From Prauserella alba (GTDB taxonomy: Bacteria > Actinomycetota > Actinomycetes > Mycobacteriales > Pseudonocardiaceae), in contig NZ_JAMTCH010000004.1 in assembly GCF_024171735.1 (NCBI RefSeq), positions 868,001 through 932,000 on the forward strand: 64,000 nt of DNA, written 5' to 3'. A program made the translations under genes and the position numbers. The notes under the pieces were generated by a model. It was not told the DNA's origin. It ran no database searches and was given only the letters and a program-made list of their open reading frames with translations. Below, in pieces: positions 1 to 64,000 of the stretch; within the stretch, counting starts at the first letter, position 1; the number at the start of each line of letters is the position of its first letter.

Positions 1-1745
1 GAGTCCGCGATGCTCCCGCCGTGCACGAGCTGCTGGGCGACGGCGTAGGGATCCGACCACTCCGGGCCGTTCCGCTTGGCCTCACCGTTCATCTCCTGCG
101 TACGCGCAGCCTTCTTCGCCGGGCCGCCGTCGAGCGCGACCTTCACCGACGAACCGCTGGCACCCATCCAGAAGTCGGTCGTGAGCCAGGTGGTTCCCGC
201 CAGGTCGCCGGAGTCGACGACGAGCGGCTCGTCGAGCTCCGGAGCGTCACCCTGCGGGTTCTCGTTCCACTCGGCCCGTTCCTCGGACCACTCGCGGTAG
301 GTCGGGCTGTTGATGCCGAGCTGCGTCTGCACCCTGTCGTCGGCGCCGGTGACGGTGTAGCGCTCCTGGAACTTCGTGCCGTCGATGTCGAGCGTGAGCA
401 CTCCGGGGCGGCCACCGTCCTTGCCGATCGCCGTCGGATAACCGTCCTCGGTGACCTCGCCGGAGTACCAGTCACCGGAGATGGCACCTGCGGTGATGTG
501 CGGGAAGGGCAGCTTGTCGAGGCCGAGGGTGTCCTTCCAGCCCTGCGCCGAGTCGCCCTTCTTCATGTTCTCGGTCGTGTGGCTGTGGCCGGAGACGGCA
601 ACGGCCTTGCGGCCCTTGAGCAACTCGTACACGTCGCGTGCCTGGTCGGTCTGGTGCACCGCGCTGGCCTGGTCGTTGTAGTTGATCAGCCCGATGTGGC
701 CCGCGACGACGATCAGCTTGTCCTTGGCGACGTGTTCGAGGTCGCGCTCGAGCCACGCGAGCTGCCGGTCGTCGATCGAGCCGTTGTAGCTGGGGTCACC
801 CTCCGGGTCGTCGCAGTGCGAGCCGAGGCCGTCGAGATTGTCCTCGTCCGGCGTGCACGGGTACTCGACGGTGTTCAGGGCGACGAAATGGACGTCGCCG
901 ACGTCGTAGGAGTAGTAGGTCGGCGCCAGCTGCGCCCGGAAGGTGTCGAACGAGTGCTCCGGCGTCGCCGCGTCGAAGTCGAGGTCGTGGTTGCCAGGCA
1001 GGAACCGCGCAGGCCCGTTGGTCTGCTTGGTGAGCTCCTTCACCTCCGGGTACAGCGACAGGTCGTCACCGACGACGTCGCCGACGAACAGCGAACCGCA
1101 GCTCGCGTAGTCGTTCCGCTGGGCCAGGTCGTTGATGGCGCCCTTGCGCGCGTACTCGAGCTGCGTGCGGTTGTAGGTCTGCAGGTCGCCTGCGACGACG
1201 CAGCTCTGTTCGGGCGCCGCGGTGCCGGGGCTCTCGACCACCGGGAAGTTGACGGCCGACGGCAGGGGTCCGGTGGGCTCGATGCCGCCGTACTTCAGGT
1301 CCGGCGAGCCTTCCGGCAGGTGGTTGTAGTGGAACTGCGGGACGTTGTACTCGTCGACCGGAACCTGGTAGCCGTTCGGCTGAGTGATGAAGACCGTCAT
1401 GTTGTCGAACGCGGGCAGCCGGTAGCGGCCCTCGCTGTCGGCCGTGACGACGTCGCGCCCGTTCGACACGACGACGCCCGCCAGACCGCGTTCGCCGTCG
1501 CCCGCGCTGGAGTCCTCGTTGTCGTCGACGAACACCGTGCCCGTCAGCACGTTCTGCTCGGTGGTTCCCGCCGAGGCCGGCACCACCTGTACCTCACCGC
1601 GGTAGACGCCGTCGCCTGCCTGCTCCTGCTGGGCGCCTGCGGCCGGGGCCACGACGGCGGCCGACGTCGCGGCGATCGCCACGGCCGAGCACGCCGCGAC
1701 CACCGCACGTAGGGTTCTGCGTTCTCGTTCGGCTGACCTGAACAT
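1..1745 (-). CDS. Secreted calcineurin-like phosphoesterase (3' end outside window)
   Basis: Read from ATG at 1745, the product starts with a charged N-terminus (MFRSAERERR) and a hydrophobic Ala/Val stretch ending in AAGAQQ, a Sec signal peptide. A Cna/MetallophosN-like beta domain follows (GTVFVDDNED, GLAGVVVSN, SEGRYRLP, about residues 60-140). The metallophosphoesterase core then shows GDLQ, GDVVGDD, LPGNHD, AGHI and SGHSHT, the metal-ligand blocks of the calcineurin superfamily. A MetallophosC-like region begins near the edge. The usual GDxH first block is GDLQ here, as in bacterial 'MetallophosN/MetallophosC' proteins. It is probably an exported phosphodiesterase or phosphatase; the substrate is unknown. 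At least 581 codons are visible and the stop lies upstream of base 1. Confidence 0.85.
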   Translation of the reverse strand, partial: MFRSAERERRTLRAVVAACSAVAIAATSAAVVAPAAGAQQEQAGDGVYRGEVQVVPASAGTTEQNVLTGTVFVDDNEDSSAGDGERGLAGVVVSNGRDVVTADSEGRYRLPAFDNMTVFITQPNGYQVPVDEYNVPQFHYNHLPEGSPDLKYGGIEPTGPLPSAVNFPVVESPGTAAPEQSCVVAGDLQTYNRTQLEYARKGAINDLAQRNDYASCGSLFVGDVVGDDLSLYPEVKELTKQTNGPARFLPGNHDLDFDAATPEHSFDTFRAQLAPTYYSYDVGDVHFVALNTVEYPCTPDEDNLDGLGSHCDDPEGDPSYNGSIDDRQLAWLERDLEHVAKDKLIVVAGHIGLINYNDQASAVHQTDQARDVYELLKGRKAVAVSGHSHTTENMKKGDSAQGWKDTLGLDKLPFPHITAGAISGDWYSGEVTEDGYPTAIGKDGGRPGVLTLDIDGTKFQERYTVTGADDRVQTQLGINSPTYREWSEERAEWNENPQGDAPELDEPLVVDSGDLAGTTWLTTDFWMGASGSSVKVALDGGPAKKAARTQEMNGEAKRNGPEWSDPYAVAQQLVHGGSIAD

Positions 1746-1929
1746 ACGTTGCGCTCCGATGTGTCGGGGGCCGTTGACCGGCCGAGGACCGGCAGGAAGC
1801 AACCATTCCGGACGAGGCTGAACAGGTTCCGCACAACCGGCGAACACGAGCGAAAGGGACGACGATCGGCCGAAGCGAGGCGGGGCCTTGCCCCACGGCG
1901 GACCCGCACGTGCACACCACGACCCTTAT

Positions 1930-1944
1930 TGGAAATGGTTTTCA
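1930..1944. promoter_or_regulatory. Zur box upstream of the CobW-like/L32 operon
   Basis: TGGAAATGGTTTTCA closely matches the actinobacterial Zur consensus TGAAAATGATTTTCA. It ends 12 bases before the ATG at 1957, so a bound repressor would cover the promoter. Both downstream genes belong to families known to be zinc-starvation induced in mycobacteria and Streptomyces. Confidence 0.75.
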
Positions 1945-1956
1945 CTATCGTTTACG

Positions 1957-3210
1957 ATGTGTGCCGTGACGGACCACCCTCGAACCCCCGTGATCGTCGT
2001 CAGCGGCGTCTCCCCCGCCGCCGACCGTGATGTCGCGCTGCGACTGCAGGACGAAGACCCGGCCACCGCAGTCGTCAACCACGACCTGCGCGAGGTCTCG
2101 TCCGGCGTCGTGCGGCGCACCGTACGGCTCGGCACCGGGAAGACGACGACGATCGTCGAACTCGCCCACGGCTGCGTCACCTGCACCGTGCGCGAAGACC
2201 TGCTCCCACTGCTGCGGCGGCTGGCCGCCGACGCCACCGTCGAACGGATCGTGCTGCAGCTGGACGAAGCCATGGACCCCGAGCAGGTGTGCCTGACCAT
2301 CGAGCACGTCGTCCTCGGCGACCGCCCGGTGGGCGAGGACATCGACCTGGCAGTCGTGGTCACGGCCATCGACGCCGAGAGCTTCGTCCACGACGTCACG
2401 GGTGACACGACCATGGCCGAACGCGGGCTGCACGGATCCGCCGACGACGAGCGGACGGTCGCCCACGTCGCACTGGCCCAGATCGAGTTCGCCGACGTGG
2501 TCGTGTCCGCCGGACGCGCTGCTGACGCGTGGTCAGCGGCCAGGACGAACGCGATCCTCGAGCGCGTCGCCCCGTCGGCACCCGTGCTCGACCTCGCGGT
2601 GACCGATCGCGACACACTGCTCGCGGCGGTGCCGTCCGACGCGCGGCGAGGCACGGGCGACGACCCCCACGGAGCGTTGTTGCGCGGCCAGCCGCCGCTG
2701 CACCCCGACTGCGGCGTCGCCGTCGCGGTCTTCTCCGAACGCAGACCCTTCCACCCGGAACGCCTGCACGAAGCCATCGACGTGCTGCTCGACGGCGTAC
2801 TGCGCGCCCGTGGCCGCGTGTGGATCGCCAGCCAGCCCGACGTGGCGCTGTGGCTGGAATCGGCGGGCGGCGGACTCGGCGTCGGTCACCTCGGCCCGTG
2901 GCTCGACTCGCCGGACGCTCCGGAGTGGACGGACGTCTCGGCCGAACGGCGGACGCTCGCGTCACTGCGCTGGGACCCACTGTTCGGCGACCGGGACCAG
3001 GAGATCGTCGTGATCTCCCACGAGGCGGATCCGCAGTTCGTCGAGGACACGCTGCGCGGCGCACTGCTGACCGACGAGGAACTCGCAGCGGGCCGCCGGG
3101 CCTGGGCCCACTACCCGGATCCGTTCGGGGCGTGGCACGAGGAACCGTGCGACGACACCGATGCCGACTCCGATTCGGAGACGGTCCACAACGGACGAAA
3201 CGAGTCCTGA
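1957..3210 (+). CDS. CobW-family zinc-starvation protein, Rv0106-like
   Basis: A 417-residue member of the CobW/G3E group most like Mycobacterium tuberculosis Rv0106. In mycobacteria this Zur-regulated protein sits with the alternative ribosomal proteins and has been linked to zinc-dependent ribosome hibernation; that role is recalled, not shown here. Visible landmarks are the ELAHGCVTCTVREDL block (the CobW CxxC zinc site, about residues 70-84), FSERRPFHPERLH of the CobW C-terminal domain (about 260-272) and a conserved FGDRDQ. The N-terminal Walker A normally found after the first beta strand is absent: SGVSPAADRD stands in its place. A GTGKTTT string further on aligns with non-P-loop sequence. 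I chose the ATG at 1957 because it lies just after the Zur box; GTG 1966 is an alternative. No clear Shine-Dalgarno is seen, so the message may be leaderless. It lies 21 bp before rpmF, in one operon. Confidence 0.85.
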   Translation: MCAVTDHPRTPVIVVSGVSPAADRDVALRLQDEDPATAVVNHDLREVSSGVVRRTVRLGTGKTTTIVELAHGCVTCTVREDLLPLLRRLAADATVERIVLQLDEAMDPEQVCLTIEHVVLGDRPVGEDIDLAVVVTAIDAESFVHDVTGDTTMAERGLHGSADDERTVAHVALAQIEFADVVVSAGRAADAWSAARTNAILERVAPSAPVLDLAVTDRDTLLAAVPSDARRGTGDDPHGALLRGQPPLHPDCGVAVAVFSERRPFHPERLHEAIDVLLDGVLRARGRVWIASQPDVALWLESAGGGLGVGHLGPWLDSPDAPEWTDVSAERRTLASLRWDPLFGDRDQEIVVISHEADPQFVEDTLRGALLTDEELAAGRRAWAHYPDPFGAWHEEPCDDTDADSDSETVHNGRNES

Positions 3211-3231
3211 ACACACCGAAGGGCACACACC

Positions 3232-3393
3232 ATGGCAGTACCCAAACGCAAGAAGTCGCGCGCCAACACCCGGACGCGGCGTTCACAGTGGAAGGCGAAG
3301 GCTCCGGACCTGGTGCCGATCGTGGTGCGCGGCGAACGAAAACTCGTGCCACGCAGGCTCGTCGCTTACTACCACCGCTACGGCGGCGAATAG
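3232..3393 (+). CDS. rpmF: 50S ribosomal protein L32, zinc-independent (cysteine-free) form
   Basis: A 53-residue protein beginning [10 protein letters not shown], the standard bacterial L32 start, with an RRSQWKA block. It has no cysteine at all, whereas zinc-binding L32 carries CxxC pairs in its C-terminal half. This is the C-minus paralogue that replaces the zinc form when zinc is scarce, freeing ribosomal zinc. It follows the CobW-like gene by 21 bp with a GAAGGG ribosome site, so it should share the Zur box at 1930-1944. A strong terminator follows it. Confidence 0.92.
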
Positions 3394-3412
3394 GCATCCG
3401 CCGACGGAACTG

Positions 3413-3453
3413 GAAAAGGCGAGGCGTGACACGCGGTCACGCCTCGCCTTTTC
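3413..3453 (+). terminator. Rho-independent terminator after rpmF
   Basis: An 18-bp perfect inverted repeat (GAAAAGGCGAGGCGTGAC and its complement) surrounds a 5-base loop and ends in TTTTC. The A-run on one side and T-run on the other let it work in both directions, so it can also end rpmJ transcription from the opposite strand. Confidence 0.85.
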
Positions 3454-3523
3454 ACCGCCCCAGAGGGGCGGACACGACGGCGCAGGCCGTCGGCCGCTCC
3501 GAGAACCGGAACGGCCGGGCAGA

Positions 3524-3646
3524 TCAGCCCTGGCGCGCCTTGTAGCGCGGGTTCTTCTTGTTGATCACGAACACCCTGCCGTGCCTGCGCACGACCTGCG
3601 CGCCGGGCTTCTGCTTCAACGAGCGCAGCGACTTGCGGACCTTCAT
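3524..3646 (-). CDS. rpmJ: 50S ribosomal protein L36, zinc-independent form
   Basis: A 40-residue protein ([19 protein letters not shown]... [10 protein letters not shown]). Normal L36 is about 37 residues and holds a CxxC...CxxxxH zinc ribbon. This copy has no cysteine and carries the longer C-terminus typical of the C-minus paralogue. An AAGGAG ribosome site lies 5 bases before ATG. A Zur-type box sits about 40 bp upstream at 3685-3704. It is oriented convergently with rpmF but forms the same functional set: zinc-sparing ribosome components. Confidence 0.92.
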
Positions 3647-3684
3647 CACCACTCCTTCTTGCAGGACCGGCCAACACCATAGAC

Positions 3685-3704
3685 GATAATGGTTATCATT
3701 TCCA
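3685..3704. promoter_or_regulatory. Zur box upstream of rpmJ
   Basis: Read on the minus strand, this is GGAAATGATAACCATTATCG, close to the Zur/Fur-type consensus built on AATGATNNNCATT. It lies upstream of the cysteine-free L36 gene in the gap between rpmJ and the DUF488 gene. Confidence 0.7.
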
Positions 3705-3871
3705 ATTACGTCCCGTAGCGGGCAACGACGGCGGCGGTCGCTCCTCGACGACCACCCGTGGGCCCGGGCGGTCGCCGGGTAACCCGCGGTCGGCGCACCA
3801 TGAACGTGGCCCGCCGGCTGGCACCCATGCAAGCCGCAGCCGGTGTCACGATCCGCGAAGGAGGCAGGAGA

Positions 3872-4255
3872 GTGGCGAGCAGAACCGTGCGGGTACGCCG
3901 GATCTACGAGTCCCCACGCGACGACGACGGCGCGCGCGTACTCGTCGACCGCGTGTGGCCACGAGGCATGAAGAAGGAGTCCGCCCGACTGGACGACTGG
4001 GTCAAGACGATCGCGCCGTCGACCGAACTTCGGAAATGGTATGCGCACGACCCCGAGAAGTTCGCCGAGTTCCGCCGCCGCTACCTGGCGGAACTGGAAT
4101 CGCCGGACGCCGCGACGGCCCTGGCGGAGCTACGGGGGCGCGCGAACCCCGACGGCCTCACCCTGTTGACCGCCACCAAGGACGTCCCACACAGCCACGC
4201 ACAGGTACTGGCCGATCTACTGCATCCATCGACTTCATTCCATGCGAATCCTTGA
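3872..4255 (+). CDS. DUF488 (YeaO-like) family protein
   Basis: A 127-residue protein carrying the DUF488 signature: [11 protein letters not shown] near the N-terminus, then [22 protein letters not shown] and the C-terminal [18 protein letters not shown]. The GTG at 3872 is preferred over an upstream ATG at 3758 because GGAGGCAGGAG lies just before it and the family begins with RVRRIYE. The biochemical function of this family is not established. It has no obvious partnership with the zinc genes or the P450 downstream. Confidence 0.85.
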
Positions 4256-4280
4256 CATGGATTTCGGCGGACTCGATACT
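4252..4280 (+). promoter_or_regulatory. Housekeeping-type promoter for the P450 gene
   Basis: TTGACA (4252-4257) and GATACT (4275-4280) are separated by 17 bases, an almost ideal sigma-70/HrdB promoter. It implies an untranslated leader of about 130 nt before the P450 start at 4418. The -35 overlaps the end of the DUF488 gene. Confidence 0.6.
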
Positions 4281-4417
4281 GCTACGAGTGTGATCCGGTT
4301 CATATGCGACCGCAGGATGTCGTGGTCGCCGACGAGAGGTGCATGCGGACGGCGGTGGTCCTGAGCGCGTTCCGGTTCGAGTCGTCCGTCGTTTCTGATC
4401 AAAGGAGATCGCTCACG

Positions 4418-5629
4418 ATGACTGCTCTGCACGAAGCACCCGACATTCTTTCCGCGGAATTCGCCGAGAATCCGTACCCGCACTACCGGATCATGCGCGA
4501 CGAGCACCCGCTGATCTGGCACGAGGGAATGCAGAGCTACCTCATCTCTCGATACGACGACGTCGAGAAGGCCTTCCGCGACCCGGTTTTCACCAGTGAC
4601 AACTACGACTGGCAGCTCGAACCGGTCCACGGCCGGACCATCTTGCAGATGAACGGCCGCGAGCACGCCACACACCGGGCACTGGTGTCCTCGGCGTTCC
4701 GCGGCAACGAGCTGGAAACGAAGTTCCTCCCGGTCATCGAGCGAAACAGCCGGGAACTGATCGACGGGCTGCGTGATCGGAACCCGGTCGACCTCGTCGA
4801 GCATTTCGCCACCCGGTTTCCGATCAACGTGATCGTCGACATGCTCGGACTTCCGAAGAGCGACCACGACAAGTTCCACCAGTGGTACACGTCGATCATG
4901 GCGTTCCTGTCCAACTTGACGCAGGACCCGGACGTGATGGCCGAGGGAATGCGCACCAAGGAGGAGTTCGCCTCATACCTGATCCCGATCATCCGGCAGC
5001 GCAGGCAGAACCCGGGTGACGACCTGCTCTCGACATTGTGCGCCGCCGAGATCGACGGCGAGCACATGTCCGACGAGGAGATCAAGGCGTTCTGCAGCCT
5101 GTTGCTGACCGCAGGCGGCGAGACGACGGACAAAGCGATCGCCAGTCTGATGAAGAACCTGCTCGAACATCCCGACCAGCTCGAAGCCGTGCGGGCGGAC
5201 CGCTCGCTCATCGGGGCCGCCTTCGCGGAAACGCTGCGCTTCTCCCCACCCGTGCACATGATCATGCGCCAACCCAGCGAGGACGTCGAACTGTCGGGCG
5301 GAGTCGTGCCCGCGGGCAGCACGGTCACCTGCCTGATCGGCGCGGCGGGGCGGGACGAGCAGCACTACGCGAATCCGGAGACGTTCGACATCTTCCGCGA
5401 CGACCTGTCGACCACCAAGGCGTTCTCCGCGGCGGCCGACCACCTCGCGTTCTGCCTCGGCAGGCACTTCTGCGTCGGGGCCATGCTGGCGAAGACCGAG
5501 ATCGAGGTCGGCGTGGACATGCTGCTCGACGCCATGCCCACGGTACGGTTCGCCGACGGAGCGCCCGCCGAGGCAGGTGTGTTCACCCGGGCCCCGACAC
5601 AACTCTGGATCGACCGCACGCCGGCGTGA
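4418..5629 (+). CDS. Cytochrome P450
   Basis: A soluble bacterial class I P450 of 403 residues. Visible motifs are the I-helix AGGETT (residues 232-237, oxygen activation), the K-helix ETLR (271-274) and the heme loop FCLGRHFCVG (345-354) with Cys352 as the thiolate ligand. AAAGGAGAT precedes ATG 4418, which decides the start over an upstream ATG at 4304. No ferredoxin or ferredoxin reductase lies beside it, so electrons must come from elsewhere. The substrate cannot be read from sequence, and no biosynthetic genes adjoin it to suggest one. It stands alone between its own promoter and a terminator. Confidence 0.92.
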   Translation: MTALHEAPDILSAEFAENPYPHYRIMRDEHPLIWHEGMQSYLISRYDDVEKAFRDPVFTSDNYDWQLEPVHGRTILQMNGREHATHRALVSSAFRGNELETKFLPVIERNSRELIDGLRDRNPVDLVEHFATRFPINVIVDMLGLPKSDHDKFHQWYTSIMAFLSNLTQDPDVMAEGMRTKEEFASYLIPIIRQRRQNPGDDLLSTLCAAEIDGEHMSDEEIKAFCSLLLTAGGETTDKAIASLMKNLLEHPDQLEAVRADRSLIGAAFAETLRFSPPVHMIMRQPSEDVELSGGVVPAGSTVTCLIGAAGRDEQHYANPETFDIFRDDLSTTKAFSAAADHLAFCLGRHFCVGAMLAKTEIEVGVDMLLDAMPTVRFADGAPAEAGVFTRAPTQLWIDRTPA

Positions 5630-5643
5630 CGGCCCACCGACGC

Positions 5644-5682
5644 GTGATGCCGGGTCCCGCCGCGGGGAGGGACCGGCATCAC
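5644..5682. terminator. Bidirectional terminator between P450 and KGSA dehydrogenase
   Basis: GTGATGCCGG-TCCC pairs with GGGA-CCGGCATCAC around a GC-rich loop, between two convergent genes. Confidence 0.65.
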
Positions 5683-5683
5683 A

Positions 5684-7192
5684 TCAGGCCGGGACGCCGT
5701 CGACGCGCCGGGGAATGCCGAGCGGGTTGCCGTCCCGCAGCTCCTCGGGAAGCAGCTCGTCCGGCACGTCCTGGTAGGTCACCGGGCGCAGGAACCTCCG
5801 GATCGCCGTGGCGCCCACGGACGTGTGGAGCGGATCGGTGGTGGCGGGCCACGGCCCGCCATGGTGCTGCGACCAGGTCACGGCCACGCCGGTCGGCCAG
5901 CCGTTGACGATGATCCGCCCGACGCTCTCCCGAAGCACCCCGACGATGTCACCCGCCGTGGGATCGCCGGGTTCGGCGTGCAGACTTCCCGTGAGGCTGC
6001 CCGGCACGGTGCGCAGAGCCCGGTGCAGGGAGTCGGTGTCGCGGTATTCCACGAGCACGGTGACCGGACCGAAGCATTCGCCCGCCAGCGCATCGGCCCG
6101 GGAGGCGAAGGTCTCGGCGTCCACGGCCAGCACTGCAGGGAGGACGTCGTGACCGTCGGCGTCCAGCGGCTCGGCCTTCACCAGCTCACGCACGCCGGGC
6201 ACCTCCGACAGGGCCGCGACGCCGGACTGAAAGGCGTCCCGCATCCGCGCGGTGAGCATCGGCGCGGGCGCCGACGGCCGCACAGCGTCGGCAGCCTGCG
6301 AGTCGAAGCCGGAATCGGCGGGCACGAAGACCACGCCCGGCTTCGTGCAGAACTGCCCGGTACCGAGCCGGAAGGAACCGGCCAGCCCCTCGGCGATCTC
6401 GCGGCCGCGCGCGTCGACCGCGGACCCGGTGACGACGACCGGGTTGATGCTGCCGAGTTCCCCGTAGAACGGAATCGGGTTCTCCCGTCCGACGGCCAGG
6501 TCGTACAGCGCCCGACCGCCACCGGTCGACCCGGTGAAACCGACCGCCGTGATCGACGGATCGGTCACCAGTGCGGGCCCCGCCTCGTAACCGTGCACGA
6601 CGCTCAACGTCCCGTCGGGAGCGCCCGCCTCCGACAGGGCCCCGGCAGCCAGGTCCGCGATCCGTTCGGACAGGCCGGGGTGCCCTGGATGGGCCTTCAC
6701 CACGACGGGACACCCGGCGGCCAGTGCACTCGCGGTGTCACCGCCGAGCACCGAGAACGCGAACGGGAAGTTGCCGGCCGCGAACACCGCGACCGGACCG
6801 AGCGGCACGAGCATGCGGCGCAGGTCCCCGTGCGGCGGGACGGCGTTCGCATCCGGCCGGTCGATGACCGCTTCGCAGAAGGCGCCGTCACGCAGCACGT
6901 CGGCGAACATGTCCAACTGCGCCGCCGTGCGGGCCAGCTCGCCGGGGAGCCGCGGACTGCCGAGCGCGGTCTCGCGGTCGGCGAGCTCGACCAGCTCGTT
7001 CTCGTTCTGCCGCAGCGCCGTAGCCAGCGCGTTCAGCAACTGGCCCCGCCCGGCGTAGGGCAGGCCGGCCAACCGCGGTGCGCAGTCGGCCGCGCGCTGC
7101 GCGACGCTGCGCACCTGCTCGGCGCGGGTGTCGGGGACCGGATCACCGACCGGCTCGCCGGTACGCGGATCGACTCCCTGGTTCAACGACAT
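5684..7192 (-). CDS. Alpha-ketoglutaric semialdehyde dehydrogenase (NADP+-type ALDH)
   Basis: A 502-residue aldehyde dehydrogenase of the KGSADH subgroup, which oxidises alpha-ketoglutaric semialdehyde to alpha-ketoglutarate at the end of oxidative pentose, hexarate and hydroxyproline routes. Subgroup features are FAAGNFPFAFSVLGGDTASALAAG, KAHPGHP, FYGELGSINPV (holding the catalytic Glu) and TGQFCTKPG with the nucleophilic Cys, plus the terminal IPRRVDGVPA that is also nearly repeated in the second copy at 26026-27525. The start ATG 7192 follows GGAAAGG. It is the last gene of a three-gene minus-strand operon with the hydroxyacid dehydrogenase and the XylX-like dehydratase. The likely source of its substrate is that dehydratase. 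Confidence 0.9.
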   Translation of the reverse strand: MSLNQGVDPRTGEPVGDPVPDTRAEQVRSVAQRAADCAPRLAGLPYAGRGQLLNALATALRQNENELVELADRETALGSPRLPGELARTAAQLDMFADVLRDGAFCEAVIDRPDANAVPPHGDLRRMLVPLGPVAVFAAGNFPFAFSVLGGDTASALAAGCPVVVKAHPGHPGLSERIADLAAGALSEAGAPDGTLSVVHGYEAGPALVTDPSITAVGFTGSTGGGRALYDLAVGRENPIPFYGELGSINPVVVTGSAVDARGREIAEGLAGSFRLGTGQFCTKPGVVFVPADSGFDSQAADAVRPSAPAPMLTARMRDAFQSGVAALSEVPGVRELVKAEPLDADGHDVLPAVLAVDAETFASRADALAGECFGPVTVLVEYRDTDSLHRALRTVPGSLTGSLHAEPGDPTAGDIVGVLRESVGRIIVNGWPTGVAVTWSQHHGGPWPATTDPLHTSVGATAIRRFLRPVTYQDVPDELLPEELRDGNPLGIPRRVDGVPA

Positions 7193-7266
7193 CACCTTTC
7201 CGTCGAGACTCGCCGATGGGAACGGTTCGGGTGGCGCGACCGCCGGAACCGCCTCGACAGTGTCCG

Positions 7267-8220
7267 TCAACGCACCGGACACCGCAGCGGTTTGCCCGAC
7301 AGCGCGCGGTCGGCCTCCTCGGCCGCCAGCCGCTGCAACGCGGCGAGGGAGCTGTCCGAGAAGAACGCCGCGTGCGGGGTCAGCAAAACCTCGCGAAGCT
7401 CCCGCAACCGGGAGTCCGCCGCGAGCGGTTCGGGATCGAAGACGTCGAGTGCGGCACCGGCGACCTGACCCGACTCGACCGCGTCGGCGAGCGCGTCCTG
7501 GTCGACGAGGCCGCCGCGGGAGGTGTTCACGAGGAACGCTCCCCTGCGCATCAGGGCGAAGGCCGACGCGTCGAGCAGCTTGCTGGTCTCCGCGGTCAAC
7601 GGGGCGTGCAACGACACCGCGTCGGCCGCACCGAGCAGTTCGTCCAACTCGGACAGCCGGACACCGTGGGCGGCGGCCGCGTGCGCGTCGGCGTAGGGGT
7701 CGTGGGCCAGCACGGTGAAACCGAACGGCGCCAACCGCTTCGCGACCGCGAGCCCGATCTGCCCGAGGCCGACGAGGCCGATCGTGGTGCCGGCGAACCC
7801 GGGTACCGACCCGAGGTCGCGGGGAGCGCACCAGCCGTCCCGGTGCACGGCCCGGTCGAACCGGGTCAGCCTGCGCAACAGTGTCAGCAGGCAGGCGACG
7901 GTGTGGTCGGCGACCGTGTCGACGCCGTAGTCCGGCACGTTCGCGACGGTGACACCGAGGTCGGCCGCGGCAGCGACGTCGACGTTGTCGTAGCCGATGC
8001 CGTAACGGATCACCGCCGCACCGTCGGCCATGGCGGAGAGAACGGCACGGGTCGTCGGGGCGAAGTTGACGAACGCGACGTCCGCACCCCGCACCGCCTC
8101 GACGGTCTCTTCCTCGGTCCGGCACTGGTGCACCGCGAACTCGGCGCCGTGCCGGTCGGCGACCGCGGCCTCGCCGGTCACATCGCCGAAGGCGTGATCG
8201 GTGACGACGACGCGTCTCAT
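7267..8220 (-). CDS. D-2-hydroxyacid dehydrogenase (CtBP-like)
   Basis: A 317-residue NAD(P)-dependent dehydrogenase. The Rossmann motif is GLVGLGQIGLAVAKR (about residues 147-161). The substrate loop is VIRYGIGYDNVD, the catalytic Arg lies in NTSRGGLVDQDAL, and Glu and His are expected in the FDPEPL and LTPHAAF blocks. It resembles C-terminal-binding-protein/phosphoglycerate dehydrogenase-like enzymes. The ATG overlaps the stop of the upstream FAH gene by 4 bp, so the two are translationally coupled. In a sugar-acid operon it probably interconverts a 2-keto acid and a 2-hydroxy acid; the exact substrate is unknown. Confidence 0.88.
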   Translation of the reverse strand: MRRVVVTDHAFGDVTGEAAVADRHGAEFAVHQCRTEEETVEAVRGADVAFVNFAPTTRAVLSAMADGAAVIRYGIGYDNVDVAAAADLGVTVANVPDYGVDTVADHTVACLLTLLRRLTRFDRAVHRDGWCAPRDLGSVPGFAGTTIGLVGLGQIGLAVAKRLAPFGFTVLAHDPYADAHAAAAHGVRLSELDELLGAADAVSLHAPLTAETSKLLDASAFALMRRGAFLVNTSRGGLVDQDALADAVESGQVAGAALDVFDPEPLAADSRLRELREVLLTPHAAFFSDSSLAALQRLAAEEADRALSGKPLRCPVR

Positions 8221-9416
8221 GCCGGAACCTCCTGTCCCCGCGCACCGGACAGCAGTCCGCGCGCGGCAAGATTGCGCAGCAGCGCACGGATCCCGAACGT
8301 CCAGTCCGGCGCTTCCTCGGCGGTGTTGACCTCGTTGACCAGAGCCCCGAGCTTCGGGGACGAAATGCGGACGATGTCACCGATCTTGTGCGTGAAGCCC
8401 TGTCCCGGGACGTCGCGGTCCTCGGTGGGAGCGAACATCGTGCCGGTCAACAACACGAACCCGTCCGGATAGCGGTGATGCGGGCCGTGTGCGTGTTCGA
8501 GCAGTGTGCGGATGTCCCTGCTCATCTCCCTGACCGGGTTGACACCGCTGAGCGAGAACCCGTCGCGGCCGGTGATCTCGAGCTCGACGTCGATCCCACG
8601 CGCGTCGTCGAGGCCGAAACCGTCGTCGAACAGACGCAGGAACGGGCCGAGTGCGCACGACGCGTTGTTGTCCTTGGCCTCGGCGAGCAGCAGTGCGCTG
8701 CGCCCCTCGAAGTCGCGAAGGTTGACGTCGTTGCCCAGGGTGGCGGCGATCGGCGCACCGCGGGAATCCGCCACGACGGCGAGTTCGGGTTCGGGGTTGT
8801 TCCACGTCGAGCGTTCCAGGACGCCGATCTGCGCGCCGGTACCGACGGAAGACAACACGGGTGCCTTGGTGAAGATCTCCGGGTCGGGACCGATGCCGAC
8901 CTCGAGGTACTGCGACCACAGTCCTTCGGCGACCAGCACTTCCTTCGCCCGTGCGGCTTCCTCGGATCCGGGCACGACCTGCGAGATGTGACCCGCGACC
9001 AGTGCGCCGAGCTTGCCGCGGATCTCCTCGGCGCGATGCAGGTCGCCTGCCGCCCGTTCCTCGATGACACGCTCGATCATGCTGCGCGCGAATGTCACTC
9101 CCGCGGCCTTGAGTACTTGCAGGTCCACAGGAGCAAGCAGGCGCGCCCGGGTTCGGTCGTTGTCGAACGTCGCCTTCAGCACGTCGGCGAGCGGCCAGCT
9201 GCGCGAACCCTGCGCGGTGCGTACCACGTCGACGGCGTCCGGCCGGTCCAACAGGTCGGCGACCGTAGGCGTGACCTCGGTGAGGTCGACGAGCGCGTCT
9301 CCTCGCAGTGCGGCGACGCACGGTCCCCCGCTTCCGGGGTCGTGAATCCGTGCCACGAGGGTCGCCCGGTCGGCGTCGTCCGGGAGAACGCTGCTGGCGT
9401 AGTCGGTGAGCTTCAC
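8217..9416 (-). CDS. Fumarylacetoacetate hydrolase family protein, likely 2-keto-3-deoxypentonate dehydratase (XylX-like)
   Basis: A 399-residue FAH-fold protein. The C-terminal half carries the metal-binding set (NPEPELAVV with acidic ligands, then LGNDVNLRDFEGRSALLLAEAKDNNASCALGP in pieces). Its length and N-terminal domain match the roughly 390-residue group that includes Caulobacter XylX, which dehydrates 2-keto-3-deoxy-D-xylonate to alpha-ketoglutaric semialdehyde. The KGSA dehydrogenase two genes downstream is the expected next enzyme. The earlier steps (aldose dehydrogenase, lactonase, pentonate dehydratase) are not in this window. An operator-like palindrome at 9458-9470 precedes it. 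Confidence 0.82.
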   Translation of the reverse strand: MKLTDYASSVLPDDADRATLVARIHDPGSGGPCVAALRGDALVDLTEVTPTVADLLDRPDAVDVVRTAQGSRSWPLADVLKATFDNDRTRARLLAPVDLQVLKAAGVTFARSMIERVIEERAAGDLHRAEEIRGKLGALVAGHISQVVPGSEEAARAKEVLVAEGLWSQYLEVGIGPDPEIFTKAPVLSSVGTGAQIGVLERSTWNNPEPELAVVADSRGAPIAATLGNDVNLRDFEGRSALLLAEAKDNNASCALGPFLRLFDDGFGLDDARGIDVELEITGRDGFSLSGVNPVREMSRDIRTLLEHAHGPHHRYPDGFVLLTGTMFAPTEDRDVPGQGFTHKIGDIVRISSPKLGALVNEVNTAEEAPDWTFGIRALLRNLAARGLLSGARGQEVPA

Positions 9417-9457
9417 AGATGTGCCTTCCCTGCCGTGTCGAACCCAGCAAATGTCAG

Positions 9458-9470
9458 TTTGTCATACAAA
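9458..9470. promoter_or_regulatory. GntR (FadR-subfamily) operator upstream of the XylX-like operon
   Basis: TTTGTCATACAAA is a perfect 5-bp inverted repeat around CAT and fits the FadR-type pattern TNGTNNNACNA. Related sequences occur before the gntR gene (TCGTCATACAG, 9561-9571) and before the aldehyde dehydrogenase (ATCATCATACAAA, 10364-10376). Confidence 0.6.
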
Positions 9471-9560
9471 TACTCGTCCACACCAGATGTGAACCCCACC
9501 TCGAACACGACTAGCACCCCGCATCTGTCACTCTTTCGCACGGCGACCTGCGCACACACG

Positions 9561-9571
9561 TCGTCATACAG
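9561..9571. promoter_or_regulatory. Possible autoregulatory GntR site
   Basis: TCGTCATACAG lies 28 bp before the gntR start and shares GTCATACA with the palindrome at 9458-9470. It is a weaker palindrome. Confidence 0.4.
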
Positions 9572-9598
9572 CGCCCGGTGAGCCCATACAATCGTGCT

Positions 9599-10312
9599 AT
9601 GAACTTCGATCACGGCGCCCGGCGGCGGCTTCCGGAGACCCTCGCCGACACGCTCCAGGACGAGATCCTGCGGTTGCCGGTCGGCGAACGGCTGCCCACC
9701 GAGGCCGAGCTCGCCGACCGGTTCGACGTGAGCCGCACGGTCGTGCGCGAGACGGCCCGACTGCTGGTCCAGCGAGGACTCGTCACGGTGAAGCCGGGGC
9801 GCGGCATGGTCGTCTCCGAGTTCGACGGCCGCTTGATCGCCGACCAGTACTCGCTGCTTCTCCGACTCAGCGAAGGCAGCTTCGAGCAGCTGCTCGAACT
9901 GCGACTCGTACTCGAGGTCGAGATGGCGGTACTCGCGGCGGCGCGCAGGGAGGAAGCGCACCTCGAGGCGATGCAGGCGGAGAACGACCGGCTCGCCGCC
10001 AACCTCGACGTGCGCGAGAAGTTCCTCGACGCCGACCTGTCGTTCCACGAGATCCTGGCGAAGGCCAGCGGAAACCCGTTCTTCTCGCTGATGATCAAAC
10101 CGATCAACGGCTTCCTGCGCGAAACGTACTCGTCCGGCCCCGCATATCCGTCGGAGGCGACCGACACCGTGCGCGAGCACGCCGAGATCGCCGACGCCAT
10201 CTCCGCAGGTGACCCGTCACGCGCACGGTTCGCGACGGAGAACCATCTCCGGCGGATCATGCGGCACGCCGATCGCCTCGCTCCCGGCCGAAAGGGCGAC
10301 GAGCCCACCTGA
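9599..10312 (+). CDS. GntR-family transcriptional regulator (FadR/FCD type)
   Basis: A 237-residue regulator with an N-terminal winged helix (LPTEAELADRFDVSRTVVRETARLLVQRGLVTVKPGRG in pieces, about residues 25-65) and a C-terminal all-helical FCD domain (residues about 85-225) that binds a small carboxylate or sugar acid with metal ligands such as DADLSFHEIL. It lies between the divergent XylX operon and the aldehyde dehydrogenase/kinase operon, with TCATACA-type sites before all three units, so it probably controls both flanking operons. ATG 9599 is used; an in-frame GTG at 9578 would add seven residues. Confidence 0.88.
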   Translation: MNFDHGARRRLPETLADTLQDEILRLPVGERLPTEAELADRFDVSRTVVRETARLLVQRGLVTVKPGRGMVVSEFDGRLIADQYSLLLRLSEGSFEQLLELRLVLEVEMAVLAAARREEAHLEAMQAENDRLAANLDVREKFLDADLSFHEILAKASGNPFFSLMIKPINGFLRETYSSGPAYPSEATDTVREHAEIADAISAGDPSRARFATENHLRRIMRHADRLAPGRKGDEPT

Positions 10313-10363
10313 AGCGGCACCCGGAACGGGTTGCGGTCGATGTCCGTCCAGAGCTAAAGTCCG

Positions 10364-10376
10364 ATCATCATACAAA
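10364..10376. promoter_or_regulatory. Possible GntR site before the aldehyde dehydrogenase
   Basis: ATCATCATACAAA shares TCATACAAA with the perfect palindrome at 9458-9470 and lies 80 bp before ATG 10456. Confidence 0.45.
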
Positions 10377-10455
10377 TTACTGGATCCGGAGTGCCCCACT
10401 CGGTGACGACCGAAACCGCACCGGGTCCGCCGTCCATGAGAGCGGACACAGCACC

Positions 10456-11907
10456 ATGCAACCTCACACCGACGTGATCACGTGCCGGAACTTCCACGGC
10501 GGAGACTGGCGGGACTCCGGCGGCGGCACGATCGACCGGCACAACCCCGCGACCGGTGCCCTCGCCGCCGTGGCACCGCGGTCGACCTCCCGTGACGTCG
10601 ACGCGGCCGTGGGGTCCGCGGTACGCGCGTTCCCCGCGTGGCGCAAGACGTTGCCCGCCGAGCGTGCCCGCCACCTGCATCGGCTGGCCGAGGTTTGCGC
10701 GACCCGCGTCGACGAGCTGGCCGTCTCGATCACCCGCGAACAGGGCAAACCGCGCAGCGAGGCACGCGGCGAGGTCACCAAGTTCGTGTCCGCGCTGCAC
10801 TACTACGCGGAAGAGGCCGAACGCGTCTTCGGCCGGACGATTCCCAACGACACGGCCGGTTTCCTCAGCATCGTGCAGAAGGAGCCGATCGGGCCGGTCG
10901 CGGGCATCGTGCCGTGGAACTATCCGATCGAACTCACCGGCTGGAAGCTCGCCGGTGCGACCGCCGCGGGCTGCACGATCGTGCTGAAACCGTCGGAGTA
11001 CACGCCGGGGTCGGCGCAGCTGCTGTCGGAATGCGTCGCCGAGGCGATGCCCCCGGGTGTCGTCAACTTCGTGTACGGCGACGGGGAGGCCGGTCAGGCA
11101 CTGGCCGAGCACCCGGACGTCGCGAAGATCGCGTTCACCGGGTCGATGCGCACGGGGCAGGCGATCTACCGCTCCGTCAGCGGGATCACCGGCTTGTCAC
11201 TCGAACTGGGCGGCAGCTGCCCGATGGTCGTCACCGACCGGGCGGACGTCGACGCCGCGATCGCGGGCGCGACCCGGCGGTCCTTCCGCAACGCCGGGCA
11301 GATCTGCATCGCGATCAACCGGATCTACGTGCAGGACGGGGTGTACGACGAGTTCGTCGCCGGGCTGGCGAAGGCCGCCGACGCGCTGACCGTCGCCGAC
11401 GGGCTCGCCGAGCCGGATGCCGACGTCGGCGCGATGACGATGCCCGAGACGTACCGGCGCACCCTCGACCACATCGCCGACGCCCGCGCGCAGGGGGCGC
11501 GAGTCGTCGCCGGAGGTGAGCCGCCGCGTTCGGATTCCCCGGGGCTGTTCCTGCGCCCGACCGTCGTGGCCGATGCACCGGACGAGGCACTGGTCATGCA
11601 CGAGGAGACGTTCGGGCCGTTGGTGGGAGTCGCACGGTTCACCGAGCTCGATGACGCCGTCTCCCGCGCCAACGCCGCGCCCGGCGGACTGGCCGCATAC
11701 GCCTACACCACCGACACCACGGAGACGTTCACGCTCGCGGGCGACCTCGACTTCGGCAACGTCGCGGTGAACAACGTCGACGCGGGAATCATCAACGCGC
11801 CATACGGGGGCCGGCGCGAAAGCGGCTTCGGCTCCGAACACGGCCACGAAGGACTCGAGAACTACCTGCAACTCAAGCACATCCGGCTCCGCCACAACGC
11901 GCAGTGA
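10456..11907 (+). CDS. Aldehyde dehydrogenase, NAD(P)+-dependent
   Basis: A 483-residue class-3/SSADH-like aldehyde dehydrogenase. It has the GPVAGIVPWNYP cofactor loop, KPSEYTP, the glycine motif FTGSMRTG, the catalytic Glu in LELGGSCP and the nucleophile Cys in NAGQICIAINR. The end shows YGGRRESGFGSE, typical of succinate-semialdehyde, lactaldehyde and glycolaldehyde dehydrogenases. It is the first gene of a plus-strand operon with a sugar kinase 22 bp downstream. In that context oxidation of a sugar-derived short aldehyde is likely, but the substrate is not determined. Confidence 0.88.
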   Translation: MQPHTDVITCRNFHGGDWRDSGGGTIDRHNPATGALAAVAPRSTSRDVDAAVGSAVRAFPAWRKTLPAERARHLHRLAEVCATRVDELAVSITREQGKPRSEARGEVTKFVSALHYYAEEAERVFGRTIPNDTAGFLSIVQKEPIGPVAGIVPWNYPIELTGWKLAGATAAGCTIVLKPSEYTPGSAQLLSECVAEAMPPGVVNFVYGDGEAGQALAEHPDVAKIAFTGSMRTGQAIYRSVSGITGLSLELGGSCPMVVTDRADVDAAIAGATRRSFRNAGQICIAINRIYVQDGVYDEFVAGLAKAADALTVADGLAEPDADVGAMTMPETYRRTLDHIADARAQGARVVAGGEPPRSDSPGLFLRPTVVADAPDEALVMHEETFGPLVGVARFTELDDAVSRANAAPGGLAAYAYTTDTTETFTLAGDLDFGNVAVNNVDAGIINAPYGGRRESGFGSEHGHEGLENYLQLKHIRLRHNAQ

Positions 11908-11929
11908 GGCGCGAAAGGACGGTCGCATC

Positions 11930-13432
11930 ATGCTGATTGGCATCGATCTGGGCACCTCGTCGTGCAAGGTCATAGCCGTATCCCAAACGGGCGAGGTGGT
12001 CGCCAAGCAATCGCGGGACTATCCCGTTCACAACCTCCGTCCCGGCTGGGCGGAACAGGACCCCGCCGACTGGTGGCGCGCCACCGACGAGGCGATCGCG
12101 GCGGTGACCGCCTCGCTTCCGGAGCGGGGACGCGAAGTGGTCGGCATCGGCCTGTGCGGACAGATGCACGGCCTGACCGCTCTGGACTCCAACGGACAGC
12201 CGCTGCGACACGCCATTCTGTGGAACGATCAACGAGCGGCCGCCGAATGCGACTGGATCACCGAGCGCGCAGGCGGACTCGACGAGCTCATCCGCATGAC
12301 CCGCAACCGGATGCTGCCCGGATTCACCGCACCGAAGATCATCTGGTTCCGGGACAACGAGCCCGAACTCTTCACGCGCATGGCGCACGTGCTCAACCCG
12401 AAGGATTACCTGCGCCTGAAGATGACGGGAAACCACGTCACGGACGTGTCGGACGCCTCCGGCACGGGACTGTTCGACGTCGCGGAGCGCACCTGGTCGG
12501 ACGAGCTGCTCGAACTGTTGGACATCGATCGCGGACTGCTTCCGGACGCGGTCGAATCCATCGACGCCACCGGGGCGCTGCTCCCGGAACTGGCACGTCG
12601 CTGGAACATCCCCGAGGGCGTCCAGGTGTACGGCGGCGGTGGCGACGCCGTCATCCAGACCACCGCGATGGGGCTCATCGACCCGGGGCCGGTCGGCTTC
12701 ACCATCGGGACGGCGGGCATTGTCGCGGGTGGAGCGGCGAGCTGCCCGAACATCCCGAGCGGGCGAGTGCAGGTCTCGTGCGGCAACGGGCCGGGCCGCT
12801 GGCACGTCATGGGTGTCTCACTCAGCGCGGGAGGCGCGTTCCAGTGGCTGCGTGACGCGCTGGCACCGGTGACGACCGCCGACCCCGTGTCGTTCGAGAA
12901 ACTCGTCGCACTGGCCAAGGACGTCGAACCCGGTGCGGAGGGGCTGTTGTTCCTTCCCTACCTCCTCGGCGAGAGATCGCCAAATCTCGCCCCGGAGGCG
13001 TCGGCGAGCTGGATCGGCCTGACTCCGATGCACCACCTCGGGCATTTCTCGCGCAGCGTCCTGGAAGGCGTGCTGCTGAACATGCGGGAGATCCTCGAGG
13101 TCTGCAGACAGGCCGGACTGGAGTGCGACCGCGTCGTCGCCTCCGGCGGAGCGACGAGCGAGACGCTGTGGCTGCAGATGCTCGCCGACGTCCTCGGCAG
13201 GGAGACCGTCACCGTCACCGGCGCGACCGAGGGCGGAGCCTACGGTGCTGCGCTGGCGACCGGCGTCGGAGTCGGCTACTGGGGCAGTCTGGACGAGGCG
13301 GTGTCCGGGGTGAGCATCGAGCGCACGTTCACCCCGGACACCGGCAGCACCCGCGTCTACGACTCGGTCTTCGCCCGGCACCGCGCCCTGTACGAAGGGC
13401 TGCGACCGCTCTACGCCACCGCGGACGCGTGA
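11930..13432 (+). CDS. xylB: FGGY-family carbohydrate kinase, xylulokinase-like
   Basis: A 500-residue sugar kinase. It begins MLIGIDLGTSSCK (phosphate 1 loop) and contains GLCGQMHG and ILWNDQR (substrate loops of xylulokinases). The catalytic Asp lies in GGGGDAV (about residue 236), and the adenosine motif is VVASGGATSE. Overall it matches xylulokinase in length and in the MHG/WNDQR blocks. It phosphorylates a ketopentose, probably D-xylulose, feeding the pentose phosphate pathway. It overlaps the downstream phosphatase start by one base (TGATG). GAAAGGA precedes ATG. D-ribulose or a related ketose remains possible because RpiA is encoded in the same operon. Confidence 0.87.
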   Translation: MLIGIDLGTSSCKVIAVSQTGEVVAKQSRDYPVHNLRPGWAEQDPADWWRATDEAIAAVTASLPERGREVVGIGLCGQMHGLTALDSNGQPLRHAILWNDQRAAAECDWITERAGGLDELIRMTRNRMLPGFTAPKIIWFRDNEPELFTRMAHVLNPKDYLRLKMTGNHVTDVSDASGTGLFDVAERTWSDELLELLDIDRGLLPDAVESIDATGALLPELARRWNIPEGVQVYGGGGDAVIQTTAMGLIDPGPVGFTIGTAGIVAGGAASCPNIPSGRVQVSCGNGPGRWHVMGVSLSAGGAFQWLRDALAPVTTADPVSFEKLVALAKDVEPGAEGLLFLPYLLGERSPNLAPEASASWIGLTPMHHLGHFSRSVLEGVLLNMREILEVCRQAGLECDRVVASGGATSETLWLQMLADVLGRETVTVTGATEGGAYGAALATGVGVGYWGSLDEAVSGVSIERTFTPDTGSTRVYDSVFARHRALYEGLRPLYATADA

Positions 13433-14073
13433 TGGCGCCTGGCGCGCGCGCCGTCGTCTTCGACCTCGACGGCACGTTGGTGGACAGCGCTCCGGACATC
13501 ACCCGCGCGTTGAACACGGCCCTGGCAGCGCAGTCATTACCTCCCGTGACGGCCGATCAGGTGCGTGGCCTCCTCGGTGAGGGAGCGCGTGCCCTGGTCG
13601 GCAGGGCGCTGGCGCTCGCCGGTGGCTCCGAGGCGGGTGTGGACACCGCGTTGGCCGACTACACCACCGCGTACACCGCCGATCCGGTCGCGGAGACGAC
13701 GTTGTACGCCGACGCGGGCGACGCGGTGGCCGAGCTGCACGCCCACGGCGTACGCATCGGCGTGTGCACCAACAAACGGTCGGCACTCGCCCACCGCGTG
13801 CTGCACCACACCGGTCTCGCAGGCGCCGTCGACGCGGTCGTCGGCATCGACGAGGTCTCGGCCGGCAAACCCGACCCGGAGCACCTCCGTACCGCATTCG
13901 ACCGCCTTGAGGTCCCGCCGTCGGAGTCGCTGTACGTCGGCGACACCGCGATCGACGCGGAGACCGCGAAGCGGGTCGGCGTCGACTACGTGCACGTCGC
14001 CTGGGGACACGTGGGCGAGCACACCGTGATCGAGCGGTTCCACGAACTGTTCGAACGAATCCGACCGGCCTAA
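13432..14073 (+). CDS. HAD-family hydrolase, phosphoglycolate phosphatase-like
   Basis: A 213-residue HAD superfamily phosphatase with motif I VVFDLDGTLVDSAPD (nucleophile Asp10), motif II CTNKRS, motif III Lys in SAGKPDPEH and motif IV YVGDTAIDAETA. The cap is the helical Gph-type cap. Translation is coupled to the kinase through a TGATG overlap. In pentose operons such enzymes often remove dead-end sugar phosphates or dephosphorylate 2-phosphoglycolate; the actual substrate is unknown. Confidence 0.87.
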   Translation: MAPGARAVVFDLDGTLVDSAPDITRALNTALAAQSLPPVTADQVRGLLGEGARALVGRALALAGGSEAGVDTALADYTTAYTADPVAETTLYADAGDAVAELHAHGVRIGVCTNKRSALAHRVLHHTGLAGAVDAVVGIDEVSAGKPDPEHLRTAFDRLEVPPSESLYVGDTAIDAETAKRVGVDYVHVAWGHVGEHTVIERFHELFERIRPA

Positions 14074-14101
14074 CACAGCAGGAACGGCAGACAGGAAGTT
14101 C

Positions 14102-14863
14102 ATGGAACCACGCACGTCACAGGACACCGCCAAGGTGGTCTCGGGAACCGCCGCCATCGACGCCTACGTGTCCGACGGCATGATCATCGGCCTGGGATCC
14201 GGCACGACATCGCATTGGTTCGTCCGCAAGCTGGGCGAAGCCGTCGCCGGCGGCCTGGATGTCATCGGGGTGCCGACGTCGACCGGCACCAGAGACCTGG
14301 CTCTGGAGGTCGGCGTCCCACTGACGACGCTCGAAGACGTCGAGCACCTCGACGTGACCATCGACGGCGCGGACGAGATCGACGGCGACGGCGCCATGAT
14401 CAAGGGCGGCGGCGCGTGTCTGCTGTGGGAGCGGATCGTGGCCGATGCCTCCCGCCGCATGGTCGCCGTGGTGGACGAGTCCAAAGTGGTCGAGACCCTC
14501 GGTGCCTTCCCCCTGCCCATCGAGATCGTGCCGTTCTCGTGGGAGTCGACACGTCGTTCGGTCGCCGCGCTGCTCGAGCGGCTCGGCTACCGGAACCCGG
14601 ACCTGCCCCTGCGCATGAACGGTCACGAGCCGGTGGTGACCGACAGCGGGAACTACCTGATCGATGCCCACCTGCAGCGGATCCTCGACCCCGTCGCGTT
14701 GGACGGCCAGCTCAACTGGATCCCGGGGGTCGTGGAGAACGGGCTGTTCACCGGGATCGCCGACGAGATGGTGATCGGCCGCGCCGACGGAACACACGAG
14801 ATCCGAGATGTCAGTTCCGCGCCGTCGGCGCGGCCCTCGACGACCGGTAGGGAGACGAAGTGA
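14102..14863 (+). CDS. rpiA: Ribose-5-phosphate isomerase A
   Basis: A 253-residue RpiA interconverting ribose 5-phosphate and ribulose 5-phosphate. Visible blocks are GLGSGTTSHWFV (substrate phosphate loop), GVPTSTGT, TIDGADEID (catalytic Asp pair), MIKGGGACLLWE (catalytic Lys/Glu region), PIEIVPF and the terminal GLFTGIADEMVIGRADG. The C-terminus runs about 20 residues past the family end to overlap the next gene by 4 bp. Placement between a phosphatase and a polyol-type SDR indicates a catabolic rather than housekeeping copy. Many actinobacteria rely on RpiB, so this may be a second isomerase or act on an unusual aldose phosphate. Confidence 0.93.
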   Translation: MEPRTSQDTAKVVSGTAAIDAYVSDGMIIGLGSGTTSHWFVRKLGEAVAGGLDVIGVPTSTGTRDLALEVGVPLTTLEDVEHLDVTIDGADEIDGDGAMIKGGGACLLWERIVADASRRMVAVVDESKVVETLGAFPLPIEIVPFSWESTRRSVAALLERLGYRNPDLPLRMNGHEPVVTDSGNYLIDAHLQRILDPVALDGQLNWIPGVVENGLFTGIADEMVIGRADGTHEIRDVSSAPSARPSTTGRETK

Positions 14864-15612
14864 CCAACCCGTACACGCTCGAAGGCAGGACCGCACTGGT
14901 CACCGGAGGCGCGCAGGGCATCGGCGCCGCGATCGCCAAGGGACTGTGCGACGCAGGCGCCCGGGTGTTCGTGTGCGATCTCGACGCCGACGTCGGCAAG
15001 GCCACCGCCGAGCAACTCGGGGCGGAATTCGTGGCGGCCGACGTGACCGACTCGACGAGCATCGACGCCGCAGTCGACCACGTCGTGCAGACCGCGGACT
15101 CGCTCGACGTCGCGGTCAACAATGCAGGCATCGTTCACAACCACCCGAGCGAGCACCTGAGCGACGAGGACTGGCGCCGGGTTCTGTCGGTGAACCTCGA
15201 CGGCGTGTTCTACTCCTGTCGCGCCGCGGGCAAGCGCATGCTGGAGCAGGGCTCGGGCAGCATCATCAACACCGGCAGCATGAGCGGGCACATCGCCAAC
15301 CGCCCGCAGCCGCAGTCCGCCTACAACGCCGCGAAGGCCGCGGTCGTCCACCTGACCAAGTCGCTCGCAGGTGAATGGTCCGACCGCGGGGTCCGGGTCA
15401 ATTCCGTCTCACCGGGATACGTGGGCACCGAACTGACCAAACGCGGCATGAACAACGACGAATGGCGCCGCGCATGGCTCGACGGCACGCCGATGGGCCG
15501 GGTGGCCGAGCCTCGCGAGATCGCACCGGCCGTGGTGTTCCTGGCTTCCGAGGCAGCCAGCTTCTGCACCGGTACGGACCTCGTCGTCGACGGCGGCTAC
15601 ACCGTCTGGTGA
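14860..15612 (+). CDS. SDR-family oxidoreductase, probable polyol (pentitol/tetritol) dehydrogenase
   Basis: A 250-residue classical short-chain dehydrogenase. It has TGGAQGIG (NAD-binding loop), NNAG and the catalytic Ser/Tyr/Lys (INTGSMSG, then SAYNAAK), with DLVVDGGYTVW at the C-terminus. The GTG start overlaps the rpiA stop (GTGA) after GGTAGGGAG. Sequences of this type include D-arabinitol, D-threitol and sorbitol dehydrogenases. The glycerol-facilitator gene next to it supports a polyol substrate that is oxidised to a ketose and then phosphorylated by the kinase at 11930. Confidence 0.85.
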   Translation: MTNPYTLEGRTALVTGGAQGIGAAIAKGLCDAGARVFVCDLDADVGKATAEQLGAEFVAADVTDSTSIDAAVDHVVQTADSLDVAVNNAGIVHNHPSEHLSDEDWRRVLSVNLDGVFYSCRAAGKRMLEQGSGSIINTGSMSGHIANRPQPQSAYNAAKAAVVHLTKSLAGEWSDRGVRVNSVSPGYVGTELTKRGMNNDEWRRAWLDGTPMGRVAEPREIAPAVVFLASEAASFCTGTDLVVDGGYTVW

Positions 15613-15737
15613 GTTCTCACCGCCACCCGGCACATTTCTGACATTCTCATTTCCCACTGCTGACGCCCTGAGTCGCGCGCGTTTCCGAATTCGCGCGCCG
15701 ATTCCGCGCGTCCCTGCGGTGACGTCAAGGAGGCTCG

Positions 15738-16466
15738 ATGGGGAGCGTTCTCTTTTCCGAAACCATGGGCACCGCCCTGCTCGTCCTGCTGGGCTGCGGT
15801 GTCGGTGCCAACGTGAGCCTGGCGACGACGAAGGGGTTCGGCGGCGGCTGGCTGCTGATCAACTTCGGGTGGGGGCTCGCGGTGTTCGCCGGTGTGTACG
15901 CCGCGGCGTACTCCGGTGGGCACCTGAACCCCGCGGTGACGGCGGGCATCTGGGTCGCCGGTAACGACCTCGCACCGGGCGTTCCCGCGACGCCGTGGCA
16001 CGTCGCGGTCTACCTTGCCGGGCAGCTGCTTGGTGCGATGCTCGGCGCCGTGCTGGTGTATCTGGCGTACAAGAAGCATTTCGACGCCGAGGAGGACCAC
16101 TCCGGGACGTTGGGGGTGTTCGCCACCGGGCCGGCGCTGCGCACGCCGGGCTGGAACGTGGTGACCGAGGCCATCGGCACGTTCGTACTCGTGTACGTGG
16201 TGCTGGTGTTCGGCAACACGCCGACCGGGCTCGGCCCGTTGGCGGTCGCGTTGCTGGTCGTCGGGATCGGCGCGTCGCTCGGCGGCCCGACCGGTTACGC
16301 GATCAACCCGGCACGTGACCTCGGCCCGCGCATCGTGTACGCGCTGTTGCCGATGGGACGTCGTGAGGGCGCCGACTGGTCGTACAGCTGGATCCCGATC
16401 CTCGGACCGCTGCTCGGCGGAGCCGTGGCGGGACTCCTGTTCCACGTCACGCCCGTCGTCGTCTGA
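15738..16466 (+). CDS. MIP-family glycerol/polyol facilitator (aquaglyceroporin)
   Basis: A 242-residue channel with six predicted membrane helices and both half-helix signatures: HLNPAVT and INPARDLGPR. Asp after NPAR and a LGPR continuation are typical of GlpF-type facilitators rather than strict water channels. AGGAGG-like sequence precedes ATG 15738. It follows the SDR gene by 125 bp and probably admits the polyol that the operon degrades. A terminator ends the unit. Confidence 0.9.
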   Translation: MGSVLFSETMGTALLVLLGCGVGANVSLATTKGFGGGWLLINFGWGLAVFAGVYAAAYSGGHLNPAVTAGIWVAGNDLAPGVPATPWHVAVYLAGQLLGAMLGAVLVYLAYKKHFDAEEDHSGTLGVFATGPALRTPGWNVVTEAIGTFVLVYVVLVFGNTPTGLGPLAVALLVVGIGASLGGPTGYAINPARDLGPRIVYALLPMGRREGADWSYSWIPILGPLLGGAVAGLLFHVTPVVV

Positions 16467-16482
16467 CGGGGGCCGCATCGCC

Positions 16483-16519
16483 GAGCCCGCCGTGCGCCGA
16501 TCCGCCGCACGGCGGGCTC
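16483..16519. terminator. Terminator between the MIP and TauE genes
   Basis: GAGCCCGCCGTGCG pairs with CGCACGGCGGGCTC around a short loop, between convergent genes. Confidence 0.75.
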
Positions 16520-16543
16520 GTCTTGTCGGCGAACCGCCTGCCG

Positions 16544-17335
16544 TCAGCCCACGACCGATGGGCCGGCGAAGGAAGCCGTCGCGACGAACCCCGCCACGGC
16601 CAGCACGACGACGGCGAACCAGCGGCGAACCGTGGACGCGTCGAGCTTGGCCGACCACCGTGCGGCCACGACCGACACGGCCAGCGCCGCACCGGCGAAC
16701 AGCAGCAGGATCCGGTAGTCGATGTCACCGGCCGTGCCCGCGTGCGCGGTGAACCCGGCCACCGAGTTGATCAGAACGACCACCAGGGACGTCGCGACCG
16801 CCTGTTGGGCCCCCAAGCCCAGTAACAGGGTGAGGGCCGGTACGACGACGAAACCGCCGCCGACACCGAACAATCCCGTCAGCACCCCGACGGACGCACC
16901 CGTGAGCACCGATTTGGGAAGACAGGTGCGCCAGTTGATCCCACCCTGCACCGTGCGGCAGGCACCGGTCTGATTCTCGCCGCCACGCAGCATGCGCACA
17001 GCGACGACGATCATGAGCGCTGCGAACGCCAACAGCAGCCAGCGTTGTGGAAGGAGCTTCCCAAGGGTCGTGCCGCCGAAGGCGGCCGGGACACCCGCCG
17101 CACCGAACACCAACGCGACCGGCCACCGCACCGCCGTCCGACGCTCGCGTGGCAGCAGCGCTCCCAGCGAGGACAGTGCGACCACCACCAGCGACGCCGG
17201 AACCGCGGTCTCCCAGGGCAGTCCGACGCCGTAGACCAACGCAGGCACCGCGAGGATCGAACCACCGGCGCCGAGCAATCCCAACGCCAATCCGATGACG
17301 GCGCCGAACACCGCGGCCAACAGCAACGGAAACAC
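16544..17335 (-). CDS. TauE/SafE-family sulfite/sulfur-compound permease
   Basis: A 263-residue integral membrane protein with about eight helices and the duplicated family repeat (GLLGAGGSILAVPALVY in the first half, GLFGVGGGFVVVPAL in the second). TauE proteins export sulfite or sulfoacetate, or move thiosulfate. It is the last gene of a minus-strand sulfur operon (MBL-rhodanese, rhodanese, TauE) like the staphylococcal cst locus, where TauE is thought to handle inorganic sulfur anions made during persulfide clearance. The gap to the upstream rhodanese gene is 66 bp. Confidence 0.87.
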   Translation of the reverse strand: MFPLLLAAVFGAVIGLALGLLGAGGSILAVPALVYGVGLPWETAVPASLVVVALSSLGALLPRERRTAVRWPVALVFGAAGVPAAFGGTTLGKLLPQRWLLLAFAALMIVVAVRMLRGGENQTGACRTVQGGINWRTCLPKSVLTGASVGVLTGLFGVGGGFVVVPALTLLLGLGAQQAVATSLVVVLINSVAGFTAHAGTAGDIDYRILLLFAGAALAVSVVAARWSAKLDASTVRRWFAVVVLAVAGFVATASFAGPSVVG

Positions 17336-17401
17336 CTAGCCGCCCAACGCGTCGGTCGGCAACCACCCGCGCGGTGTGCGAAGTCGTACCCACACCGGTA
17401 A

Positions 17402-17995
17402 TCAGCCTCGGCCTTCGGCACCGTTGCGCTCGGTGAGGGCTTCGAGGAGCACGCGGTCGTCGGTGCGGCTGCGGTTGTGCGGCAGCAGTCCGAGCACGCG
17501 GGACATCGCACACGTGTTGCTCACCGCCGCGAACGTCAAGCCGGCACCGACGAACCCCGCGATCCACTTGAGCGGTTCGTAGGCGATGCTCGCCACCACG
17601 CCCGTGAGTACGAGCAACCCGGCGGCCAGCCGTACCTGTCGCTCCATGGCCCAGGTGCCGCGTCCGTGGTTGAGCTCCCCTCCCTGCTGTTCCCACCCGG
17701 CGATACCGCCGTGCAGGACGCTCAGCCGTTCCAGCCCGGCGTTCTCCAGCAGACCGCGTGCCTGCTCGGCACGGCCACCCGAGGCACACACGAGCACCAC
17801 CGGGTCGCCGTGCCGGGCCGTGAGTTCCTCGCGGTGTTCCCTCAACAGATCGAGGGGGACGTTGTAGGAGCCCGGGATGTGCGACGAGGCGAACTCGCCG
17901 GGTGCGCGCACGTCGATCAGCCGGATCTGCGGATCGACGTCGCGCAATTCGCGGACCTGCGCGGTGTCCACGGTCTTCGGCAATGTTTGGGGCAC
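17402..17995 (-). CDS. Rhodanese with C-terminal membrane segment (DUF2892)
   Basis: A 197-residue protein. Residues about 15-105 form a rhodanese domain with IDVRAPGEFASSHIPGS and the active loop VCASGGRAEQA, whose Cys carries the persulfide. Residues about 120-180 form a DUF2892 pair of transmembrane helices (RLAAGLLVLTG, WIAGFVGAGLTFA, then NTCAMSR). I use the GTG at 17995, preceded by GGAGG and followed by PQTLPKTVD, since an upstream ATG at 18163 would add 56 Arg-rich residues with no family support. It probably moves sulfane sulfur near the membrane, between the MBL-rhodanese and TauE. Confidence 0.85.
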   Translation of the reverse strand: MPQTLPKTVDTAQVRELRDVDPQIRLIDVRAPGEFASSHIPGSYNVPLDLLREHREELTARHGDPVVLVCASGGRAEQARGLLENAGLERLSVLHGGIAGWEQQGGELNHGRGTWAMERQVRLAAGLLVLTGVVASIAYEPLKWIAGFVGAGLTFAAVSNTCAMSRVLGLLPHNRSRTDDRVLLEALTERNGAEGRG

Positions 17996-18033
17996 TCCGG
18001 GGATACCTCCGCAATTCGTTCGGTGTCGTGCTG

Positions 18034-19461
18034 TCAGCTTCCGCCGGTCATCGGCACGTCGACCTGGGCAGCGGCGTCGAACATGTCGTCGATGAGTACG
18101 ACCGTGCGGCCCGCGGCTTCGAGGAGCGACGCCGCGGCGGTGGCGCGGTAACCGCTTCCGCAATGCACCCAGACCGCGCCGGTGGGAACCTCGTCGAGCC
18201 GGTCCTTGAGCTCGTAGAGCGGCACATGCACGGCACCGGTGACGTGCCGGGCGCCGAACTCGTTGTTGGTCCGGACGTCCAACACCACCTCCGGCGCCGG
18301 AAGCCCGTTGGGATCCCCGCTCAGCGCCGCGGCCAAATCACCGAAGGTCGCGGTCGGAGTGCTGCGCACCTGATCCGGGTCGGCTGCCAGCTCCTTCGGA
18401 GTGCCGACCGCCGCCGCGGCGAACTTGTCGATGCCGATACGGGCCAGCTCGCGCTGAGCCTCGCCGACCTGCTCGCGCGACTCGCCCAGCAGGGTGATCG
18501 GGGCGCCCCAGTCGATCATCCAGCCGAGCCAGGTCGCCATCGGCCCGTCCAGTCCGAGACTGACGGTTCCGGCGAGATGTGAGACGACGTAGGCCTTGCG
18601 GGACCGCAGGTCGACGACCCATTCGCCGTGCTCAAGGCGACGCCGCAGCTCCTCCGGTTCGGCACGTGCCGGCTCGCGCAGGTCCAGCGGTTCCGGCCCA
18701 CTGGTGTTCTGCACACCCATGTGCGCGTAGTACGCCGGATAGGCGTCGAGCCCGGACAGGGTCTGTTCGACGAACTCGCCCTCCGACAGCGTCAGCGCCG
18801 GGTTGATGCGCTTCTGCTCCCCCAGGGTTGCCGAATCGCCCGAGGCCTGTGTGGCCGAGCAGAAACTGCCGAATCCGTGGGTCGGCCAGATCTGGGCGCC
18901 GTCAGGCAGGTTCGCCGCGAGCCGCCGCGCAGAAGCGTGCTGATGACGCGCCAGATCCTCACTGTGCTGCTCCCCCAGCAGGTCGGTGCGCCCGGTGGTG
19001 CCGAACAGCAGCGATCCGCCGGTGAACACGCCAACCGGTCCGTCCTGGCCTTCCAGCGCATAGGAGAGGTGGTGGAACGTGTGCCCCGGAGTGGCCACCG
19101 CCCGCACCCGCATCCGCGCCGAGACTTCCACGACCTCGCCGTCCGACAGCGGCCGCCGGTCGAACGGCACCTCGTCGGCCGCCGACAGTCCGTAGTCCGC
19201 CCCGGTCAGCCGCGCCAGTTCGAGACCACCGGACACATAGTCGTTGTGCACGTGCGTCTCGAGCACCAGCACGATCTGGACGCCGAGCCGCCCGGCGGCC
19301 GCGATCACACGGTCGACGTCCCGCTGCGGATCGACGACCACGGCGACCTCGCCGTCGGTGGCGAGATAGCTGCGATCCCCCAGCGACGACGTCTCGATCA
19401 CCTCGACGGCCAGGCCGCCCACCTGCTGTTCGGGCTCCTTCGGCGTATCCATCGTCGTCAC
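18034..19461 (-). CDS. MBL-fold hydrolase fused to two rhodanese domains (persulfide dioxygenase-like)
   Basis: About 475 residues. Residues 1-240 are a metallo-beta-lactamase domain of the ETHE1/CstB type (VVVDPQRDVDR, ETHVHNDYVSGG, TPGHTFHHLSY, WPTHGFGS). Residues about 270-360 are a rhodanese domain without a catalytic Cys (VVDLRSR, TLLGES). Residues about 385-475 are an active rhodanese domain (LDVRTNNEF, VHCGSGYRA). This is the CstB layout, a persulfide dioxygenase-sulfurtransferase that turns low-molecular-weight persulfides into thiosulfate. The usual FTGD metal Asp is Gly here (FTGGSLLFG). GTG 19461 lies 7 bases after GGGGAG and is preferred to ATG 19452. A CsoR-type operator at 19631-19648 precedes it. 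Confidence 0.85.
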   Translation of the reverse strand: MTTMDTPKEPEQQVGGLAVEVIETSSLGDRSYLATDGEVAVVVDPQRDVDRVIAAAGRLGVQIVLVLETHVHNDYVSGGLELARLTGADYGLSAADEVPFDRRPLSDGEVVEVSARMRVRAVATPGHTFHHLSYALEGQDGPVGVFTGGSLLFGTTGRTDLLGEQHSEDLARHQHASARRLAANLPDGAQIWPTHGFGSFCSATQASGDSATLGEQKRINPALTLSEGEFVEQTLSGLDAYPAYYAHMGVQNTSGPEPLDLREPARAEPEELRRRLEHGEWVVDLRSRKAYVVSHLAGTVSLGLDGPMATWLGWMIDWGAPITLLGESREQVGEAQRELARIGIDKFAAAAVGTPKELAADPDQVRSTPTATFGDLAAALSGDPNGLPAPEVVLDVRTNNEFGARHVTGAVHVPLYELKDRLDEVPTGAVWVHCGSGYRATAAASLLEAAGRTVVLIDDMFDAAAQVDVPMTGGS

Positions 19462-19630
19462 CGCCGGTCTCCCCTTTCCATCTCGTGTCCTGTTTCGATC
19501 CACCCCGACGCCCCACACGCGGAGAAACAGCGCGTACCGGGCATCCGGGTACTGGGCTGCGGGTACCACGGCACCTTGCTGCGAAGGCATCGTCGGCGAT
19601 GGCCGACCGCTTGCCGACCGGCCCTGCGAT

Positions 19631-19648
19631 TAAACCCCTGGGGGTATT
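19631..19648. promoter_or_regulatory. CsoR/CstR-type operator before the MBL-rhodanese operon
   Basis: TAAACCCCTGGGGGTATT is a G/C-tract inverted repeat flanked by A/T, the typical operator of DUF156 repressors. A near-identical copy precedes the repressor gene at 20005-20022. Confidence 0.75.
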
Positions 19649-19701
19649 CAACCAATGTGCAACGCCGACGCCGCCGACGGGGCACCGCGGACATGTCCCG
19701 C

Positions 19702-20022
<321 letters not shown>

Positions 20023-20444
20023 TCAACCACAAGGAGGGAGCCGCCAAGGCCCGGCGAGAGCCGGCTGGTCCGAGAAACCGAACGCCCGCAGGCGTTGTCG
20101 CCAGCCGTTCGGTGGCGGCACCGCGCCGTCCGAAACGAGGCGCCGACCAGCGCGCCGCACGGGCGATGGTCGCCGAACCGCCGGGCACGCGGACTTCCGT
20201 CTACGAGCCCGCGTACCCGTCCGTATCCGACGCGTCGTCACCACACCGCATGTGAAGCACGAACCCACGGCCCCGCAACGCATCCGGCCGGCCAGCAGAG
20301 TCCACATCGGACAATCAAGGTGTGCTGTCCCGTCGCGGGGTCGCCACGCGGATCGCCGACGGTCAAGTCCGAGCAGCGTGAGGTTCCGGCACCCGTGCCG
20401 CCCGAGCCGGGCGCACGTCGGGAGACGCCGTCAGCGGGGCCGCA
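20023..20444. other. Intergenic region, no feature recognised
   Basis: A stretch of 422 bases between the repressor gene and a lipoprotein gene. Open frames exist but give Arg/Pro-rich products with no family motifs and no ribosome site. No clear promoter, repeat or RNA was seen. Confidence 0.5.
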
Positions 20445-21104
20445 TCATCCGGCGGCCGCGACGATGGCCGCCAGATCGTCGGCGAGGTTCCGGGTCGAGT
20501 AGCGCTCGAGGTCCTCGTCGTCGAGGCTGCTCACTTCGAGCTGAACGAGTGCCGAGGAATCACGGTCGGCGAGCACCGCCGTGTAGGCGCTGCCCGCCTT
20601 CGGGTTGGTGATGTAGTCGGTGACGAGGACGTGCACCTCCGCACCCCGGGCGGTCAGCGTTTCCGTGGTGTTGTCCTGCACGGAACTGTCACCGGTGGCG
20701 AGGAAGCCCTCCACGTACTCGTCGACCGCCGCGGCGTCGTCGAGCCGGACCAGCGACAGCGACGAGGCGATGTGGTCGTCGGTCTCGGTCTCACACCGGT
20801 AGCGGTAGCCGGTTTCGCCGCCCTCGGGACCCCAGCCCGCACCGTCGGACGTGAACGGTTCCCCCTCCAGGGTCGCCCCGTCCGGGAGCACGAGGCAATC
20901 AGTGCCGTGTTCGACGGTCAGTACGCCGTTCGCCTGCCCCTTGGAACCTTCCCAACCGTCGGCCGTAGCCGTCAGCCAGTGCTGCGGAACCCCGTCGACC
21001 GTGTCGCCCTGCTGTTCGCCCTCGTTCGAGCCGCCACAGCCCGCGAGCGCGGGAATCAGGAGCCCGACGGCCAGCGCACCCCGCCATGAAACGAACGTCT
21101 TCAT
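20445..21104 (-). CDS. Putative lipoprotein of unknown function
   Basis: A 219-residue protein with an n-region (MKTFVSWRG), a hydrophobic stretch and a lipobox LAGC at residues about 20-23, so it is probably anchored on the outside of the membrane through Cys23. The mature part is acidic and soluble, with two Cys (GTDCLVL, YRCETE) that could pair and a C-terminal alpha/beta-looking region (AAAVDEYVEGFL, AEVHVLVTDYI, DDLAAIVAAAG). I do not recognise a family. It is monocistronic between the sulfur locus and the hydroxyproline regulator; nothing in the context assigns a role. The start ATG 21104 is the only one that gives a signal peptide. Confidence 0.75.
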   Translation of the reverse strand: MKTFVSWRGALAVGLLIPALAGCGGSNEGEQQGDTVDGVPQHWLTATADGWEGSKGQANGVLTVEHGTDCLVLPDGATLEGEPFTSDGAGWGPEGGETGYRYRCETETDDHIASSLSLVRLDDAAAVDEYVEGFLATGDSSVQDNTTETLTARGAEVHVLVTDYITNPKAGSAYTAVLADRDSSALVQLEVSSLDDEDLERYSTRNLADDLAAIVAAAG

Positions 21105-21192
21105 GATCGTGACCTTAGCGGCGCGACCGCGACGTTTCGGCCGAAACGAGTGAAAAGGAACGCCGACCGGCCGGGGCAGGTGGCCGCCGGGG

Positions 21193-21864
21193 TCAGTCGG
21201 CCGGTTCCGGACCAGGGCTGGCCCAACGCCCCCGGACCTGGCTGATGTGGGCTCGCATCTGCGACTCGGCTTGGTGTTGGTCACGTGCGTGGAGCGCGTC
21301 GACGATGTCGTGGTGCTCACGTGCAACGTCGACCAGCTCGCCTCGCTCACGCAGCGCGGCCAAGCCGAACAGGCGGGTGTGGGCACGCAGGTCGGACACG
21401 AGGTTGGTCATGCGCGGATTGTCGGCGTACGAGAGCAACCGCAGGTGGAACACGCGGTCCGCCTCGGTGTACTCGACCAGGTCACCGGCCTCGGCCGCGG
21501 TGACGATGTTCTGGGCGAGCTCCCTGAGCTCGGCGAAGTCGGCGTCCGGGATGATCGGCGTGACCTTGCTGACCGCCGGGGGCTCGATGAGCAAGCGGAT
21601 CTCGGTGATCTGATCCAGATCGGTCTCGCTGACTTCCGTCACCCGGAAACCCTTGTTGGGCACGATCTCGACGAGTTCCTCGCGCACCAGGTCGAGCATG
21701 GCCTCACGGACCGGAGTGGCGGAGACGCCGAACCGCGTACCGAGGGAAGGCGCCGAGTACACGACGCCGGGCTCCATCTCACCGGAGATGATCGCCGCCC
21801 GCAGCGCCCGCCCGACGCGGTCACGCATGCTGACCTTCTCCATCTGAACCAGCTTCGGAGCCAC
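21193..21864 (-). CDS. GntR-family regulator (FCD type) of the hydroxyproline operon
   Basis: About 223 residues. The N-terminal winged helix contains LGTRFGVSATPVREAMLDLV and VPNKGFRVTEV (residues about 40-80), and the rest is an FCD effector domain (EIRLLIEPPAV, ADRVFHLRLL, EHHDIVDAL). The start is uncertain: GGAGG lies 5 bases before GTG 21864, while GTG 21876 would start inside the ribosome site. It ends the minus-strand hydroxyproline operon, 82 bp after the FAD oxidoreductase. A motif found at 21896 recurs before the deaminase and the AGCS transporter, so this protein most likely controls the whole pathway in response to a pathway amino acid. Confidence 0.87.
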   Translation of the reverse strand: MAPKLVQMEKVSMRDRVGRALRAAIISGEMEPGVVYSAPSLGTRFGVSATPVREAMLDLVREELVEIVPNKGFRVTEVSETDLDQITEIRLLIEPPAVSKVTPIIPDADFAELRELAQNIVTAAEAGDLVEYTEADRVFHLRLLSYADNPRMTNLVSDLRAHTRLFGLAALRERGELVDVAREHHDIVDALHARDQHQAESQMRAHISQVRGRWASPGPEPAD

Positions 21865-21895
21865 CACTACCTCCACGATCTAGTCACGGTCATGG

Positions 21896-21909
21896 TATGT
21901 GACGTCGCA
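21896..21909. promoter_or_regulatory. Candidate operator, hydroxyproline regulon (site 1)
   Basis: TATGTGACGTCGCA lies just upstream of the gntR start and matches TATGTGACATTGCA at 28607-28620 in 12 of 14 positions. Confidence 0.5.
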
Positions 21910-21946
21910 CAGCCGGTGCCGCGAGTGCTCACCCCGCGGTCTCGGT

Positions 21947-23437
21947 TCACTCGTATCGCGGACTCTCCGCGAGCTGCTCGAGCGAGACGGGTGCGGTGAA
22001 GGGCTGCTTGGCCGTCGGCCGGAGGTCGTCGGCGGTGAGCGCCCTGCCCTCCGTGGCGGCGGCGAGCTTCGCCGAGGCGAAACCGCAGACGCGGCCCTGG
22101 CACCAGCCCATCCCCGGACGCGCCATGAGCTTGACCGTACGGGCGTCGCCGGCCCCGAGTTCGTCGCGGGCACCGCACACCTGCCGATAGCTGACCTCCT
22201 CACAACGGCAGACCGTGGTCTCCGGGCTCAACCATTCGTGCCAGTGGCGGGGAACCGGGTGGGCGGCGTGCATGGCTGCGGCGAAGCGCCGATGCCGAGT
22301 GATGCGTTTCTGCAGTGTCCGCACGTTTCCCTGGGATACCGGTGCGCGCTGGTCCCGTGCGGTCATCAGGCCCGCGAGTTCGCCTTCGGCGACCGCCAGC
22401 ATCGCGCCCCCGACGCCGGTGGCCTCGCCGGCCACGTAGACCCCGGGCACCGTTGCGCGCTGCTCGTCGTCGACGACCGCGACAAGCGAATCGTCGATGT
22501 CCTTGCGGGTCGCCGCACCCGTCGCCGAGACGAGCTCCAGCGAGGGCGTGAAACCCCATCCGAGTGCGACGAGGTCGACGTCCGCCGTGCCCGCGTCCTC
22601 GCGGATGCGCCCCTCCCGATCCAGCCGCGACAGTTCGACGGACCGGACGGCTTCGGTGCCGCGGATCGCGGTGATGGCCGTGCGCTGCCGGTACGGAATG
22701 CGATGGCGGATCAGCTCGGTGGCGTACTCGAGGGCCTCGCGCGCCTTGCCGGGGACCGCAGCGGCGGCCAGCGGATCCCGGGACCATCCGGTGATCGATC
22801 CGGCCTCGCAGACAGCCACGACGTCCGCACCGGCCTGAGCCAGGCCGGTGGCGACCGGCAGCAGGAACGGCCCGGTACCGGCGACGATCGCACGGCGGCC
22901 CGCCACGGTGCGATGCCCCTTGAGCAGGGCTTGAACCCCGCCCGCCGCCATCACACCAGGAAGATCCCACCCTGGGATCGGCAACTGGCGGTCGTACCCG
23001 CCGGGGCACAGGATCACCGCGTCGCCGGTGACCGCGTCGGGACCTTCGCCGCCGGTGTCCGCCCCGGCGTAGGACGTGGTCAGATGCAGGGTGTGGGCCG
23101 GCGGCTCGTCACCGACCGACGGACGCTCCACGAACCACACCTGGCGCCACGGCAGGTGGGTGATGCGCCGCCGCCGGACGAGCCCGTGAAGTCGGCTGCG
23201 CAAGGCCGTGAACGTGGACCAGTCGTGGTGGCCGAGCGATTCGTCGCCGCGAGGGGCGGTCTCGTCAGGATGGCGCCAGTATTGGCCGCCGGGCTGCCCT
23301 CCGGCGTCGACGAGCACGACCCGGCGCCCGGCCTCGGCGGCGGCGACGGCGGCGGCGAGGCCGGCCGGGCCTGCCCCGACCACGGCGACGTCGTAACGAG
23401 GGCTCGTGGATGCGGTGTCGCGGGGCCGCTCAGTCAT
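21947..23437 (-). CDS. D-hydroxyproline dehydrogenase-type FAD subunit (pyridine nucleotide-disulfide fold)
   Basis: A 496-residue flavoprotein. The N-terminal FAD motif is VVGAGPAGLAAAVAAAEAG. A second nucleotide-binding loop is AIVAGTGPFLLPVA, and YVAGEATGVGG is the family's FAD contact. The last 90 residues hold a BFD-like [2Fe-2S] module (VCRCEEVS and GWCQGRVCGF). This is the large subunit of heteromeric amino-acid dehydrogenases related to opine oxidase and D-hydroxyproline dehydrogenase. ATG 23437, 8 bases after AGG, overlaps the end of the 2Fe-2S subunit gene. With the two preceding genes it would oxidise cis-4-hydroxy-D-proline to pyrroline-4-hydroxy-2-carboxylate. Confidence 0.85.
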   Translation of the reverse strand: MTERPRDTASTSPRYDVAVVGAGPAGLAAAVAAAEAGRRVVLVDAGGQPGGQYWRHPDETAPRGDESLGHHDWSTFTALRSRLHGLVRRRRITHLPWRQVWFVERPSVGDEPPAHTLHLTTSYAGADTGGEGPDAVTGDAVILCPGGYDRQLPIPGWDLPGVMAAGGVQALLKGHRTVAGRRAIVAGTGPFLLPVATGLAQAGADVVAVCEAGSITGWSRDPLAAAAVPGKAREALEYATELIRHRIPYRQRTAITAIRGTEAVRSVELSRLDREGRIREDAGTADVDLVALGWGFTPSLELVSATGAATRKDIDDSLVAVVDDEQRATVPGVYVAGEATGVGGAMLAVAEGELAGLMTARDQRAPVSQGNVRTLQKRITRHRRFAAAMHAAHPVPRHWHEWLSPETTVCRCEEVSYRQVCGARDELGAGDARTVKLMARPGMGWCQGRVCGFASAKLAAATEGRALTADDLRPTAKQPFTAPVSLEQLAESPRYE

Positions 23438-23768
23438 CGGTGTCACCTGCCGTCTCGAAGGGGCCGTTGCCGGGCACGGTGCTCGACAGCGTCATGCCGG
23501 GCCGGGCGGGGACCAGGCAGGCGCGCTGGTTGGGCTCGCCGTCGACGGTGATCAGGCAGTCGTAGCAGACCCCGATCCCGCAGAACAGGCCGCGCGGTCG
23601 ATGTCCGGTGCGGGTCGTTCGCCATGACCGGATCCCGGCATCGGTCAGTACCGAACCGACACTCTGCCCCGCGGTCGCCGGTAACGGGCGGCCGTCGAAG
23701 GCGACCTCGAAACGCTCGGGTTCAGCGGTCGCGTCGTCAGGGACGTCGTGCTGATGGGCGGGACTCAT
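23430..23768 (-). CDS. (2Fe-2S)-binding small subunit of the D-hydroxyproline dehydrogenase
   Basis: A 112-residue ferredoxin-like protein. The cluster loop reads LFCGIGVCYDCLITVDG with the last Cys in QRACLVP, the C-x4-C-x2-C...C plant-type pattern of the SoxA/opine-oxidase N-terminal domain. It is encoded as a separate small subunit between the two flavoprotein genes, overlapping both. It relays electrons between flavin sites or to a carrier. Confidence 0.87.
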   Translation of the reverse strand: MSPAHQHDVPDDATAEPERFEVAFDGRPLPATAGQSVGSVLTDAGIRSWRTTRTGHRPRGLFCGIGVCYDCLITVDGEPNQRACLVPARPGMTLSSTVPGNGPFETAGDTDD

Positions 23769-24919
23769 GATGCCTCCACGAGGTCGAAGCGCTCTGGCGC
23801 GAACGGAGTCAGATCGAGATCGGGTTCCCGGCCGGTCAGCTGCTGGACCAACAGTTTCGCCGAACCGACCGAGAGCCCGATGCCTGCGCCCTCGTGCCCC
23901 GAGGCGTGCCACAACCCGGGCGCACGCGGATCATGGCCGATCACGGGCAGATGGTCTGCGCAGTACGGGCGGAATCCGTGGTAATTGCGCATGATCTTGG
24001 TCTTCGCCAGCACGGGGTACAGGGTCAACGCCTTGGCCGCGATCTGCCGCAGCGCGGGCAACGACACGGTGGAGTCGAAGCCCACCCGCTCGCGGGAGGA
24101 TCCGATGAGGATGGTGCCCGCCCTGGTGCCCTCGATGACCGTGGACGTCTGCAATCCCTCGTCGGACGAGGTGGTGCTGGCGACGTAGTCGCCGGAGTAG
24201 ACCTTGTGGAACACCGTTCGCGGCAGCGGTTCGGTGATCAGCACGAACCCGCGGCGCGGAAGGATCGGCACCGACACTCCGGCGAGCCGCGCGATGTCAC
24301 CCGCCCAGGTCCCGGCTGCGTTGATGACGTGGTCGGCGTGAATCGTGCCGCGGCTGGTGACCACACCGGCCACCGCGTCGCCGTCGCGGTGCAGGTCCGT
24401 GACCTCCGTGCGCGTCCAGATCCGGGCACCGCGTTCGCGGGCGATGCGGATGAGCTGCGCTGCCATGAGCATGGGCTGGACCTGGCAGTCCTGCGGGTAG
24501 TGGGCGGCGGCGGTGAGGTCCTCGGTGAGATGGGGTTCGTAGGCGTGCACCTCGTCGGCGGCGACGTCGGTGACGTCGATCCCGGCTTCGCGCTGACGCC
24601 CGGCTAGCTCGGCGAGATTCCGGGCACCGGACTCCGTGGCCGCGACGATCAAGCCGCCCTTGTTCTCGAACTCCCACAGATGGTTGTACGGGGCGAGGTC
24701 ACGGCGCCAGACCTGATTGGAATACAACGCCAGGTCGAGTTCGTGGCCTGCCTCCTTGTCCGAGACCAGCAGATTGCCCTCGCAGGCACTGGTGGTCCCG
24801 CCCGCGATCTCGCCACGCTCGACGATGTGGACACGCAGGCCCTGTTCGGTGGCGAAATAGGCGCATGCCGCGCCGAGAGCACCCGCGCCGATGATGACGA
24901 CGTCGGCGGTGTGGGCCAT
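23765..24919 (-). CDS. FAD-dependent oxidoreductase of the DAO family (D-hydroxyproline dehydrogenase subunit)
   Basis: A 384-residue D-amino acid oxidase/SoxB-like flavoprotein. The Rossmann loop is VVIIGAGALGAACAYFATEQG and the next conserved block is ERGEIAGGTTSACEG. The C-terminal family box is YCADHLPVIGH with HEGAGIGLSVGSA. It is the catalytic amine-oxidising subunit in heteromeric D-hydroxyproline dehydrogenases. GGAGG precedes ATG 24919, and the 3' end overlaps the 2Fe-2S gene by 4 bp. The adjacent epimerase supplies its D-amino acid substrate. Confidence 0.87.
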   Translation of the reverse strand: MAHTADVVIIGAGALGAACAYFATEQGLRVHIVERGEIAGGTTSACEGNLLVSDKEAGHELDLALYSNQVWRRDLAPYNHLWEFENKGGLIVAATESGARNLAELAGRQREAGIDVTDVAADEVHAYEPHLTEDLTAAAHYPQDCQVQPMLMAAQLIRIARERGARIWTRTEVTDLHRDGDAVAGVVTSRGTIHADHVINAAGTWAGDIARLAGVSVPILPRRGFVLITEPLPRTVFHKVYSGDYVASTTSSDEGLQTSTVIEGTRAGTILIGSSRERVGFDSTVSLPALRQIAAKALTLYPVLAKTKIMRNYHGFRPYCADHLPVIGHDPRAPGLWHASGHEGAGIGLSVGSAKLLVQQLTGREPDLDLTPFAPERFDLVEAS

Positions 24920-24975
24920 GGCTGCCTCCGGTTGTCGGTTCTGGACACGGGGACGTTTGCCGCGTGACTGCCGCT

Positions 24976-25977
24976 TCAGAGTTCGAAGCCTGCCGGGAAC
25001 GGGTCGGAGGGGTCGAGCATGTACTGGGCGGTTCCGGTGACCCACGCACGTCCGGTGATCGTCGGGACCACGGCGACGCGCCCACCGATCTCGGTCTGCT
25101 CGACGAGCCTGCCCCGGAAGGTCGTGCCGATGAACGATTCGTTGACGAACTCGGTGTCGAGGGCGAGCTCGCCGCGGGCGTGCAGCTGCGCCATCCGGGC
25201 ACTGGTGCCGGTGCCGCACGGCGAGCGGTCGAACCAGCCCGGGTGGATGGCCATCGCGTGCCGCGAGTGTGCGGCCGTCGAGCCGGGCGCCTTGAGATAG
25301 ACGTGGTGACAGCCCGAGATGTCGGGACGTTCCGGGTGCACCGGCGGGGCCTGCTCGTTGACCGCCGACATGATGGCGAGACCGGCTTCGAGGAGCTGCT
25401 GTTTGGCCGACCGGTCGAACGGCAGACCCAGCTCGTCCAGGTCGACGATGGCGTAGAAGTTGCCGCCGAAAGCGATGTCGCAGCCGACCCGGCCGAAACC
25501 GGGAACGTCGACCCGCTGATCGAGGACGTGGCTGAACGAGGGCACGTTCTTGATCGTCACCGATTCGGCGTGCCCGTCGCGGACCGCGACGTCGGCGACA
25601 ACCAGGCCTGCGGGCGTGTCGAGGCGAACCCGCGTGACGGGTTCGGTCACCGCGACCATCCCGGTTTCGACCAGAACCGTGGCGGTGCCGATGGTGCCGT
25701 GACCGCACATCGGCAGCAGTCCGGAGACCTCGATGAACAGCACACCCCAGTCGGCGTCCCCGCGAGTGGGCGGCTGCAGGATGGAGCCCGACATCGACGC
25801 GTGCCCACGGGGTTCGCACATCAGGAGGGTGCGCAGATCGTCACTGTTCTCGATGAACCACTTTCTCCGCTCGGCCATCGTCGCCCCGGGAATGACCCCG
25901 ACGCCGCCGGTGACGACCCTGGTGGGCATGCCCTCGGTGTGGGAATCGACGGCGTGCAGGACACGACCGGTCCTCAT
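24976..25977 (-). CDS. 4-Hydroxyproline 2-epimerase (proline racemase family)
   Basis: A 333-residue member of the proline racemase family. Both catalytic cysteines are present: MCGHGTIG (about residue 90) and SPCGTGTSA (about residue 253). This marks a true racemase/epimerase, not the hydroxyproline dehydratase variant that replaces one Cys with Thr. It begins RVLHAVDSHTEGMPTRVV. It epimerises trans-4-hydroxy-L-proline to cis-4-hydroxy-D-proline, the entry step of the pathway whose other enzymes surround it. Confidence 0.92.
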   Translation of the reverse strand: MRTGRVLHAVDSHTEGMPTRVVTGGVGVIPGATMAERRKWFIENSDDLRTLLMCEPRGHASMSGSILQPPTRGDADWGVLFIEVSGLLPMCGHGTIGTATVLVETGMVAVTEPVTRVRLDTPAGLVVADVAVRDGHAESVTIKNVPSFSHVLDQRVDVPGFGRVGCDIAFGGNFYAIVDLDELGLPFDRSAKQQLLEAGLAIMSAVNEQAPPVHPERPDISGCHHVYLKAPGSTAAHSRHAMAIHPGWFDRSPCGTGTSARMAQLHARGELALDTEFVNESFIGTTFRGRLVEQTEIGGRVAVVPTITGRAWVTGTAQYMLDPSDPFPAGFEL

Positions 25978-26025
25978 CGACCGCTCCTCTCAGCTGCGAA
26001 CCGGGCCGAGCCGGTTCGGGGTGAA

Positions 26026-27525
26026 TCAGTTCTGCGGAACACCGTCGACCCGACGGGGGACGGGCGCGGCGGGGGAATCGCTCAATTCGTCGGGCAGCAG
26101 GTGCTGCGGATAGTTCTGGAACGCAACGGCGCGCAGGAAACGGTCGATCGCGGCGGTGCCGACCGAGGTGGTCGCCGGTGCAGTCGTTGCAGGGTACGGA
26201 CCGCCGTGCTGCTGGGCGTAGGTCACCGAGACACCGGTGGGCCACTGGTTCCACAGCAGCCGGCCGGCCTTCTCGACAAGGACGCGCGTGAGATCGGCGG
26301 CCACGACGTCGGTCTCCTCCGCGATCAGCGTCGCGGTCAGCTGACCGCCGATGGCCCTGGCGACGTCGACGAGTTCCCGCTCGTCGTCGTAGGTGACCAC
26401 CAGAGCGGCCGGGCCGAAGCACTCGGTGACGAGCGGGTCCGGATCGGCGAGCAACGTTGTGACGTGGGTGGCCAGCAGCGTCGGGGTCGGAGCCTCGCCC
26501 TCCGGCTTCGATCCGCGTCGCAGCACCTCGACCCCGGATTCCGTGCTCAGCCGCCGGAGAGTTTCGTGGTAGCCGGCCGCGATGCGGTCGCCGAGCAGCG
26601 GAGCCGACTGCGAGAGTTCGGCGTCGCGCAGCGCCTCGGTGACGGCGGCTCCGGACGGGACGAGCAGCAGGCCGGGCTTGGTGCAGAACTGCCCCGCGCC
26701 CAGCGTGAACGAGCCGGTGAACTCCGTGGCGATCTCGGCCCCTCGCGCCGCATCGGCCGCGCGAGTCACGAACACGGGGTTGACGCTGCCCAGTTCCCCG
26801 AAGAACGGGATGGGCTCGGGCCGCGAGCACGCGATGTCGAACAGCGCACGACCGCCCGCGATGGAGCCGGTGAAGGCGCCCGCCTTGACCTGCGCGTGCG
26901 AGAGCGCGACTCGGCCCGCCTCGGCACCCCATACGAGGTCGAACAGCCCGGCCGGGGCACCGGCCTTCTCCAGCGCGGCCTGCACCACGGCGCCGGTCGT
27001 CGCGGACAGATCCGGGTGCCCGGGATGAGCCTTGAGAATGACGGGACAGCCGGCGGCGAGTGCCGAGGCGGTGTCACCACCCGCGACACTGAAGGCGAAC
27101 GGGAAGTTACTTGCCGCGAAGACCACGACCGGCCCCAGCGGCACCCGGGAACGGCGCAGCTCCGGCCGCGGCGCTCCCATCGGCCAGTCGGGATCGGCAT
27201 TGTCGATCCGCGCGCCGAGATAGGAGCCCTCCCCGACCGTCTCGGCGAAGAGTCTCAATTGGAATGTCGTGCGTGCGAGCTCACCACGCAGCCGGCCCTC
27301 CGTGAGGTGGGTCTCGCGCTCCGCGATCGGGATGAGCACCGCAGCGGCGTCGTCGAGCGCGTCGGCCACGGCCTCGAGCGCACGACTGCGGTCGCCGCGG
27401 TCCCTGCTCGCCCAGACGCGGCCGGCCGCTGCGGAAGCGGCGACGATCCGATCGACTTCCTCGGCCGTGGTCGGTTCTTCCGGTGCCGCGAGCGCGCGAG
27501 CCGGATTCGTGTCGGTGGTCGTCAT
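26026..27525 (-). CDS. Alpha-ketoglutaric semialdehyde dehydrogenase, hydroxyproline-pathway copy
   Basis: A 499-residue KGSADH. Diagnostic segments are FAASNFPFAFSVAGGDTASA, KAHPGHPD, FFGELGSVNPV and GAGQFCTKPG with the nucleophilic Cys, ending VPRRVDGVPQN. It is a paralogue of the 5684-7192 enzyme with the same motifs but clear divergence. Here it follows the deaminase gene and precedes the epimerase, so it oxidises the semialdehyde made from hydroxyproline to alpha-ketoglutarate. Confidence 0.92.
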   Translation of the reverse strand: MTTTDTNPARALAAPEEPTTAEEVDRIVAASAAAGRVWASRDRGDRSRALEAVADALDDAAAVLIPIAERETHLTEGRLRGELARTTFQLRLFAETVGEGSYLGARIDNADPDWPMGAPRPELRRSRVPLGPVVVFAASNFPFAFSVAGGDTASALAAGCPVILKAHPGHPDLSATTGAVVQAALEKAGAPAGLFDLVWGAEAGRVALSHAQVKAGAFTGSIAGGRALFDIACSRPEPIPFFGELGSVNPVFVTRAADAARGAEIATEFTGSFTLGAGQFCTKPGLLLVPSGAAVTEALRDAELSQSAPLLGDRIAAGYHETLRRLSTESGVEVLRRGSKPEGEAPTPTLLATHVTTLLADPDPLVTECFGPAALVVTYDDERELVDVARAIGGQLTATLIAEETDVVAADLTRVLVEKAGRLLWNQWPTGVSVTYAQQHGGPYPATTAPATTSVGTAAIDRFLRAVAFQNYPQHLLPDELSDSPAAPVPRRVDGVPQN

Positions 27526-27657
27526 CGGTGGTGGTGCCTTTCCATGCGGTTACGCGTGGACGCGGTGGGGACGTCGAGGGCGCACCAGGGTGGCCGGTTC
27601 TCGCCGCTGGGCGCCGAACGTGGGCGGGACGGCGCGGTCCGTCCCGCCCACATCCGC

Positions 27658-28563
27658 TTACTTGTAGCCCTTGGCCAACACGTTCTTGGTATCGGCGACG
27701 ACCCGCTCAGCGACCTCAGGGGACAGCGGCGACCGCGGCGGGCGGCACGGACCGCCCTTGCGGCCGGCCACGTCCATCGACAGCTTGATCGCTTGGACGA
27801 ACTCGGTCTTGGAATCCCAGCGCAGCAGCGAGTGCACGTCCCGGTACAGCGGCAACGCCTTGGCGATGTCGGCCGCGTCGCCCGACGTGGCCAGGTTGTA
27901 CAGCTCGAGACTCGCGGCCGGCAGCGCGTTGGGGTAGCCCGCGATCCAGCCGACGGCTCCAGCCAGACCCAGCTCGAGGACGACGTCGTCGGTGCCGACC
28001 AGCAGGTCGAGATCCGGTGCGAGCTCGGCGATCTCGTAGGCACGCCGGACGTCGCCGGTGAACTCCTTGACTCCGACGATGTAACCCTCCGAGTGCAGCT
28101 CGGCCAAGAGTGCCGGAGACAGGTCGATCTTGGTGTCGAAGGGATTGTTGTAGGCCACGATCGGAATGCCGACTTCCGCGGCAGCGCGGTAGTGCTCCAC
28201 TATCGCCGCCTTGTCGGCGCGGTAGACGTTCGGGGGCAGCAGCAGGACCGAGTGCGCTCCGGACTCGGCGGCATGTTCCACCCAGCGGCGGGTTTCGAGG
28301 GCACCGTAGGCCGCGACGCCCGGCATGACGTGGAAACCGTCCGGGGCGGCCTCGATCGCGGTGGCCACCACGCGAGCCCGTTCCTCGGCGGTCAGCGTCT
28401 GGTACTCGCCCAGTGAACCGTTCGGCGTGATGCCGTGCATGCCGTTCGCGGCGAGCCACCGGACGTGCTCGGCGAAGCCGTCGTAGTCGACCGACAGGTC
28501 ATCGTTGAACTGCAGGGCCGAGGCGACGTGGATGCCGTGCCAGGGCTTGAGCTGCTCGGTCAT
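27658..28563 (-). CDS. Pyrroline-4-hydroxy-2-carboxylate deaminase (DapA family)
   Basis: A 301-residue TIM-barrel aldolase-superfamily protein. The Schiff-base Lys lies in GYIVGVKEFTGD, the conserved Tyr in VAYNNPF, and the family loop GSLGEYQTLT replaces the usual GTTGE. DapA members in hydroxyproline clusters deaminate and dehydrate the cyclic imine to alpha-ketoglutaric semialdehyde, which the next gene oxidises. It is the first gene of the operon, with an operator-like site 44 bp upstream. A dihydrodipicolinate synthase role is unlikely in this context. Confidence 0.88.
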   Translation of the reverse strand: MTEQLKPWHGIHVASALQFNDDLSVDYDGFAEHVRWLAANGMHGITPNGSLGEYQTLTAEERARVVATAIEAAPDGFHVMPGVAAYGALETRRWVEHAAESGAHSVLLLPPNVYRADKAAIVEHYRAAAEVGIPIVAYNNPFDTKIDLSPALLAELHSEGYIVGVKEFTGDVRRAYEIAELAPDLDLLVGTDDVVLELGLAGAVGWIAGYPNALPAASLELYNLATSGDAADIAKALPLYRDVHSLLRWDSKTEFVQAIKLSMDVAGRKGGPCRPPRSPLSPEVAERVVADTKNVLAKGYK

Positions 28564-28930
28564 CGAGCCTCCCCTTCATTGGGAACGAAATGCAAAACAA
28601 CCGTAGTATGTGACATTGCACTGTCATCCGCAAGGGTCCACTGCCCCTGGGTGCACATCGCCACCGCTTCGGAAGAAGCAGGGCCCGCGACCCTTGGGAT
28701 CGCACAGCCGACGTGCAGCCGGCGCAGGGTGTCCTGTCGGCCGGTGCGACCTGCGACACCGATCCGTTGCGACACCGGTCCCGGGTACCGCGACTCCGGC
28801 GTGTCGCGACCCCACTCTGTGTCGCGACCCCACTGCGTCGCGATGTTTTTCGGCGCGCTCTGGACATCTCACGGTAGTGCAATGTTACATGGCACATCGC
28901 ATTCGCCGACTCGACGAGGAGGACTCGCGA
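28564..28930. promoter_or_regulatory. Divergent control region of the hydroxyproline operon and AGCS transporter
   Basis: A 367-base spacer holding two copies of one motif in opposite orientation: TATGTGACATTGCA (28607-28620, near the deaminase start) and TGCAATGTTACATG (28878-28891, near the transporter start). A 16-base direct repeat, GTGTCGCGACCCCACT, lies at 28801-28816 and 28819-28834. No gene is seen. Confidence 0.6.
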
Positions 28931-30385
28931 ATGGAAGTGTTGACACAGATCAACGAGTGGCTCTGGACGCCACTGGTGGTCGTGGCGCTGGGCTTCGGAC
29001 TGCTACTGACGTTCTTGACCCGATGCATGCAGATCCGACTGCTCCCGACGATGATTCGGCAGCTCGCGCGAGGGGAGCAGCAGTCCGGCGAGGGGATCTC
29101 CCCGTTTCAGGCCTTGTCGCTGGCCATGTCGAGCCGGGTCGGCGTCGGCAACATCGCCGGTGTCGCCACGGCGATCGCCGCAGGCGGCCCCGGAGCCCTG
29201 TTCTGGATGGCCGCGATGACCTTCCTGGGCGGGGCGACTGCTTTCGTGGAATCGACGCTCGCCCAGATCTTCAAGCGCCGTATCGACGGTCAGTTCCGTG
29301 GCGGCATGCCGTACTACATCGAGAAGGGCCTCGGACTACGGAAGGTCGCGGTCGGCGCGGCCGTCGTCGCGGCGCTGCTCTACGCGGTCCTCGCGCCCGG
29401 CATCCAGTCCAACGCCATCTCCAGCAGCTTCGACTCGGCCCTCGGCGTCGACCCGCTGATCAGCGCGGTCGTCATCACGGTGGCACTGGCGTTCATCATC
29501 ATCGGCGGGCGGAAACGCATCGTGAAGTTCGTCCAGGTGATCGTCCCGTTCATGGCTGGTGCCTACATCCTGGCGGCCGTGGTCGTGCTCGCGTTCAACG
29601 TGACAGCGCTGCCTTCCGCCGTCGGGCTGGTGCTTTCGAGCGCATTCGGCGCCCACTCCGTGTACGGGGGCATTCTGGGAGCGGCGATCGCGTGGGGTGT
29701 GCGCCGCGCACTGTTCTCGAACGTCGCCGGTGTCGGCGAGGGCACCTACAGCGCCGCGGCCGCTCAGGTTTCCCACCCGGCCAAACAGGGTCTGGTGCAG
29801 TGCTTGTCCGTCTACATCGACACGTTGTTCGTCTGCATGGCCACCGGATTGATGATCATCGTGACCGGTGCGTACAACGTCGAGCCTGCGGAAGGACCCG
29901 CCCTGGCGTCGAACCTCCCCGGCACCGAAGCCGGACCTGCGTACACCCAGGCCGCGATGGACTCGGTGTCCGCAGGGGCTGGTGGTCCCTTCGTCGCGGT
30001 GGCGCTCGCGTTGTTCGCCTTCTCGACACTGGTCGCCTTCTACTACATCAGCGAAACGAATCTGGCGTACGTGCTCCGCCGGACCCCGACCGCGGCCACC
30101 GCCGTCCTGAAAGCCGCCCTCCTGACGATGACGTTCTGGGGCGCGGTGCAGTCCGCCGACCTGATCTGGGCGATCGGAGACATCGGCTACGCCTCGCTGG
30201 CCTGGGTCAACATGCTGTGCCTGCTGTTGCTGACGAAACCGGCCTTGCGGGCCCTGCGCGACTTCGACGCACAACGACGGCGAGGGCTGGATCCGACCTT
30301 CGACCCGGCCTCGATCGGCCTCGGCAACCTCGACTGTTGGGAACCCGAAGCCGGGCACAGCTCCGCGGCGCGCTCCGCCCGCTGA
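28931..30385 (+). CDS. AGCS-family sodium:amino acid symporter
   Basis: A 484-residue membrane protein with about ten or eleven helices and the alanine/glycine:cation symporter signature (FQALSLAMSSRVGVGNIAGVATAI in pieces, GPGALFWMAAMT, then SNVAGVGEGTYSAAAAQ). GAGGAGG precedes ATG 28931. It is transcribed divergently from the hydroxyproline operon and shares its operator motif, so it probably imports hydroxyproline or proline with sodium. The hydrophilic tail after about residue 440 is unremarkable. Confidence 0.9.
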   Translation: MEVLTQINEWLWTPLVVVALGFGLLLTFLTRCMQIRLLPTMIRQLARGEQQSGEGISPFQALSLAMSSRVGVGNIAGVATAIAAGGPGALFWMAAMTFLGGATAFVESTLAQIFKRRIDGQFRGGMPYYIEKGLGLRKVAVGAAVVAALLYAVLAPGIQSNAISSSFDSALGVDPLISAVVITVALAFIIIGGRKRIVKFVQVIVPFMAGAYILAAVVVLAFNVTALPSAVGLVLSSAFGAHSVYGGILGAAIAWGVRRALFSNVAGVGEGTYSAAAAQVSHPAKQGLVQCLSVYIDTLFVCMATGLMIIVTGAYNVEPAEGPALASNLPGTEAGPAYTQAAMDSVSAGAGGPFVAVALALFAFSTLVAFYYISETNLAYVLRRTPTAATAVLKAALLTMTFWGAVQSADLIWAIGDIGYASLAWVNMLCLLLLTKPALRALRDFDAQRRRGLDPTFDPASIGLGNLDCWEPEAGHSSAARSAR

Positions 30386-30695
30386 GAATCGTATCGCGAC
30401 CGGAGACCCGCGTCCGATGCGCAGCGGACCGGGTCTCCCGAGAACCGGGCTGCCGGCACCTGGGTACCTACATCCGGCTATCTGCTTCCGGGATCCTGCA
30501 TCCGGCGCCCCGGCCACTCACCCCTGAACCGACGGCCCCGGAGAAGGACCGACCTCGGTCGCCACGCGGTACCCGCACCACCTGGCGACCGAGGTCGATC
30601 GCCGCACTTCCTGCGACGAGGCAACGGGGCGGTACCGAATGGACACATCGGGAGCCGATCACGGTACATTTCCCGACCAGATCGGGAGGTGCTCC
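30386..30695. other. Intergenic region with two hairpins
   Basis: GGAGACCCG (30402-30410) pairs with CGGGTCTCC (30430-30438), a probable terminator for the AGCS gene. CGACCTCGGTCGCCA (30550-30564) pairs perfectly with 30583-30597 across an 18-base loop, either a second terminator or a regulatory hairpin before the DASS gene. No gene is seen. Confidence 0.6.
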
Positions 30696-32207
30696 ATGTC
30701 ACAGACCAACAGTGAGTCGGGAACCGCGGTCGGCGAGGCGGATGCCGGCGGTGCCAATACGCGACGGTGGATCGGCTTGGGGCTCGCCCCCGTGCTCGCG
30801 GCCCTGTTGTACGTCGTGCTGCCGAACAGTCTGTCGGCGGACGGCAAGGCGGCCGCCGCGATCGCCCTGGTGATGGCCACCTGGTGGGTCACCGAGGCGA
30901 TCCCCCTTGCGGCGACCGCTCTGTTGCCCCTGGTGCTGTTCCCGCTGTTCGGCGTCGCCGAGATCGACGACGTCACGGCGCCCTACGCGAGCGACATCAT
31001 CTTCCTGTTCATGGGCGGGTTCATCATCGGCCTGGCAATGCAGCGCTGGGACCTGCACAAACGGTTCGCGTTGCGCACGGTGCTGCTGGTGGGCACGAGC
31101 CCCGTGCGGCTCATCGCCGGGTTCATGATCGCGACCGCGTTCCTGAGCATGTGGGTCAGCAACACCGCGACCGCGGTGATGATGCTACCCGTGGGCGTGT
31201 CCGTGCTCGCGCTGGTGCTGCAATTGGGTGACGGCAAGGGAGATCCGAACTTCGCCACGGCACTGATGCTCGGCATCGCCTACGCCGCGTCGATCGGATC
31301 GCTCAGCACGATCATCGGGACGCCTCCGAACGCCGTGCTGGTCGGCTATCTCAGCGAGCAGGGCATCTCGATCGGGTTCGGCCAGTGGATGCTGTTCGGC
31401 CTGCCGATCGCCGTCGTGTTCCTGTTCCTCGCCTGGCTGATCCTGGCCAAGGTGGTGTTCCGGCCGAAGCTCACCGAACTGCCGGGCGGCCGGGACCTGA
31501 TCCGTGAGCAGCTCCACGAACTCGGCCCGATGTCACGCGGCGAGAAGAACGCACTCGGCGTGTTCGTCGGCGCAGCTGCGGCCTGGATCATCCTGCCGTT
31601 GCTGGCCGACGAGGAGATCATGGGCGGAGCCGCGCTCACCTGGCTGGAGTACGCCGATGACAGCGTGATCGCGATGATGGCGTCGGTCCTGCTGTTCATC
31701 CTGCCCGTGCGGCGCGGCATGCGGACCATGAACTGGGACACGGCCAAACAGCTGCCGTGGGGAATCCTGCTGCTGTTCGGCGGCGGTCTCGCACTGTCCA
31801 AACAGTTCGAGGAGACCGGATTCGCGACCTGGCTCGGTGACCAGGTCGCCAATCTCGACGTACTGCCGACGATCCTGTTCGTCGCCGCCGCGGTCGTGAT
31901 CGTGCTGTTCATGACGGAGCTGACGAGCAATACCGCCATGGCCAGCATCTTCGTTCCCATTCTCGGCGCGGTCGCAGCCGGACTGGGCATGGACATCATG
32001 CTGCTCGTGGTGCCGGCGGCGCTGGCCGCCACGTGCGCCTTCATGCTGCCGGTCGCCACTCCGCCGAACGCGATCGTGTTCGGTTCCGGTCACGTCACGA
32101 TCGGGCAGATGATCAAGGGCGGTGTCTGGCTGAACATCATCGGGATCGTGCTCGTGACACTGGGCGTCTACACGCTGGGCGGCTGGATCCTGGGCATCGG
32201 GTTGTAG
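30696..32207 (+). CDS. DASS-family (SLC13) sodium:carboxylate symporter
   Basis: A 503-residue transporter with about 11-12 helices. The two SNT-type sodium/substrate motifs are visible: MWVSNTATAVMMLP and FMTELTSNTAMASIF, with GTPPNA and ATPPNAIVFGSG near them, and WWVTEAIPLAATALLP near the N-terminus. Relatives carry succinate, malate, alpha-ketoglutarate or sulfate. GGGAGGTG lies before ATG 30696. It is monocistronic between two hairpins; a dicarboxylate such as alpha-ketoglutarate would suit the neighbours, but this is inference. Confidence 0.9.
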   Translation: MSQTNSESGTAVGEADAGGANTRRWIGLGLAPVLAALLYVVLPNSLSADGKAAAAIALVMATWWVTEAIPLAATALLPLVLFPLFGVAEIDDVTAPYASDIIFLFMGGFIIGLAMQRWDLHKRFALRTVLLVGTSPVRLIAGFMIATAFLSMWVSNTATAVMMLPVGVSVLALVLQLGDGKGDPNFATALMLGIAYAASIGSLSTIIGTPPNAVLVGYLSEQGISIGFGQWMLFGLPIAVVFLFLAWLILAKVVFRPKLTELPGGRDLIREQLHELGPMSRGEKNALGVFVGAAAAWIILPLLADEEIMGGAALTWLEYADDSVIAMMASVLLFILPVRRGMRTMNWDTAKQLPWGILLLFGGGLALSKQFEETGFATWLGDQVANLDVLPTILFVAAAVVIVLFMTELTSNTAMASIFVPILGAVAAGLGMDIMLLVVPAALAATCAFMLPVATPPNAIVFGSGHVTIGQMIKGGVWLNIIGIVLVTLGVYTLGGWILGIGL

Positions 32208-32249
32208 CCCACGGGCCCGGACGACGGCGCGCACTCGCACGCGTGCCAC

Positions 32250-32290
32250 ACCCGGGAGGTCCGCTCCCGCAGGCGGCGGACCTCCCGGGT
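32250..32290. terminator. Bidirectional terminator between DASS and the siderophore cluster
   Basis: ACCCGGGAGGTCCGC (32250-32264) pairs perfectly with 32276-32290 around an 11-base loop. It closes the convergent DASS gene and the eight-gene siderophore operon. Confidence 0.85.
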
Positions 32291-32327
32291 GTTCGAACGG
32301 ATCGTGTTCGAACGTATCCCAGCGCCC

Positions 32328-33584
32328 CTACCGTCCTCCACGGAAGTAGACGTGCTCCGGATGGGGATGCGACAGGAAGTCGTGGTGGGAGATGTCCCAG
32401 CCGTAGGCCCCGGCGTGCTGGAACACCAGCACGTCCCCCGCACGCACCCGAGGCAGCGGGACGTCCCGTGCGAGGACGTCCTTCGGCGTGCACAGTTCAC
32501 CGACGACCGTGACCGGAGCGTCACGCACCTCGGGCCTCGGCGCGCCGGAGCGCCACTCGTCCACGCCGAACACCGTGAACGGATGGTTGTGCTGCCACGA
32601 CGCGGGCAGCCGGAAATGGTGCGTGCCGCCCCGCACGATCGCGTAGTGCGTGCCGTGATTCGTCTTCACGTCCAGCACCTCCACCGCGTAGTAGCCGCAC
32701 GCCGCCGTCAGGTACCGCCCGCATTCGAAGTCGACCTCGGTCCAGTGCCGCGGCAACCGTTCCGCGAAACCCTTCAACTCGCGGGCGAAACCCTCCCATT
32801 CGAACTGTGCCCCGAGGTCGGCGTAGTTGACGCCGATGCCGCCACCGACGTTCAGCACTTCGCACCGGATGCCGAACGCCGACTCCCACTCGAGCACCTT
32901 GCCGCGATACAGCTCCAGCATCTCCAGATGAGCGGCCGCGGACAGATTGTTCGACAGCGAGTGCAGATGGAACCCGACCGGCCGGATTCCCGGAAGCTGC
33001 TTCGCCGCGGCCACCGCCTCGCCGAGCACCGATTCGTCGATGCCGAACTGCGTCGGGCGGCCCGCCATCGCGAGGGTCGCCGAGGGGAACGGGCCCGTGA
33101 GGTTCACCCGCAGCAGCACGTCGACGCGAGCGGCCAGTCGCGTGGCGACCTCCGAGATCCGGTACAGCTCCAGCACGCTCTCCGCGTGCAGCCGCGTGAC
33201 CCCGTGTCCGATCGCGTCGGCGATCTCCCGTTCCGTCTTCGCGGGGCCGCCGAAGATCACGGCCGAGCCCGGACCGGCGGCACGCGCCTTCGCCACCTCA
33301 CCGCCCGAGGCCACCTCGAACCCCGCCACGTGCGGCGCCAACGCCTCCAGGATCTCCGGCGCACTGTTGGCCTTCATCGCATAGAACATCCGGAACGGTT
33401 CCGGCAACGCGTCGACGGTGGCCCGCACGTGCCGGGTGAGCGCATCGAGGTCGTAGCCGTACAGGCACACCGGGTCGTCGCCCGCGACCCGGTCGGTGAG
33501 GAGACCGGCGAGCACCTGGCTGATCCCGGGCCGGCTGGCACCGGCCTCGCCGATCCCGGTTTCGTTCGTTGCCGCCTCGGTCAT
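32328..33584 (-). CDS. sbnH: SbnH-like PLP-dependent decarboxylase (staphyloferrin B type)
   Basis: A 418-residue type III PLP decarboxylase related to LysA and ornithine decarboxylase. The PLP Lys lies in FYAMKANSAPEIL; the phosphate loop is VLNVGGGIGVNY; EFEVDFECGRYL-type and GELCTPKDVLARD blocks (with the active-site Cys from the partner subunit) follow. In staphyloferrin B biosynthesis SbnH decarboxylates the citryl-diaminopropionate intermediate to give the diaminoethane unit. Its ATG overlaps the end of the sbnG-like gene. It is the last gene of the cluster, before the terminator at 32250-32290. Confidence 0.88.
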   Translation of the reverse strand: MTEAATNETGIGEAGASRPGISQVLAGLLTDRVAGDDPVCLYGYDLDALTRHVRATVDALPEPFRMFYAMKANSAPEILEALAPHVAGFEVASGGEVAKARAAGPGSAVIFGGPAKTEREIADAIGHGVTRLHAESVLELYRISEVATRLAARVDVLLRVNLTGPFPSATLAMAGRPTQFGIDESVLGEAVAAAKQLPGIRPVGFHLHSLSNNLSAAAHLEMLELYRGKVLEWESAFGIRCEVLNVGGGIGVNYADLGAQFEWEGFARELKGFAERLPRHWTEVDFECGRYLTAACGYYAVEVLDVKTNHGTHYAIVRGGTHHFRLPASWQHNHPFTVFGVDEWRSGAPRPEVRDAPVTVVGELCTPKDVLARDVPLPRVRAGDVLVFQHAGAYGWDISHHDFLSHPHPEHVYFRGGR

Positions 33585-34351
33585 CCCCGCCTCCTGGCCT
33601 CGGCGAGGTGGGCGCGCAGCGCACGCGCCGCGATCCCACGTTCCTCGCCGAGCACGAACGTGCGCACACCCGCGGCCAGCCACTCCTCGTGGTCGTCGCG
33701 CTCGCGTGGAAGGGCACAGAACGGCATCCCGCGCTCGGCGCACGCCTCGTGGACCTCGCGGACGGCGTCGCGCACCCTCTCGTGCCGGGTCTGCCACGGC
33801 ACACCGTAGGACTGGGACAGATCGGCGGCACCCTCCAGCACGAGGTCGATGCCACCACCGTCGAGAACGGACGCGATGTCGTCGACACCTTCGGCGTCCT
33901 CGATCATCGCGACGACCATGGTCTCGGCGTTGGCCCTGCGGAGGTACTCGGCGAGATCGATGCTGCCGAATCCCGGCACGCGGCCACCGTTCAGGCTGCG
34001 CATGCCCTCTGGCGCGTACTTGGCTGCCCGGACAGCTGCGTCCACATCGGACCTCCGGCGGACGTGGGCCAGCACGACGCCCATGGCACCGGCGTCGAGC
34101 ACGCGGAGGATGCCCGCCGTGTCGCCTTCGGCGACCCGCACGAGCGGGGTGAGACCCACCGCTTCGGCGGCGCGGATCATGTTCTCGACCTGCTGCGGAT
34201 CGACCAGCGTGTGCTCGGTGTCGATGATGACGAAGTCGTAACCGGCGCAGCCGATCATCTCCACCATGGCGGGGGCCGGGGTGGCGCAGAACAGCCCATA
34301 AGCCTCTTCGCCCGCGCGGATCTTCTGCTTGAGCGCATTCGTCGTCAGCAT
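33581..34351 (-). CDS. sbnG: SbnG-like HpcH/HpaI-family citrate synthase
   Basis: A 256-residue TIM-barrel class II aldolase of the HpcH/HpaI family (FVIIDTEHTLVDPQQ, MGVVLAHVRR, MVVAMIEDAEGVDDI, GIDLVLEGAADLSQSYG). In staphyloferrin B loci SbnG is a metal-dependent citrate synthase of this fold that supplies citrate for the siderophore independently of the TCA enzyme. Position between the sbnF- and sbnH-like genes, with 4-bp overlaps on both sides, supports that role over generic aldolase activity. Confidence 0.85.
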   Translation of the reverse strand: MLTTNALKQKIRAGEEAYGLFCATPAPAMVEMIGCAGYDFVIIDTEHTLVDPQQVENMIRAAEAVGLTPLVRVAEGDTAGILRVLDAGAMGVVLAHVRRRSDVDAAVRAAKYAPEGMRSLNGGRVPGFGSIDLAEYLRRANAETMVVAMIEDAEGVDDIASVLDGGGIDLVLEGAADLSQSYGVPWQTRHERVRDAVREVHEACAERGMPFCALPRERDDHEEWLAAGVRTFVLGEERGIAARALRAHLAEARRRG

Positions 34352-36102
34352 CAGCCTTCCTCGGCCAGGGGGTTCGGCACGGTGTGCAACCGCAGCTCGG
34401 TGTCGGGAAGCAGCCTGCGGCTCGTCAACTTCTCGACGTCGATGCAGGGTTTGGTCACGTCGAAGGTCGCGAAGCGCTCCGCCAGCTCGGGGAAACGCTG
34501 CCGGTAGGCTCCGATGCGCTCCCGCACGATCGCCCAGAACTCCCGCTCGTCGAACGCGTAGGCGTCGCCGAGGAAGATGCCGAGCTCGCCGATGTTGATG
34601 AAGAAGAACGCGTCGAGCACGAAGTCCGCGACCAGGCCGAGGTCGTCGGTCTCGACGAACGAGTTGCGGTTGCCGTGGTGCTCGGGGGTCGCTCGCAGCT
34701 CCGGGCACCGCCGGGGTTCGGCCAGTTCTGCGCGGGAGAACCGCACGCCGTCGTGGAAGTCCTTCAGTGCCACCCGGGTGGGCACCCCACCGGCGTGCAC
34801 CAGCACCATGTTCTGCGCATGTGATTCCACCGCGATCCCGTGCCGGCACAGCAGGTGGATCACCGGCAGGACGCTGACGTCCACGAGCTGCCGGAGCCAC
34901 TCGGCCAGGCCGAGCCGCCTGACCCACCGGTCGATCAACGGCGTGCCGTCCGCTTCGCAGGCGGTCAGCCCGTTGAACGGCACGGCCTGCTCGCCCGCCT
35001 CGAGCTGATCGTGCAGGTTCTCCCGCCAGATGCACGACAGTGTGCCCTCGGTGTCGCCGGAGACAATAGCGGTGTCGCCGGAGGCGGTGTCGGTGCTGAC
35101 GGCCGTCCCCATCACCTCCCCGAGCAGAATGAGCCGGCACTCCTCCCGCAGAAACGGATCGCCGTCAACCACTTCGCGCAGCCATCCGGAGATCCGCGGT
35201 GCGTTGGCCACGGTGTGCGGCGCGAGTTCCCGGCGCGTCGAGGTGTTGACGATGGACAGTGCGAGCTTGAGGTAAGGACGGCCGTCGCACGACAGTGTGC
35301 GGATCGACTGCTGTGGCAGGAACTGCTCAGGATCCTCGCCGAGCACCACGATGTCGCCGCACGCGAGCTGCTCGGCGAAAGCGCCCGAGACCACTTCGCG
35401 CCACTGCCACGGGTGCACCGGAAGATAGGTGTACTCCGCAGGGTCGGCGCGCCGCACGAACTCGTCGTAGGTCTCGCCGAGCTGATCACGCAGGTACGCC
35501 GACTCGGCCACGTCGGGCACGCTCGACACCTCGGCGATGCTCCGCCGCGCCGCCAGCCAGAGCGGGCGCACTCCTGGCGCGAACTCCGGCCCGAACGCCA
35601 CGTTGTCCTCGCTGTCGAAACCCATACGGGACTTGTAGGTCGGGTGATACCGGTGGCCGTCGGTGACGGCGCACTCGAGCCGGTCGTAGTCGGACTCGGC
35701 GAGCACGTCGCCTCGCTCGGCACGGGCCGCCTGCGCCAGCGCGTCGTTGAACTCGGTGCGCGCGAGCTCGCGGGCGAACCGTTCCAGGCAATCGGGGTCC
35801 GCCTTGATGACGTCACGCGTCTCGTGCAGGAATCGCAGTGCGGACTCGGCTTCCTCGGTGGCACCGGCGATGCGCAGCACGGGGTCGCGCCCGAGGCCCA
35901 CCCTGGCGAAGCCGTGCCGGCGGAACGCGGTGAACTCGTAGGACACCTCCTTTCCCGCCACCCGGTAGCGGCACGGCCCGATCTCCTCGAGATCGATGGC
36001 CTGCTCGTAGATCAGGGATTCCAGTAGTTGGCGCAACACCCTGCGCCGGACGGTGCCGAAGCCCGGTCCGGTCAGCGCGCGCTCGACGAACTCCACGGTC
36101 AC
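34351..36102 (-). CDS. sbnF: SbnF-like NRPS-independent siderophore synthetase (IucA/IucC)
   Basis: A 583-residue IucA/IucC synthetase. Visible family blocks are DGHRYHPTYKSRMGF (N-terminal nucleotide site), YLPVHPWQW, TSTRRELAPHTVANAPRIS in pieces and HLLCRHGIAVESHAQNMVLV with LKDFHDG (C-terminal FhuF-like acceptor domain). It adenylates a citrate carboxylate and joins it to an amine. GTG 36102 overlaps the upstream synthetase stop (GTGA). By order in the cluster it corresponds to SbnF. Confidence 0.9.
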   Translation of the reverse strand: MTVEFVERALTGPGFGTVRRRVLRQLLESLIYEQAIDLEEIGPCRYRVAGKEVSYEFTAFRRHGFARVGLGRDPVLRIAGATEEAESALRFLHETRDVIKADPDCLERFARELARTEFNDALAQAARAERGDVLAESDYDRLECAVTDGHRYHPTYKSRMGFDSEDNVAFGPEFAPGVRPLWLAARRSIAEVSSVPDVAESAYLRDQLGETYDEFVRRADPAEYTYLPVHPWQWREVVSGAFAEQLACGDIVVLGEDPEQFLPQQSIRTLSCDGRPYLKLALSIVNTSTRRELAPHTVANAPRISGWLREVVDGDPFLREECRLILLGEVMGTAVSTDTASGDTAIVSGDTEGTLSCIWRENLHDQLEAGEQAVPFNGLTACEADGTPLIDRWVRRLGLAEWLRQLVDVSVLPVIHLLCRHGIAVESHAQNMVLVHAGGVPTRVALKDFHDGVRFSRAELAEPRRCPELRATPEHHGNRNSFVETDDLGLVADFVLDAFFFINIGELGIFLGDAYAFDEREFWAIVRERIGAYRQRFPELAERFATFDVTKPCIDVEKLTSRRLLPDTELRLHTVPNPLAEEG

Positions 36103-37805
36103 GTCCTCACCTCGTGCAACGGGTTTCCCACCTCGACGTAGAGCGGCCGTTCCCCGCGTTCGAGGAACCGGCTCACCAGATTCGCCTTCGCCGGCAGTGT
36201 CGGCGAGGTCAGCAGATCGGCCGCGTAACGGCCCGGACAGTCATCGCGCAGGAAGCCGGCCAGCTGCGCCCAGAGCTCCTCCTCCCCCACACCTGTGTGC
36301 GTGCCCAGCACGTGGACGAGATGTCCGAAGTGGTTGGTCACCAGGTGGTAGCGCAGCCGGAGCCAGGCCTCGTCGTCGCTGTAGCGCAGCGGCGAGCCCG
36401 GCGCCACGTCGGCCCGGTCCGCGCTCGCGCTGGTGCCCTCCATGTCGCGCACCCAGAAGCGAGTCGGCCAGCCGTGATCGGTGTGCACCAGCGAGTTCTG
36501 CACGTGCGCCTCGAAGCTCACCCCGTCGGCGGTGAACGCGTGCAGCAGCGGTCGCAACGAGATCGACGCGTACTGGCGGAGCCACGCGGCCGGGCCGGCG
36601 CCCGATTCCCGCACCAGAGCGGCCAACGCGGGCTCCTCCCCGCCGCGTCCCGGCTCCAGCAGCCCGGCCACCACCCGGGGTGCCCACTCCGTGCCGGGGA
36701 ACGGGTTCTCGCGGAACAACACGGCCGTCTCCGCCGCGAGGTCACCCGCGACGTCCGGATCCAGCATGCGATACCCGGTCTCGACGAGCACGCCGAGTTC
36801 CGCCGGCCACCGGTGCCGGAGTCCCGCGATCAGCCGCCCGGCATCGGCCGCCCTGCGGACGTGCTCGACGGGGTTGTTCCGCACGAAGTTCGTGATCCGC
36901 ACATGCAGCGGCAGCTTCCAGGCGACCGCCGAGGCCGGATCGCACACGGTCCGCACCGACGACGTCGGGTACACCGTCGGCCCGAGCGGGCCCAACGCCG
37001 CGACGGCACCACGGTCGAGCAGCGGTTGCATCTCGGGCTGTTTGGCGAGGAAGTCGGCCTGCCACGGGTGCACCGGCAGCAGTGTCCTGTCCGGTGGTCC
37101 GTCCACACCGGACGGCAGCCATCGGGCCGGCACGACGTGATCCGAGCGCACGAGCGCGGGATCGGCCGCGAAGTAGTGCAGCGCGAACTCGCCGCCCAGC
37201 TCGGGTGCGTAGCGGCGCAGGTCCTGGTCGTCGAAGCCTTCCGTGCTTTTCGGAGTCGGGTGGAACGGATGCCCGCGCAGCAGCGACTGCTCCGCACGCC
37301 GAGTGGTTTCGCGGGCACGGAGTCCTGCGAACTCGGAGTCACCGACCTCGACGCCTCCGGCGCCGGCATCTCCGGCATTCGGAGCAGCGGCGTTCGAAGC
37401 ACCGGCGTCGGCATCACCGGTCGCGGGTTCTCGGGTGGCACCGGCACCCGCACCGGCCGGTTCCTCGCGGGCGAGGAACAGCGCGATGTGCCCGGTGCTG
37501 TTGGCGATCTGCCGCGCCAGCTCATCCCGGTTCTCCGCGCCGCCGTACCGGGCCACCAGCTCGTCGAGCAGGATGTCGACGAGGTGATCGTGGCCGAGCA
37601 CGCCGGAACCACCGTCGAGGCGTATCGCCTGGGTGGGCACGTGGTGGCCGAACGGCGAGACGTGCGCGAGCTCGATCGTGAGCGTGTCGTCGATCGACGA
37701 CAGCGGTACGCGCACCATCGGCCCGCGCACCTCGTGCCCGATCTCGCGGAGGAAGGCGTTGACCAGTCGCTGCCGGGTGGCCGCCTGCGCGCAGGCATCA
37801 GACAT
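36099..37805 (-). CDS. sbnE: SbnE-like NRPS-independent siderophore synthetase (IucA/IucC)
   Basis: A 568-residue synthetase with RGHPFHPTPKSTEGF, LLPVHPWQADFL, SSVRTVCDP, KLPLHVRITNFVRN and FEAHVQNSLVH. It is the second of three paralogues; by position it equals SbnE, which attaches the first diaminopropionate to citrate. GAGGAG precedes ATG 37805. An Ala/Gly/Asp-rich, low-complexity stretch (about residues 115-155) is inserted before the ATP-binding block and is absent from the two sister proteins. The 3' end overlaps the next synthetase by 4 bp. Confidence 0.9.
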   Translation of the reverse strand: MSDACAQAATRQRLVNAFLREIGHEVRGPMVRVPLSSIDDTLTIELAHVSPFGHHVPTQAIRLDGGSGVLGHDHLVDILLDELVARYGGAENRDELARQIANSTGHIALFLAREEPAGAGAGATREPATGDADAGASNAAAPNAGDAGAGGVEVGDSEFAGLRARETTRRAEQSLLRGHPFHPTPKSTEGFDDQDLRRYAPELGGEFALHYFAADPALVRSDHVVPARWLPSGVDGPPDRTLLPVHPWQADFLAKQPEMQPLLDRGAVAALGPLGPTVYPTSSVRTVCDPASAVAWKLPLHVRITNFVRNNPVEHVRRAADAGRLIAGLRHRWPAELGVLVETGYRMLDPDVAGDLAAETAVLFRENPFPGTEWAPRVVAGLLEPGRGGEEPALAALVRESGAGPAAWLRQYASISLRPLLHAFTADGVSFEAHVQNSLVHTDHGWPTRFWVRDMEGTSASADRADVAPGSPLRYSDDEAWLRLRYHLVTNHFGHLVHVLGTHTGVGEEELWAQLAGFLRDDCPGRYAADLLTSPTLPAKANLVSRFLERGERPLYVEVGNPLHEVRT

Positions 37806-39081
37806 GTGCACTCCTCGGTTCGGGGCGGGCGGTGGTCGTCGGATCGTGGCCGTCGCGCTGCACGGCACTGCGCACCGCCAGCAGGGCGGCGATGCCCAGC
37901 ACGAGGCCGATGACGCCGAAGGCGCCCACCGGCGGAAGCGTGACCGCGATGGCCGCCCCGAACAACGGTCCGACGACCTGACCGAGGTCGAGCACCCCGG
38001 TGGAGAAGCCGAACGCCGTGCCGGAGAGCCGCTGCCGCACCCGCCCACTCGCCACGTGCAGCACCGACTGCAGGAATGCGGCGAAGCAGAACCCCTGCAC
38101 CAGGCGCAACGGGATCAACAGCTCCACAGAGGTCACCGCGGCCTGCAGGGCGGTCGCGACGGCGCAGCACGCAGCGGCGATCGCGAACCCGCGCTGGGCG
38201 GGGGCGCGGTCGTTGTAGCGGCCCCACCACGGGCCTCCCGCCCACGAGGCAGCCCAGGTCGTCGCCTGCAGCATGCCGACCCACACCGCCGCGTCGGCGA
38301 TGGAGCCGGTGATGCGGTGTACCTGCGGCGCGAAAACCACGACGAGCGCATAGATCGCGGCTTGTCCCGCCAGCCCCGCGAGCAGCACATTGCGGGTGTC
38401 GGCGCGGCTCACCAGGATTCCCGCGGCCTCCCGCAACGGGGCGGCGCGCAGCGGGGCGCCCTCCGAGGCTGTCGCCGTGCGTCCGGCCCCGGGCTCCCGC
38501 TCGGTGTCGGGTTCGGGTTCGGGTTCGGTGAGCAGCCACCCGGCGGCCACACTCGAGCACGCGAGCAGTGCCGCGACGGTCACGAAGATCGGCCCGAATC
38601 CCCACGTACCGGCCAGCACACCACCCGCGAGCGGCCCCAGCAGAGCACCGGCCGCGGTCGCGCCGAACAGGCCGCCGAGGGCGCGGCCCCGCCGGTGCCC
38701 GGTGGCCAGCGTGCCGGCGAAGGCGGCGGTCGCACTCACCACGCCGCCGCACGCGCCCTGCAGCAGGCGGAACGCGACGAAGGCAGCGGGCGTGCTCGCC
38801 GTCGCCATGAGTACCAGCGAGATCGCGAGCCCCGCGTGCGCACGCACCACCATGGCCTTGCGCCCGTAGCGGTCTCCCACCGCGCCCCACAGCGGACCGG
38901 TGAGCATCTGCGTCACCGCGGGGGCCGCCAGCGCGATCCCGGTCCACAGTGCGATGTCCCCCGGCGGCGTGCCGAGACTGGCCAGGTAGAACGGCAGCAG
39001 CGGAACGACGACCGTCAGTCCCGCCGTCGCCGCGAACTGGCCGAGCCAGAGCACCGCGAACATCCGTTTCGGCTGCGTCAT
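37798..39081 (-). CDS. sbnD: SbnD-like MFS siderophore exporter
   Basis: A 427-residue major facilitator with 12 predicted helices. The loop 2-3 motif is GAVGDRYGRKAMV and a second-half relative GGPWWGRYNDRAP is present. A short acidic EPEPEP-rich loop joins the two halves. It overlaps the sbnE-like gene by 8 bp and lies 10 bp after the sbnC-like gene. Cluster position matches SbnD, which secretes staphyloferrin B. Confidence 0.88.
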   Translation of the reverse strand: MTQPKRMFAVLWLGQFAATAGLTVVVPLLPFYLASLGTPPGDIALWTGIALAAPAVTQMLTGPLWGAVGDRYGRKAMVVRAHAGLAISLVLMATASTPAAFVAFRLLQGACGGVVSATAAFAGTLATGHRRGRALGGLFGATAAGALLGPLAGGVLAGTWGFGPIFVTVAALLACSSVAAGWLLTEPEPEPDTEREPGAGRTATASEGAPLRAAPLREAAGILVSRADTRNVLLAGLAGQAAIYALVVVFAPQVHRITGSIADAAVWVGMLQATTWAASWAGGPWWGRYNDRAPAQRGFAIAAACCAVATALQAAVTSVELLIPLRLVQGFCFAAFLQSVLHVASGRVRQRLSGTAFGFSTGVLDLGQVVGPLFGAAIAVTLPPVGAFGVIGLVLGIAALLAVRSAVQRDGHDPTTTARPEPRSAHV

Positions 39082-39091
39082 CACCGCACCG

Positions 39092-40789
39092 TCATTCCCG
39101 CACCCCGGCCAGCGGGTTCGGCACCGTTCCGGTGCCGGCCGGCATGGAGACACCGCTCGACGCCCCTCGCTCCAGCAGTGGGCCGAGTACGGTGCGGCTC
39201 GGCCAGGTGGGGGCATGCAGCAGGCAGTCGGCAAGCGTGTCACCGAACCGGTCCGGCAACTCCATCCGGTCGAGGCACGCGACGATCTCCCGCCGCAGTT
39301 GCGTCCACAGTGCACGCTCGTCGAGCGAGAAGTGGCGGCACAACGCGTCGGCGATGCCGTAGAGGTTCACCTGGAGTCCGAGCGTCTGGAAGTAGCCGAT
39401 CAGCTGCTCGGCGGTGTCGAGCCGCAGCGACTGCCGCGCGCCCGGTTTGATGGCGTAGGCCGGTTCGGCCAGTCCGGCCGCGGCCATCCGTTCCGGCACG
39501 TACCGCAGCGTGTCGTGGTCCCGCAGGACGAATCCGGGTACCTCCCCGCCGTCGAAGACGGTCACCACGTTCTGCCCGTGCAGCTCGGGAAGCACGCCGT
39601 GGCGCAGGAAACCCAGTCCGAGCTCGCAGAACCCGCGCGCAAGCCGGGCGAAGAACCGCACCGGATCACCATCCGGCACGAGGACCGGTGCCAGCGTGCG
39701 CCACTCGTGCGCGGCGAGGGCCGCCATCGGCACGGCGAGGGCCTCCCCCAGCTCCGGGTACGTCCGTACCTGTGCGGCGAGCTGCCCCGGCCGGTCGGCG
39801 AACTCGTCGCCGTCGGACCAGCCGCACCAGATGCCCTCGTCACACAGCCGTACGCGCGCCCGGAGGACCGGATCGCGGTCGACGGCGGCGCGCATGGTGC
39901 GCTGGGCACTGTCGCCGTTGGCGAGGTAGCGGGGTGGCAACAGCCGCGCCGCGCCGAGCGTGGCCACGCCCAGCGGAAGCTTGAGGTGACGAGGCCCCGG
40001 CGGCGACGTCGTCAGGGTGCGCAGGGACGCCGTCGGGTGGAAGCGCCCGAGGTCGCGCATCACGGGCACGATCGCGCCGGTGGCGAGTTCGTCGGCGAAC
40101 TCGCGGCCGAGCACGTTCTCGTACTGCCAGGGGTGGACCGGCAGGATCGTGTACCTCGTGGTGTCCACCCCGGCGAGCGCGGCGGTCTCCTGCAGCCGTG
40201 GCAACTCGTCGCCCTGCAGAACCAGCGCGGCGAGGTCCGTCGACCGTGGGTCACCGCCGGTGCGGACGAACCGGGTGTCCACCGCGACCCAGTCCAGGCC
40301 GAGCGCGGCCTGCCTCGCCGTGCCGTACCGCGCGAGCTCGGCCGCCTGCCACCCCGCCGCTGCGCGCGCCGTGGGATGGAACGGGCGGTTTCTCGTCGCG
40401 GCCATGCGTTCCCCCTCCAACAGGTCGACGGTCTCCCCGTGACACCGCGCCGCGAGTACCGTCGCCGCGTGCTCCACCGCGGTCGCGACGTCCCCGGAAA
40501 CGCCGCCGACCTGGGCCGCGTGCGGTGCGACCAGTCGCACCAGCTCGTCCGGGCTCACGGGCCCGCCGTTGTGGCGGGCGGGCCCGCGGTCGAGGCGATA
40601 CCGCTGCAGACCGCCGCCGTCGCGGACGGCGACGGTCACCTCGCCGTCCGCGACCGGGACGGCCAGGGTTCCGTCGGCACGCGCACCGGCCTCGCCGAAA
40701 CCCGCCACGTTCTCCTGGATGAGGGCGTCCACGAGGTCACGCAGCACCAGTTCGGCCGCCCCGCCATCGACCTCCGAGAGCATCGCCAT
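39092..40789 (-). CDS. sbnC: SbnC-like NRPS-independent siderophore synthetase (IucA/IucC)
   Basis: A 565-residue IucA/IucC protein with NRPFHPTARAAAGW, ILPVHPWQYENVL, PTASLRTLTT, HLKLPLGVATLGAARLLP in pieces, HGVLPELHGQNVVTVF and VLRDHDTLRY. In staphyloferrin B assembly SbnC joins the intermediate to alpha-ketoglutarate (type B specificity). It follows sbnB by 6 bp. ATG 40789 is chosen over an adjoining GTG 40792; neither has a good ribosome site, so translation is probably coupled. Confidence 0.88.
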   Translation of the reverse strand: MAMLSEVDGGAAELVLRDLVDALIQENVAGFGEAGARADGTLAVPVADGEVTVAVRDGGGLQRYRLDRGPARHNGGPVSPDELVRLVAPHAAQVGGVSGDVATAVEHAATVLAARCHGETVDLLEGERMAATRNRPFHPTARAAAGWQAAELARYGTARQAALGLDWVAVDTRFVRTGGDPRSTDLAALVLQGDELPRLQETAALAGVDTTRYTILPVHPWQYENVLGREFADELATGAIVPVMRDLGRFHPTASLRTLTTSPPGPRHLKLPLGVATLGAARLLPPRYLANGDSAQRTMRAAVDRDPVLRARVRLCDEGIWCGWSDGDEFADRPGQLAAQVRTYPELGEALAVPMAALAAHEWRTLAPVLVPDGDPVRFFARLARGFCELGLGFLRHGVLPELHGQNVVTVFDGGEVPGFVLRDHDTLRYVPERMAAAGLAEPAYAIKPGARQSLRLDTAEQLIGYFQTLGLQVNLYGIADALCRHFSLDERALWTQLRREIVACLDRMELPDRFGDTLADCLLHAPTWPSRTVLGPLLERGASSGVSMPAGTGTVPNPLAGVRE

Positions 40790-40795
40790 CACCGA

Positions 40796-41827
40796 TCAGT
40801 GCAGGTCGAGCCACGTGCCGGTGCCCGACTCGGTGGCCCTCCGGTAGACCTCGCCGGCACAGGCGATGTCCTCGACAGCCATTCCCATGGGGTTCAGCAC
40901 GATGATCTCGTCGTCGTTGTCCCTGCCGGGGCGATCACCCGTGAGGATCTCGCCGAGTTCGGCGTGCAGCTGCTCGCGGGAGAACGAGCCCTCCAGCACC
41001 AGCCGATTGATGATCTTCTTCTCGCGGTTGCTCTGCTCCCAGTCGTCCACGACGACCTTGTCCGCGCCCAGGAACACGTCCTTGTGGACGTCCATGATGG
41101 ACACATTGCACAGCAGCGCTCCCCGTTTGAGCCAGGAAAACGTGATGTAGGGCTGGTCGGTGACCGTGCACGGCACGACGAGATCGCCCTGGCCGACCGC
41201 GTCCTCGGCGGTGTCGGCCACGACCGCCTTCACGTTCGGGTGGTCCCGGGTGATCCGGTCGGCCAGCCCGCAGGCCGCGTCCGCGTTGACGTCGTAGAGG
41301 TGCACGGTCGTGATGTGGTCGAACTGCTGCAGCAGCGCCGTGACCTGGGTGCTGCCGATGAGCCCGCAGCCGACCAGTGCGACGTCGGTGAATCCGCTCA
41401 CCGCGAGGTGCCGCGCGGCCAGGCAGGTGACGCCCGCGGTGCGCCAGGCACTGATCAGGCTGCCTTCCATGACGGCGACCGGGTATTTCGTCGCCGGGTC
41501 GTTGAGCACGATCAGTGCGCTGGCACGCTCTCGGCCTGCGCGCGTGGGGTTGTCGTGCTTGCTGCCGATCCATTTGATCCCGGACAGGCCGGGATCACCG
41601 ACGTGTGCGGGCATCGCGATGATGCGGTCCGCGATGTGCCCGTCGGGTCCATCGGTGCGCAGATACGGCTTGAGCGGCTGCACGGTGTCGCCGTTCGCAT
41701 GAGCGACGAGCCCTTCGTGCAACGCGCCGACGTACAGGTCGGAGTGGTCGCCACCGACGGCGGCGACATCGGATCGGGACAGGTACAGCATCCGGACGGC
41801 GTCGTCTGCCACCGGTTCCTCCTTCAC
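40796..41827 (-). CDS. sbnB: SbnB-like N-(1-amino-1-carboxyl-2-ethyl)-glutamate dehydrogenase
   Basis: A 343-residue ornithine cyclodeaminase/mu-crystallin family protein. NAD binding is shown by VALVGCGLIGSTQV (about residues 145-158), with family blocks GIKWIGSKHDN and NPTRAGRERASALIVLND in pieces. SbnB oxidatively cleaves the SbnA product to L-2,3-diaminopropionate and alpha-ketoglutarate, both building blocks of staphyloferrin B. It overlaps the sbnA-like gene by 4 bp, as expected for a two-enzyme diaminopropionate module. Confidence 0.92.
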   Translation of the reverse strand: MKEEPVADDAVRMLYLSRSDVAAVGGDHSDLYVGALHEGLVAHANGDTVQPLKPYLRTDGPDGHIADRIIAMPAHVGDPGLSGIKWIGSKHDNPTRAGRERASALIVLNDPATKYPVAVMEGSLISAWRTAGVTCLAARHLAVSGFTDVALVGCGLIGSTQVTALLQQFDHITTVHLYDVNADAACGLADRITRDHPNVKAVVADTAEDAVGQGDLVVPCTVTDQPYITFSWLKRGALLCNVSIMDVHKDVFLGADKVVVDDWEQSNREKKIINRLVLEGSFSREQLHAELGEILTGDRPGRDNDDEIIVLNPMGMAVEDIACAGEVYRRATESGTGTWLDLH

Positions 41828-42831
41828 GCTGGGTGCTCCGTACGGCGCCGGCGGGCGCCGGTGAGCCAGTTGTCGTCGTAGACGAGATCGAGGTACCGGT
41901 CACCGCGGTCGGGGAACACCGCGACGATCCGGCTGGGATGGTCGAGCCGTGGCAGCGTCCGCTGGATCGCGGCGACCACCGCGCCCGTGGAGCCGCCCGC
42001 GAAAACCCCTTCCGTGGCAAGGAGTTGCCTGCATCCGGTCGCCGCGGTGACGTCGTCGACGTAGACCACCTCGTCGATCTCCTCCGGCCTGCACAGCTCG
42101 GGCACGCGGCTGGACCCGATTCCCGGGATGTCCCGCGGGCCGGGAGCGCCGCCGAAGATCACGGAGCCGACCGAGTCGACCGCGATCACCCGCATGTCGG
42201 GGAACTCCTCGCGGAGCCTGCGCGAGCATCCGAGGATGCTGCCGGTCGTGCTGACCGCGGCGAAGAGGTAGTCCGGCGGGCGGACCAGCTGCTCGGCCAG
42301 TTCCGCGCCCGTGCCGTGATAGTGCGCCTGCCAGTTCCGGTCGTTGGCGTACTGGTTGATCCACACGGCGTCGGGGTCCGCGGTGAGCAGTTCGTTCACC
42401 CTGCGGATGCGGGAGTGCAGATAACCTCCCGCATCGTCGACGTCGTCGACCATCTCCACATCGGTGCCGAGGCTGCGCAGCAACGCCAGGTTGGCCGTCG
42501 TCGTCTTGGGGTCGAGCACGCACGTGAACCGCAGGCCCCGCACCCGGGCGGCCATCGCCAGCGCGATGCCGAAGTTGCCCGAGCTGCTCTCGACCAGTCT
42601 GCAGCCCGGGGTGATCGATCCGTCGCGCAGACCGGAGTCGACGATGTACCGGGCCGAGCGGTCCTTCATGCTCCCGCCCGGATTCATCAACTCCAACTTC
42701 GCGAGGACGTCGACGTCCGGCTGTGAGAACAGCCGGTTCAGTGCGACGACCGGGGTGTTGCCGACGCAGTCGAAAACGGACTCGGCAATCGACTCGTCGG
42801 GCTCGGCAACAGTGTCGGCGGCAGTAGCCAC
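41824..42831 (-). CDS. sbnA: SbnA-like N-(2-amino-2-carboxyethyl)-L-glutamate synthase
   Basis: A 335-residue fold-type II PLP enzyme of the cysteine synthase group. The PLP Lys lies in NPGGSMKDRSA and the substrate loop is ESSSGNFG; VSTTGSILGCSRRL is the PLP-phosphate loop. Paired with SbnB it condenses O-phospho-L-serine with glutamate for diaminopropionate synthesis. It opens the eight-gene operon. An IdeR-type iron box at 42884-42902 lies 53 bp before its ATG. Confidence 0.92.
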   Translation of the reverse strand: MATAADTVAEPDESIAESVFDCVGNTPVVALNRLFSQPDVDVLAKLELMNPGGSMKDRSARYIVDSGLRDGSITPGCRLVESSSGNFGIALAMAARVRGLRFTCVLDPKTTTANLALLRSLGTDVEMVDDVDDAGGYLHSRIRRVNELLTADPDAVWINQYANDRNWQAHYHGTGAELAEQLVRPPDYLFAAVSTTGSILGCSRRLREEFPDMRVIAVDSVGSVIFGGAPGPRDIPGIGSSRVPELCRPEEIDEVVYVDDVTAATGCRQLLATEGVFAGGSTGAVVAAIQRTLPRLDHPSRIVAVFPDRGDRYLDLVYDDNWLTGARRRRTEHPA

Positions 42832-42883
42832 GTTTCTCCCTTGCTAGAGCGGCCGGAACGGGCGGTGTCGACGCCCTGGCACG

Positions 42884-42902
42884 TTAGCAAAGGCTAGCCT
42901 TA
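42884..42902. promoter_or_regulatory. IdeR/DtxR iron box controlling the siderophore operon
   Basis: TTAGCAAAGGCTAGCCTTA agrees with the IdeR consensus TTAGGTTAGGCTAACCTAA at most positions, including the central AGGCTA and CCT. It sits upstream of the sbnA-like gene, so the operon should be repressed when iron is plentiful. Confidence 0.8.
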
Positions 42903-43101
42903 CTTAAATAGCCAAGCCGGGTGAGTAGCCTCACCGTGCGAGTGGTCTTGACATCACGGAGCGCGAGGACGGGACTCCCGGCCGGCAGGCAGGAAGTCCT
43001 GGTACGGCCTGTGGCGCCGGTGATGACCAGCCGTACTCGATCGAAGAGGGACGAGCGGCCGACGTCACGGAATCACTCGCCGGCCCACGCTCGCCGCCGA
43101 G

Positions 43102-43629
43102 TCAGTCCCGGATCGGCTCCCCCTCCGGTGTGAGGACCCACCAGACGTCTCCGACGCCTTGCCCGCTCAGGTCGCCGGGCGCCTGGTCGCCTGCGTAGTA
43201 GTACAGCGGCCATCCGTTGAGGGTGAGCTGGGACCGGCCGTCGACGCCGGTGATGGTGCCGACCTCGCCGCTGACACCGTCGACGTCGGGCGTCTCACCG
43301 CCCGGGACCGAGGGCCAGTTCTGCGCACACTGCCCCTCGCAGGTCGACGTTCCCGAACCGCGGTCGTCGCTGTCGAACTGATAGAGAACCATGCCGTCGT
43401 CGTCGACGACGATCGTGCCGAGCCGGGTGTCGGCGGTTCGCAGCCCCGGCGCTTCGCCGGAGGCTCCACCGCCGGAATCTCCGTCGCCGGTGGCCGGGGG
43501 TGCTCCGTAGCCTCCGTTGCCGCTGTCACCGCCGTCCGATGAGGATCCCCCGTCGCCCGCACCGCATGCGGTCAACGTGAGCAGGAGGAGTGGCACCGCC
43601 ACGGCCTTGAGGGTGTGTCCGGTTTTCAT
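43102..43629 (-). CDS. Lipoprotein of the COG4315 type (Yx(F/W/Y)xxD repeats)
   Basis: A 175-residue protein with a lipobox (LTLTACGAG, Cys22), then a Gly/Ser/Asp-rich linker to about residue 60, then a domain with the family motifs VLYQFDSD and LYYYAGD plus CEGQCAQNWP and the terminal DVWWVLTPEG. Such lipoproteins are widespread in actinobacteria, commonly beside ECF sigma/anti-sigma genes; their function is not firmly known. AGGAAGG precedes ATG 43629. A candidate SigL promoter (TGAACC, 16 bp, CGTGTT) lies at 43686-43713, linking it to the sigma factor gene upstream. Confidence 0.85.
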   Translation of the reverse strand: MKTGHTLKAVAVPLLLLTLTACGAGDGGSSSDGGDSGNGGYGAPPATGDGDSGGGASGEAPGLRTADTRLGTIVVDDDGMVLYQFDSDDRGSGTSTCEGQCAQNWPSVPGGETPDVDGVSGEVGTITGVDGRSQLTLNGWPLYYYAGDQAPGDLSGQGVGDVWWVLTPEGEPIRD

Positions 43630-43685
43630 CGTTTCGCGCCTTCCTGTCCTCGCGGGTGCTGGCCCACTGTTCGGGGCACTCGGGA

Positions 43686-43713
43686 AACACGAGGCGCGAG
43701 CCGCTGCGGTTCA
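43686..43713 (-). promoter_or_regulatory. Candidate SigL-type promoter for the lipoprotein gene
   Basis: On the minus strand TGAACC (43713-43708), a 16-base spacer and CGTGTT (43691-43686). The same elements and spacing occur twice between sigL and the DUF2231 gene. Confidence 0.65.
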
Positions 43714-43736
43714 TCCACCGGATGCGGATTCGGCCC

Positions 43737-44429
43737 CTATCGCTCGGGAACCGGCGCGGTGAGCACTTCCTCGCCACCGGCGGTGACCACGGTGACGGAG
43801 TGGACGTCGTCGAGGCTCACCGCGGTCGCGGCACCGAGAACGACGGTTTCACCGGGAACGGCCTGCCAGCTCGACGCCCGGGTGCTGGTGCCGTCGGCAT
43901 CGGTCACGACGAGCGCGTACCACGACCGCTGCCGTCCGTAGTCCAGCCGAGCGGCGTACTCGCATTCGATGGACAGCCGGGTTCCCCACGCTTCCGGCGC
44001 GAGCGTGACGTCGACGTCCATCGACGGCTGAACCGAACCGACCGGCTCCAGTCCCACCGACACGGCATCCGCAGCGGGCCGATGCACCAGGGCGGCCGGA
44101 ATCGCGAGCACGAGGACGAGCACAACGACTGCGGCGGTCGTCCACGCGAGCAGCCGCCGGCGGCGACGGACACCGCGCCGATGTTCCCTGCGCAGCATGG
44201 CGTCCATCAGATCGGCCGGTTCGCGGTGCTGATCCGGCGGGTCGGCTTCGGGGCCGGGCCGGATCTGCGCGAGCAGGCCCGGCATGGAAGCGAGCTCGCC
44301 GACCGCATCGCGGCACAGCGGGCACTGTTCCAGGTGCTCCTCGTAGGCTCGCCGATCCGCCGGGTTGAGTGCGCCGAGCACATAGGCGGCATCCCATTCG
44401 GCGAAGCCTTCGTGGTCCTGCCGATTCAT
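43737..44429 (-). CDS. Membrane-anchored anti-sigma factor, RslA-like
   Basis: A 230-residue protein. The N-terminus is a zinc-binding anti-sigma domain with YVLGALNPADRRAYEEHL and the HxxxCxxC signature HLEQCPLC. One membrane helix follows an Arg-rich stop at about residues 95-115 (LLAWTTAAVVVLVLVLAIPA). The external C-terminal domain (about 110 residues) is of the RskA/RslA sensor type. It overlaps the sigma gene by 4 bp (ATGA). It should hold the sigma factor at the membrane and release it on a redox or envelope signal acting on the zinc site. Confidence 0.9.
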   Translation of the reverse strand: MNRQDHEGFAEWDAAYVLGALNPADRRAYEEHLEQCPLCRDAVGELASMPGLLAQIRPGPEADPPDQHREPADLMDAMLRREHRRGVRRRRRLLAWTTAAVVVLVLVLAIPAALVHRPAADAVSVGLEPVGSVQPSMDVDVTLAPEAWGTRLSIECEYAARLDYGRQRSWYALVVTDADGTSTRASSWQAVPGETVVLGAATAVSLDDVHSVTVVTAGGEEVLTAPVPER

Positions 44430-44980
44430 CGGGTCACCCCTCTCTCCTGGAACGCCAGGCGCAGGGCGCACAGCCCGTAGTGCAGCCGCGACTTCACCGT
44501 CCCCTCCGGGATGCCGAGCTGCTCGGCCAGCTCTGCCGTGCTCAGCCCGCCGTAGTAGGCCCGCACGATCACCTCACGGTGGTGCGGGCCCAGTGAAGCG
44601 AGCGCGTCAGTGACCAGCATCGCGTCGAAGAGCCGATCCACGCGATCCTCGGCGACCTCCTCCGCCGATTCCGCGGTCGCGTGCTCGTGGCGCCGGCTCG
44701 CGCTGCGCGCTTGGTCGATGACCAGGTTGCGGGCGACGGTGAACAACCACCCACGGACCCGAACCGGGTCGTCCCTGATCACGCTCGGCGTGCGCCAAGC
44801 CCGCAGCAGCGTCTCCTGCACGATGTCGTCGGCGTCGGCTGGTCGCTTCGTCAGCGAAACCACGTACCGCCACAGCGCGGTGGCGTAGCGGTCGTGCAGG
44901 TCGCGCAGCATCTCGACGCGGCTCGCATCGGTTCCCGACCGACCCGGCCGTCGCTGTTCGCCGGTGCTGCCCTCGCCCAT
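44426..44980 (-). CDS. sigL: ECF sigma factor, SigL-like
   Basis: A 184-residue ECF sigma factor. Region 2 includes LWRYVVSLTKRPADADDIVQETLLRAW and GWLFTVARNLVID in pieces; region 4 includes LGPHHREVIVRAYYGGLS and the recognition helix GIPEGTVKSRLHYGLCALRLAFQERGVTR in pieces. Wording and C-terminus closely follow M. tuberculosis SigL. The start ATG 44980 falls at the predicted transcription start of a SigL-type promoter (44987-45014), suggesting a leaderless message and autoregulation; GTG 44986 is an alternative start. Confidence 0.9.
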   Translation of the reverse strand: MGEGSTGEQRRPGRSGTDASRVEMLRDLHDRYATALWRYVVSLTKRPADADDIVQETLLRAWRTPSVIRDDPVRVRGWLFTVARNLVIDQARSASRRHEHATAESAEEVAEDRVDRLFDAMLVTDALASLGPHHREVIVRAYYGGLSTAELAEQLGIPEGTVKSRLHYGLCALRLAFQERGVTR

Positions 44981-44986
44981 ATCCAC

Positions 44987-45051
44987 AACACGGTGCGGAG
45001 CATCCGAGAGTTCACCGCCGGAGTGAACGTTGCGGGTGCGCGCCTCGTGTC
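44987..45051. promoter_or_regulatory. Divergent SigL-type promoter pair
   Basis: Minus strand: TGAACT (45014-45009), 16 bases, CGTGTT (44992-44987), driving sigL. Plus strand: TGAACG (45024-45029), 16 bases, CGTGTC (45046-45051), driving the DUF2231 gene. Both place the transcription start at or next to the ATG, so both messages look leaderless. Confidence 0.7.
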
Positions 45052-45058
45052 TCCCACC

Positions 45059-45547
45059 ATGGACGATACCGGGACATTCTTCGGCCTACCGCTGCATCCG
45101 CTGCTCGTCCACGCCGTGGTCGTGCTGGTTCCGCTGGTGGTGCTCGCGCTGTTGTTCGCACAGTTCTGGCCGGCCGCACGCCACCGACTCGGCCTGGTGA
45201 CCCCGCTCGCAGCGTTGGCCGTCGCCGTCCTCGTACCCGTCACGATCACCGCCGGGCAGGCGCTCGCGAGCGTCGTCGGCCCCTTGCCCTCGGTGCTGGA
45301 ACACGAACGCTACGGGCGGATGCTGCTCCCGTGGTCGGTCGGCCTGTTCCTGGTCGCGACAGCACAATGGGGGTGGTTCCGGTGGGAAGTGGCTGCTCTC
45401 CGCCAGGCGGGCAGGCAGCGCGCAGCCATGATCGGCTCGCTGCTCCTCGGCGTCGCGGTGATCGCCGTGGCCGCCGGGAACGTGACCGTGTTGGTCCTCA
45501 CGGGCCACTCCGGAAGCCGCTCGGTGTGGGGCTCGGTCATGCCGTGA
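45059..45547 (+). CDS. DUF2231 membrane protein
   Basis: A 162-residue protein with four predicted helices and the DUF2231 opening GLPLHPLLVHAVVVLVPLVV. His residues in helix 1 (HPLLVH) and the extracytoplasmic-side His in GHSG could bind heme or metal, as proposed for this family; that is not shown here. The ATG lies 7 bp after a SigL-type -10, so this is a likely direct SigL target transcribed away from sigL. GTG 45023 would add 12 residues but overlaps the promoter. Confidence 0.82.
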   Translation: MDDTGTFFGLPLHPLLVHAVVVLVPLVVLALLFAQFWPAARHRLGLVTPLAALAVAVLVPVTITAGQALASVVGPLPSVLEHERYGRMLLPWSVGLFLVATAQWGWFRWEVAALRQAGRQRAAMIGSLLLGVAVIAVAAGNVTVLVLTGHSGSRSVWGSVMP

Positions 45548-45637
45548 CCTGCTCACCCGAACGCGCGGACAGGTGCCGGAAACCTCCGATGCGCTTCTCC
45601 GCGCGGCCCTCCGGAGCAGTGGTCTCCTGCCGACCGG

Positions 45638-46300
45638 CTACGGCGCCGTCCGATCCTGCGTGAGGTCGCCGGGTTCACCGCGCCGTGCGGGGTGTCCACC
45701 GAGGGACGGTCCGACCCAGCGGCGGACCAGGGATCGGATCCCGTCGTCGGTGAGGGGCGGGGTCGAGGGGTACTGGAGAAACGAGATGAACAGCCGCATC
45801 AGAACCTCGGCGAGTCCCTCGAGGTCCTCGTCGGTGGTGACTCCGGCACTTGGCCAGTCCACCGGCACGTTCCGCAGGATGCGGGCGCCGAGGGCGAAGG
45901 CCGCGGGAGAGGTCGACCCGGCGGTGAAGTAGTCCGGTTCGCCCGCTTGCAGCAGCAGGCCCATATAGGGTTCGTCGGGCACGGTTCGGACTGCGAACAC
46001 CACCGATTCCACCGCTGCCTCGGCGGGACTGTCGCAGGCGGCCAGGTGCTGTTGCATGCGCTCGGCGAACTCGTCGGCGCCCGCCTGCCCGACGGCCCTG
46101 AGTATCTCCGAGAGCCCCGGGAAGTAGCGGTAGACGGTCTGGCGTGTCACACCGGCCTGGGTGGCGACATCGGACAAGCTGATCTTGGAAACCTCGGTGC
46201 GCCCGATGCACGCGATCGCCGCCTCGACGATGCGACGACGTGCCTGTTCCTCGGCGCCAGGCGGGTTTCCCTGCCATCCGTGGTGACCCATGGGTGCCAT
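45638..46300 (-). CDS. TetR-family regulator
   Basis: A 220-residue regulator. The helix-turn-helix is ISLSDVATQAGVTRQTVYRYFPG (in pieces; about residues 40-62). The C-terminal domain (about 75-200) is helical and unassigned. It is the third gene of the FAD monooxygenase operon, 18 bp after the membrane protein gene. The perfect palindrome at 48963-48993 upstream of the operon is its probable operator, giving autoregulation. ATG 46291 is an alternative start. Confidence 0.87.
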   Translation of the reverse strand: MAPMGHHGWQGNPPGAEEQARRRIVEAAIACIGRTEVSKISLSDVATQAGVTRQTVYRYFPGLSEILRAVGQAGADEFAERMQQHLAACDSPAEAAVESVVFAVRTVPDEPYMGLLLQAGEPDYFTAGSTSPAAFALGARILRNVPVDWPSAGVTTDEDLEGLAEVLMRLFISFLQYPSTPPLTDDGIRSLVRRWVGPSLGGHPARRGEPGDLTQDRTAP

Positions 46301-46318
46301 CTTCCCCGAAGGCGAAGG

Positions 46319-47461
46319 TCAGACACCGGCAGGATCCGTCCGGTGGGTTCGGGCCCTGCGATGGAGCAGGGCGACGAGCAGACCGGCTCCGAGGAAGCAG
46401 GCGACCACGTAGGGTCCGCTTCCCGTCGGGGTGCCGTCGCGGGTGATGCCGTCCTGCGCCCCGAGGTACTGCGCCGCGAGGTACTGCGGCAGCGCCGCGG
46501 CCCAGAACACCGCCATCGCCCCGAGGTAGATCACCGGGTAGTAGCGGGCGAAGGCCGACGGTGGTTCGCCGGGCCCGCGGCCGGGGTCTCTCAGGTGCGA
46601 GACGATGATCCAGCCGCCGGCGAGCCAGATGAGGGCGAGCTCGATACCGAGGATCCACGCCCGGGCGGTGCCATCGGGTGTCGCGCCACCGAACAGGCTC
46701 GACGGAACGTTGGCGATCACCATGGCCACCGGTGTCAGGACTCCGGCCAGCAGTACGCGCAGCCCGAGGTCCCACCCTCGCCGCGGCCGGCCGTCCGCCG
46801 CTGGTGTTGCCGTCAGGCGCACGACGAGATACGTCATGGCGCCCATCGACACCGACGCGAACAGCAGCATGCTGGTCAACGGCACGGATGCCATCGCCGG
46901 ATGGTTGACGATGTGGTTGTCGTCGTTCCACGTCCACCACTTCAGCTGCGGACCGACGTGATCGAAGATCTCGTAGAAGACCTGACAGGCCAGGGCCACG
47001 GCCACCGATCCTGCCAATGCACCGCGCCACCGGAAGATCCCGAGCGACCGCACGAGCTCGTAGGCCAGTTGGCTGATCATCGGATAGAACGCCACGATGT
47101 AGAGCGGCAATCGGTCCGCCATGAATCCCGCGGTGAACCGGTTGTGGGCGAAGATGAACCCGTACAGCTCGTCGAGACCGAACCATTCCGGAAAGTACAG
47201 CGGTGGTTCGATCACGAACAGATACACGAGCGAAGCGCACCACAACGCCAGGTTGACCGGATCGCCGTTGCGGTATCGGCGAACGGCATGCACCAGTGCG
47301 AACACGACTCCGCCGATGACGAGCAGTTCGAGCAGCGGCATCGTCCAGTTCGTGAGTTCCCAGGGCCAGCGGAGCGAGACCACCGAGGACACGTCGGCGC
47401 AGTCGAAGCCGAGGACGCGCGTGGCCTCCTCGGCGTGCGGTCCGCACGCCGTGTCGGTCAT
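46319..47461 (-). CDS. Polytopic membrane protein of unknown function
   Basis: A 380-residue protein with about nine to ten hydrophobic helices (for example LLELLVIGGVVFALVHAV, ALAGSVAVALACQVFYEI, GLRVLLAGVLTPVAMVIANV in pieces). Charged aromatic loops such as PEWFGLDELYGFIFAHNRF and HVGPQLKWWTWNDDN lie between helices. I do not recognise a named family. Its ATG overlaps the stop of the FAD monooxygenase gene, so the two proteins are coupled and may act on one lipophilic substrate at the membrane. Confidence 0.8.
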   Translation of the reverse strand: MTDTACGPHAEEATRVLGFDCADVSSVVSLRWPWELTNWTMPLLELLVIGGVVFALVHAVRRYRNGDPVNLALWCASLVYLFVIEPPLYFPEWFGLDELYGFIFAHNRFTAGFMADRLPLYIVAFYPMISQLAYELVRSLGIFRWRGALAGSVAVALACQVFYEIFDHVGPQLKWWTWNDDNHIVNHPAMASVPLTSMLLFASVSMGAMTYLVVRLTATPAADGRPRRGWDLGLRVLLAGVLTPVAMVIANVPSSLFGGATPDGTARAWILGIELALIWLAGGWIIVSHLRDPGRGPGEPPSAFARYYPVIYLGAMAVFWAAALPQYLAAQYLGAQDGITRDGTPTGSGPYVVACFLGAGLLVALLHRRARTHRTDPAGV

Positions 47462-48945
47462 GGCTGCGCCCCGGCACCCGCCGGGGTACTCGCGGCGTCG
47501 GCCGGTGAGTAGTCGGTGGCGGGTGGTTCGGCCTGGGGATCGAATCCGTACGGAACCCGCTCACGCCCCAGCGCCGCGCGGATGCGATAGCGCACGAGGC
47601 CGGCGAGCACCCGCGGGTTCGTCATCATCCGGCCCAGCGATTCGTCCAGATTGAACACCTTGGAGAAATGCTCGTCGACGACGGCGTCCTCGCGGGCGGC
47701 GCCGACGATGAGGCTGAACGCGGGGCCGGAAACGGCTGCGAGAATCCGGCGTTTCCACTTGGGGAGCTGCTCCGTGCCGACCGCGCATTCGTAGCCCTGG
47801 TCCCGCGCCATCGCCAGGCGCCACGGCACCCCGAGCAGGGTGCGCTGCCTGCGCAGGAATCGCGCACAGAACTTCCCGTCGAGACGCCGGCCCCGCGAGA
47901 GGTGTTCTCGCAGCAGGAGCGCCGAATTCGCCGCGGAACTGATGCCCTGCGCGTAGAACGGGTTGAACGCGCAGATCGAATCGCCGACGAACACGAGCCC
48001 CTTCGGCGGCGTCGACCACCGGTCGAACCGGCGCCACTTGTTGCCGGTCGAACGGGTCAGGTGCACCGGCGAGGTAGGGGTGGACTGTTCCATGGCCGAG
48101 GCGAACAACGGTGTCCGCACCCTGCGGGCCGACTCGACGAACTGCTCGGTGGTGCGGGGCATCTTGTGTCCCCACGAACCCATGCAGGCGATGACACGAT
48201 CACCCTCGACCGGGAAGAAGTTCACCAGGAAGTCGTGTTCAGCGGGGTGCCTGCCCTTGTCGGGGGTCGGCATGATCACGAGATGCTGCCACCACCAGGA
48301 GGACGGCCGCTGCCCGGCTGGCGGTAGGTCGTACCACCGGGAGGTGTAGGTGACCTTGGCATCGAGCGTCTGCACCGGCGGGGACGGCCAGCCTGCGGCG
48401 GCGAGCCAGTCACCCACCGAGGAACCACGCCCCATCGCGTCGACGACGAAGTCCGCATCGAGGTGCTCGTCGCCGCCGGGAGTCGAGAGCTGTACCCCGG
48501 TGATCGCTCCGTCGTGGACCGTGAGCCCGCTGACACCGACACCCTCGCGAAGTTCCACATTGGACAACCCGCGGATCTTGTCGCGCAGCACGCGTTCGAT
48601 GAGGATGCGCGAACTGTAGATCATCGTCATCGCACTGCGTTTGCGCGCCGACCATCCCTCACCGTCGAGGTAGGCCGCATCCATCGAGGGCATCAGGTGG
48701 AGTCCGCCCGCGGCGATGAGTTCGTCCTCGAAACCGGGGAACAGCTTTCCGATCGCGCGCCTGCCCGAGTTCAGCAGGAAGTGCGGATGCTTGCTCTGCG
48801 GCACTCCCTGCCGATGCTCGGCCTCGGCGGGCAGTTCGTCGCGTTCCAGCACCACCACGTGGTCGAAGTGCGGCGCGAGCGCCCCTGCGCTGCACAAGCC
48901 GCCGACACTACCCCCGAGGACCACCGCCACGTTGCCGAGCACCAT
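47458..48945 (-). CDS. FAD-dependent monooxygenase/geranylgeranyl reductase-like oxidoreductase
   Basis: A 495-residue group A flavoprotein. The N-terminal dinucleotide fold is AVVLGGSVGGLCSAGALAPHF, with Glu of ERDEL binding ribose. FVVDAMGRGSSVGDWL is the DG-like motif and VFVGDSICAFNPFYAQGISSA is the GD-P motif that contacts FAD. The C-terminal 130 residues are helical. Relatives hydroxylate or dehalogenate hydrophobic molecules or act on isoprenoids; the substrate is unknown. GGAGGT precedes ATG 48945. First gene of a three-gene operon with a membrane protein and a TetR regulator. Confidence 0.87.
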   Translation of the reverse strand: MVLGNVAVVLGGSVGGLCSAGALAPHFDHVVVLERDELPAEAEHRQGVPQSKHPHFLLNSGRRAIGKLFPGFEDELIAAGGLHLMPSMDAAYLDGEGWSARKRSAMTMIYSSRILIERVLRDKIRGLSNVELREGVGVSGLTVHDGAITGVQLSTPGGDEHLDADFVVDAMGRGSSVGDWLAAAGWPSPPVQTLDAKVTYTSRWYDLPPAGQRPSSWWWQHLVIMPTPDKGRHPAEHDFLVNFFPVEGDRVIACMGSWGHKMPRTTEQFVESARRVRTPLFASAMEQSTPTSPVHLTRSTGNKWRRFDRWSTPPKGLVFVGDSICAFNPFYAQGISSAANSALLLREHLSRGRRLDGKFCARFLRRQRTLLGVPWRLAMARDQGYECAVGTEQLPKWKRRILAAVSGPAFSLIVGAAREDAVVDEHFSKVFNLDESLGRMMTNPRVLAGLVRYRIRAALGRERVPYGFDPQAEPPATDYSPADAASTPAGAGAQP

Positions 48946-48962
48946 CGACCGACCTCCGCGTT

Positions 48963-48993
48963 GATCATACAGATTCTCGAAAACTGTATGATC
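48963..48993. promoter_or_regulatory. Perfect palindromic operator before the FAD monooxygenase operon
   Basis: GATCATACAG (48963-48972) and its exact complement CTGTATGATC (48984-48993) flank an 11-base spacer, 18 bp before the ATG. The layout is typical of TetR operators. Confidence 0.7.
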
Positions 48994-49141
48994 GAACGTA
49001 GGCGGCGTCAACGCCGGACCGGATGCGCGACCTCGTCGGTCGTTCCGGCAGCGGCGGTGCCTCGTCGGGCCCGCAGGCGAAGGCGTGCGGGCCGGCCGCC
49101 GCCATCGCGGCAGGGCCGGCCCACACGGTCTCCGAGCACGG

Positions 49142-49426
49142 TCAGGTCCGGCCGCCCCTGCGCACGGCGGCGAACGTGGCGGCACCGCCACAGAGAAGGA
49201 CACCGATCCAGCCCCAGACCGGCATTCCGTCCTCGTCGTCGGCCGCGGTCTGCCGCACCGCCTGCTGACGCTCGGGGCCATGGCCGGTGGCGCCGATGGC
49301 GCCGTGATGCGACAAGAGCTGCGACCGAATCCGCCAGTCGACGGTGGCCGGGCCGTTTCGGGATGGTGCGGCTGACCACGCCGCAGGACTTCCGTTGCAG
49401 CCCGGCAAGTTCCGACTCTTCGACAT
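49142..49426 (-). CDS. Hypothetical small protein with C-terminal membrane segment
   Basis: An open frame of 94 codons from ATG 49426. The last 27 residues (MPVWGWIGVLLCGG, AATFAAVRRGGRT) look like a single hydrophobic helix followed by a positive tail, as in small actinobacterial membrane peptides. The preceding part is low in family signal. The true start could be much later (a GTG giving 38 residues). No strong ribosome site was found, so this is a weak call. The remaining sequence from 49427 to 49620 shows nothing. Confidence 0.3.
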   Translation of the reverse strand: MSKSRNLPGCNGSPAAWSAAPSRNGPATVDWRIRSQLLSHHGAIGATGHGPERQQAVRQTAADDEDGMPVWGWIGVLLCGGAATFAAVRRGGRT

Positions 49427-49620
49427 CAGCCTTTCAGAATCGCGAGCACCTTTTTCGCGGCGCTCTCGCCCGACGTCGTCGCATCGGCGAGTGACGGCAT
49501 GTCCGGCCGGAGACCGGACCAGGGTGTGGCTGACGGTGCCGATACCGGGGACCGCCGTCACGCCGGGCATCTGCCCGCGTGCTGTCCGTCCACAGTGAAC
49601 GAGATGCCGACTTCGGCCGC

Positions 49621-50910
49621 CTACCAGCGCATCGTTTCTGGGTTCGGAGTCGGCGTCGAATCGCCGGACGAGACCGAGGCTCTCTTGTTCAGCCAGTTGC
49701 GGTAACGGCGCAGGGCGCGTCGCTCCCGGGCGGATTCGCGGGCGAAGGCGAGGACAGGATGAGCTGCCGGCCGCGCCGGTCGGCCGGCGCCGATCCGTCG
49801 TAGTTGTTCCCGGACTCGCGCCATCCCGGCGGCAGAAGCCAGTGCCTTGTCCTTGATCTTGACCGGAGCGAGTTCGACCGCGGCCTCGTCGCTGTGGCGC
49901 CATTTGTTCGGCAGATCGGGGTCGACGGCAAGTGCCGTGCCCATGCCGACGAGATCGATGCCACCGGCGAGTACGTTGTCGGCCACCGGACGGCGAACGA
50001 TACCGCCGGTGAGCATCAAGGGGAGAGCACTGGTACGCGCGAGTTCTTCGGCGAGGCCGAGGAAGTACGCCTCACGGGCAAGCGTCCTGTCGTCGGCGGA
50101 GCGGCCCGACATCGCGGGACTTTCGTAACTCCCGCCCGACAGTTCGACCAGGTCGACGCCCAGTGGGCGCAGCATCTCGATGACCGCACCGGCATCGGAA
50201 GCGTCGAATCCGCCGCGCTGGAAGTCGGCCGAGTTCAGTTTCACCGCGACGGCGAACGAAGGGGCGACGTTCTGCCGGACCGCGCGGACGATGTCGAGCA
50301 GCATGCGGGCGCGATTCTGCAGTGTTCCTCCCCATTGGTCGGTGCGTTTGTTCACCAGCGGGGAAAGGAACTGCGAGAGCAGATAGCCGTGAGCGGCATG
50401 GATCTCGACGCCGTCGAAACCGGCCAGTTCGGCTTGCCGAGCGGTCTCGGCGAACCGCACGACCGTCGCCTCGATCTGCTCGGGAGTCATCTCGACGGGT
50501 TCCGCCAGCCGTTTACTCTGTTTGCCGATGTCCACCTTGATCGCCGACGGGCCCCACGCGACACCGGGCATCGTGGCCATAACCTGGCGCCCGGGATGGT
50601 TGAGCTGCATCCATACCTGTGACCCGCCGCTCTTCGCCGCGAGTGCCCAGTCGCGGAACGGCTCCAGCGGGGTGCTCGCGTCGAGGACGACCCCGGCGGG
50701 GCCGGTGAGAGCTTCAGCGTGGACCATCACATTGCCGGTGATGATGAGTCCGGCGCCGCCCTGGCTCCAGCGGCGGTAAAGGGTGTGCAGCTGCTCGTCC
50801 GGCAGCTGCCCGGCGCCGGCCATGTTCTCTTCCATGGCCGCTTTTGCCAGCCGGTTCGGGATGATCGAACCGTTCGGCAGCGTCAGGGAGGTGAAGAGGG
50901 CGGGTGGCAT
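49621..50910 (-). CDS. NADH:flavin oxidoreductase, Old Yellow Enzyme family
   Basis: A 429-residue FMN TIM-barrel enzyme. It opens with LTLPNGSIIPNRLAKAAMEE in pieces; the active-site loop is EIHAAHGYLLSQFLSP followed by VNKRTDQWGG, and the FMN phosphate site is MLTGGI with LVGMGTALAVDP. It reduces activated C=C bonds (enals, enones, quinones) using NAD(P)H through FMN. The C-terminal about 50 residues are Arg-rich. It is transcribed divergently from a TetR gene, with a shared operator-like motif at 50932-50952. Confidence 0.9.
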   Translation of the reverse strand: MPPALFTSLTLPNGSIIPNRLAKAAMEENMAGAGQLPDEQLHTLYRRWSQGGAGLIITGNVMVHAEALTGPAGVVLDASTPLEPFRDWALAAKSGGSQVWMQLNHPGRQVMATMPGVAWGPSAIKVDIGKQSKRLAEPVEMTPEQIEATVVRFAETARQAELAGFDGVEIHAAHGYLLSQFLSPLVNKRTDQWGGTLQNRARMLLDIVRAVRQNVAPSFAVAVKLNSADFQRGGFDASDAGAVIEMLRPLGVDLVELSGGSYESPAMSGRSADDRTLAREAYFLGLAEELARTSALPLMLTGGIVRRPVADNVLAGGIDLVGMGTALAVDPDLPNKWRHSDEAAVELAPVKIKDKALASAAGMARVREQLRRIGAGRPARPAAHPVLAFARESARERRALRRYRNWLNKRASVSSGDSTPTPNPETMRW

Positions 50911-50931
50911 GACATTCTCCCGACTTTCCGG

Positions 50932-50952
50932 TATGTTTACAGTGCTTACATA
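50932..50952. promoter_or_regulatory. Operator motif copy A (OYE/TetR divergent region)
   Basis: The 21-base site has TATGT and ACATA ends around TTACAGTGCTT. The core TGTTTACAGTGCTTACAT recurs four more times at 56508-56848. Confidence 0.65.
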
Positions 50953-50974
50953 AGGCTAGGAGGCGAAGTTAGCA

Positions 50975-51580
50975 GTGTCAACTTCGGGGAAGAGTGGTTA
51001 TCACCACGGCGACCTGCGGGCGGCCCTGATGGAGGCCGCGGTGGAGATGCTGGAGCAGGGCGAGACTTTCTCGATGCGCGCCGTGGCACGGCGTGCGGGC
51101 GTTTCCCCCACGGCCCCGTACCGCCACTTCGAGGACCGCGAGGCCCTGGAGTCCGCGGTGGCCGTCGAAGGATTCCGCGATCTGAAGACGGCACTGACGG
51201 AAGGGCGAGATGCGCCCTCGTCGGCGACCGACCTGGCCGAGAACGCCGTGACCTACGTCTCCTTCGCGCTCAGCCGGCCCGCGGTGTTCCGGCTCATGTT
51301 CGGCAACGAATGCGACGACACGAACGATCAACGTGTCCAAGCCGCAGCGGAGCTACATGAACTGCTCTCCGGCGCGGTGGGCACCGTCTTTCCGGACGCC
51401 GACGCTCCGACGCTCGGCACCGCCCTGTGGAGCCTGGCGCACGGCCTGGCCTTCCTCCACCTGGACGGCAAATTCGCGGCTACTTCATCCGAGGAGGTCG
51501 CCGCACGGGTGCGCTCCTCGTTCGACGCCGTCCTCTCGACTCACCGAGGCTCCGGGGCCGCCACCCGTGACACCGATTGA
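50975..51580 (+). CDS. TetR-family regulator with WHG-type C-terminal domain
   Basis: A 201-residue regulator. The helix-turn-helix is FSMRAVARRAGVSPTAPYRHFEDREAL (in pieces; about residues 32-58). The C-terminal half (VTYVSFALSRPAVFRLMFGNE, LWSLAHGLAFLHLDGK) is the WHG domain of this TetR subgroup. GGAGG lies 11 bases before GTG 50975. It is divergent from the Old Yellow Enzyme gene and is the best candidate to bind the motif found at 50932 and at four sites near the quinone oxidoreductase and ADC-family genes. Confidence 0.88.
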   Translation: MSTSGKSGYHHGDLRAALMEAAVEMLEQGETFSMRAVARRAGVSPTAPYRHFEDREALESAVAVEGFRDLKTALTEGRDAPSSATDLAENAVTYVSFALSRPAVFRLMFGNECDDTNDQRVQAAAELHELLSGAVGTVFPDADAPTLGTALWSLAHGLAFLHLDGKFAATSSEEVAARVRSSFDAVLSTHRGSGAATRDTD

Positions 51581-51614
51581 GCCCGATACCGCTCGGTCGC
51601 TTCGTGTCGTCCGT

Positions 51615-51648
51615 CGCTCCGGGCCGCCGTTGGTGGCCGCCCGGAGCG
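51615..51648. terminator. Terminator between TetR and the SSF symporter
   Basis: CGCTCCGGGC pairs with GCCCGGAGCG around a GC-rich loop, between convergent genes. Confidence 0.6.
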
Positions 51649-51740
51649 GACGAGTCGCACGGGATGCCGATGTGAACCTCGCCTGAGTCGGCCAGCGATC
51701 TCGGCCGGCGACGGGTGGCCTCACGCCCGCCGGCGTTCGT

Positions 51741-53162
51741 TCACCGGCCGCTCGCGCTCTCGTCGGACATCGGCTCGATCGCAGGCGGCCTGCTCGTGAG
51801 GCTCCCGGCCACGAGCGCGAGCACGGAAAGCGGCAACGCGATGAGCACGGAGTTCCAGTCGTGGGGCTTGTCCAGCGCGAACTCCCAGATCAGCACCGCC
51901 GCTGTGCCGACGACCATGCTCGCCAACGCGCCGACCTTGGTCACCCGCGGCCAGAAGAGCACGGCCAGAACCGCCGGGGTGACGGCCACGCCGTAGATCG
52001 TGTACGAGTGGATCTGCAGCTCCAGAACGCTCGGGAAGAAGCTTCCCAGCAGGTAGGCCAGCACCGCGATGCCGAGGACCGTCAGCCGGTGGAGCTTCAG
52101 TCGCGCCTTGTCCGAGACTTCCCGGGAAACGTGCCGTACGTAGAAGTCGTAGACCACATTGCCGGCGACCGAGAGCATGAACGACGTTCCGGTGGTGACG
52201 ATGAAAGCCAGAGCTCCGGCCAGGACCATCCCGCCGATCACGGTCGGCACGACCCCCTCGGAGGCGAGGGAGAGGACGGCGGTGTCCCCGGTCTCCAGGT
52301 CGGGGAGCAGGATCGAAGCAGCCGACGCCAGAATGCCGACCGGAATCATGACGACGAACGCGCCGAAGAAGAAGCCGGCCGTCGAGCTTCGCGCCGTGCC
52401 CTGGTCCCGCGCTGCGGTCAACCGCTGGTAGAGATTCTGGTCCGCGAGAATCAACAAGAACAGCGGCAGGAAGTACCCGAGCAATTGCATCGTGGAAAGA
52501 CCACCGGTGAGCGATTGCGACGATGCGGAAAGCTGGTCCCAATAGTCCGCGGGGGATCCGATCTGGGAGATCACGATCGGCACACTGACCAGTAGCGCCA
52601 CCACGATCAGCAGTGCCGAGGCAGCATCGGTCCAGGCCACGCTGAGCAGGCCACCACCCACGGCGAGGAACGTGACGACGCCGGCCACCAGGAGGGTGGC
52701 CTGCGTCTGCGACAGCGGCGTCAGCAGGCTGATGATGTGCCCGCCCCCGATGAACTGGTAAGCCGTGATGCCGACGTAGGCGAGCAGGATGACGACCGCA
52801 CCCAGCATGCGTACTCCGACGCCGTAACGCGCCTCCAGCAGCTCCGGCACGGTGTACGTGGACCGTGCTCGGATCTTGGCCGCGGCGAAGTAGAGCACCA
52901 CGATGCCGAGTGGGGTGGCGGCGGAGAACAGGAACGACGCGAGCGGTCCGTAGTTGTAGGCGAAATTCGCGCCGCCGACGATTGTTCCGGACCCGACCCA
53001 GGTAGCCAACAGCGTACCGACCAGGACCGGCCGCGGAAGGGCACGCCCGGCGAAGATGAAATCGTCGCCGGTACTGACCCGGCTCGACCGGGAGAAGTAG
53101 GCGCCTATCAGGAGCATCACAACGAGGTAGCCAATGAGAATGGCCAGATGAGCGGTCTGCAC
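51741..53162 (-). CDS. Sodium:solute symporter (SSF family)
   Basis: A 473-residue transporter with about 13 helices. Family marks are STGDDFIFAGRALP, LLATWVGSGTIVGG (sodium site), the TYTVPELLEARYG loop and ADQNLYQRLTAARD. Relatives carry proline, pantothenate, acetate or sugars; the substrate is not determined. The next gene upstream on the same strand is an amidohydrolase that may act on peptides or hydantoin-like compounds, so import of a small amine or acid is possible. Confidence 0.9.
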   Translation of the reverse strand: MQTAHLAILIGYLVVMLLIGAYFSRSSRVSTGDDFIFAGRALPRPVLVGTLLATWVGSGTIVGGANFAYNYGPLASFLFSAATPLGIVVLYFAAAKIRARSTYTVPELLEARYGVGVRMLGAVVILLAYVGITAYQFIGGGHIISLLTPLSQTQATLLVAGVVTFLAVGGGLLSVAWTDAASALLIVVALLVSVPIVISQIGSPADYWDQLSASSQSLTGGLSTMQLLGYFLPLFLLILADQNLYQRLTAARDQGTARSSTAGFFFGAFVVMIPVGILASAASILLPDLETGDTAVLSLASEGVVPTVIGGMVLAGALAFIVTTGTSFMLSVAGNVVYDFYVRHVSREVSDKARLKLHRLTVLGIAVLAYLLGSFFPSVLELQIHSYTIYGVAVTPAVLAVLFWPRVTKVGALASMVVGTAAVLIWEFALDKPHDWNSVLIALPLSVLALVAGSLTSRPPAIEPMSDESASGR

Positions 53163-53228
53163 GGTTCCTCCGAGGGTCCCGGAATCGGCCCGAGGTCGAT
53201 ATCGCCCTGGCCGGATTTCAGATGGCGG

Positions 53229-54464
53229 TCAGGGGCATCGGCCGACGACGATCCGGCCGCCCTGAATGACGTAGCGGTGGGTTTCGGCAGAGTTGACGAG
53301 CACCTCCAGGTCCTCCAGCGGGTTTCCGTCGACGACGAGGAGGTCGGCGTGGGCACCGCCGGCGACCACTCCGACCTCACCCTCCATCCCGAGCAGACGG
53401 GCGGCGTCGGCCGTCGCCGACCGGACGACGTCGGCGGCGGGCTGGACCTGTCCGCGGACGCGGAATTCGTGGAGCTGGTAGGCGCCCATCGCACCGAGCA
53501 GATCGGTGCCGTAGGCAAGGTTGACCCCGGCTCGATGCGCCTTCTCCAGTGCACCGAGGCCTGCGTCGAGCACTTCGTAGACCTTGCGATGAGAGCCGGG
53601 CGGAAGACCGTACTTCGGTCCGTCCGCGGCAAGGCGGTCGTAGGTGATCAGCGTGGGCACCAGCCAGGCGTCGTGCTCCAGGAACAGTTCGACGCTCGAG
53701 TCGTCGAGCAGGTTGCCGTGTTCGATGCACCGCACGCCGTTCGCCAGTCCTCGGTTGATCGCCCTGGCGTGGTACGCGTGCCCGGTGACGTACCGGTTGG
53801 CGTTCGTCGCCTCCTCCACGAAGGCCCGAATTTCTTCCTCGGAGTACTGCACAGCGCTCACCTCGTCGTTCGGTGAGGCCACCCCGCCCGAGAGCATGAT
53901 CTTGATGTGGCTGGCGCCCTTGCGCAGCTCGTCACGGGTGACACGCCGCACCTCACCGACACCATCGGCGATCCGGCCTCCGCCGACCTTGGTCTGACAA
54001 CACGGAACCGAGTCCTCGTCGCGGGTACGGAAGTCGCCGTGTCCGCCGGTCTGACTGATGGCGCTGCCGCCGTACACGATCCGGGGACCGGTGATGATCC
54101 CTTCCTCCACCGCCTGTGCCAGGCCGTGGTCGGCACCTCCGGTGTCGCGCACGGTGGTGAACCCACGTTCGAGCATGGCGGCCAACCCCGATGTGGCTCT
54201 GGCGGTCCGATAGGACGGCGACCAGCCGGCGACCGCGTGCGCGTCGGCCGAGGTCAGTACGGCGTGCACGTGCGCATCGATCAGACCGGGCAACACGGTG
54301 GCCCCGCCGAGCCGCAGTACCGGCACGCCGTCGGGCACGGTGGGCGCCCGCCCGGTGCCGACATCCGCAATGCGGCCGCCCGCCACCTCGATCCATGAGC
54401 TGTCGGAAAGATCCGCCGTCTCGGGGTCGAGGACGTGCGCCTCGGTGAGCAACAACCTGGTCAT
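53229..54464 (-). CDS. Amidohydrolase family protein
   Basis: A 411-residue metal-dependent hydrolase of the imidazolonepropionase-like/Xaa-Pro dipeptidase (Sgx9260-type) group. The metal site begins with LPGLIDAHVHA; further ligands are the Lys/His of SHIKIMLSGGV, HAYHARAI, IEHGNLLD and YGTDLLGAM. The C-terminal beta part returns to the N-terminal fold (GAHADLLVVDGNPLEDLEV in pieces). GGAAG precedes ATG 54464, chosen over an upstream GTG 54503. It is divergent from the RpiR gene and is followed on the same strand by the SSF transporter. Confidence 0.88.
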   Translation of the reverse strand: MTRLLLTEAHVLDPETADLSDSSWIEVAGGRIADVGTGRAPTVPDGVPVLRLGGATVLPGLIDAHVHAVLTSADAHAVAGWSPSYRTARATSGLAAMLERGFTTVRDTGGADHGLAQAVEEGIITGPRIVYGGSAISQTGGHGDFRTRDEDSVPCCQTKVGGGRIADGVGEVRRVTRDELRKGASHIKIMLSGGVASPNDEVSAVQYSEEEIRAFVEEATNANRYVTGHAYHARAINRGLANGVRCIEHGNLLDDSSVELFLEHDAWLVPTLITYDRLAADGPKYGLPPGSHRKVYEVLDAGLGALEKAHRAGVNLAYGTDLLGAMGAYQLHEFRVRGQVQPAADVVRSATADAARLLGMEGEVGVVAGGAHADLLVVDGNPLEDLEVLVNSAETHRYVIQGGRIVVGRCP

Positions 54465-54505
54465 CTGGCACTTCCCTTGTCCGCCGCACGTGGTGGTCAC
54501 CACAC

Positions 54506-54564
54506 GATCGACGCAACATTAAGATGCATGACCAGTGATTTGCAATAGTTGTTGCGCATCGATC
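54506..54564. promoter_or_regulatory. Divergent control region with RpiR-type inverted sites
   Basis: GATCGACGCAACA (54506-54518) faces TGTTGCGCATCGATC (54550-54564), a near-perfect inverted pair. A further GATCGTTGCGCC follows from 54561. It sits between the amidohydrolase and RpiR starts. Confidence 0.5.
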
Positions 54565-54612
54565 GTTGCGCCATGCCTCCGCCGCCCCCGGGACCGCTTA
54601 GAGTGGGCATCG

Positions 54613-55485
54613 ATGTCCGTTGAAACCTGGATCGATGAGTTCGTTCGTCAGAACCCGCTGGGAACGCAGGCGTCGCGGGTCGTCCAGGTGCTGAACTCAC
54701 AACCCCGATTCGCGTCGTACGCCACTGCGCGCGACCTCGCCGACCGAGCAGGGGTGAACATCTCGACGGTCACGCGAACGGCACAGGGACTGGGGTTCAG
54801 CGGTTGGTCCCATCTCCAGCTCGAGCTCCGCAACCGGTATCTGGGGGGCCTCGGCGCGAGCGAAGTCCTCACCGAACACGCGGATTCAGCGGGCGATCCC
54901 GTGCAGTCGGCCTTCCAACAGGATGCTGACAACATCGCCCTCGCAGCCCGGACCGTGGACGTCGAGACCATCCGCGCGGTGGCCGACACGATTCGCCGGT
55001 CCGGACGCACCTTGATCATCGCGTCCGGCAGCTTCCTGGCACCCGGCATCGTGCTCGCCCACATGGCCAGTTTCATGCGGATCGACATCGCGTGTGACGG
55101 CACGGGCGGCACCGTCCGCGTCAATCAGATCCTCAAGCTCGGCCCGGGCGACTGTCTCCTCGTCGTCAACGTCTGGCGTCTGCCGCGAGAGATCCTCGAG
55201 GCCACCCGGCTCGCGAAGGACCGTGGCGCAACGATCTGTGTCATCACCGACCGGCGCTCCACGCCCCTGGCGGCCGCCGGCGACCACGTCGTGGTCGTCC
55301 CCAGCGAAGGCTCCTCACTCTTCCCGTCGATGGCCGCGGCACTGACCACCGCGCACGCCATCGCCGCCGAAATCGCCGCGTCGGACACCGAGGGAGTACG
55401 CGCCGCGCTGGCCGAATGCGAGGATGCCTGGCATCGGCTCGACCTGATGGAAGATCAACCCATCCGCGACCGGCCGGCACCGTAG
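54613..55485 (+). CDS. MurR/RpiR-family transcriptional regulator
   Basis: A 290-residue regulator. The N-terminal helix-turn-helix contains TARDLADRAGVNISTVTRTAQGLGFSGW in pieces (about residues 35-65). A SIS domain follows (about 120-260; TLIIASGSFLAPGIVLAHMA, GDCLLVVNVWRLPREI, ATICVITDRRSTPLA), which usually binds a phosphosugar or related ligand. It probably controls the divergent amidohydrolase/symporter pair through the inverted repeats in the spacer. Confidence 0.88.
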   Translation: MSVETWIDEFVRQNPLGTQASRVVQVLNSQPRFASYATARDLADRAGVNISTVTRTAQGLGFSGWSHLQLELRNRYLGGLGASEVLTEHADSAGDPVQSAFQQDADNIALAARTVDVETIRAVADTIRRSGRTLIIASGSFLAPGIVLAHMASFMRIDIACDGTGGTVRVNQILKLGPGDCLLVVNVWRLPREILEATRLAKDRGATICVITDRRSTPLAAAGDHVVVVPSEGSSLFPSMAAALTTAHAIAAEIAASDTEGVRAALAECEDAWHRLDLMEDQPIRDRPAP

Positions 55486-55517
55486 GGGCGTCGTCGCCGG
55501 TCCCGGAGAGGAGAGCG

Positions 55518-56477
55518 CTAGCCGGTCACCAACAGAATCTTGCCCATGTGCAGGCCCGCTTCCATCAACCGGTGAGCCTCGCCGGCCTCCGCCATGGGAA
55601 GAACCCGGTCGACCACGAGTTGAACGGCTCCACTCTCGACCATCGGCCAGACCTTGTTCTGGACATCGGCCACGATGGCCGCCTTCTGCTCCGGGGGCCG
55701 CGTACGCAACGTCGTGCCGTGCACGGAAGCGCGCTTGAAGACCAGCTCCGCGAGGTTGAGCTCCGCGGTCAGCCCATCCTGGAGACCGATGACGACCAGA
55801 CGTCCGTCGGCCGCCAGTGCCCGGACGTTCCGTTCGAGGTACCGGCCGCCGACCACGTCCAGAATGACGTCGTAGGGGCCGTGTTCGGCGAAGTCCTGAG
55901 TGCGGTAGTCGATGGTCATGTCCGCGCCGAGTTCGCGAGCCCGTTCGGCCTTCTCGGGGCCGCCGACGGTCGTCACGACACGCGCACCCAGTGCCTTGGC
56001 GATCTGGATCGCCGCGGTACCGACACCCCCGGTGCCACCGTGCACGAGGAAGGTCTCACCCTCCTTCAGGCCGGCGGCCAGGACGAGGTTGGACCACACC
56101 GTGGCGACTGCTTCCGGCAAGGCTGCCGCCTCGATCAACCCGACCCCCTGCGGCACCGTCAGCAGTTGCCCCGCGGGCACGGCGACCTTCTCCGCATAGC
56201 CGCCTCCCGTCAACAGCGCGCAGACTTCGTCGCCGACCTGCCAGCCGGTCACCCCCTCACCGAGAGCGCTGATGCGTCCCGAAACCTCGAGCCCCGGATA
56301 CGGCGACGCCCCCGGCGGCAGCGGATACAAGCCCGTCCGCTGCATGACGTCGGCGCGGTTCAACGCACTGGCCACCACATCGACGACGACTTCCCCATTG
56401 GCCGGCACCGGATCGTCGACCTGCGTCCACTCCAGAACCTCCGGCCCACCGGGTTCCGTGATCGTGACTGCCTTCAT
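55518..56477 (-). CDS. NADPH:quinone oxidoreductase (MDR superfamily)
   Basis: A 319-residue medium-chain reductase without structural zinc. It begins MKAVTITEPGGPEVLEW and contains NRADVMQRTGLYPLPPG, the NADPH loop FLVHGGTGGVGTAAIQIAKA and VVTTVGGPEKAERARELGAD (in pieces). It reduces quinones or enones by two electrons. Two copies of the operator motif, in opposite orientation, lie 31-79 bp upstream of ATG 56477, so it probably shares control with the Old Yellow Enzyme gene. Confidence 0.92.
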   Translation of the reverse strand: MKAVTITEPGGPEVLEWTQVDDPVPANGEVVVDVVASALNRADVMQRTGLYPLPPGASPYPGLEVSGRISALGEGVTGWQVGDEVCALLTGGGYAEKVAVPAGQLLTVPQGVGLIEAAALPEAVATVWSNLVLAAGLKEGETFLVHGGTGGVGTAAIQIAKALGARVVTTVGGPEKAERARELGADMTIDYRTQDFAEHGPYDVILDVVGGRYLERNVRALAADGRLVVIGLQDGLTAELNLAELVFKRASVHGTTLRTRPPEQKAAIVADVQNKVWPMVESGAVQLVVDRVLPMAEAGEAHRLMEAGLHMGKILLVTG

Positions 56478-56507
56478 GACGACTCCGTTCGAAGCGCGAT
56501 CCACAAG

Positions 56508-56556
56508 ATGTTGACAGTGCACACATTAGGCGACAAAGTGAGCACTGTCAACATGA
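56508..56556. promoter_or_regulatory. Operator motif copies B and C (inverted pair)
   Basis: TTGACAGTGC (56511-56520) and its exact complement GCACTGTCAA (56542-56551) lie inside longer matches to the motif at 50932. Copy B covers about 56508-56527, copy C 56538-56556. Confidence 0.7.
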
Positions 56557-56795
56557 CGTACCGACCGGACATGGCATCGCGCCCCGGCTTCTCCGGATCG
56601 GGCCGCGAGCGCCGGGTGGACAGGACCGAGGAGGCGGCGTGCTCGATGGATGCATCCGAATCGCCGTGACGCGTTGACGTATAAGCACCGTCGGCTTCGG
56701 GTATCTGGATGACCGAGGTCAGCGACGCTGTCACCACCACGGCCGAAGGCTGACACTCAGTCGTGTTTACGCCGGAGTCGGCGGGTTCAGCCTTG
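56557..56795. other. Non-coding spacer in the quinone oxidoreductase/ADC divergent region
   Basis: Between the two operator pairs I see no gene, hairpin or repeat. The whole gene-free stretch runs from 56478 to 56869. Confidence 0.5.
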
Positions 56796-56848
56796 GTGTT
56801 GACAGTGCTTACATTTTCGGGCTAACGTATGTGAGCACTGTACACATT
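56796..56848. promoter_or_regulatory. Operator motif copies D and E
   Basis: GTGTTGACAGTGCTTACAT (copy D, from 56796) and GTATGTGAGCACTGTACACA (copy E, reverse, from 56827) lie just before the ADC-family gene and match the motif at 50932. Confidence 0.7.
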
Positions 56849-56869
56849 GAGGCGAGGGAGCAACCCGCG

Positions 56870-57787
56870 ATGGCATCGACACATCAGGACGCGGTCGAGG
56901 TCGATCTGGGAGGCCGTGCGGTCACGGTGCCGAAGGGCGGCCTGTTCGACCGGTACCGGATGGACCCCGATCTCGACGAGGTCGCTCGCGATCCCCGGGT
57001 CAGCAGCGTCGATTTCTTCCGGCGCCTACCCAAGACGAGGGTCGATTCGCCGATCGGTCCGACTCTGACTCCGAACTTCTACTACCGCATGTCCTCGGCG
57101 CGACTGACGATGCTGGCCCGTTCCCGTGCGATCCGCGCCCGGCTGCCCCGGGAGCTGGCGCCACTGGAAGTCGTCCCGGGCGTCGGGTTGGCATCGGTGA
57201 TCTTCTTTCGCTACGAGGTGTGCGACATCGACTTCTACACCGAGGCCGCCGTCGGTGTCGCCGTGCGGCCTGCCCGACACGGCCGGCTCCGGGCCGTCGA
57301 CCTCGCCGCAGCCCTGAAGAACGACCATCTGGACTCCTACGTGCTGTCGCTTCCGGTCAACACCGACATCGCTCAGGTCCGCGGTCACGACGCCTACGGA
57401 TTTCCGAAATGGGTGACCGAACTCGACGTGGACATCGACTCCCGCCGCGCCACAGGACGGGTGGCGGGCGACGCCGGCGAGACAGACCTGGCGTTCTCCG
57501 CGCCGACCCCCGCGCAGCATCGGTACCCCAGCGGCGAGCGCGTGTCGAGCCTCACGTCGTACACCTCCCTGGCCGGGGCATGGCACTCGACCCTGAGTCA
57601 GACCAACGTGCTCTCAGCCGGCAGCGCGACACTTCCTCGCGGTGTCGACCTGCAGCTCGGTAAGGGCCGGATGACCGACGATCTGCGCTCTCTTGAGCCG
57701 ATTCGCACGATCCGGCTGGACGTGATCACCGAAGGCCAACTCGCCTTGCACCTGCCCGTTCCCTACTCGGTCCCCGAAGCGGCCTGA
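56870..57787 (+). CDS. Acetoacetate decarboxylase-family protein
   Basis: A 305-residue protein of the ADC fold. The catalytic-Lys block GHDAYGFPKWVTELD (about residues 180-194) corresponds to the GFPK signature of acetoacetate decarboxylase, with conserved VIFFRYEVCD and the N-terminal PNFYYRMSSARL. Many ADC-like proteins with this Lys act as decarboxylases or as aldolase-dehydratases on keto acids, so the reaction is uncertain. GAGGGAG precedes ATG 56870. It starts a plus-strand operon with a DJ-1-like protein, an interrupted hydrolase and an aldehyde dehydrogenase. Confidence 0.82.
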   Translation: MASTHQDAVEVDLGGRAVTVPKGGLFDRYRMDPDLDEVARDPRVSSVDFFRRLPKTRVDSPIGPTLTPNFYYRMSSARLTMLARSRAIRARLPRELAPLEVVPGVGLASVIFFRYEVCDIDFYTEAAVGVAVRPARHGRLRAVDLAAALKNDHLDSYVLSLPVNTDIAQVRGHDAYGFPKWVTELDVDIDSRRATGRVAGDAGETDLAFSAPTPAQHRYPSGERVSSLTSYTSLAGAWHSTLSQTNVLSAGSATLPRGVDLQLGKGRMTDDLRSLEPIRTIRLDVITEGQLALHLPVPYSVPEAA

Positions 57788-57826
57788 CCGGCCGGCCGCA
57801 ACCGACAGCTACGGAGGAGTTCAGCG

Positions 57827-58534
57827 ATGACCAGGGTTCTGCAGGTTCTCTCGGCCGCCAGGGTGTGGACGCTCAAGGACGGCACGCAGCACCCGACCGG
57901 GTTCTGGGCGGAGGAGTTCGTCGTTCCCTACACGCTGTTCGGCGAAGCCGGGTGGGAGGTAACGCTCGCCACTCCCGCAGGCGCGCAGCCGGTCGTCGAC
58001 AAGCTCAGCCTCGGGATCAATGGCGGCGTTCCGCCCCGCACAGCCAAGAAGCTGAAGGCGCAACTCGACCGGCTCGCGCCCGTGCTGAACGCCCCGACCG
58101 AGCTGTCCGCTGTCGACCCTGACGATTTCGACGTCGTCTTCTACTCCGGTGGGCACGGACCCATGGAGGACCTCGCCGTGGACCCGGTATCCGGCGCGCT
58201 GCTGACGAAACGACTCCACGCGGCCCGGCCACTCGCCCTGCTGTGCCACGCCCCGGCGGCAGCACTGGCCGCCAGGAACACCGACGGCAGCTGGCCGTTC
58301 GCCGGTTACACGATGACCGGCCTGTCGAATGTCGAGGAGCGGCTCAACCCGTTCGCGTGGAAGGCGAAGTGGCTGCTCGAGGACCGGCTCAAGGAGGCGG
58401 GTGCGGACTACACGTCCGGCCTCCCGCTGAAGTCCAAAGTGGTCGTCGACCGCAATCTCTACACCGGACAGAACCCTGGCTCGTCGGCTGCGCTCGCACG
58501 CCGCATCATCACCGACGTTTCCCGAAAGGAGTGA
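57827..58534 (+). CDS. DJ-1/PfpI-family protein (class I glutamine amidotransferase-like)
   Basis: A 235-residue protein similar to Hsp31-type glyoxalase III and chaperone proteins. It begins MTRVLQVLSAARVWTLKDG; the nucleophile elbow is ALLCHAPAAALA (Cys about 142) and an acidic partner lies in GFWAEEFVVPY. YSGGHGPMEDL is the family's oxyanion-side loop. Such proteins detoxify glyoxals or process reactive carbonyls. It follows the ADC-family gene by 39 bp with ACGGAGGAG, so it fits a reactive-carbonyl or ketone-handling operon. Confidence 0.87.
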   Translation: MTRVLQVLSAARVWTLKDGTQHPTGFWAEEFVVPYTLFGEAGWEVTLATPAGAQPVVDKLSLGINGGVPPRTAKKLKAQLDRLAPVLNAPTELSAVDPDDFDVVFYSGGHGPMEDLAVDPVSGALLTKRLHAARPLALLCHAPAAALAARNTDGSWPFAGYTMTGLSNVEERLNPFAWKAKWLLEDRLKEAGADYTSGLPLKSKVVVDRNLYTGQNPGSSAALARRIITDVSRKE

Positions 58535-58608
58535 GCCCGGATCCGGAATCACCGGCGCGGACGCGGGTTCCCCGCCGGAAAACAACGCCACCGCAGAGGG
58601 AGAAAACG

Positions 58609-59577
58609 ATGACCGAGATTCCAGCTCCCATCACCCCGTACCTCGAACCGGCCGCGAAAGAGTTGGCCGAAGCGACCGACCCACACCCCCGCATCTACGA
58701 AGTTCCGCCGGAACAGGGTCGGCAGATCCTGCGGGATCTGCAGAGCGGCGAAGGCGTGCCGCGTCCGGACGTCGACGAACAGTGGGTCGACGTGGACACC
58801 GGGCAGTGGGGCACCGTCCCCACTCGCATCATCCGGCCCAAGGGCGTGACCGGCCCGCTTCCGGTGGTGTTCTACATCCACGGCGCGGGCTGGGTCTTCG
58901 GCGACGACAAGACCCACGACCGCCTCTTCCGGGAACTGGCTGTCGGTGCCGGCGCCGCCGGAGTGTTCCCGGTCTACGATCGCGCACCGGAGAAGGGCTA
59001 TCCCACCCAGGTCGAGCAGAACTACGCGGTGGGCCAGTGGGTGCTGCAGCACGGCGCGGAGTACGGCCTGGACACGAGTCGCGTCGCGGTCACCGGGGAG
59101 TCCGTCGGCGGCTGCATGTCGACGGTGTTCGCTCTGATGAACTCCGAACGAGGCGGTATCGACCTCAACGCCCAGGTGCTGCTGTACCCGGTGACCAACG
59201 CGGATTTCGACACGCCCTCCTACATCCAGTTCGCCGAGGGGTACTACCTCACACGCGAGGGCATGAAGTGGTTCTGGAACCAGTACACCACGGACCCGGC
59301 CCAGCGCGCCGAGAAGTACGCCTCGCCGTTGTAGGCATCGCTCGACGACCTCAAGGGTCTGCCCACCACGCTCGTCATCACCGACGAGGCCGACGTCCTG
59401 CGTGACGAGGGCGAACAGTACGCCAACAAGCTTCGGGAGGCCGGCGTCGACGTCACCTCCGTCCGCGTCGCCGGCATGGTCCACGACTTCCTGCTCCTGG
59501 ACAGCCTGCGGGACACCCGTGCCGCCAACGTCGCCCGCCACCTCGCGATCGACGCACTGCGAAACGCGCTGCAGTAG
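58609..59577 (+). pseudogene. Alpha/beta hydrolase interrupted by an in-frame TAG
   Basis: Translation from ATG 58609 gives 241 residues of an HSL-type esterase (FYIHGAGWVFGDD oxyanion loop, GESVGG nucleophile elbow) and then meets TAG at 59332-59334. The same frame continues without a break for 80 codons to a second TAG at 59575-59577. That continuation holds the missing catalytic residues: Asp in TDEADVLRDEGE and His in AGMVHDFLL. Relatives commonly read SPLQAS at this point, so a single C-to-T change of CAG to TAG would explain the stop. The truncated product would lack the acid and base of the triad. It is either a recent pseudogene or a read-through gene. Confidence 0.82.
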
Positions 59578-59690
59578 CGGCACCGGTAACCGGCCCGCGG
59601 GTGCCCACCCGACGAACGGATCGAGGTGGGCACCCGCACGGGTCGCGCACGCCCCCGTCCCGATCGACACTTCGCACACGGAGACCGACC

Positions 59691-61292
59691 ATGACCACCG
59701 CAGCCGCCGACACCTCGACCCTCGCCTCCACGGAGCCGGGTGCGTTGCCGCCATCGATCACCCCGGCGGCCCTGCGACGCCTGGCCGATCGGGTCACGAC
59801 GACGCCCGGCGCCGAGCGCGTCACCACTACGGCTCCCTACACCGGTGCGCCGTTGGCCGACCTGCCGGTCTCGACACCGTCCGACGTCGAGGAGGCGTTC
59901 ACGCGCGCTCGTTCCGCGCAGACGAGCTGGGCCGCCATGACCATCGGTGAACGCAAGAGAATCCTGTTGCGTTTCCACGATCTCGTGCTGGCCCGCCAAC
60001 ACGAGGCGCTGGATCTGATGCAGGCCGAAAGCGGCAAGACCCGTCGCGACGCGTTTCTCGAAGTCTCCGACATCGCCATCACCGCCCGCTACTACGCCAA
60101 CAACGCCGCGAAGCTCCTCGCGCCCCGGCGGCGACGCGGCGCGATCCCGCTGCTCACCCACACCACGGAGCTGCACCATCCCAAGGGCGTTGTCACCGTC
60201 ATCTCCCCGTGGAACTACCCGTTGAGCATGGCCGCCGGTGATGCCCTCCCGGCACTCATGGCGGGCAACGCGGTCGTGCAGAAGCCCGACACCCAGACGT
60301 CGCTGACCGCCCTGTGGGCACTCGAACTCATGCACGAAGCCGGACTGCCCAACGGCGTGTGGCAGATGGTGATCGGGCGCGGCAGCTCCATCGGCGGTGC
60401 GCTCATGGCGGGCGCCGACTACATGATGTTCACCGGCTCCACCGACAGTGGCCGTCGGATCGCCCGCGACGCCGGCGAGCGTCTCATCGGCGCCTCCCTT
60501 GAGCTCGGCGGCAAGAACGCCATGCTCGTACTCGACGACGCCGACATCTCCCGAACCGCCGACGGAGCCGTCGCCGCGTGCTTCCCGTCGGCCGGCCAGC
60601 TCTGCGTGTCCATCGAACGGCTGTACGTGCCCGAAGCGCTCCTCGACACGTTCGTCGCCGCATTCGCCGAACGCACCCGGAAACTCCGTCTCGGCGCCGC
60701 GTACGACTACAGCTGCGACGTCGGCTGCCTCACCACGACGGCCCAACTCGAGACCGTCACCGCACACGTGGAGGACGCCGTCGGCAAGGGCGCGACAGTC
60801 CTGGCCGGGGGCCGGTCGCGGCCGGATCTCGGACCGTTGTTCTTCGAGCCGACCGTGCTCACCGGCGTCACCCCCGACATGACGCTCTACAACCACGAGA
60901 CCTTCGGCCCCGTCGTCACGATCTACCCCTACCGGGACCTCGACGAGGCGATCACACGAGTCAACGCCACGCCGTACGGCCTCAACGCGAGTGTCTGGAC
61001 GCGTAACGGCCCCAGGGGACGGGCGGTGGCGGCCCGGATACGTGCCGGAACCGTCAACGTCAACGACGCCTTCGCCGCTGCGTGGGGCAGCATCGACGCC
61101 CCGATGGGCGGCATGGGCGACTCCGGAATCGGCCGCCACGGCGCCGAGGGGATCCTGAAATACACCGAGCCCCAGACCGTCGCCCACCAACGCATCCAGG
61201 GCTTCACCCCGCCCGCCGGGATTCCCCACAGCCTGTGGGCCAAGGTCCTGACAACCATGCTCAAGACCCTCAAGCGAGTAGGAGCCCGCTGA
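59691..61292 (+). CDS. Succinate-semialdehyde dehydrogenase-type aldehyde dehydrogenase
   Basis: A 533-residue aldehyde dehydrogenase, GabD2-like. It has KGVVTVISPWNYPLS, QKPDTQTS, the cofactor motif FTGSTDSGR, the catalytic Glu in LELGGKNAM and the nucleophile in PSAGQLCVSIER; the C-terminus extends about 40 residues past the usual end (GIPHSLWAKVLTTMLK). It is the last gene of the ADC/DJ-1/hydrolase operon and is followed by a terminator. M. tuberculosis GabD2 is the nearest described type; the physiological aldehyde is not known. Confidence 0.88.
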   Translation: MTTAAADTSTLASTEPGALPPSITPAALRRLADRVTTTPGAERVTTTAPYTGAPLADLPVSTPSDVEEAFTRARSAQTSWAAMTIGERKRILLRFHDLVLARQHEALDLMQAESGKTRRDAFLEVSDIAITARYYANNAAKLLAPRRRRGAIPLLTHTTELHHPKGVVTVISPWNYPLSMAAGDALPALMAGNAVVQKPDTQTSLTALWALELMHEAGLPNGVWQMVIGRGSSIGGALMAGADYMMFTGSTDSGRRIARDAGERLIGASLELGGKNAMLVLDDADISRTADGAVAACFPSAGQLCVSIERLYVPEALLDTFVAAFAERTRKLRLGAAYDYSCDVGCLTTTAQLETVTAHVEDAVGKGATVLAGGRSRPDLGPLFFEPTVLTGVTPDMTLYNHETFGPVVTIYPYRDLDEAITRVNATPYGLNASVWTRNGPRGRAVAARIRAGTVNVNDAFAAAWGSIDAPMGGMGDSGIGRHGAEGILKYTEPQTVAHQRIQGFTPPAGIPHSLWAKVLTTMLKTLKRVGAR

Positions 61293-61346
61293 GACGTCAA
61301 CCGGGAGCACCCTGCGGAGTCCACCCCGTAATCAACGTGCGGAACG

Positions 61347-61383
61347 CAAAAGGTCCGCGCCCGTTGTGGGCGCGGACCTTTTG
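61347..61383. terminator. Strong bidirectional terminator between the ALDH gene and tRNA-Ala
   Basis: CAAAAGGTCCGCGCCC pairs perfectly with GGGCGCGGACCTTTTG around a 5-base loop, with an A-run and a T-run on the two sides. Confidence 0.9.
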
Positions 61384-61387
61384 TGCG

Positions 61388-61460
61388 TGGAGCTGAGGGG
61401 AATCGAACCCCTGACCTTCTCGATGCGAACGAGACGCGCTACCAACTGCGCTACAGCCCC
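61388..61460 (-). tRNA. tRNA-Ala (anticodon CGC)
   Basis: A 73-nt cloverleaf on the minus strand. The acceptor GGGGCTG pairs with CAGCTCC and includes the G3:U70 pair that identifies alanine tRNA. The anticodon stem TCTCG/CGAGA encloses TTCGCAT, so the anticodon is CGC, reading GCG. The T arm is AGGGG-TTCGATT-CCCCT. CCA is not encoded. Confidence 0.95.
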
Positions 61461-61811
61461 TTGGTGAAGCGAGACCAGCATAGCAAGGCGGACACGACCC
61501 TCGACGCCGGGGGGTCGCCCCGGCGTCCGTCGCGCGCGACCTGCGGACGGTCGGCGGCCGAAGGCGTGAGACCCGGGTCACCGCGACACATCTTCCGGAA
61601 CGTCGTCCCAGGCCACGGCGGGCCATCCATGGGTTCGCATCGCCGAAGCCGACGGCGATCGCACTCGCGACCAACGCCGACTTCTAGACGAAAATGATTT
61701 TCATTTGTACTGTCGGCGTCCCATCGACGTCCAGCGTCCTCAGCGGTTGTCTGGCGTCGGACGTGCAGTCGGCGACGGGAGGTCAGCGACCGTGACCCGG
61801 AAGGATCGGAC
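61461..61811. promoter_or_regulatory. Intergenic region holding a Zur box before the ABC transporter
   Basis: CGAAAATGATTTTCA at 61689-61703 matches the Zur consensus TGAAAATGATTTTCA at 14 of 15 bases. It lies 108 bp before GTG 61812. Nothing else is recognised in this 351-base gap. Confidence 0.75.
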
Positions 61812-62918
61812 GTGACGACCACGACGAGAACGCCGGTCGGGCATGCCGCAACGGCACGTCCGCCCGCGTCCCGGCCGGGCACGTCCCGGTCGGGTACGGC
61901 CACCGCCGTGGCGGTCCTCACGGTGGCCCTGCTCGGCTCGGTGGTCGCCGGTATCTCACTGGGCTCCGCGGTCATACCGCTCCCCGACACGCTGCGCTAT
62001 CTCGGCGCAGCGCTGACCGGAGGCACGATCGGCGCCGAGGACGTCACCCAGTACTCGATCGTCTGGGACGTCCGCGCGCCGCGGGTGGTGCTCGCGGCGA
62101 TCGTCGGTGCGGGCCTCAGCGTCATCGGCGTCGCGGTACAGGCGATGGTGCGCAACCCGCTCGCCGACCCGTTCATCCTCGGCGTGTCCTCGGGCGCATC
62201 CGTGGGGGCGAGCGCGGTGGTGTCGTTCGGCCTGTTCGCCGGTCTCGGGGTCTACGCGCTCTCGACCGCGGCGTTCCTCGGTGCGCTGCTCGCCTCCGCC
62301 CTGGTGTATGCGGCCGCGCACACCAGGGCGGGCCTGACCCCGCTGCGCCTCGTGCTCACCGGCGTGGCCCTCGCCTACGGATTCCAGGCGCTGATGAGCG
62401 TCATCGTGTTCTTCGCCCCCTTCGGGGAGACGGCCAGGTCGGTGATGTTCTGGATGCTGGGCAGTCTCGGCAGCGCGACGTGGCAATCGCTGCCCGTCGC
62501 CGCGGGAGCCGTCGTGGTCGCCGTCGTGACGCTACTCAGGAGCGGCCCCTCGCTCGACGTCCTTGCCATGGGCGACGAATCCGCCGCCGGACTCGGCCTG
62601 GACACCACGCGACTGCGCCGCATGCTCTTCCTGCTCACCGCCGTCGTCACCGGAGCTCTCGTCTCGGTGAGCGGCGCCGTGGGGTTCGTCGGACTCGTCA
62701 TGCCGCACCTCGTGCGCATCGTCGCCGGCGCGAGCCACCGGCGGGTGCTGACGATCGCGCCGCTCGCGGGCGCCGTCTTCCTGGTGTGGGTCGACCTCGC
62801 GTCCCGGACGATGTTCGCCCCTCGTGAGCTGCCCCTCGGCGTCATCACCGCGTTGGTGGGCGTTCCGGTCTTCGTCCTCCTGCTCCGCCGCCGCGGCTAC
62901 CTGTTCGGAGGGCGCTGA
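61812..62918 (+). CDS. FecCD-family ABC transporter permease
   Basis: A 368-residue permease with about nine to ten helices. Family blocks are RAPRVVLAAIVGAGLSVIGVAVQAMVRNPLADPFILGVSSGAS in pieces, LVMPHLVRIVAG and GALLGPLAG-like ends, as in FhuB, FecCD and BtuC. GGAAGGA precedes GTG 61812. Such permeases import iron-siderophores, heme, cobalamin or, in Zur regulons, zinc/zincophore or cobalt complexes. The Zur box upstream favours the last group. The ATPase and binding-protein genes follow. Confidence 0.9.
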   Translation: MTTTTRTPVGHAATARPPASRPGTSRSGTATAVAVLTVALLGSVVAGISLGSAVIPLPDTLRYLGAALTGGTIGAEDVTQYSIVWDVRAPRVVLAAIVGAGLSVIGVAVQAMVRNPLADPFILGVSSGASVGASAVVSFGLFAGLGVYALSTAAFLGALLASALVYAAAHTRAGLTPLRLVLTGVALAYGFQALMSVIVFFAPFGETARSVMFWMLGSLGSATWQSLPVAAGAVVVAVVTLLRSGPSLDVLAMGDESAAGLGLDTTRLRRMLFLLTAVVTGALVSVSGAVGFVGLVMPHLVRIVAGASHRRVLTIAPLAGAVFLVWVDLASRTMFAPRELPLGVITALVGVPVFVLLLRRRGYLFGGR

Positions 62919-62919
62919 C

Positions 62920-63713
<794 letters not shown>

Positions 63714-63717
<4 letters not shown>

Positions 63718-64000
63718 CAGCGACGACCAAGTCCGTTCCTGTCCTGCTGGCCGCCTGTCTGCTCACCACCGCCTGCGGAGCCGACGTGCAACGGAACGCC
63801 CGAGAAGGGCCCCGGCCCGTGACGGTCGAGAACTGCGGCAAGCAGATCACCTATCCGCTGCCGCGTAACGCCGTCGCCTACGACATGAGCGCCACGGAGA
63901 AGATGTTCGCGCTCGGGCTCGCCGACCGGATGCGCGGAATCGTCATGCCGAGTACCGCCGACCCCGCCGTGGAACGCTCGCCCTACCGTGAGGACTACCG
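63714..64000 (+). CDS. FecB/BtuF-type substrate-binding lipoprotein (3' end outside window)
   Basis: The N-terminal 95 residues are visible. A short charged start, a hydrophobic run and a lipobox LTTAC (Cys21) indicate a lipoprotein. VTVENCGKQITYPLPRNAVAYDMSATEKMFALGLADR (in pieces) is the start of a periplasmic-binding-protein fold, class III. GGAGG lies 9 bases before GTG 63714. It completes the importer with the permease and ATPase. The rest of the gene lies beyond base 64000. Confidence 0.87.

Follow-up and report, generated by a model that had tools for sequence, protein, structure and literature searches.

The stretch of DNA analysed here (the window, 64,000 nucleotides from Prauserella alba) carries at 32328-42831, on its minus strand, eight genes in the order sbnA-B-C-D-E-F-G-H, which very probably constitute an operon for the synthesis and export of staphyloferrin B under IdeR-type control, derived from one Bacillota-like entry followed by spread, with replacement of a resident cluster in Prauserella. 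The order is the staphylococcal one and each gene matches its counterpart. A sequence-only reading of this DNA had proposed eight minus-strand genes in the order of the Staphylococcus aureus sbn operon, and the proposal is confirmed by the open reading frames, by profile and PDB scores and by three staphylococcal-type operons of Bacillota (two above the SbnC cut-off of 700 bits and a third, in G766, at 575 bits), in which genes A to H follow one another as here and each protein pairs with its counterpart in the window operon. The genes and the predicted control element are as follows.

42884..42902, no strand assigned: IdeR/DmdR-like iron box, matching TTAGGTTAGSCTAACCTAA at 14 of 19 positions, 50-60 bp before the sbnA start
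41824..42831, minus strand: sbnA, PLP enzyme; TIGR03945 426.9 bits (cut-off 349.95), PDB SbnA 5d84 390.8 bits
40796..41827, minus strand: sbnB, dehydrogenase of the ornithine-cyclodeaminase family; TIGR03944 373.6 bits (cut-off 326.9), PDB 4m54 456 bits with query residues 12-343 aligned
39092..40789, minus strand: sbnC (P0003), NIS synthetase; best NCBIfam profile SbnC, 343.8 bits; PDB 7cbb 246 bits, runner-up 64
37798..39081, minus strand: sbnD, MFS exporter; MFS_1 domain, counterpart at the same place in the three staphylococcal-type operons
36099..37805, minus strand: sbnE (P0005), NIS synthetase; IucA_IucC and FhuF domains, operon match and tree
34351..36102, minus strand: sbnF (P0006), NIS synthetase; SbnF profile 552 bits, FslA profile 106, and tree
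33581..34351, minus strand: sbnG, siderophore citrate synthase of the HpcH/HpaI fold; PDB 4tv5 247.6 bits
32328..33584, minus strand: sbnH, PLP decarboxylase; PDB 6knh 420 bits, runner-up protein 181

The eight genes have open frames and are collinear on one strand, which is the core order of an sbn operon, and chance is excluded as the source of this observation. With starts as listed (a GTG at 40792 is an alternative start for sbnC), the seven junctions comprise five overlaps, of 4, 8, 4, 1 and 4 bp, and two gaps, of 6 and 10 bp; the earlier statement that most junctions overlap by 4-8 bp and none is wider than 10 bp is nearly exact. The two members of the diaminopropionate (Dap) synthesis pair, SbnA and SbnB, both exceed the curated NCBIfam cut-offs, and the residues of SbnA that are altered in 5d86 and 5d87 (the Y of NQYAN and the S of VSTTG) are the same as in 5d84. 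Orthology assigns both a citrate synthase, SbnG, and a decarboxylase, SbnH, to the operon, and residue E151 of SbnG, altered in 4tv6, is invariant across seven SbnG-type proteins.

The assignment of the three synthetases requires separate consideration, since grouping with desferrioxamine or aerobactin enzymes had been named beforehand as the outcome that would speak against the pathway. SbnC and SbnF fall below the NCBIfam cut-offs of 700 and 900 bits, yet these are their best profiles. P0003 reaches no more than 46.5 bits against DesD chains and 52 bits against IucC, and P0006 scores about 176-185 bits with DesD and IucC and 459 with AsbB. The weakest case is P0005, for which the best solved relative is IucA at 102.5 bits; it scores 274-328 bits with the SbnE at the same place in the three staphylococcal-type operons. 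Trees built from translated tblastn pieces, with rows for DesD, IucA, IucC and AsbB absent, put SbnC, SbnE and SbnF with the Bacillota sbn proteins. The scores show no desferrioxamine or aerobactin grouping and, with the trees, assign the three genes to the SbnC, SbnE and SbnF groups.

The sequence-only reading had also placed an IdeR-type box at the operon, and this is upheld by the 14/19 match before sbnA, by a second, overlapping match that starts at 42889, and by comparable boxes close to the start of sbnA in 16 of the 17 actinobacterial clusters examined. Three Prauserella clusters with the A-H content and four of the second Prauserella type are among these 17. Twenty plain shuffles of the window gave a mean of 0.05 such matches. 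The putative sbnA promoter element thus has the form of the 19-bp box of the IdeR/DmdR regulon, for which DmdR1 sites (PMC7174319, consulted in part) were used for comparison, and we infer IdeR-type iron control of the operon.

In the staphyloferrin B pathway SbnA catalyses the first step to L-Dap, converting O-phosphoserine and glutamate to ACEGA, and SbnB the second; SbnC is a type B NIS synthetase that uses 2-oxoglutarate, and SbnE is an NIS synthetase that acts on citrate and L-Dap. From what is known of S. aureus we infer staphyloferrin B as the product. SbnA and SbnB would supply L-2,3-diaminopropionate and 2-oxoglutarate, and SbnG would supply citrate; SbnE would join citrate to Dap, SbnH would decarboxylate the Dap so joined, SbnF would add a second Dap and SbnC the 2-oxoglutarate, and SbnD would export the product. 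O-phosphoserine need not come from SbnI, because the genome contains SerC (643.5 bits, cut-off 401.65).

It is quite unlikely that the operon instead makes an analogue of staphyloferrin B, through a diverged NIS synthetase that takes another acid or amine. Over matched parts, identity to the three staphylococcal-type operons is 53-57% for A, 59-63% for B, 31-36% for C, 35-41% for D, 37-42% for E, 41-44% for F, 43-51% for G and 50-54% for H, and the contrast between SbnC and SbnE on the one hand and SbnA, SbnB and SbnH (50-63%) on the other favours an analogue; set against it, the enzymes for Dap, citrate and 2-oxoglutarate and the decarboxylase are all retained in the same order. The identity of only 31-42% in SbnC, SbnD and SbnE, together with the missing sbnI and adjacent sirABC, counts against the staphyloferrin B reading itself. 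That the operon is silent, or its function taken over by another siderophore, is highly improbable: an Amycolatopsis aidingensis cluster with 12% similarity to staphylobactin yielded no siderophore under the conditions tried, according to the part of that report consulted, but here the eight frames are open, the box is conserved, and dN/dS between species is 0.07-0.30 by the Nei-Gojobori method, which is rough at a GC3 near 0.89 (YN00 gives lower values, 0.03-0.16, and no value for two pairs).

Re-entry of the ferri-siderophore would probably depend on an unlinked ABC system of the SirA/YfiY type on another contig, a likely assignment from sequence comparison. The genome has eight periplasmic-binding-protein (SBP) genes, one of which (G000:C1:119133-120128) is best for both cluster-adjacent queries: it scores 387 bits (next 75) with the SBP adjoining the sbn cluster of G015 and 117 bits (next 67) with the SBP beside the L155 operon. 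Opposite its gene, across an intervening iron box, lies a permease-permease-ATPase set. Two observations count against the assignment: the protein scores better with YfiY (128 bits) than with SirA (97.5), and 9 of 48 genomes that lack SbnC have relatives of it at 250 bits or above. A further SBP gene, in the last part of the window (from 63714), was rejected as the importer; the locus scores no higher than 23 bits with SBPs that adjoin sbn clusters and has no match with that of L155, and its permease is nearest to an F420-0 model, below the cut-off.

The sequence-only reading had suggested either transfer of a whole operon or an old lineage of the pathway, and the AU tests and trees support both, with transfer at two depths. 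At the greater depth, the operons of actinobacteria fall into a single clade that lies within Bacillota, and at the lesser, Prauserella has two non-sister sbn versions at two loci; Bacillota as one clade (AU p=0.0079) and Prauserella as one clade (AU p=4.95e-5) are both rejected, in tests for which the groups were chosen once quick trees had been inspected, and in which many rows are of unlike letter make-up. One locus set of the analysis comprises the best 80 of 509 confirmed, holds no Staphylococcus, and provides counts and not frequencies. These results are consistent with a single entry into Actinomycetota from a Bacillota-like source, with sbnI absent or lost, and later spread between actinobacteria. 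The nearest rows to the window version from outside Prauserella are Saccharopolyspora flava and S. spinosa, joined to it at a fork of moderate support (80/82) which is not resolved in the tree behind the Bacillota test.

Within Prauserella an operon-sized unit would have been inserted, as the following features indicate.

32270..43093, no strand assigned: unit absent from G005 between collinear flanks; blastn homology with L141 ends at 32269 and restarts at 43094
30639..32207, plus strand: SLC13-type permease, flank outside the operon, 87-95% identical and conserved in the six other Prauserella genomes
43102..43629, minus strand: lipoprotein, flank outside the operon, followed in collinear DNA by anti-sigma and sigma factor genes

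The collinear site in G005 is occupied, in place of the operon, by some 1.7 kb that includes a LysR-like ORF. The flanking anti-sigma gene is present in three of six other Prauserella genomes (G003, G005 and G006). On the upstream side, from the lipoprotein gene to 47461, dS is low (0.21-0.28 with G003, 0.26-0.35 with G006), which blurs the reach of the moved block there, and the GC content, 0.705 in the operon and 0.685 in the rest, offers no hint of transfer.

It seems that the window version passed recently from one Prauserella species to another. The alternative that the two versions are old paralogues sorted by differential loss, for which no recent transfer is needed, is unlikely. Both groups do lie within one actinobacterial clade, whose deep forks are weakly supported, but the 50 family genomes with SbnC have one match each (with four candidates scored per genome), and G003, which both rpoBC (98/98) and the neighbouring SLC13 gene (100/100) place as sister to G004, has an operon closest to that of the window, at dS 0.15-0.27 against 0.40 for SLC13 and 0.44-0.59 at the other locus.

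Insertion of the operon would have been accompanied by decay of an older resident sbn cluster elsewhere in the genome, at the LigD locus. In the three genomes that carry the window version (the window genome, G003 and G006) the older cluster consists of one SbnE-type gene, with the cluster's MFS gene also kept in two of the three; decay is most simply explained by two independent events. The lone gene is intact, and its low dN/dS suggests purifying selection. Four other Prauserella clusters lack sbnB, sbnD and sbnG (content A-C-E-F-H); for sbnD and sbnG in G001, G002, G004 and G005 this holds for the cluster loci. A fuller account, which is rather doubtful, is that the resident cluster decayed after arrival of the operon, twice independently, with SbnE kept perhaps as a one-synthetase route to another citrate siderophore or as an isoenzyme, and that the four A-C-E-F-H clusters may build a variant directly from the SbnA product. 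The box before the lone gene in the window genome (14/19) equals the random maximum of its locus, the box itself included, and none was found in G003 (11) or G006 (10); the missing boxes make this reading of the lone SbnE pathway less likely.

These observations suggest that a full Gram-positive siderophore operon crossed from Bacillota to Actinomycetota, moved within a genus and displaced a resident copy, and they make siderophore turnover testable at named loci: the new operon, the collinear site without it, and the retained SbnE paralogue. They also indicate that actinobacteria probably have an uptake system for staphyloferrin B, and they caution that clusters differing in content (A-C-E-F-H and A-H) need not share a product.

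Compared with the sbnA-I and sirABC genes of Staphylococcus, the window operon is alike in its A-H order, one-to-one matches and possession of all precursor enzymes, and differs in having neither sbnI nor adjacent sir genes, in its protein identity of 31-63%, and in an IdeR-like box where Fur is the regulator of the staphylococcal operon. SbnI queries, run on cluster loci, found no sbnI after sbnH in the window or at any actinobacterial locus (matches at 6 of 100 loci, all Bacillota; L039 stops inside sbnG and is uninformative). No sir-type importer genes lie beside the window sbnA; near the staphylococcal-type operons they are divergent at L155, on the operon strand at L157 and absent within 3.7 kb at L156. 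Of the rows used, the closest relatives from beyond Actinomycetota are the operons of Lihuaxuella, Laceyella, Marinithermofilum and Brevibacillus gelatini, which run from A to I; they are likewise collinear from A to H but keep sbnI directly after sbnH. The clusters of Pseudomonas and Thalassospira, which we take to be of the achromobactin type, have related SbnC, E, F, G and H proteins in the order E-H-F-G-C, at lower identity and with no sbnA or sbnB match in the loci seen. SbnG matches on Cupriavidus necator pHG1 and Rhodococcus pRB29 were set aside as a different pathway (ATP-grasp, two NIS synthetases, MFS, SbnH and SbnG) with no sbnB match and no adjacent sbnA. Viral contigs scanned with SbnG and SbnB contained no relatives.

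When the three or four best candidates per genome are scored, this type of SbnC is seen in 50 of the 297 genomes of the family and in 4 of the 394 of the class, the window genome and G003 being two of these four. Whether an actinobacterial version had been described, a question previously left open, can be answered in the affirmative at the bioinformatic level: the BGCFlow study of 2024 (PMC11162802), in the sections consulted, reports staphylobactin-like clusters in Saccharopolyspora without chemistry, so the operon is not new in kind, and weaker antiSMASH mentions exist in excerpts of other reports. The consulted portions of papers on Brevibacterium and Corynebacterium describe no sbn cluster; in those of a hibiscus/Streptomyces paper staphyloferrin B is named merely as an example, and in those of a PBP2 paper it appears in the references only. 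No published account was found of the actinobacterial clade inside Bacillota, the two Prauserella versions, the recent move or the lone SbnE remnant. The Saccharopolyspora clusters are of the same kind and from a related genus, with the S. flava and S. spinosa loci collinear from A to H; in the sections consulted they are judged unlikely to have been horizontally transferred (PMC11162802), whereas the evidence from Prauserella points to transfer and replacement.

The window (G000:C2:868001-932000, of GC 0.689, in an assembly of 5.6 Mb) carries an eight-gene sbn operon preceded by a predicted iron box:

Window 32328-42831, minus strand: sbn operon, sbnA to sbnH
Window 42884-42902: 19-mer agreeing with the IdeR/DmdR consensus at 14 of 19 positions

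Gene starts were picked from the junctions and from family alignments, most genes were named through NCBIfam, Pfam and PDB comparisons, and the identities of SbnD and SbnE were decided by direct comparison with three staphylococcal-type operons from Bacillota, whose SbnC exceeds the 700-bit cut-off in two cases and scores 575 bits in the third. All eight genes match these three operons one to one and in identical order, which confirms the minus-strand cluster in sbn order described by the sequence-only reading; its tight packing is likewise borne out, with overlaps of 1-8 bp at five of the seven junctions and gaps of 6 and 10 bp at the other two. The SbnA alignment has the wild-type residues at both positions altered in PDB variants 5d86 and 5d87, positions that govern O-phosphoserine specificity, and O-phosphoserine is available, given the phosphoserine transaminase gene in the genome (TIGR01366, 643.5 bits).

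The IdeR-type box that had been proposed before the operon stands as a predicted site. Boxes of the 14/19 level occur on average 0.05 times in the shuffled window (20 plain shuffles), and DmdR1 sites of like form are printed in PMC7174319. When the span from 250 bp upstream to 30 bp downstream of the assumed sbnA start was searched in 17 actinobacterial clusters, a box scoring 13-16 was found in 16, the sole exception being a Pseudonocardia plasmid (L026) with no iron box before sbnA. For 15 of the 16 clusters with a box, its score was never reached in up to 400 random windows from the same locus; in the remaining one (L036) the box overlaps the assumed sbnA start and 2.6% of random windows reach its score. 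The Pseudonocardia plasmid pBCI1-2 has an SBP (periplasmic-binding-protein) gene, sbnA, sbnC-H and, last in the cluster, a gene that distantly resembles sbnB; in L026, on a plasmid of an ant-associated Pseudonocardia, genes for a metal-dependent regulator and an SBP (4458-6418) lie upstream of sbnA.

Elsewhere in the window, 21193-28563 looks like a set of hydroxyproline catabolism genes, in which an aldehyde dehydrogenase, an FAD oxidoreductase and a GntR regulator were judged by eye, together with the following:

Window 24976-25977: proline-racemase family, below the curated cut-off
Window 27658-28563: DapA-like lyase, below the curated cut-off

At the window's end, about 19 kb from sbnA (61812-64000, continuing in the adjoining stretch L135, 1-5983), lie a FecCD permease nearest an F420-0 model, an ATPase and an SBP gene. 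After these come genes for a methyltransferase and a DUF364 protein (heavy-metal chelation), then one for an SbnA-like PLP enzyme that scores 135.6 bits, under the cut-off, and an MFS gene; together they may form another metallophore or amino-acid cluster.

SbnC of the window kind was found in 50 of 297 genomes of the family, spread over 15 of 46 genera and with one match each (best four candidates per genome scored), and in 4 of 394 genomes of the class, G000 and P. isguenensis (G003) among them (best three to four scored). SbnC matches at G020:C1:6202511-6204073 and G856:C2:236619-238205 have one in-frame TGA each, reflecting an assembly error, an alignment artefact or a broken gene. In an SbnG scan of named genomes, 10 of the best 80 of 509 loci are collinear from A to H (Prauserella and Saccharopolyspora, two each; Glycomyces, Nocardiopsis, Marinithermofilum, Lihuaxuella, Laceyella and Brevibacillus gelatini). 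SbnG and SbnH with C- or E-like synthetases, and with no SbnF-type match in the cluster, occur in Rhodococcus pRB29 (L025), Cupriavidus pHG1 (L028), Streptomyces (L050, L055, L059) and Arthrobacter (L052, L056); the first two are annotated with an ATP-grasp gene and one for an MFS protein as well, and the clusters of this group probably make another citrate siderophore.

The gene-tree comparison proposed by the sequence-only reading supports transfer of the operon. In a tree of SbnC, E, F and H (30 rows, achromobactin-type root), in which the uneven letter make-up among rows is a caveat for all such deep trees, all 17 actinobacterial rows fall into a single clade (100/100) adjoining Marinithermofilum and nested in Bacillota, with the Lihuaxuella/Laceyella, Brevibacillus and staphylococcal-type rows branching earlier; a tree constrained to keep the eight Bacillota rows as one group is worse by 44.6 log units (AU p=0.0079). 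This placement and test favour, given that root, a single introduction into Actinomycetota from a source resembling Bacillota. The tree of SbnE alone again sets Marinithermofilum beside the actinobacterial clade (94/93), and places Billgrantia, Paenibacillus and staphylococcal-type rows in one group.

Within Prauserella the operon exists in two versions at two sites. The A-H version lies between SLC13 and lipoprotein genes in three of seven genomes (the window's, G003 and P. salsuginis, G006), and an A-C-E-F-H version occupies another site in four (G001, G002, G004, G005), where sbnB, D and G are absent from the stretches read (L029, L030, L032, L033); SbnB homologues in these four reach only 33-35% identity and lie on contigs other than the cluster's. 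The second site is flanked by a MerR-type gene, a different MFS gene (of which G005 has only a fragment), a hydrolase and LigD, and because the hydrolase recurs beside the A-B-C-E-F-H clusters of three further genomes (G015, G020, G026), with LigD too in G020, we infer that this LigD locus is the older. The two versions are not sisters: a tree that forces the genus into one clade is worse by 99.5 log units (AU p=4.95e-5). At the A-H site G005 has collinear flanks, but where the operon would stand it has some 1.7 kb containing a LysR-like ORF; its homology with the window stops at 32269 and resumes at 43094, so the inserted unit is the operon plus its promoter, and no mobile-element gene was seen inside it.

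The genome closest to G000 is G006 by rpoBC DNA and G003 by the operon, window SbnG being 92% identical to that of P. isguenensis and 87% to that of P. salsuginis. G003 is sister to G004, which lacks the A-H version, in rpoBC DNA (98/98) and in the adjacent SLC13 gene (100/100), yet its operon dS against the window is low (0.15-0.27, versus 0.40 for SLC13 and 0.44-0.59 for the LigD locus), so these sequence comparisons suggest a recent transfer of the operon from one Prauserella species to another. Against G006 the three values are all alike (0.37-0.51, 0.39 and 0.31-0.52).

In the three A-H genomes an SbnE-type gene is the only sbn gene kept at the LigD locus; in G000, where it is the fourth IucA/IucC gene, the locus (L136, G000:C2:1158000-1171000) reads:

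L136 5071: iron box
L136 5119-6642: lone SbnE-type NIS synthetase
L136 6755-8152: MFS gene

The MFS gene is kept in G006 as well and gone in G003, and an iron box before the lone gene was not found in G003 or G006. The synthetase is intact in all three genomes, with a dN/dS of 0.18-0.27 like that of the operon's own SbnE (0.21-0.30; both Nei-Gojobori). In the SbnE tree the G003 copy pairs with the SbnE of G004 (99/90) and the window genome's copy with that of G006 (100/98), so that independent decay of the older cluster on two occasions is the simplest reading; the MerR and hydrolase genes flanking the G003 copy are also closest to those of G004 among the pairs compared. Old paralogy, in which an ancestor would have had both versions and species lost one or the other, would explain the two sites less well than replacement by transfer, since two SbnC genes were found in none of the 50 SbnC-bearing family genomes (best four candidates per genome scored).

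No importer genes adjoin the window operon. Among the eight periplasmic-binding-protein genes of G000, one (C1:119133-120128) matches the SBP beside the G015 sbn cluster far better than any other does (60%, 387 bits; next 75) and is also the top match to the SBP beside one staphylococcal-type operon (L155; 117 bits, next 67). With an iron box in between, this gene faces a set of two FecCD permeases plus an ATPase. In a sample of 60 genomes, relatives scoring at least 250 bits occur in 11 of the 12 SbnC carriers; seven carriers belong to a single genus. An exclusive link to the operon is counted against by the presence of such relatives in 9 of 48 non-carriers and by the solved relatives, of which YfiY (128 bits) outscores SirA (97.5).

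The three staphylococcal-type operons include sbnI, whose product is a serine kinase and heme-sensing regulator, whereas the window operon is without it; queries with Lihuaxuella and Brevibacillus SbnI against 100 loci gave six matches, all in Bacillota and none in actinobacterial loci. In the literature searched, which lay mostly outside subscription journals, no report was found of Prauserella with staphyloferrin or staphylobactin, of a two-locus replacement or of a lone SbnE gene. BGCFlow (PMC11162802) describes staphylobactin-like clusters in Saccharopolyspora, judged there unlikely to be horizontal and with the compound not demonstrated, and weak antiSMASH similarity to staphylobactin is mentioned elsewhere, at 12% for Amycolatopsis aidingensis and at 25% for other Saccharopolyspora. 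The reading of the window cluster as staphyloferrin B-type is supported, and an sbn operon in actinobacteria is of a kind already known; what is new is the evolutionary detail and the retained SbnE synthetase.
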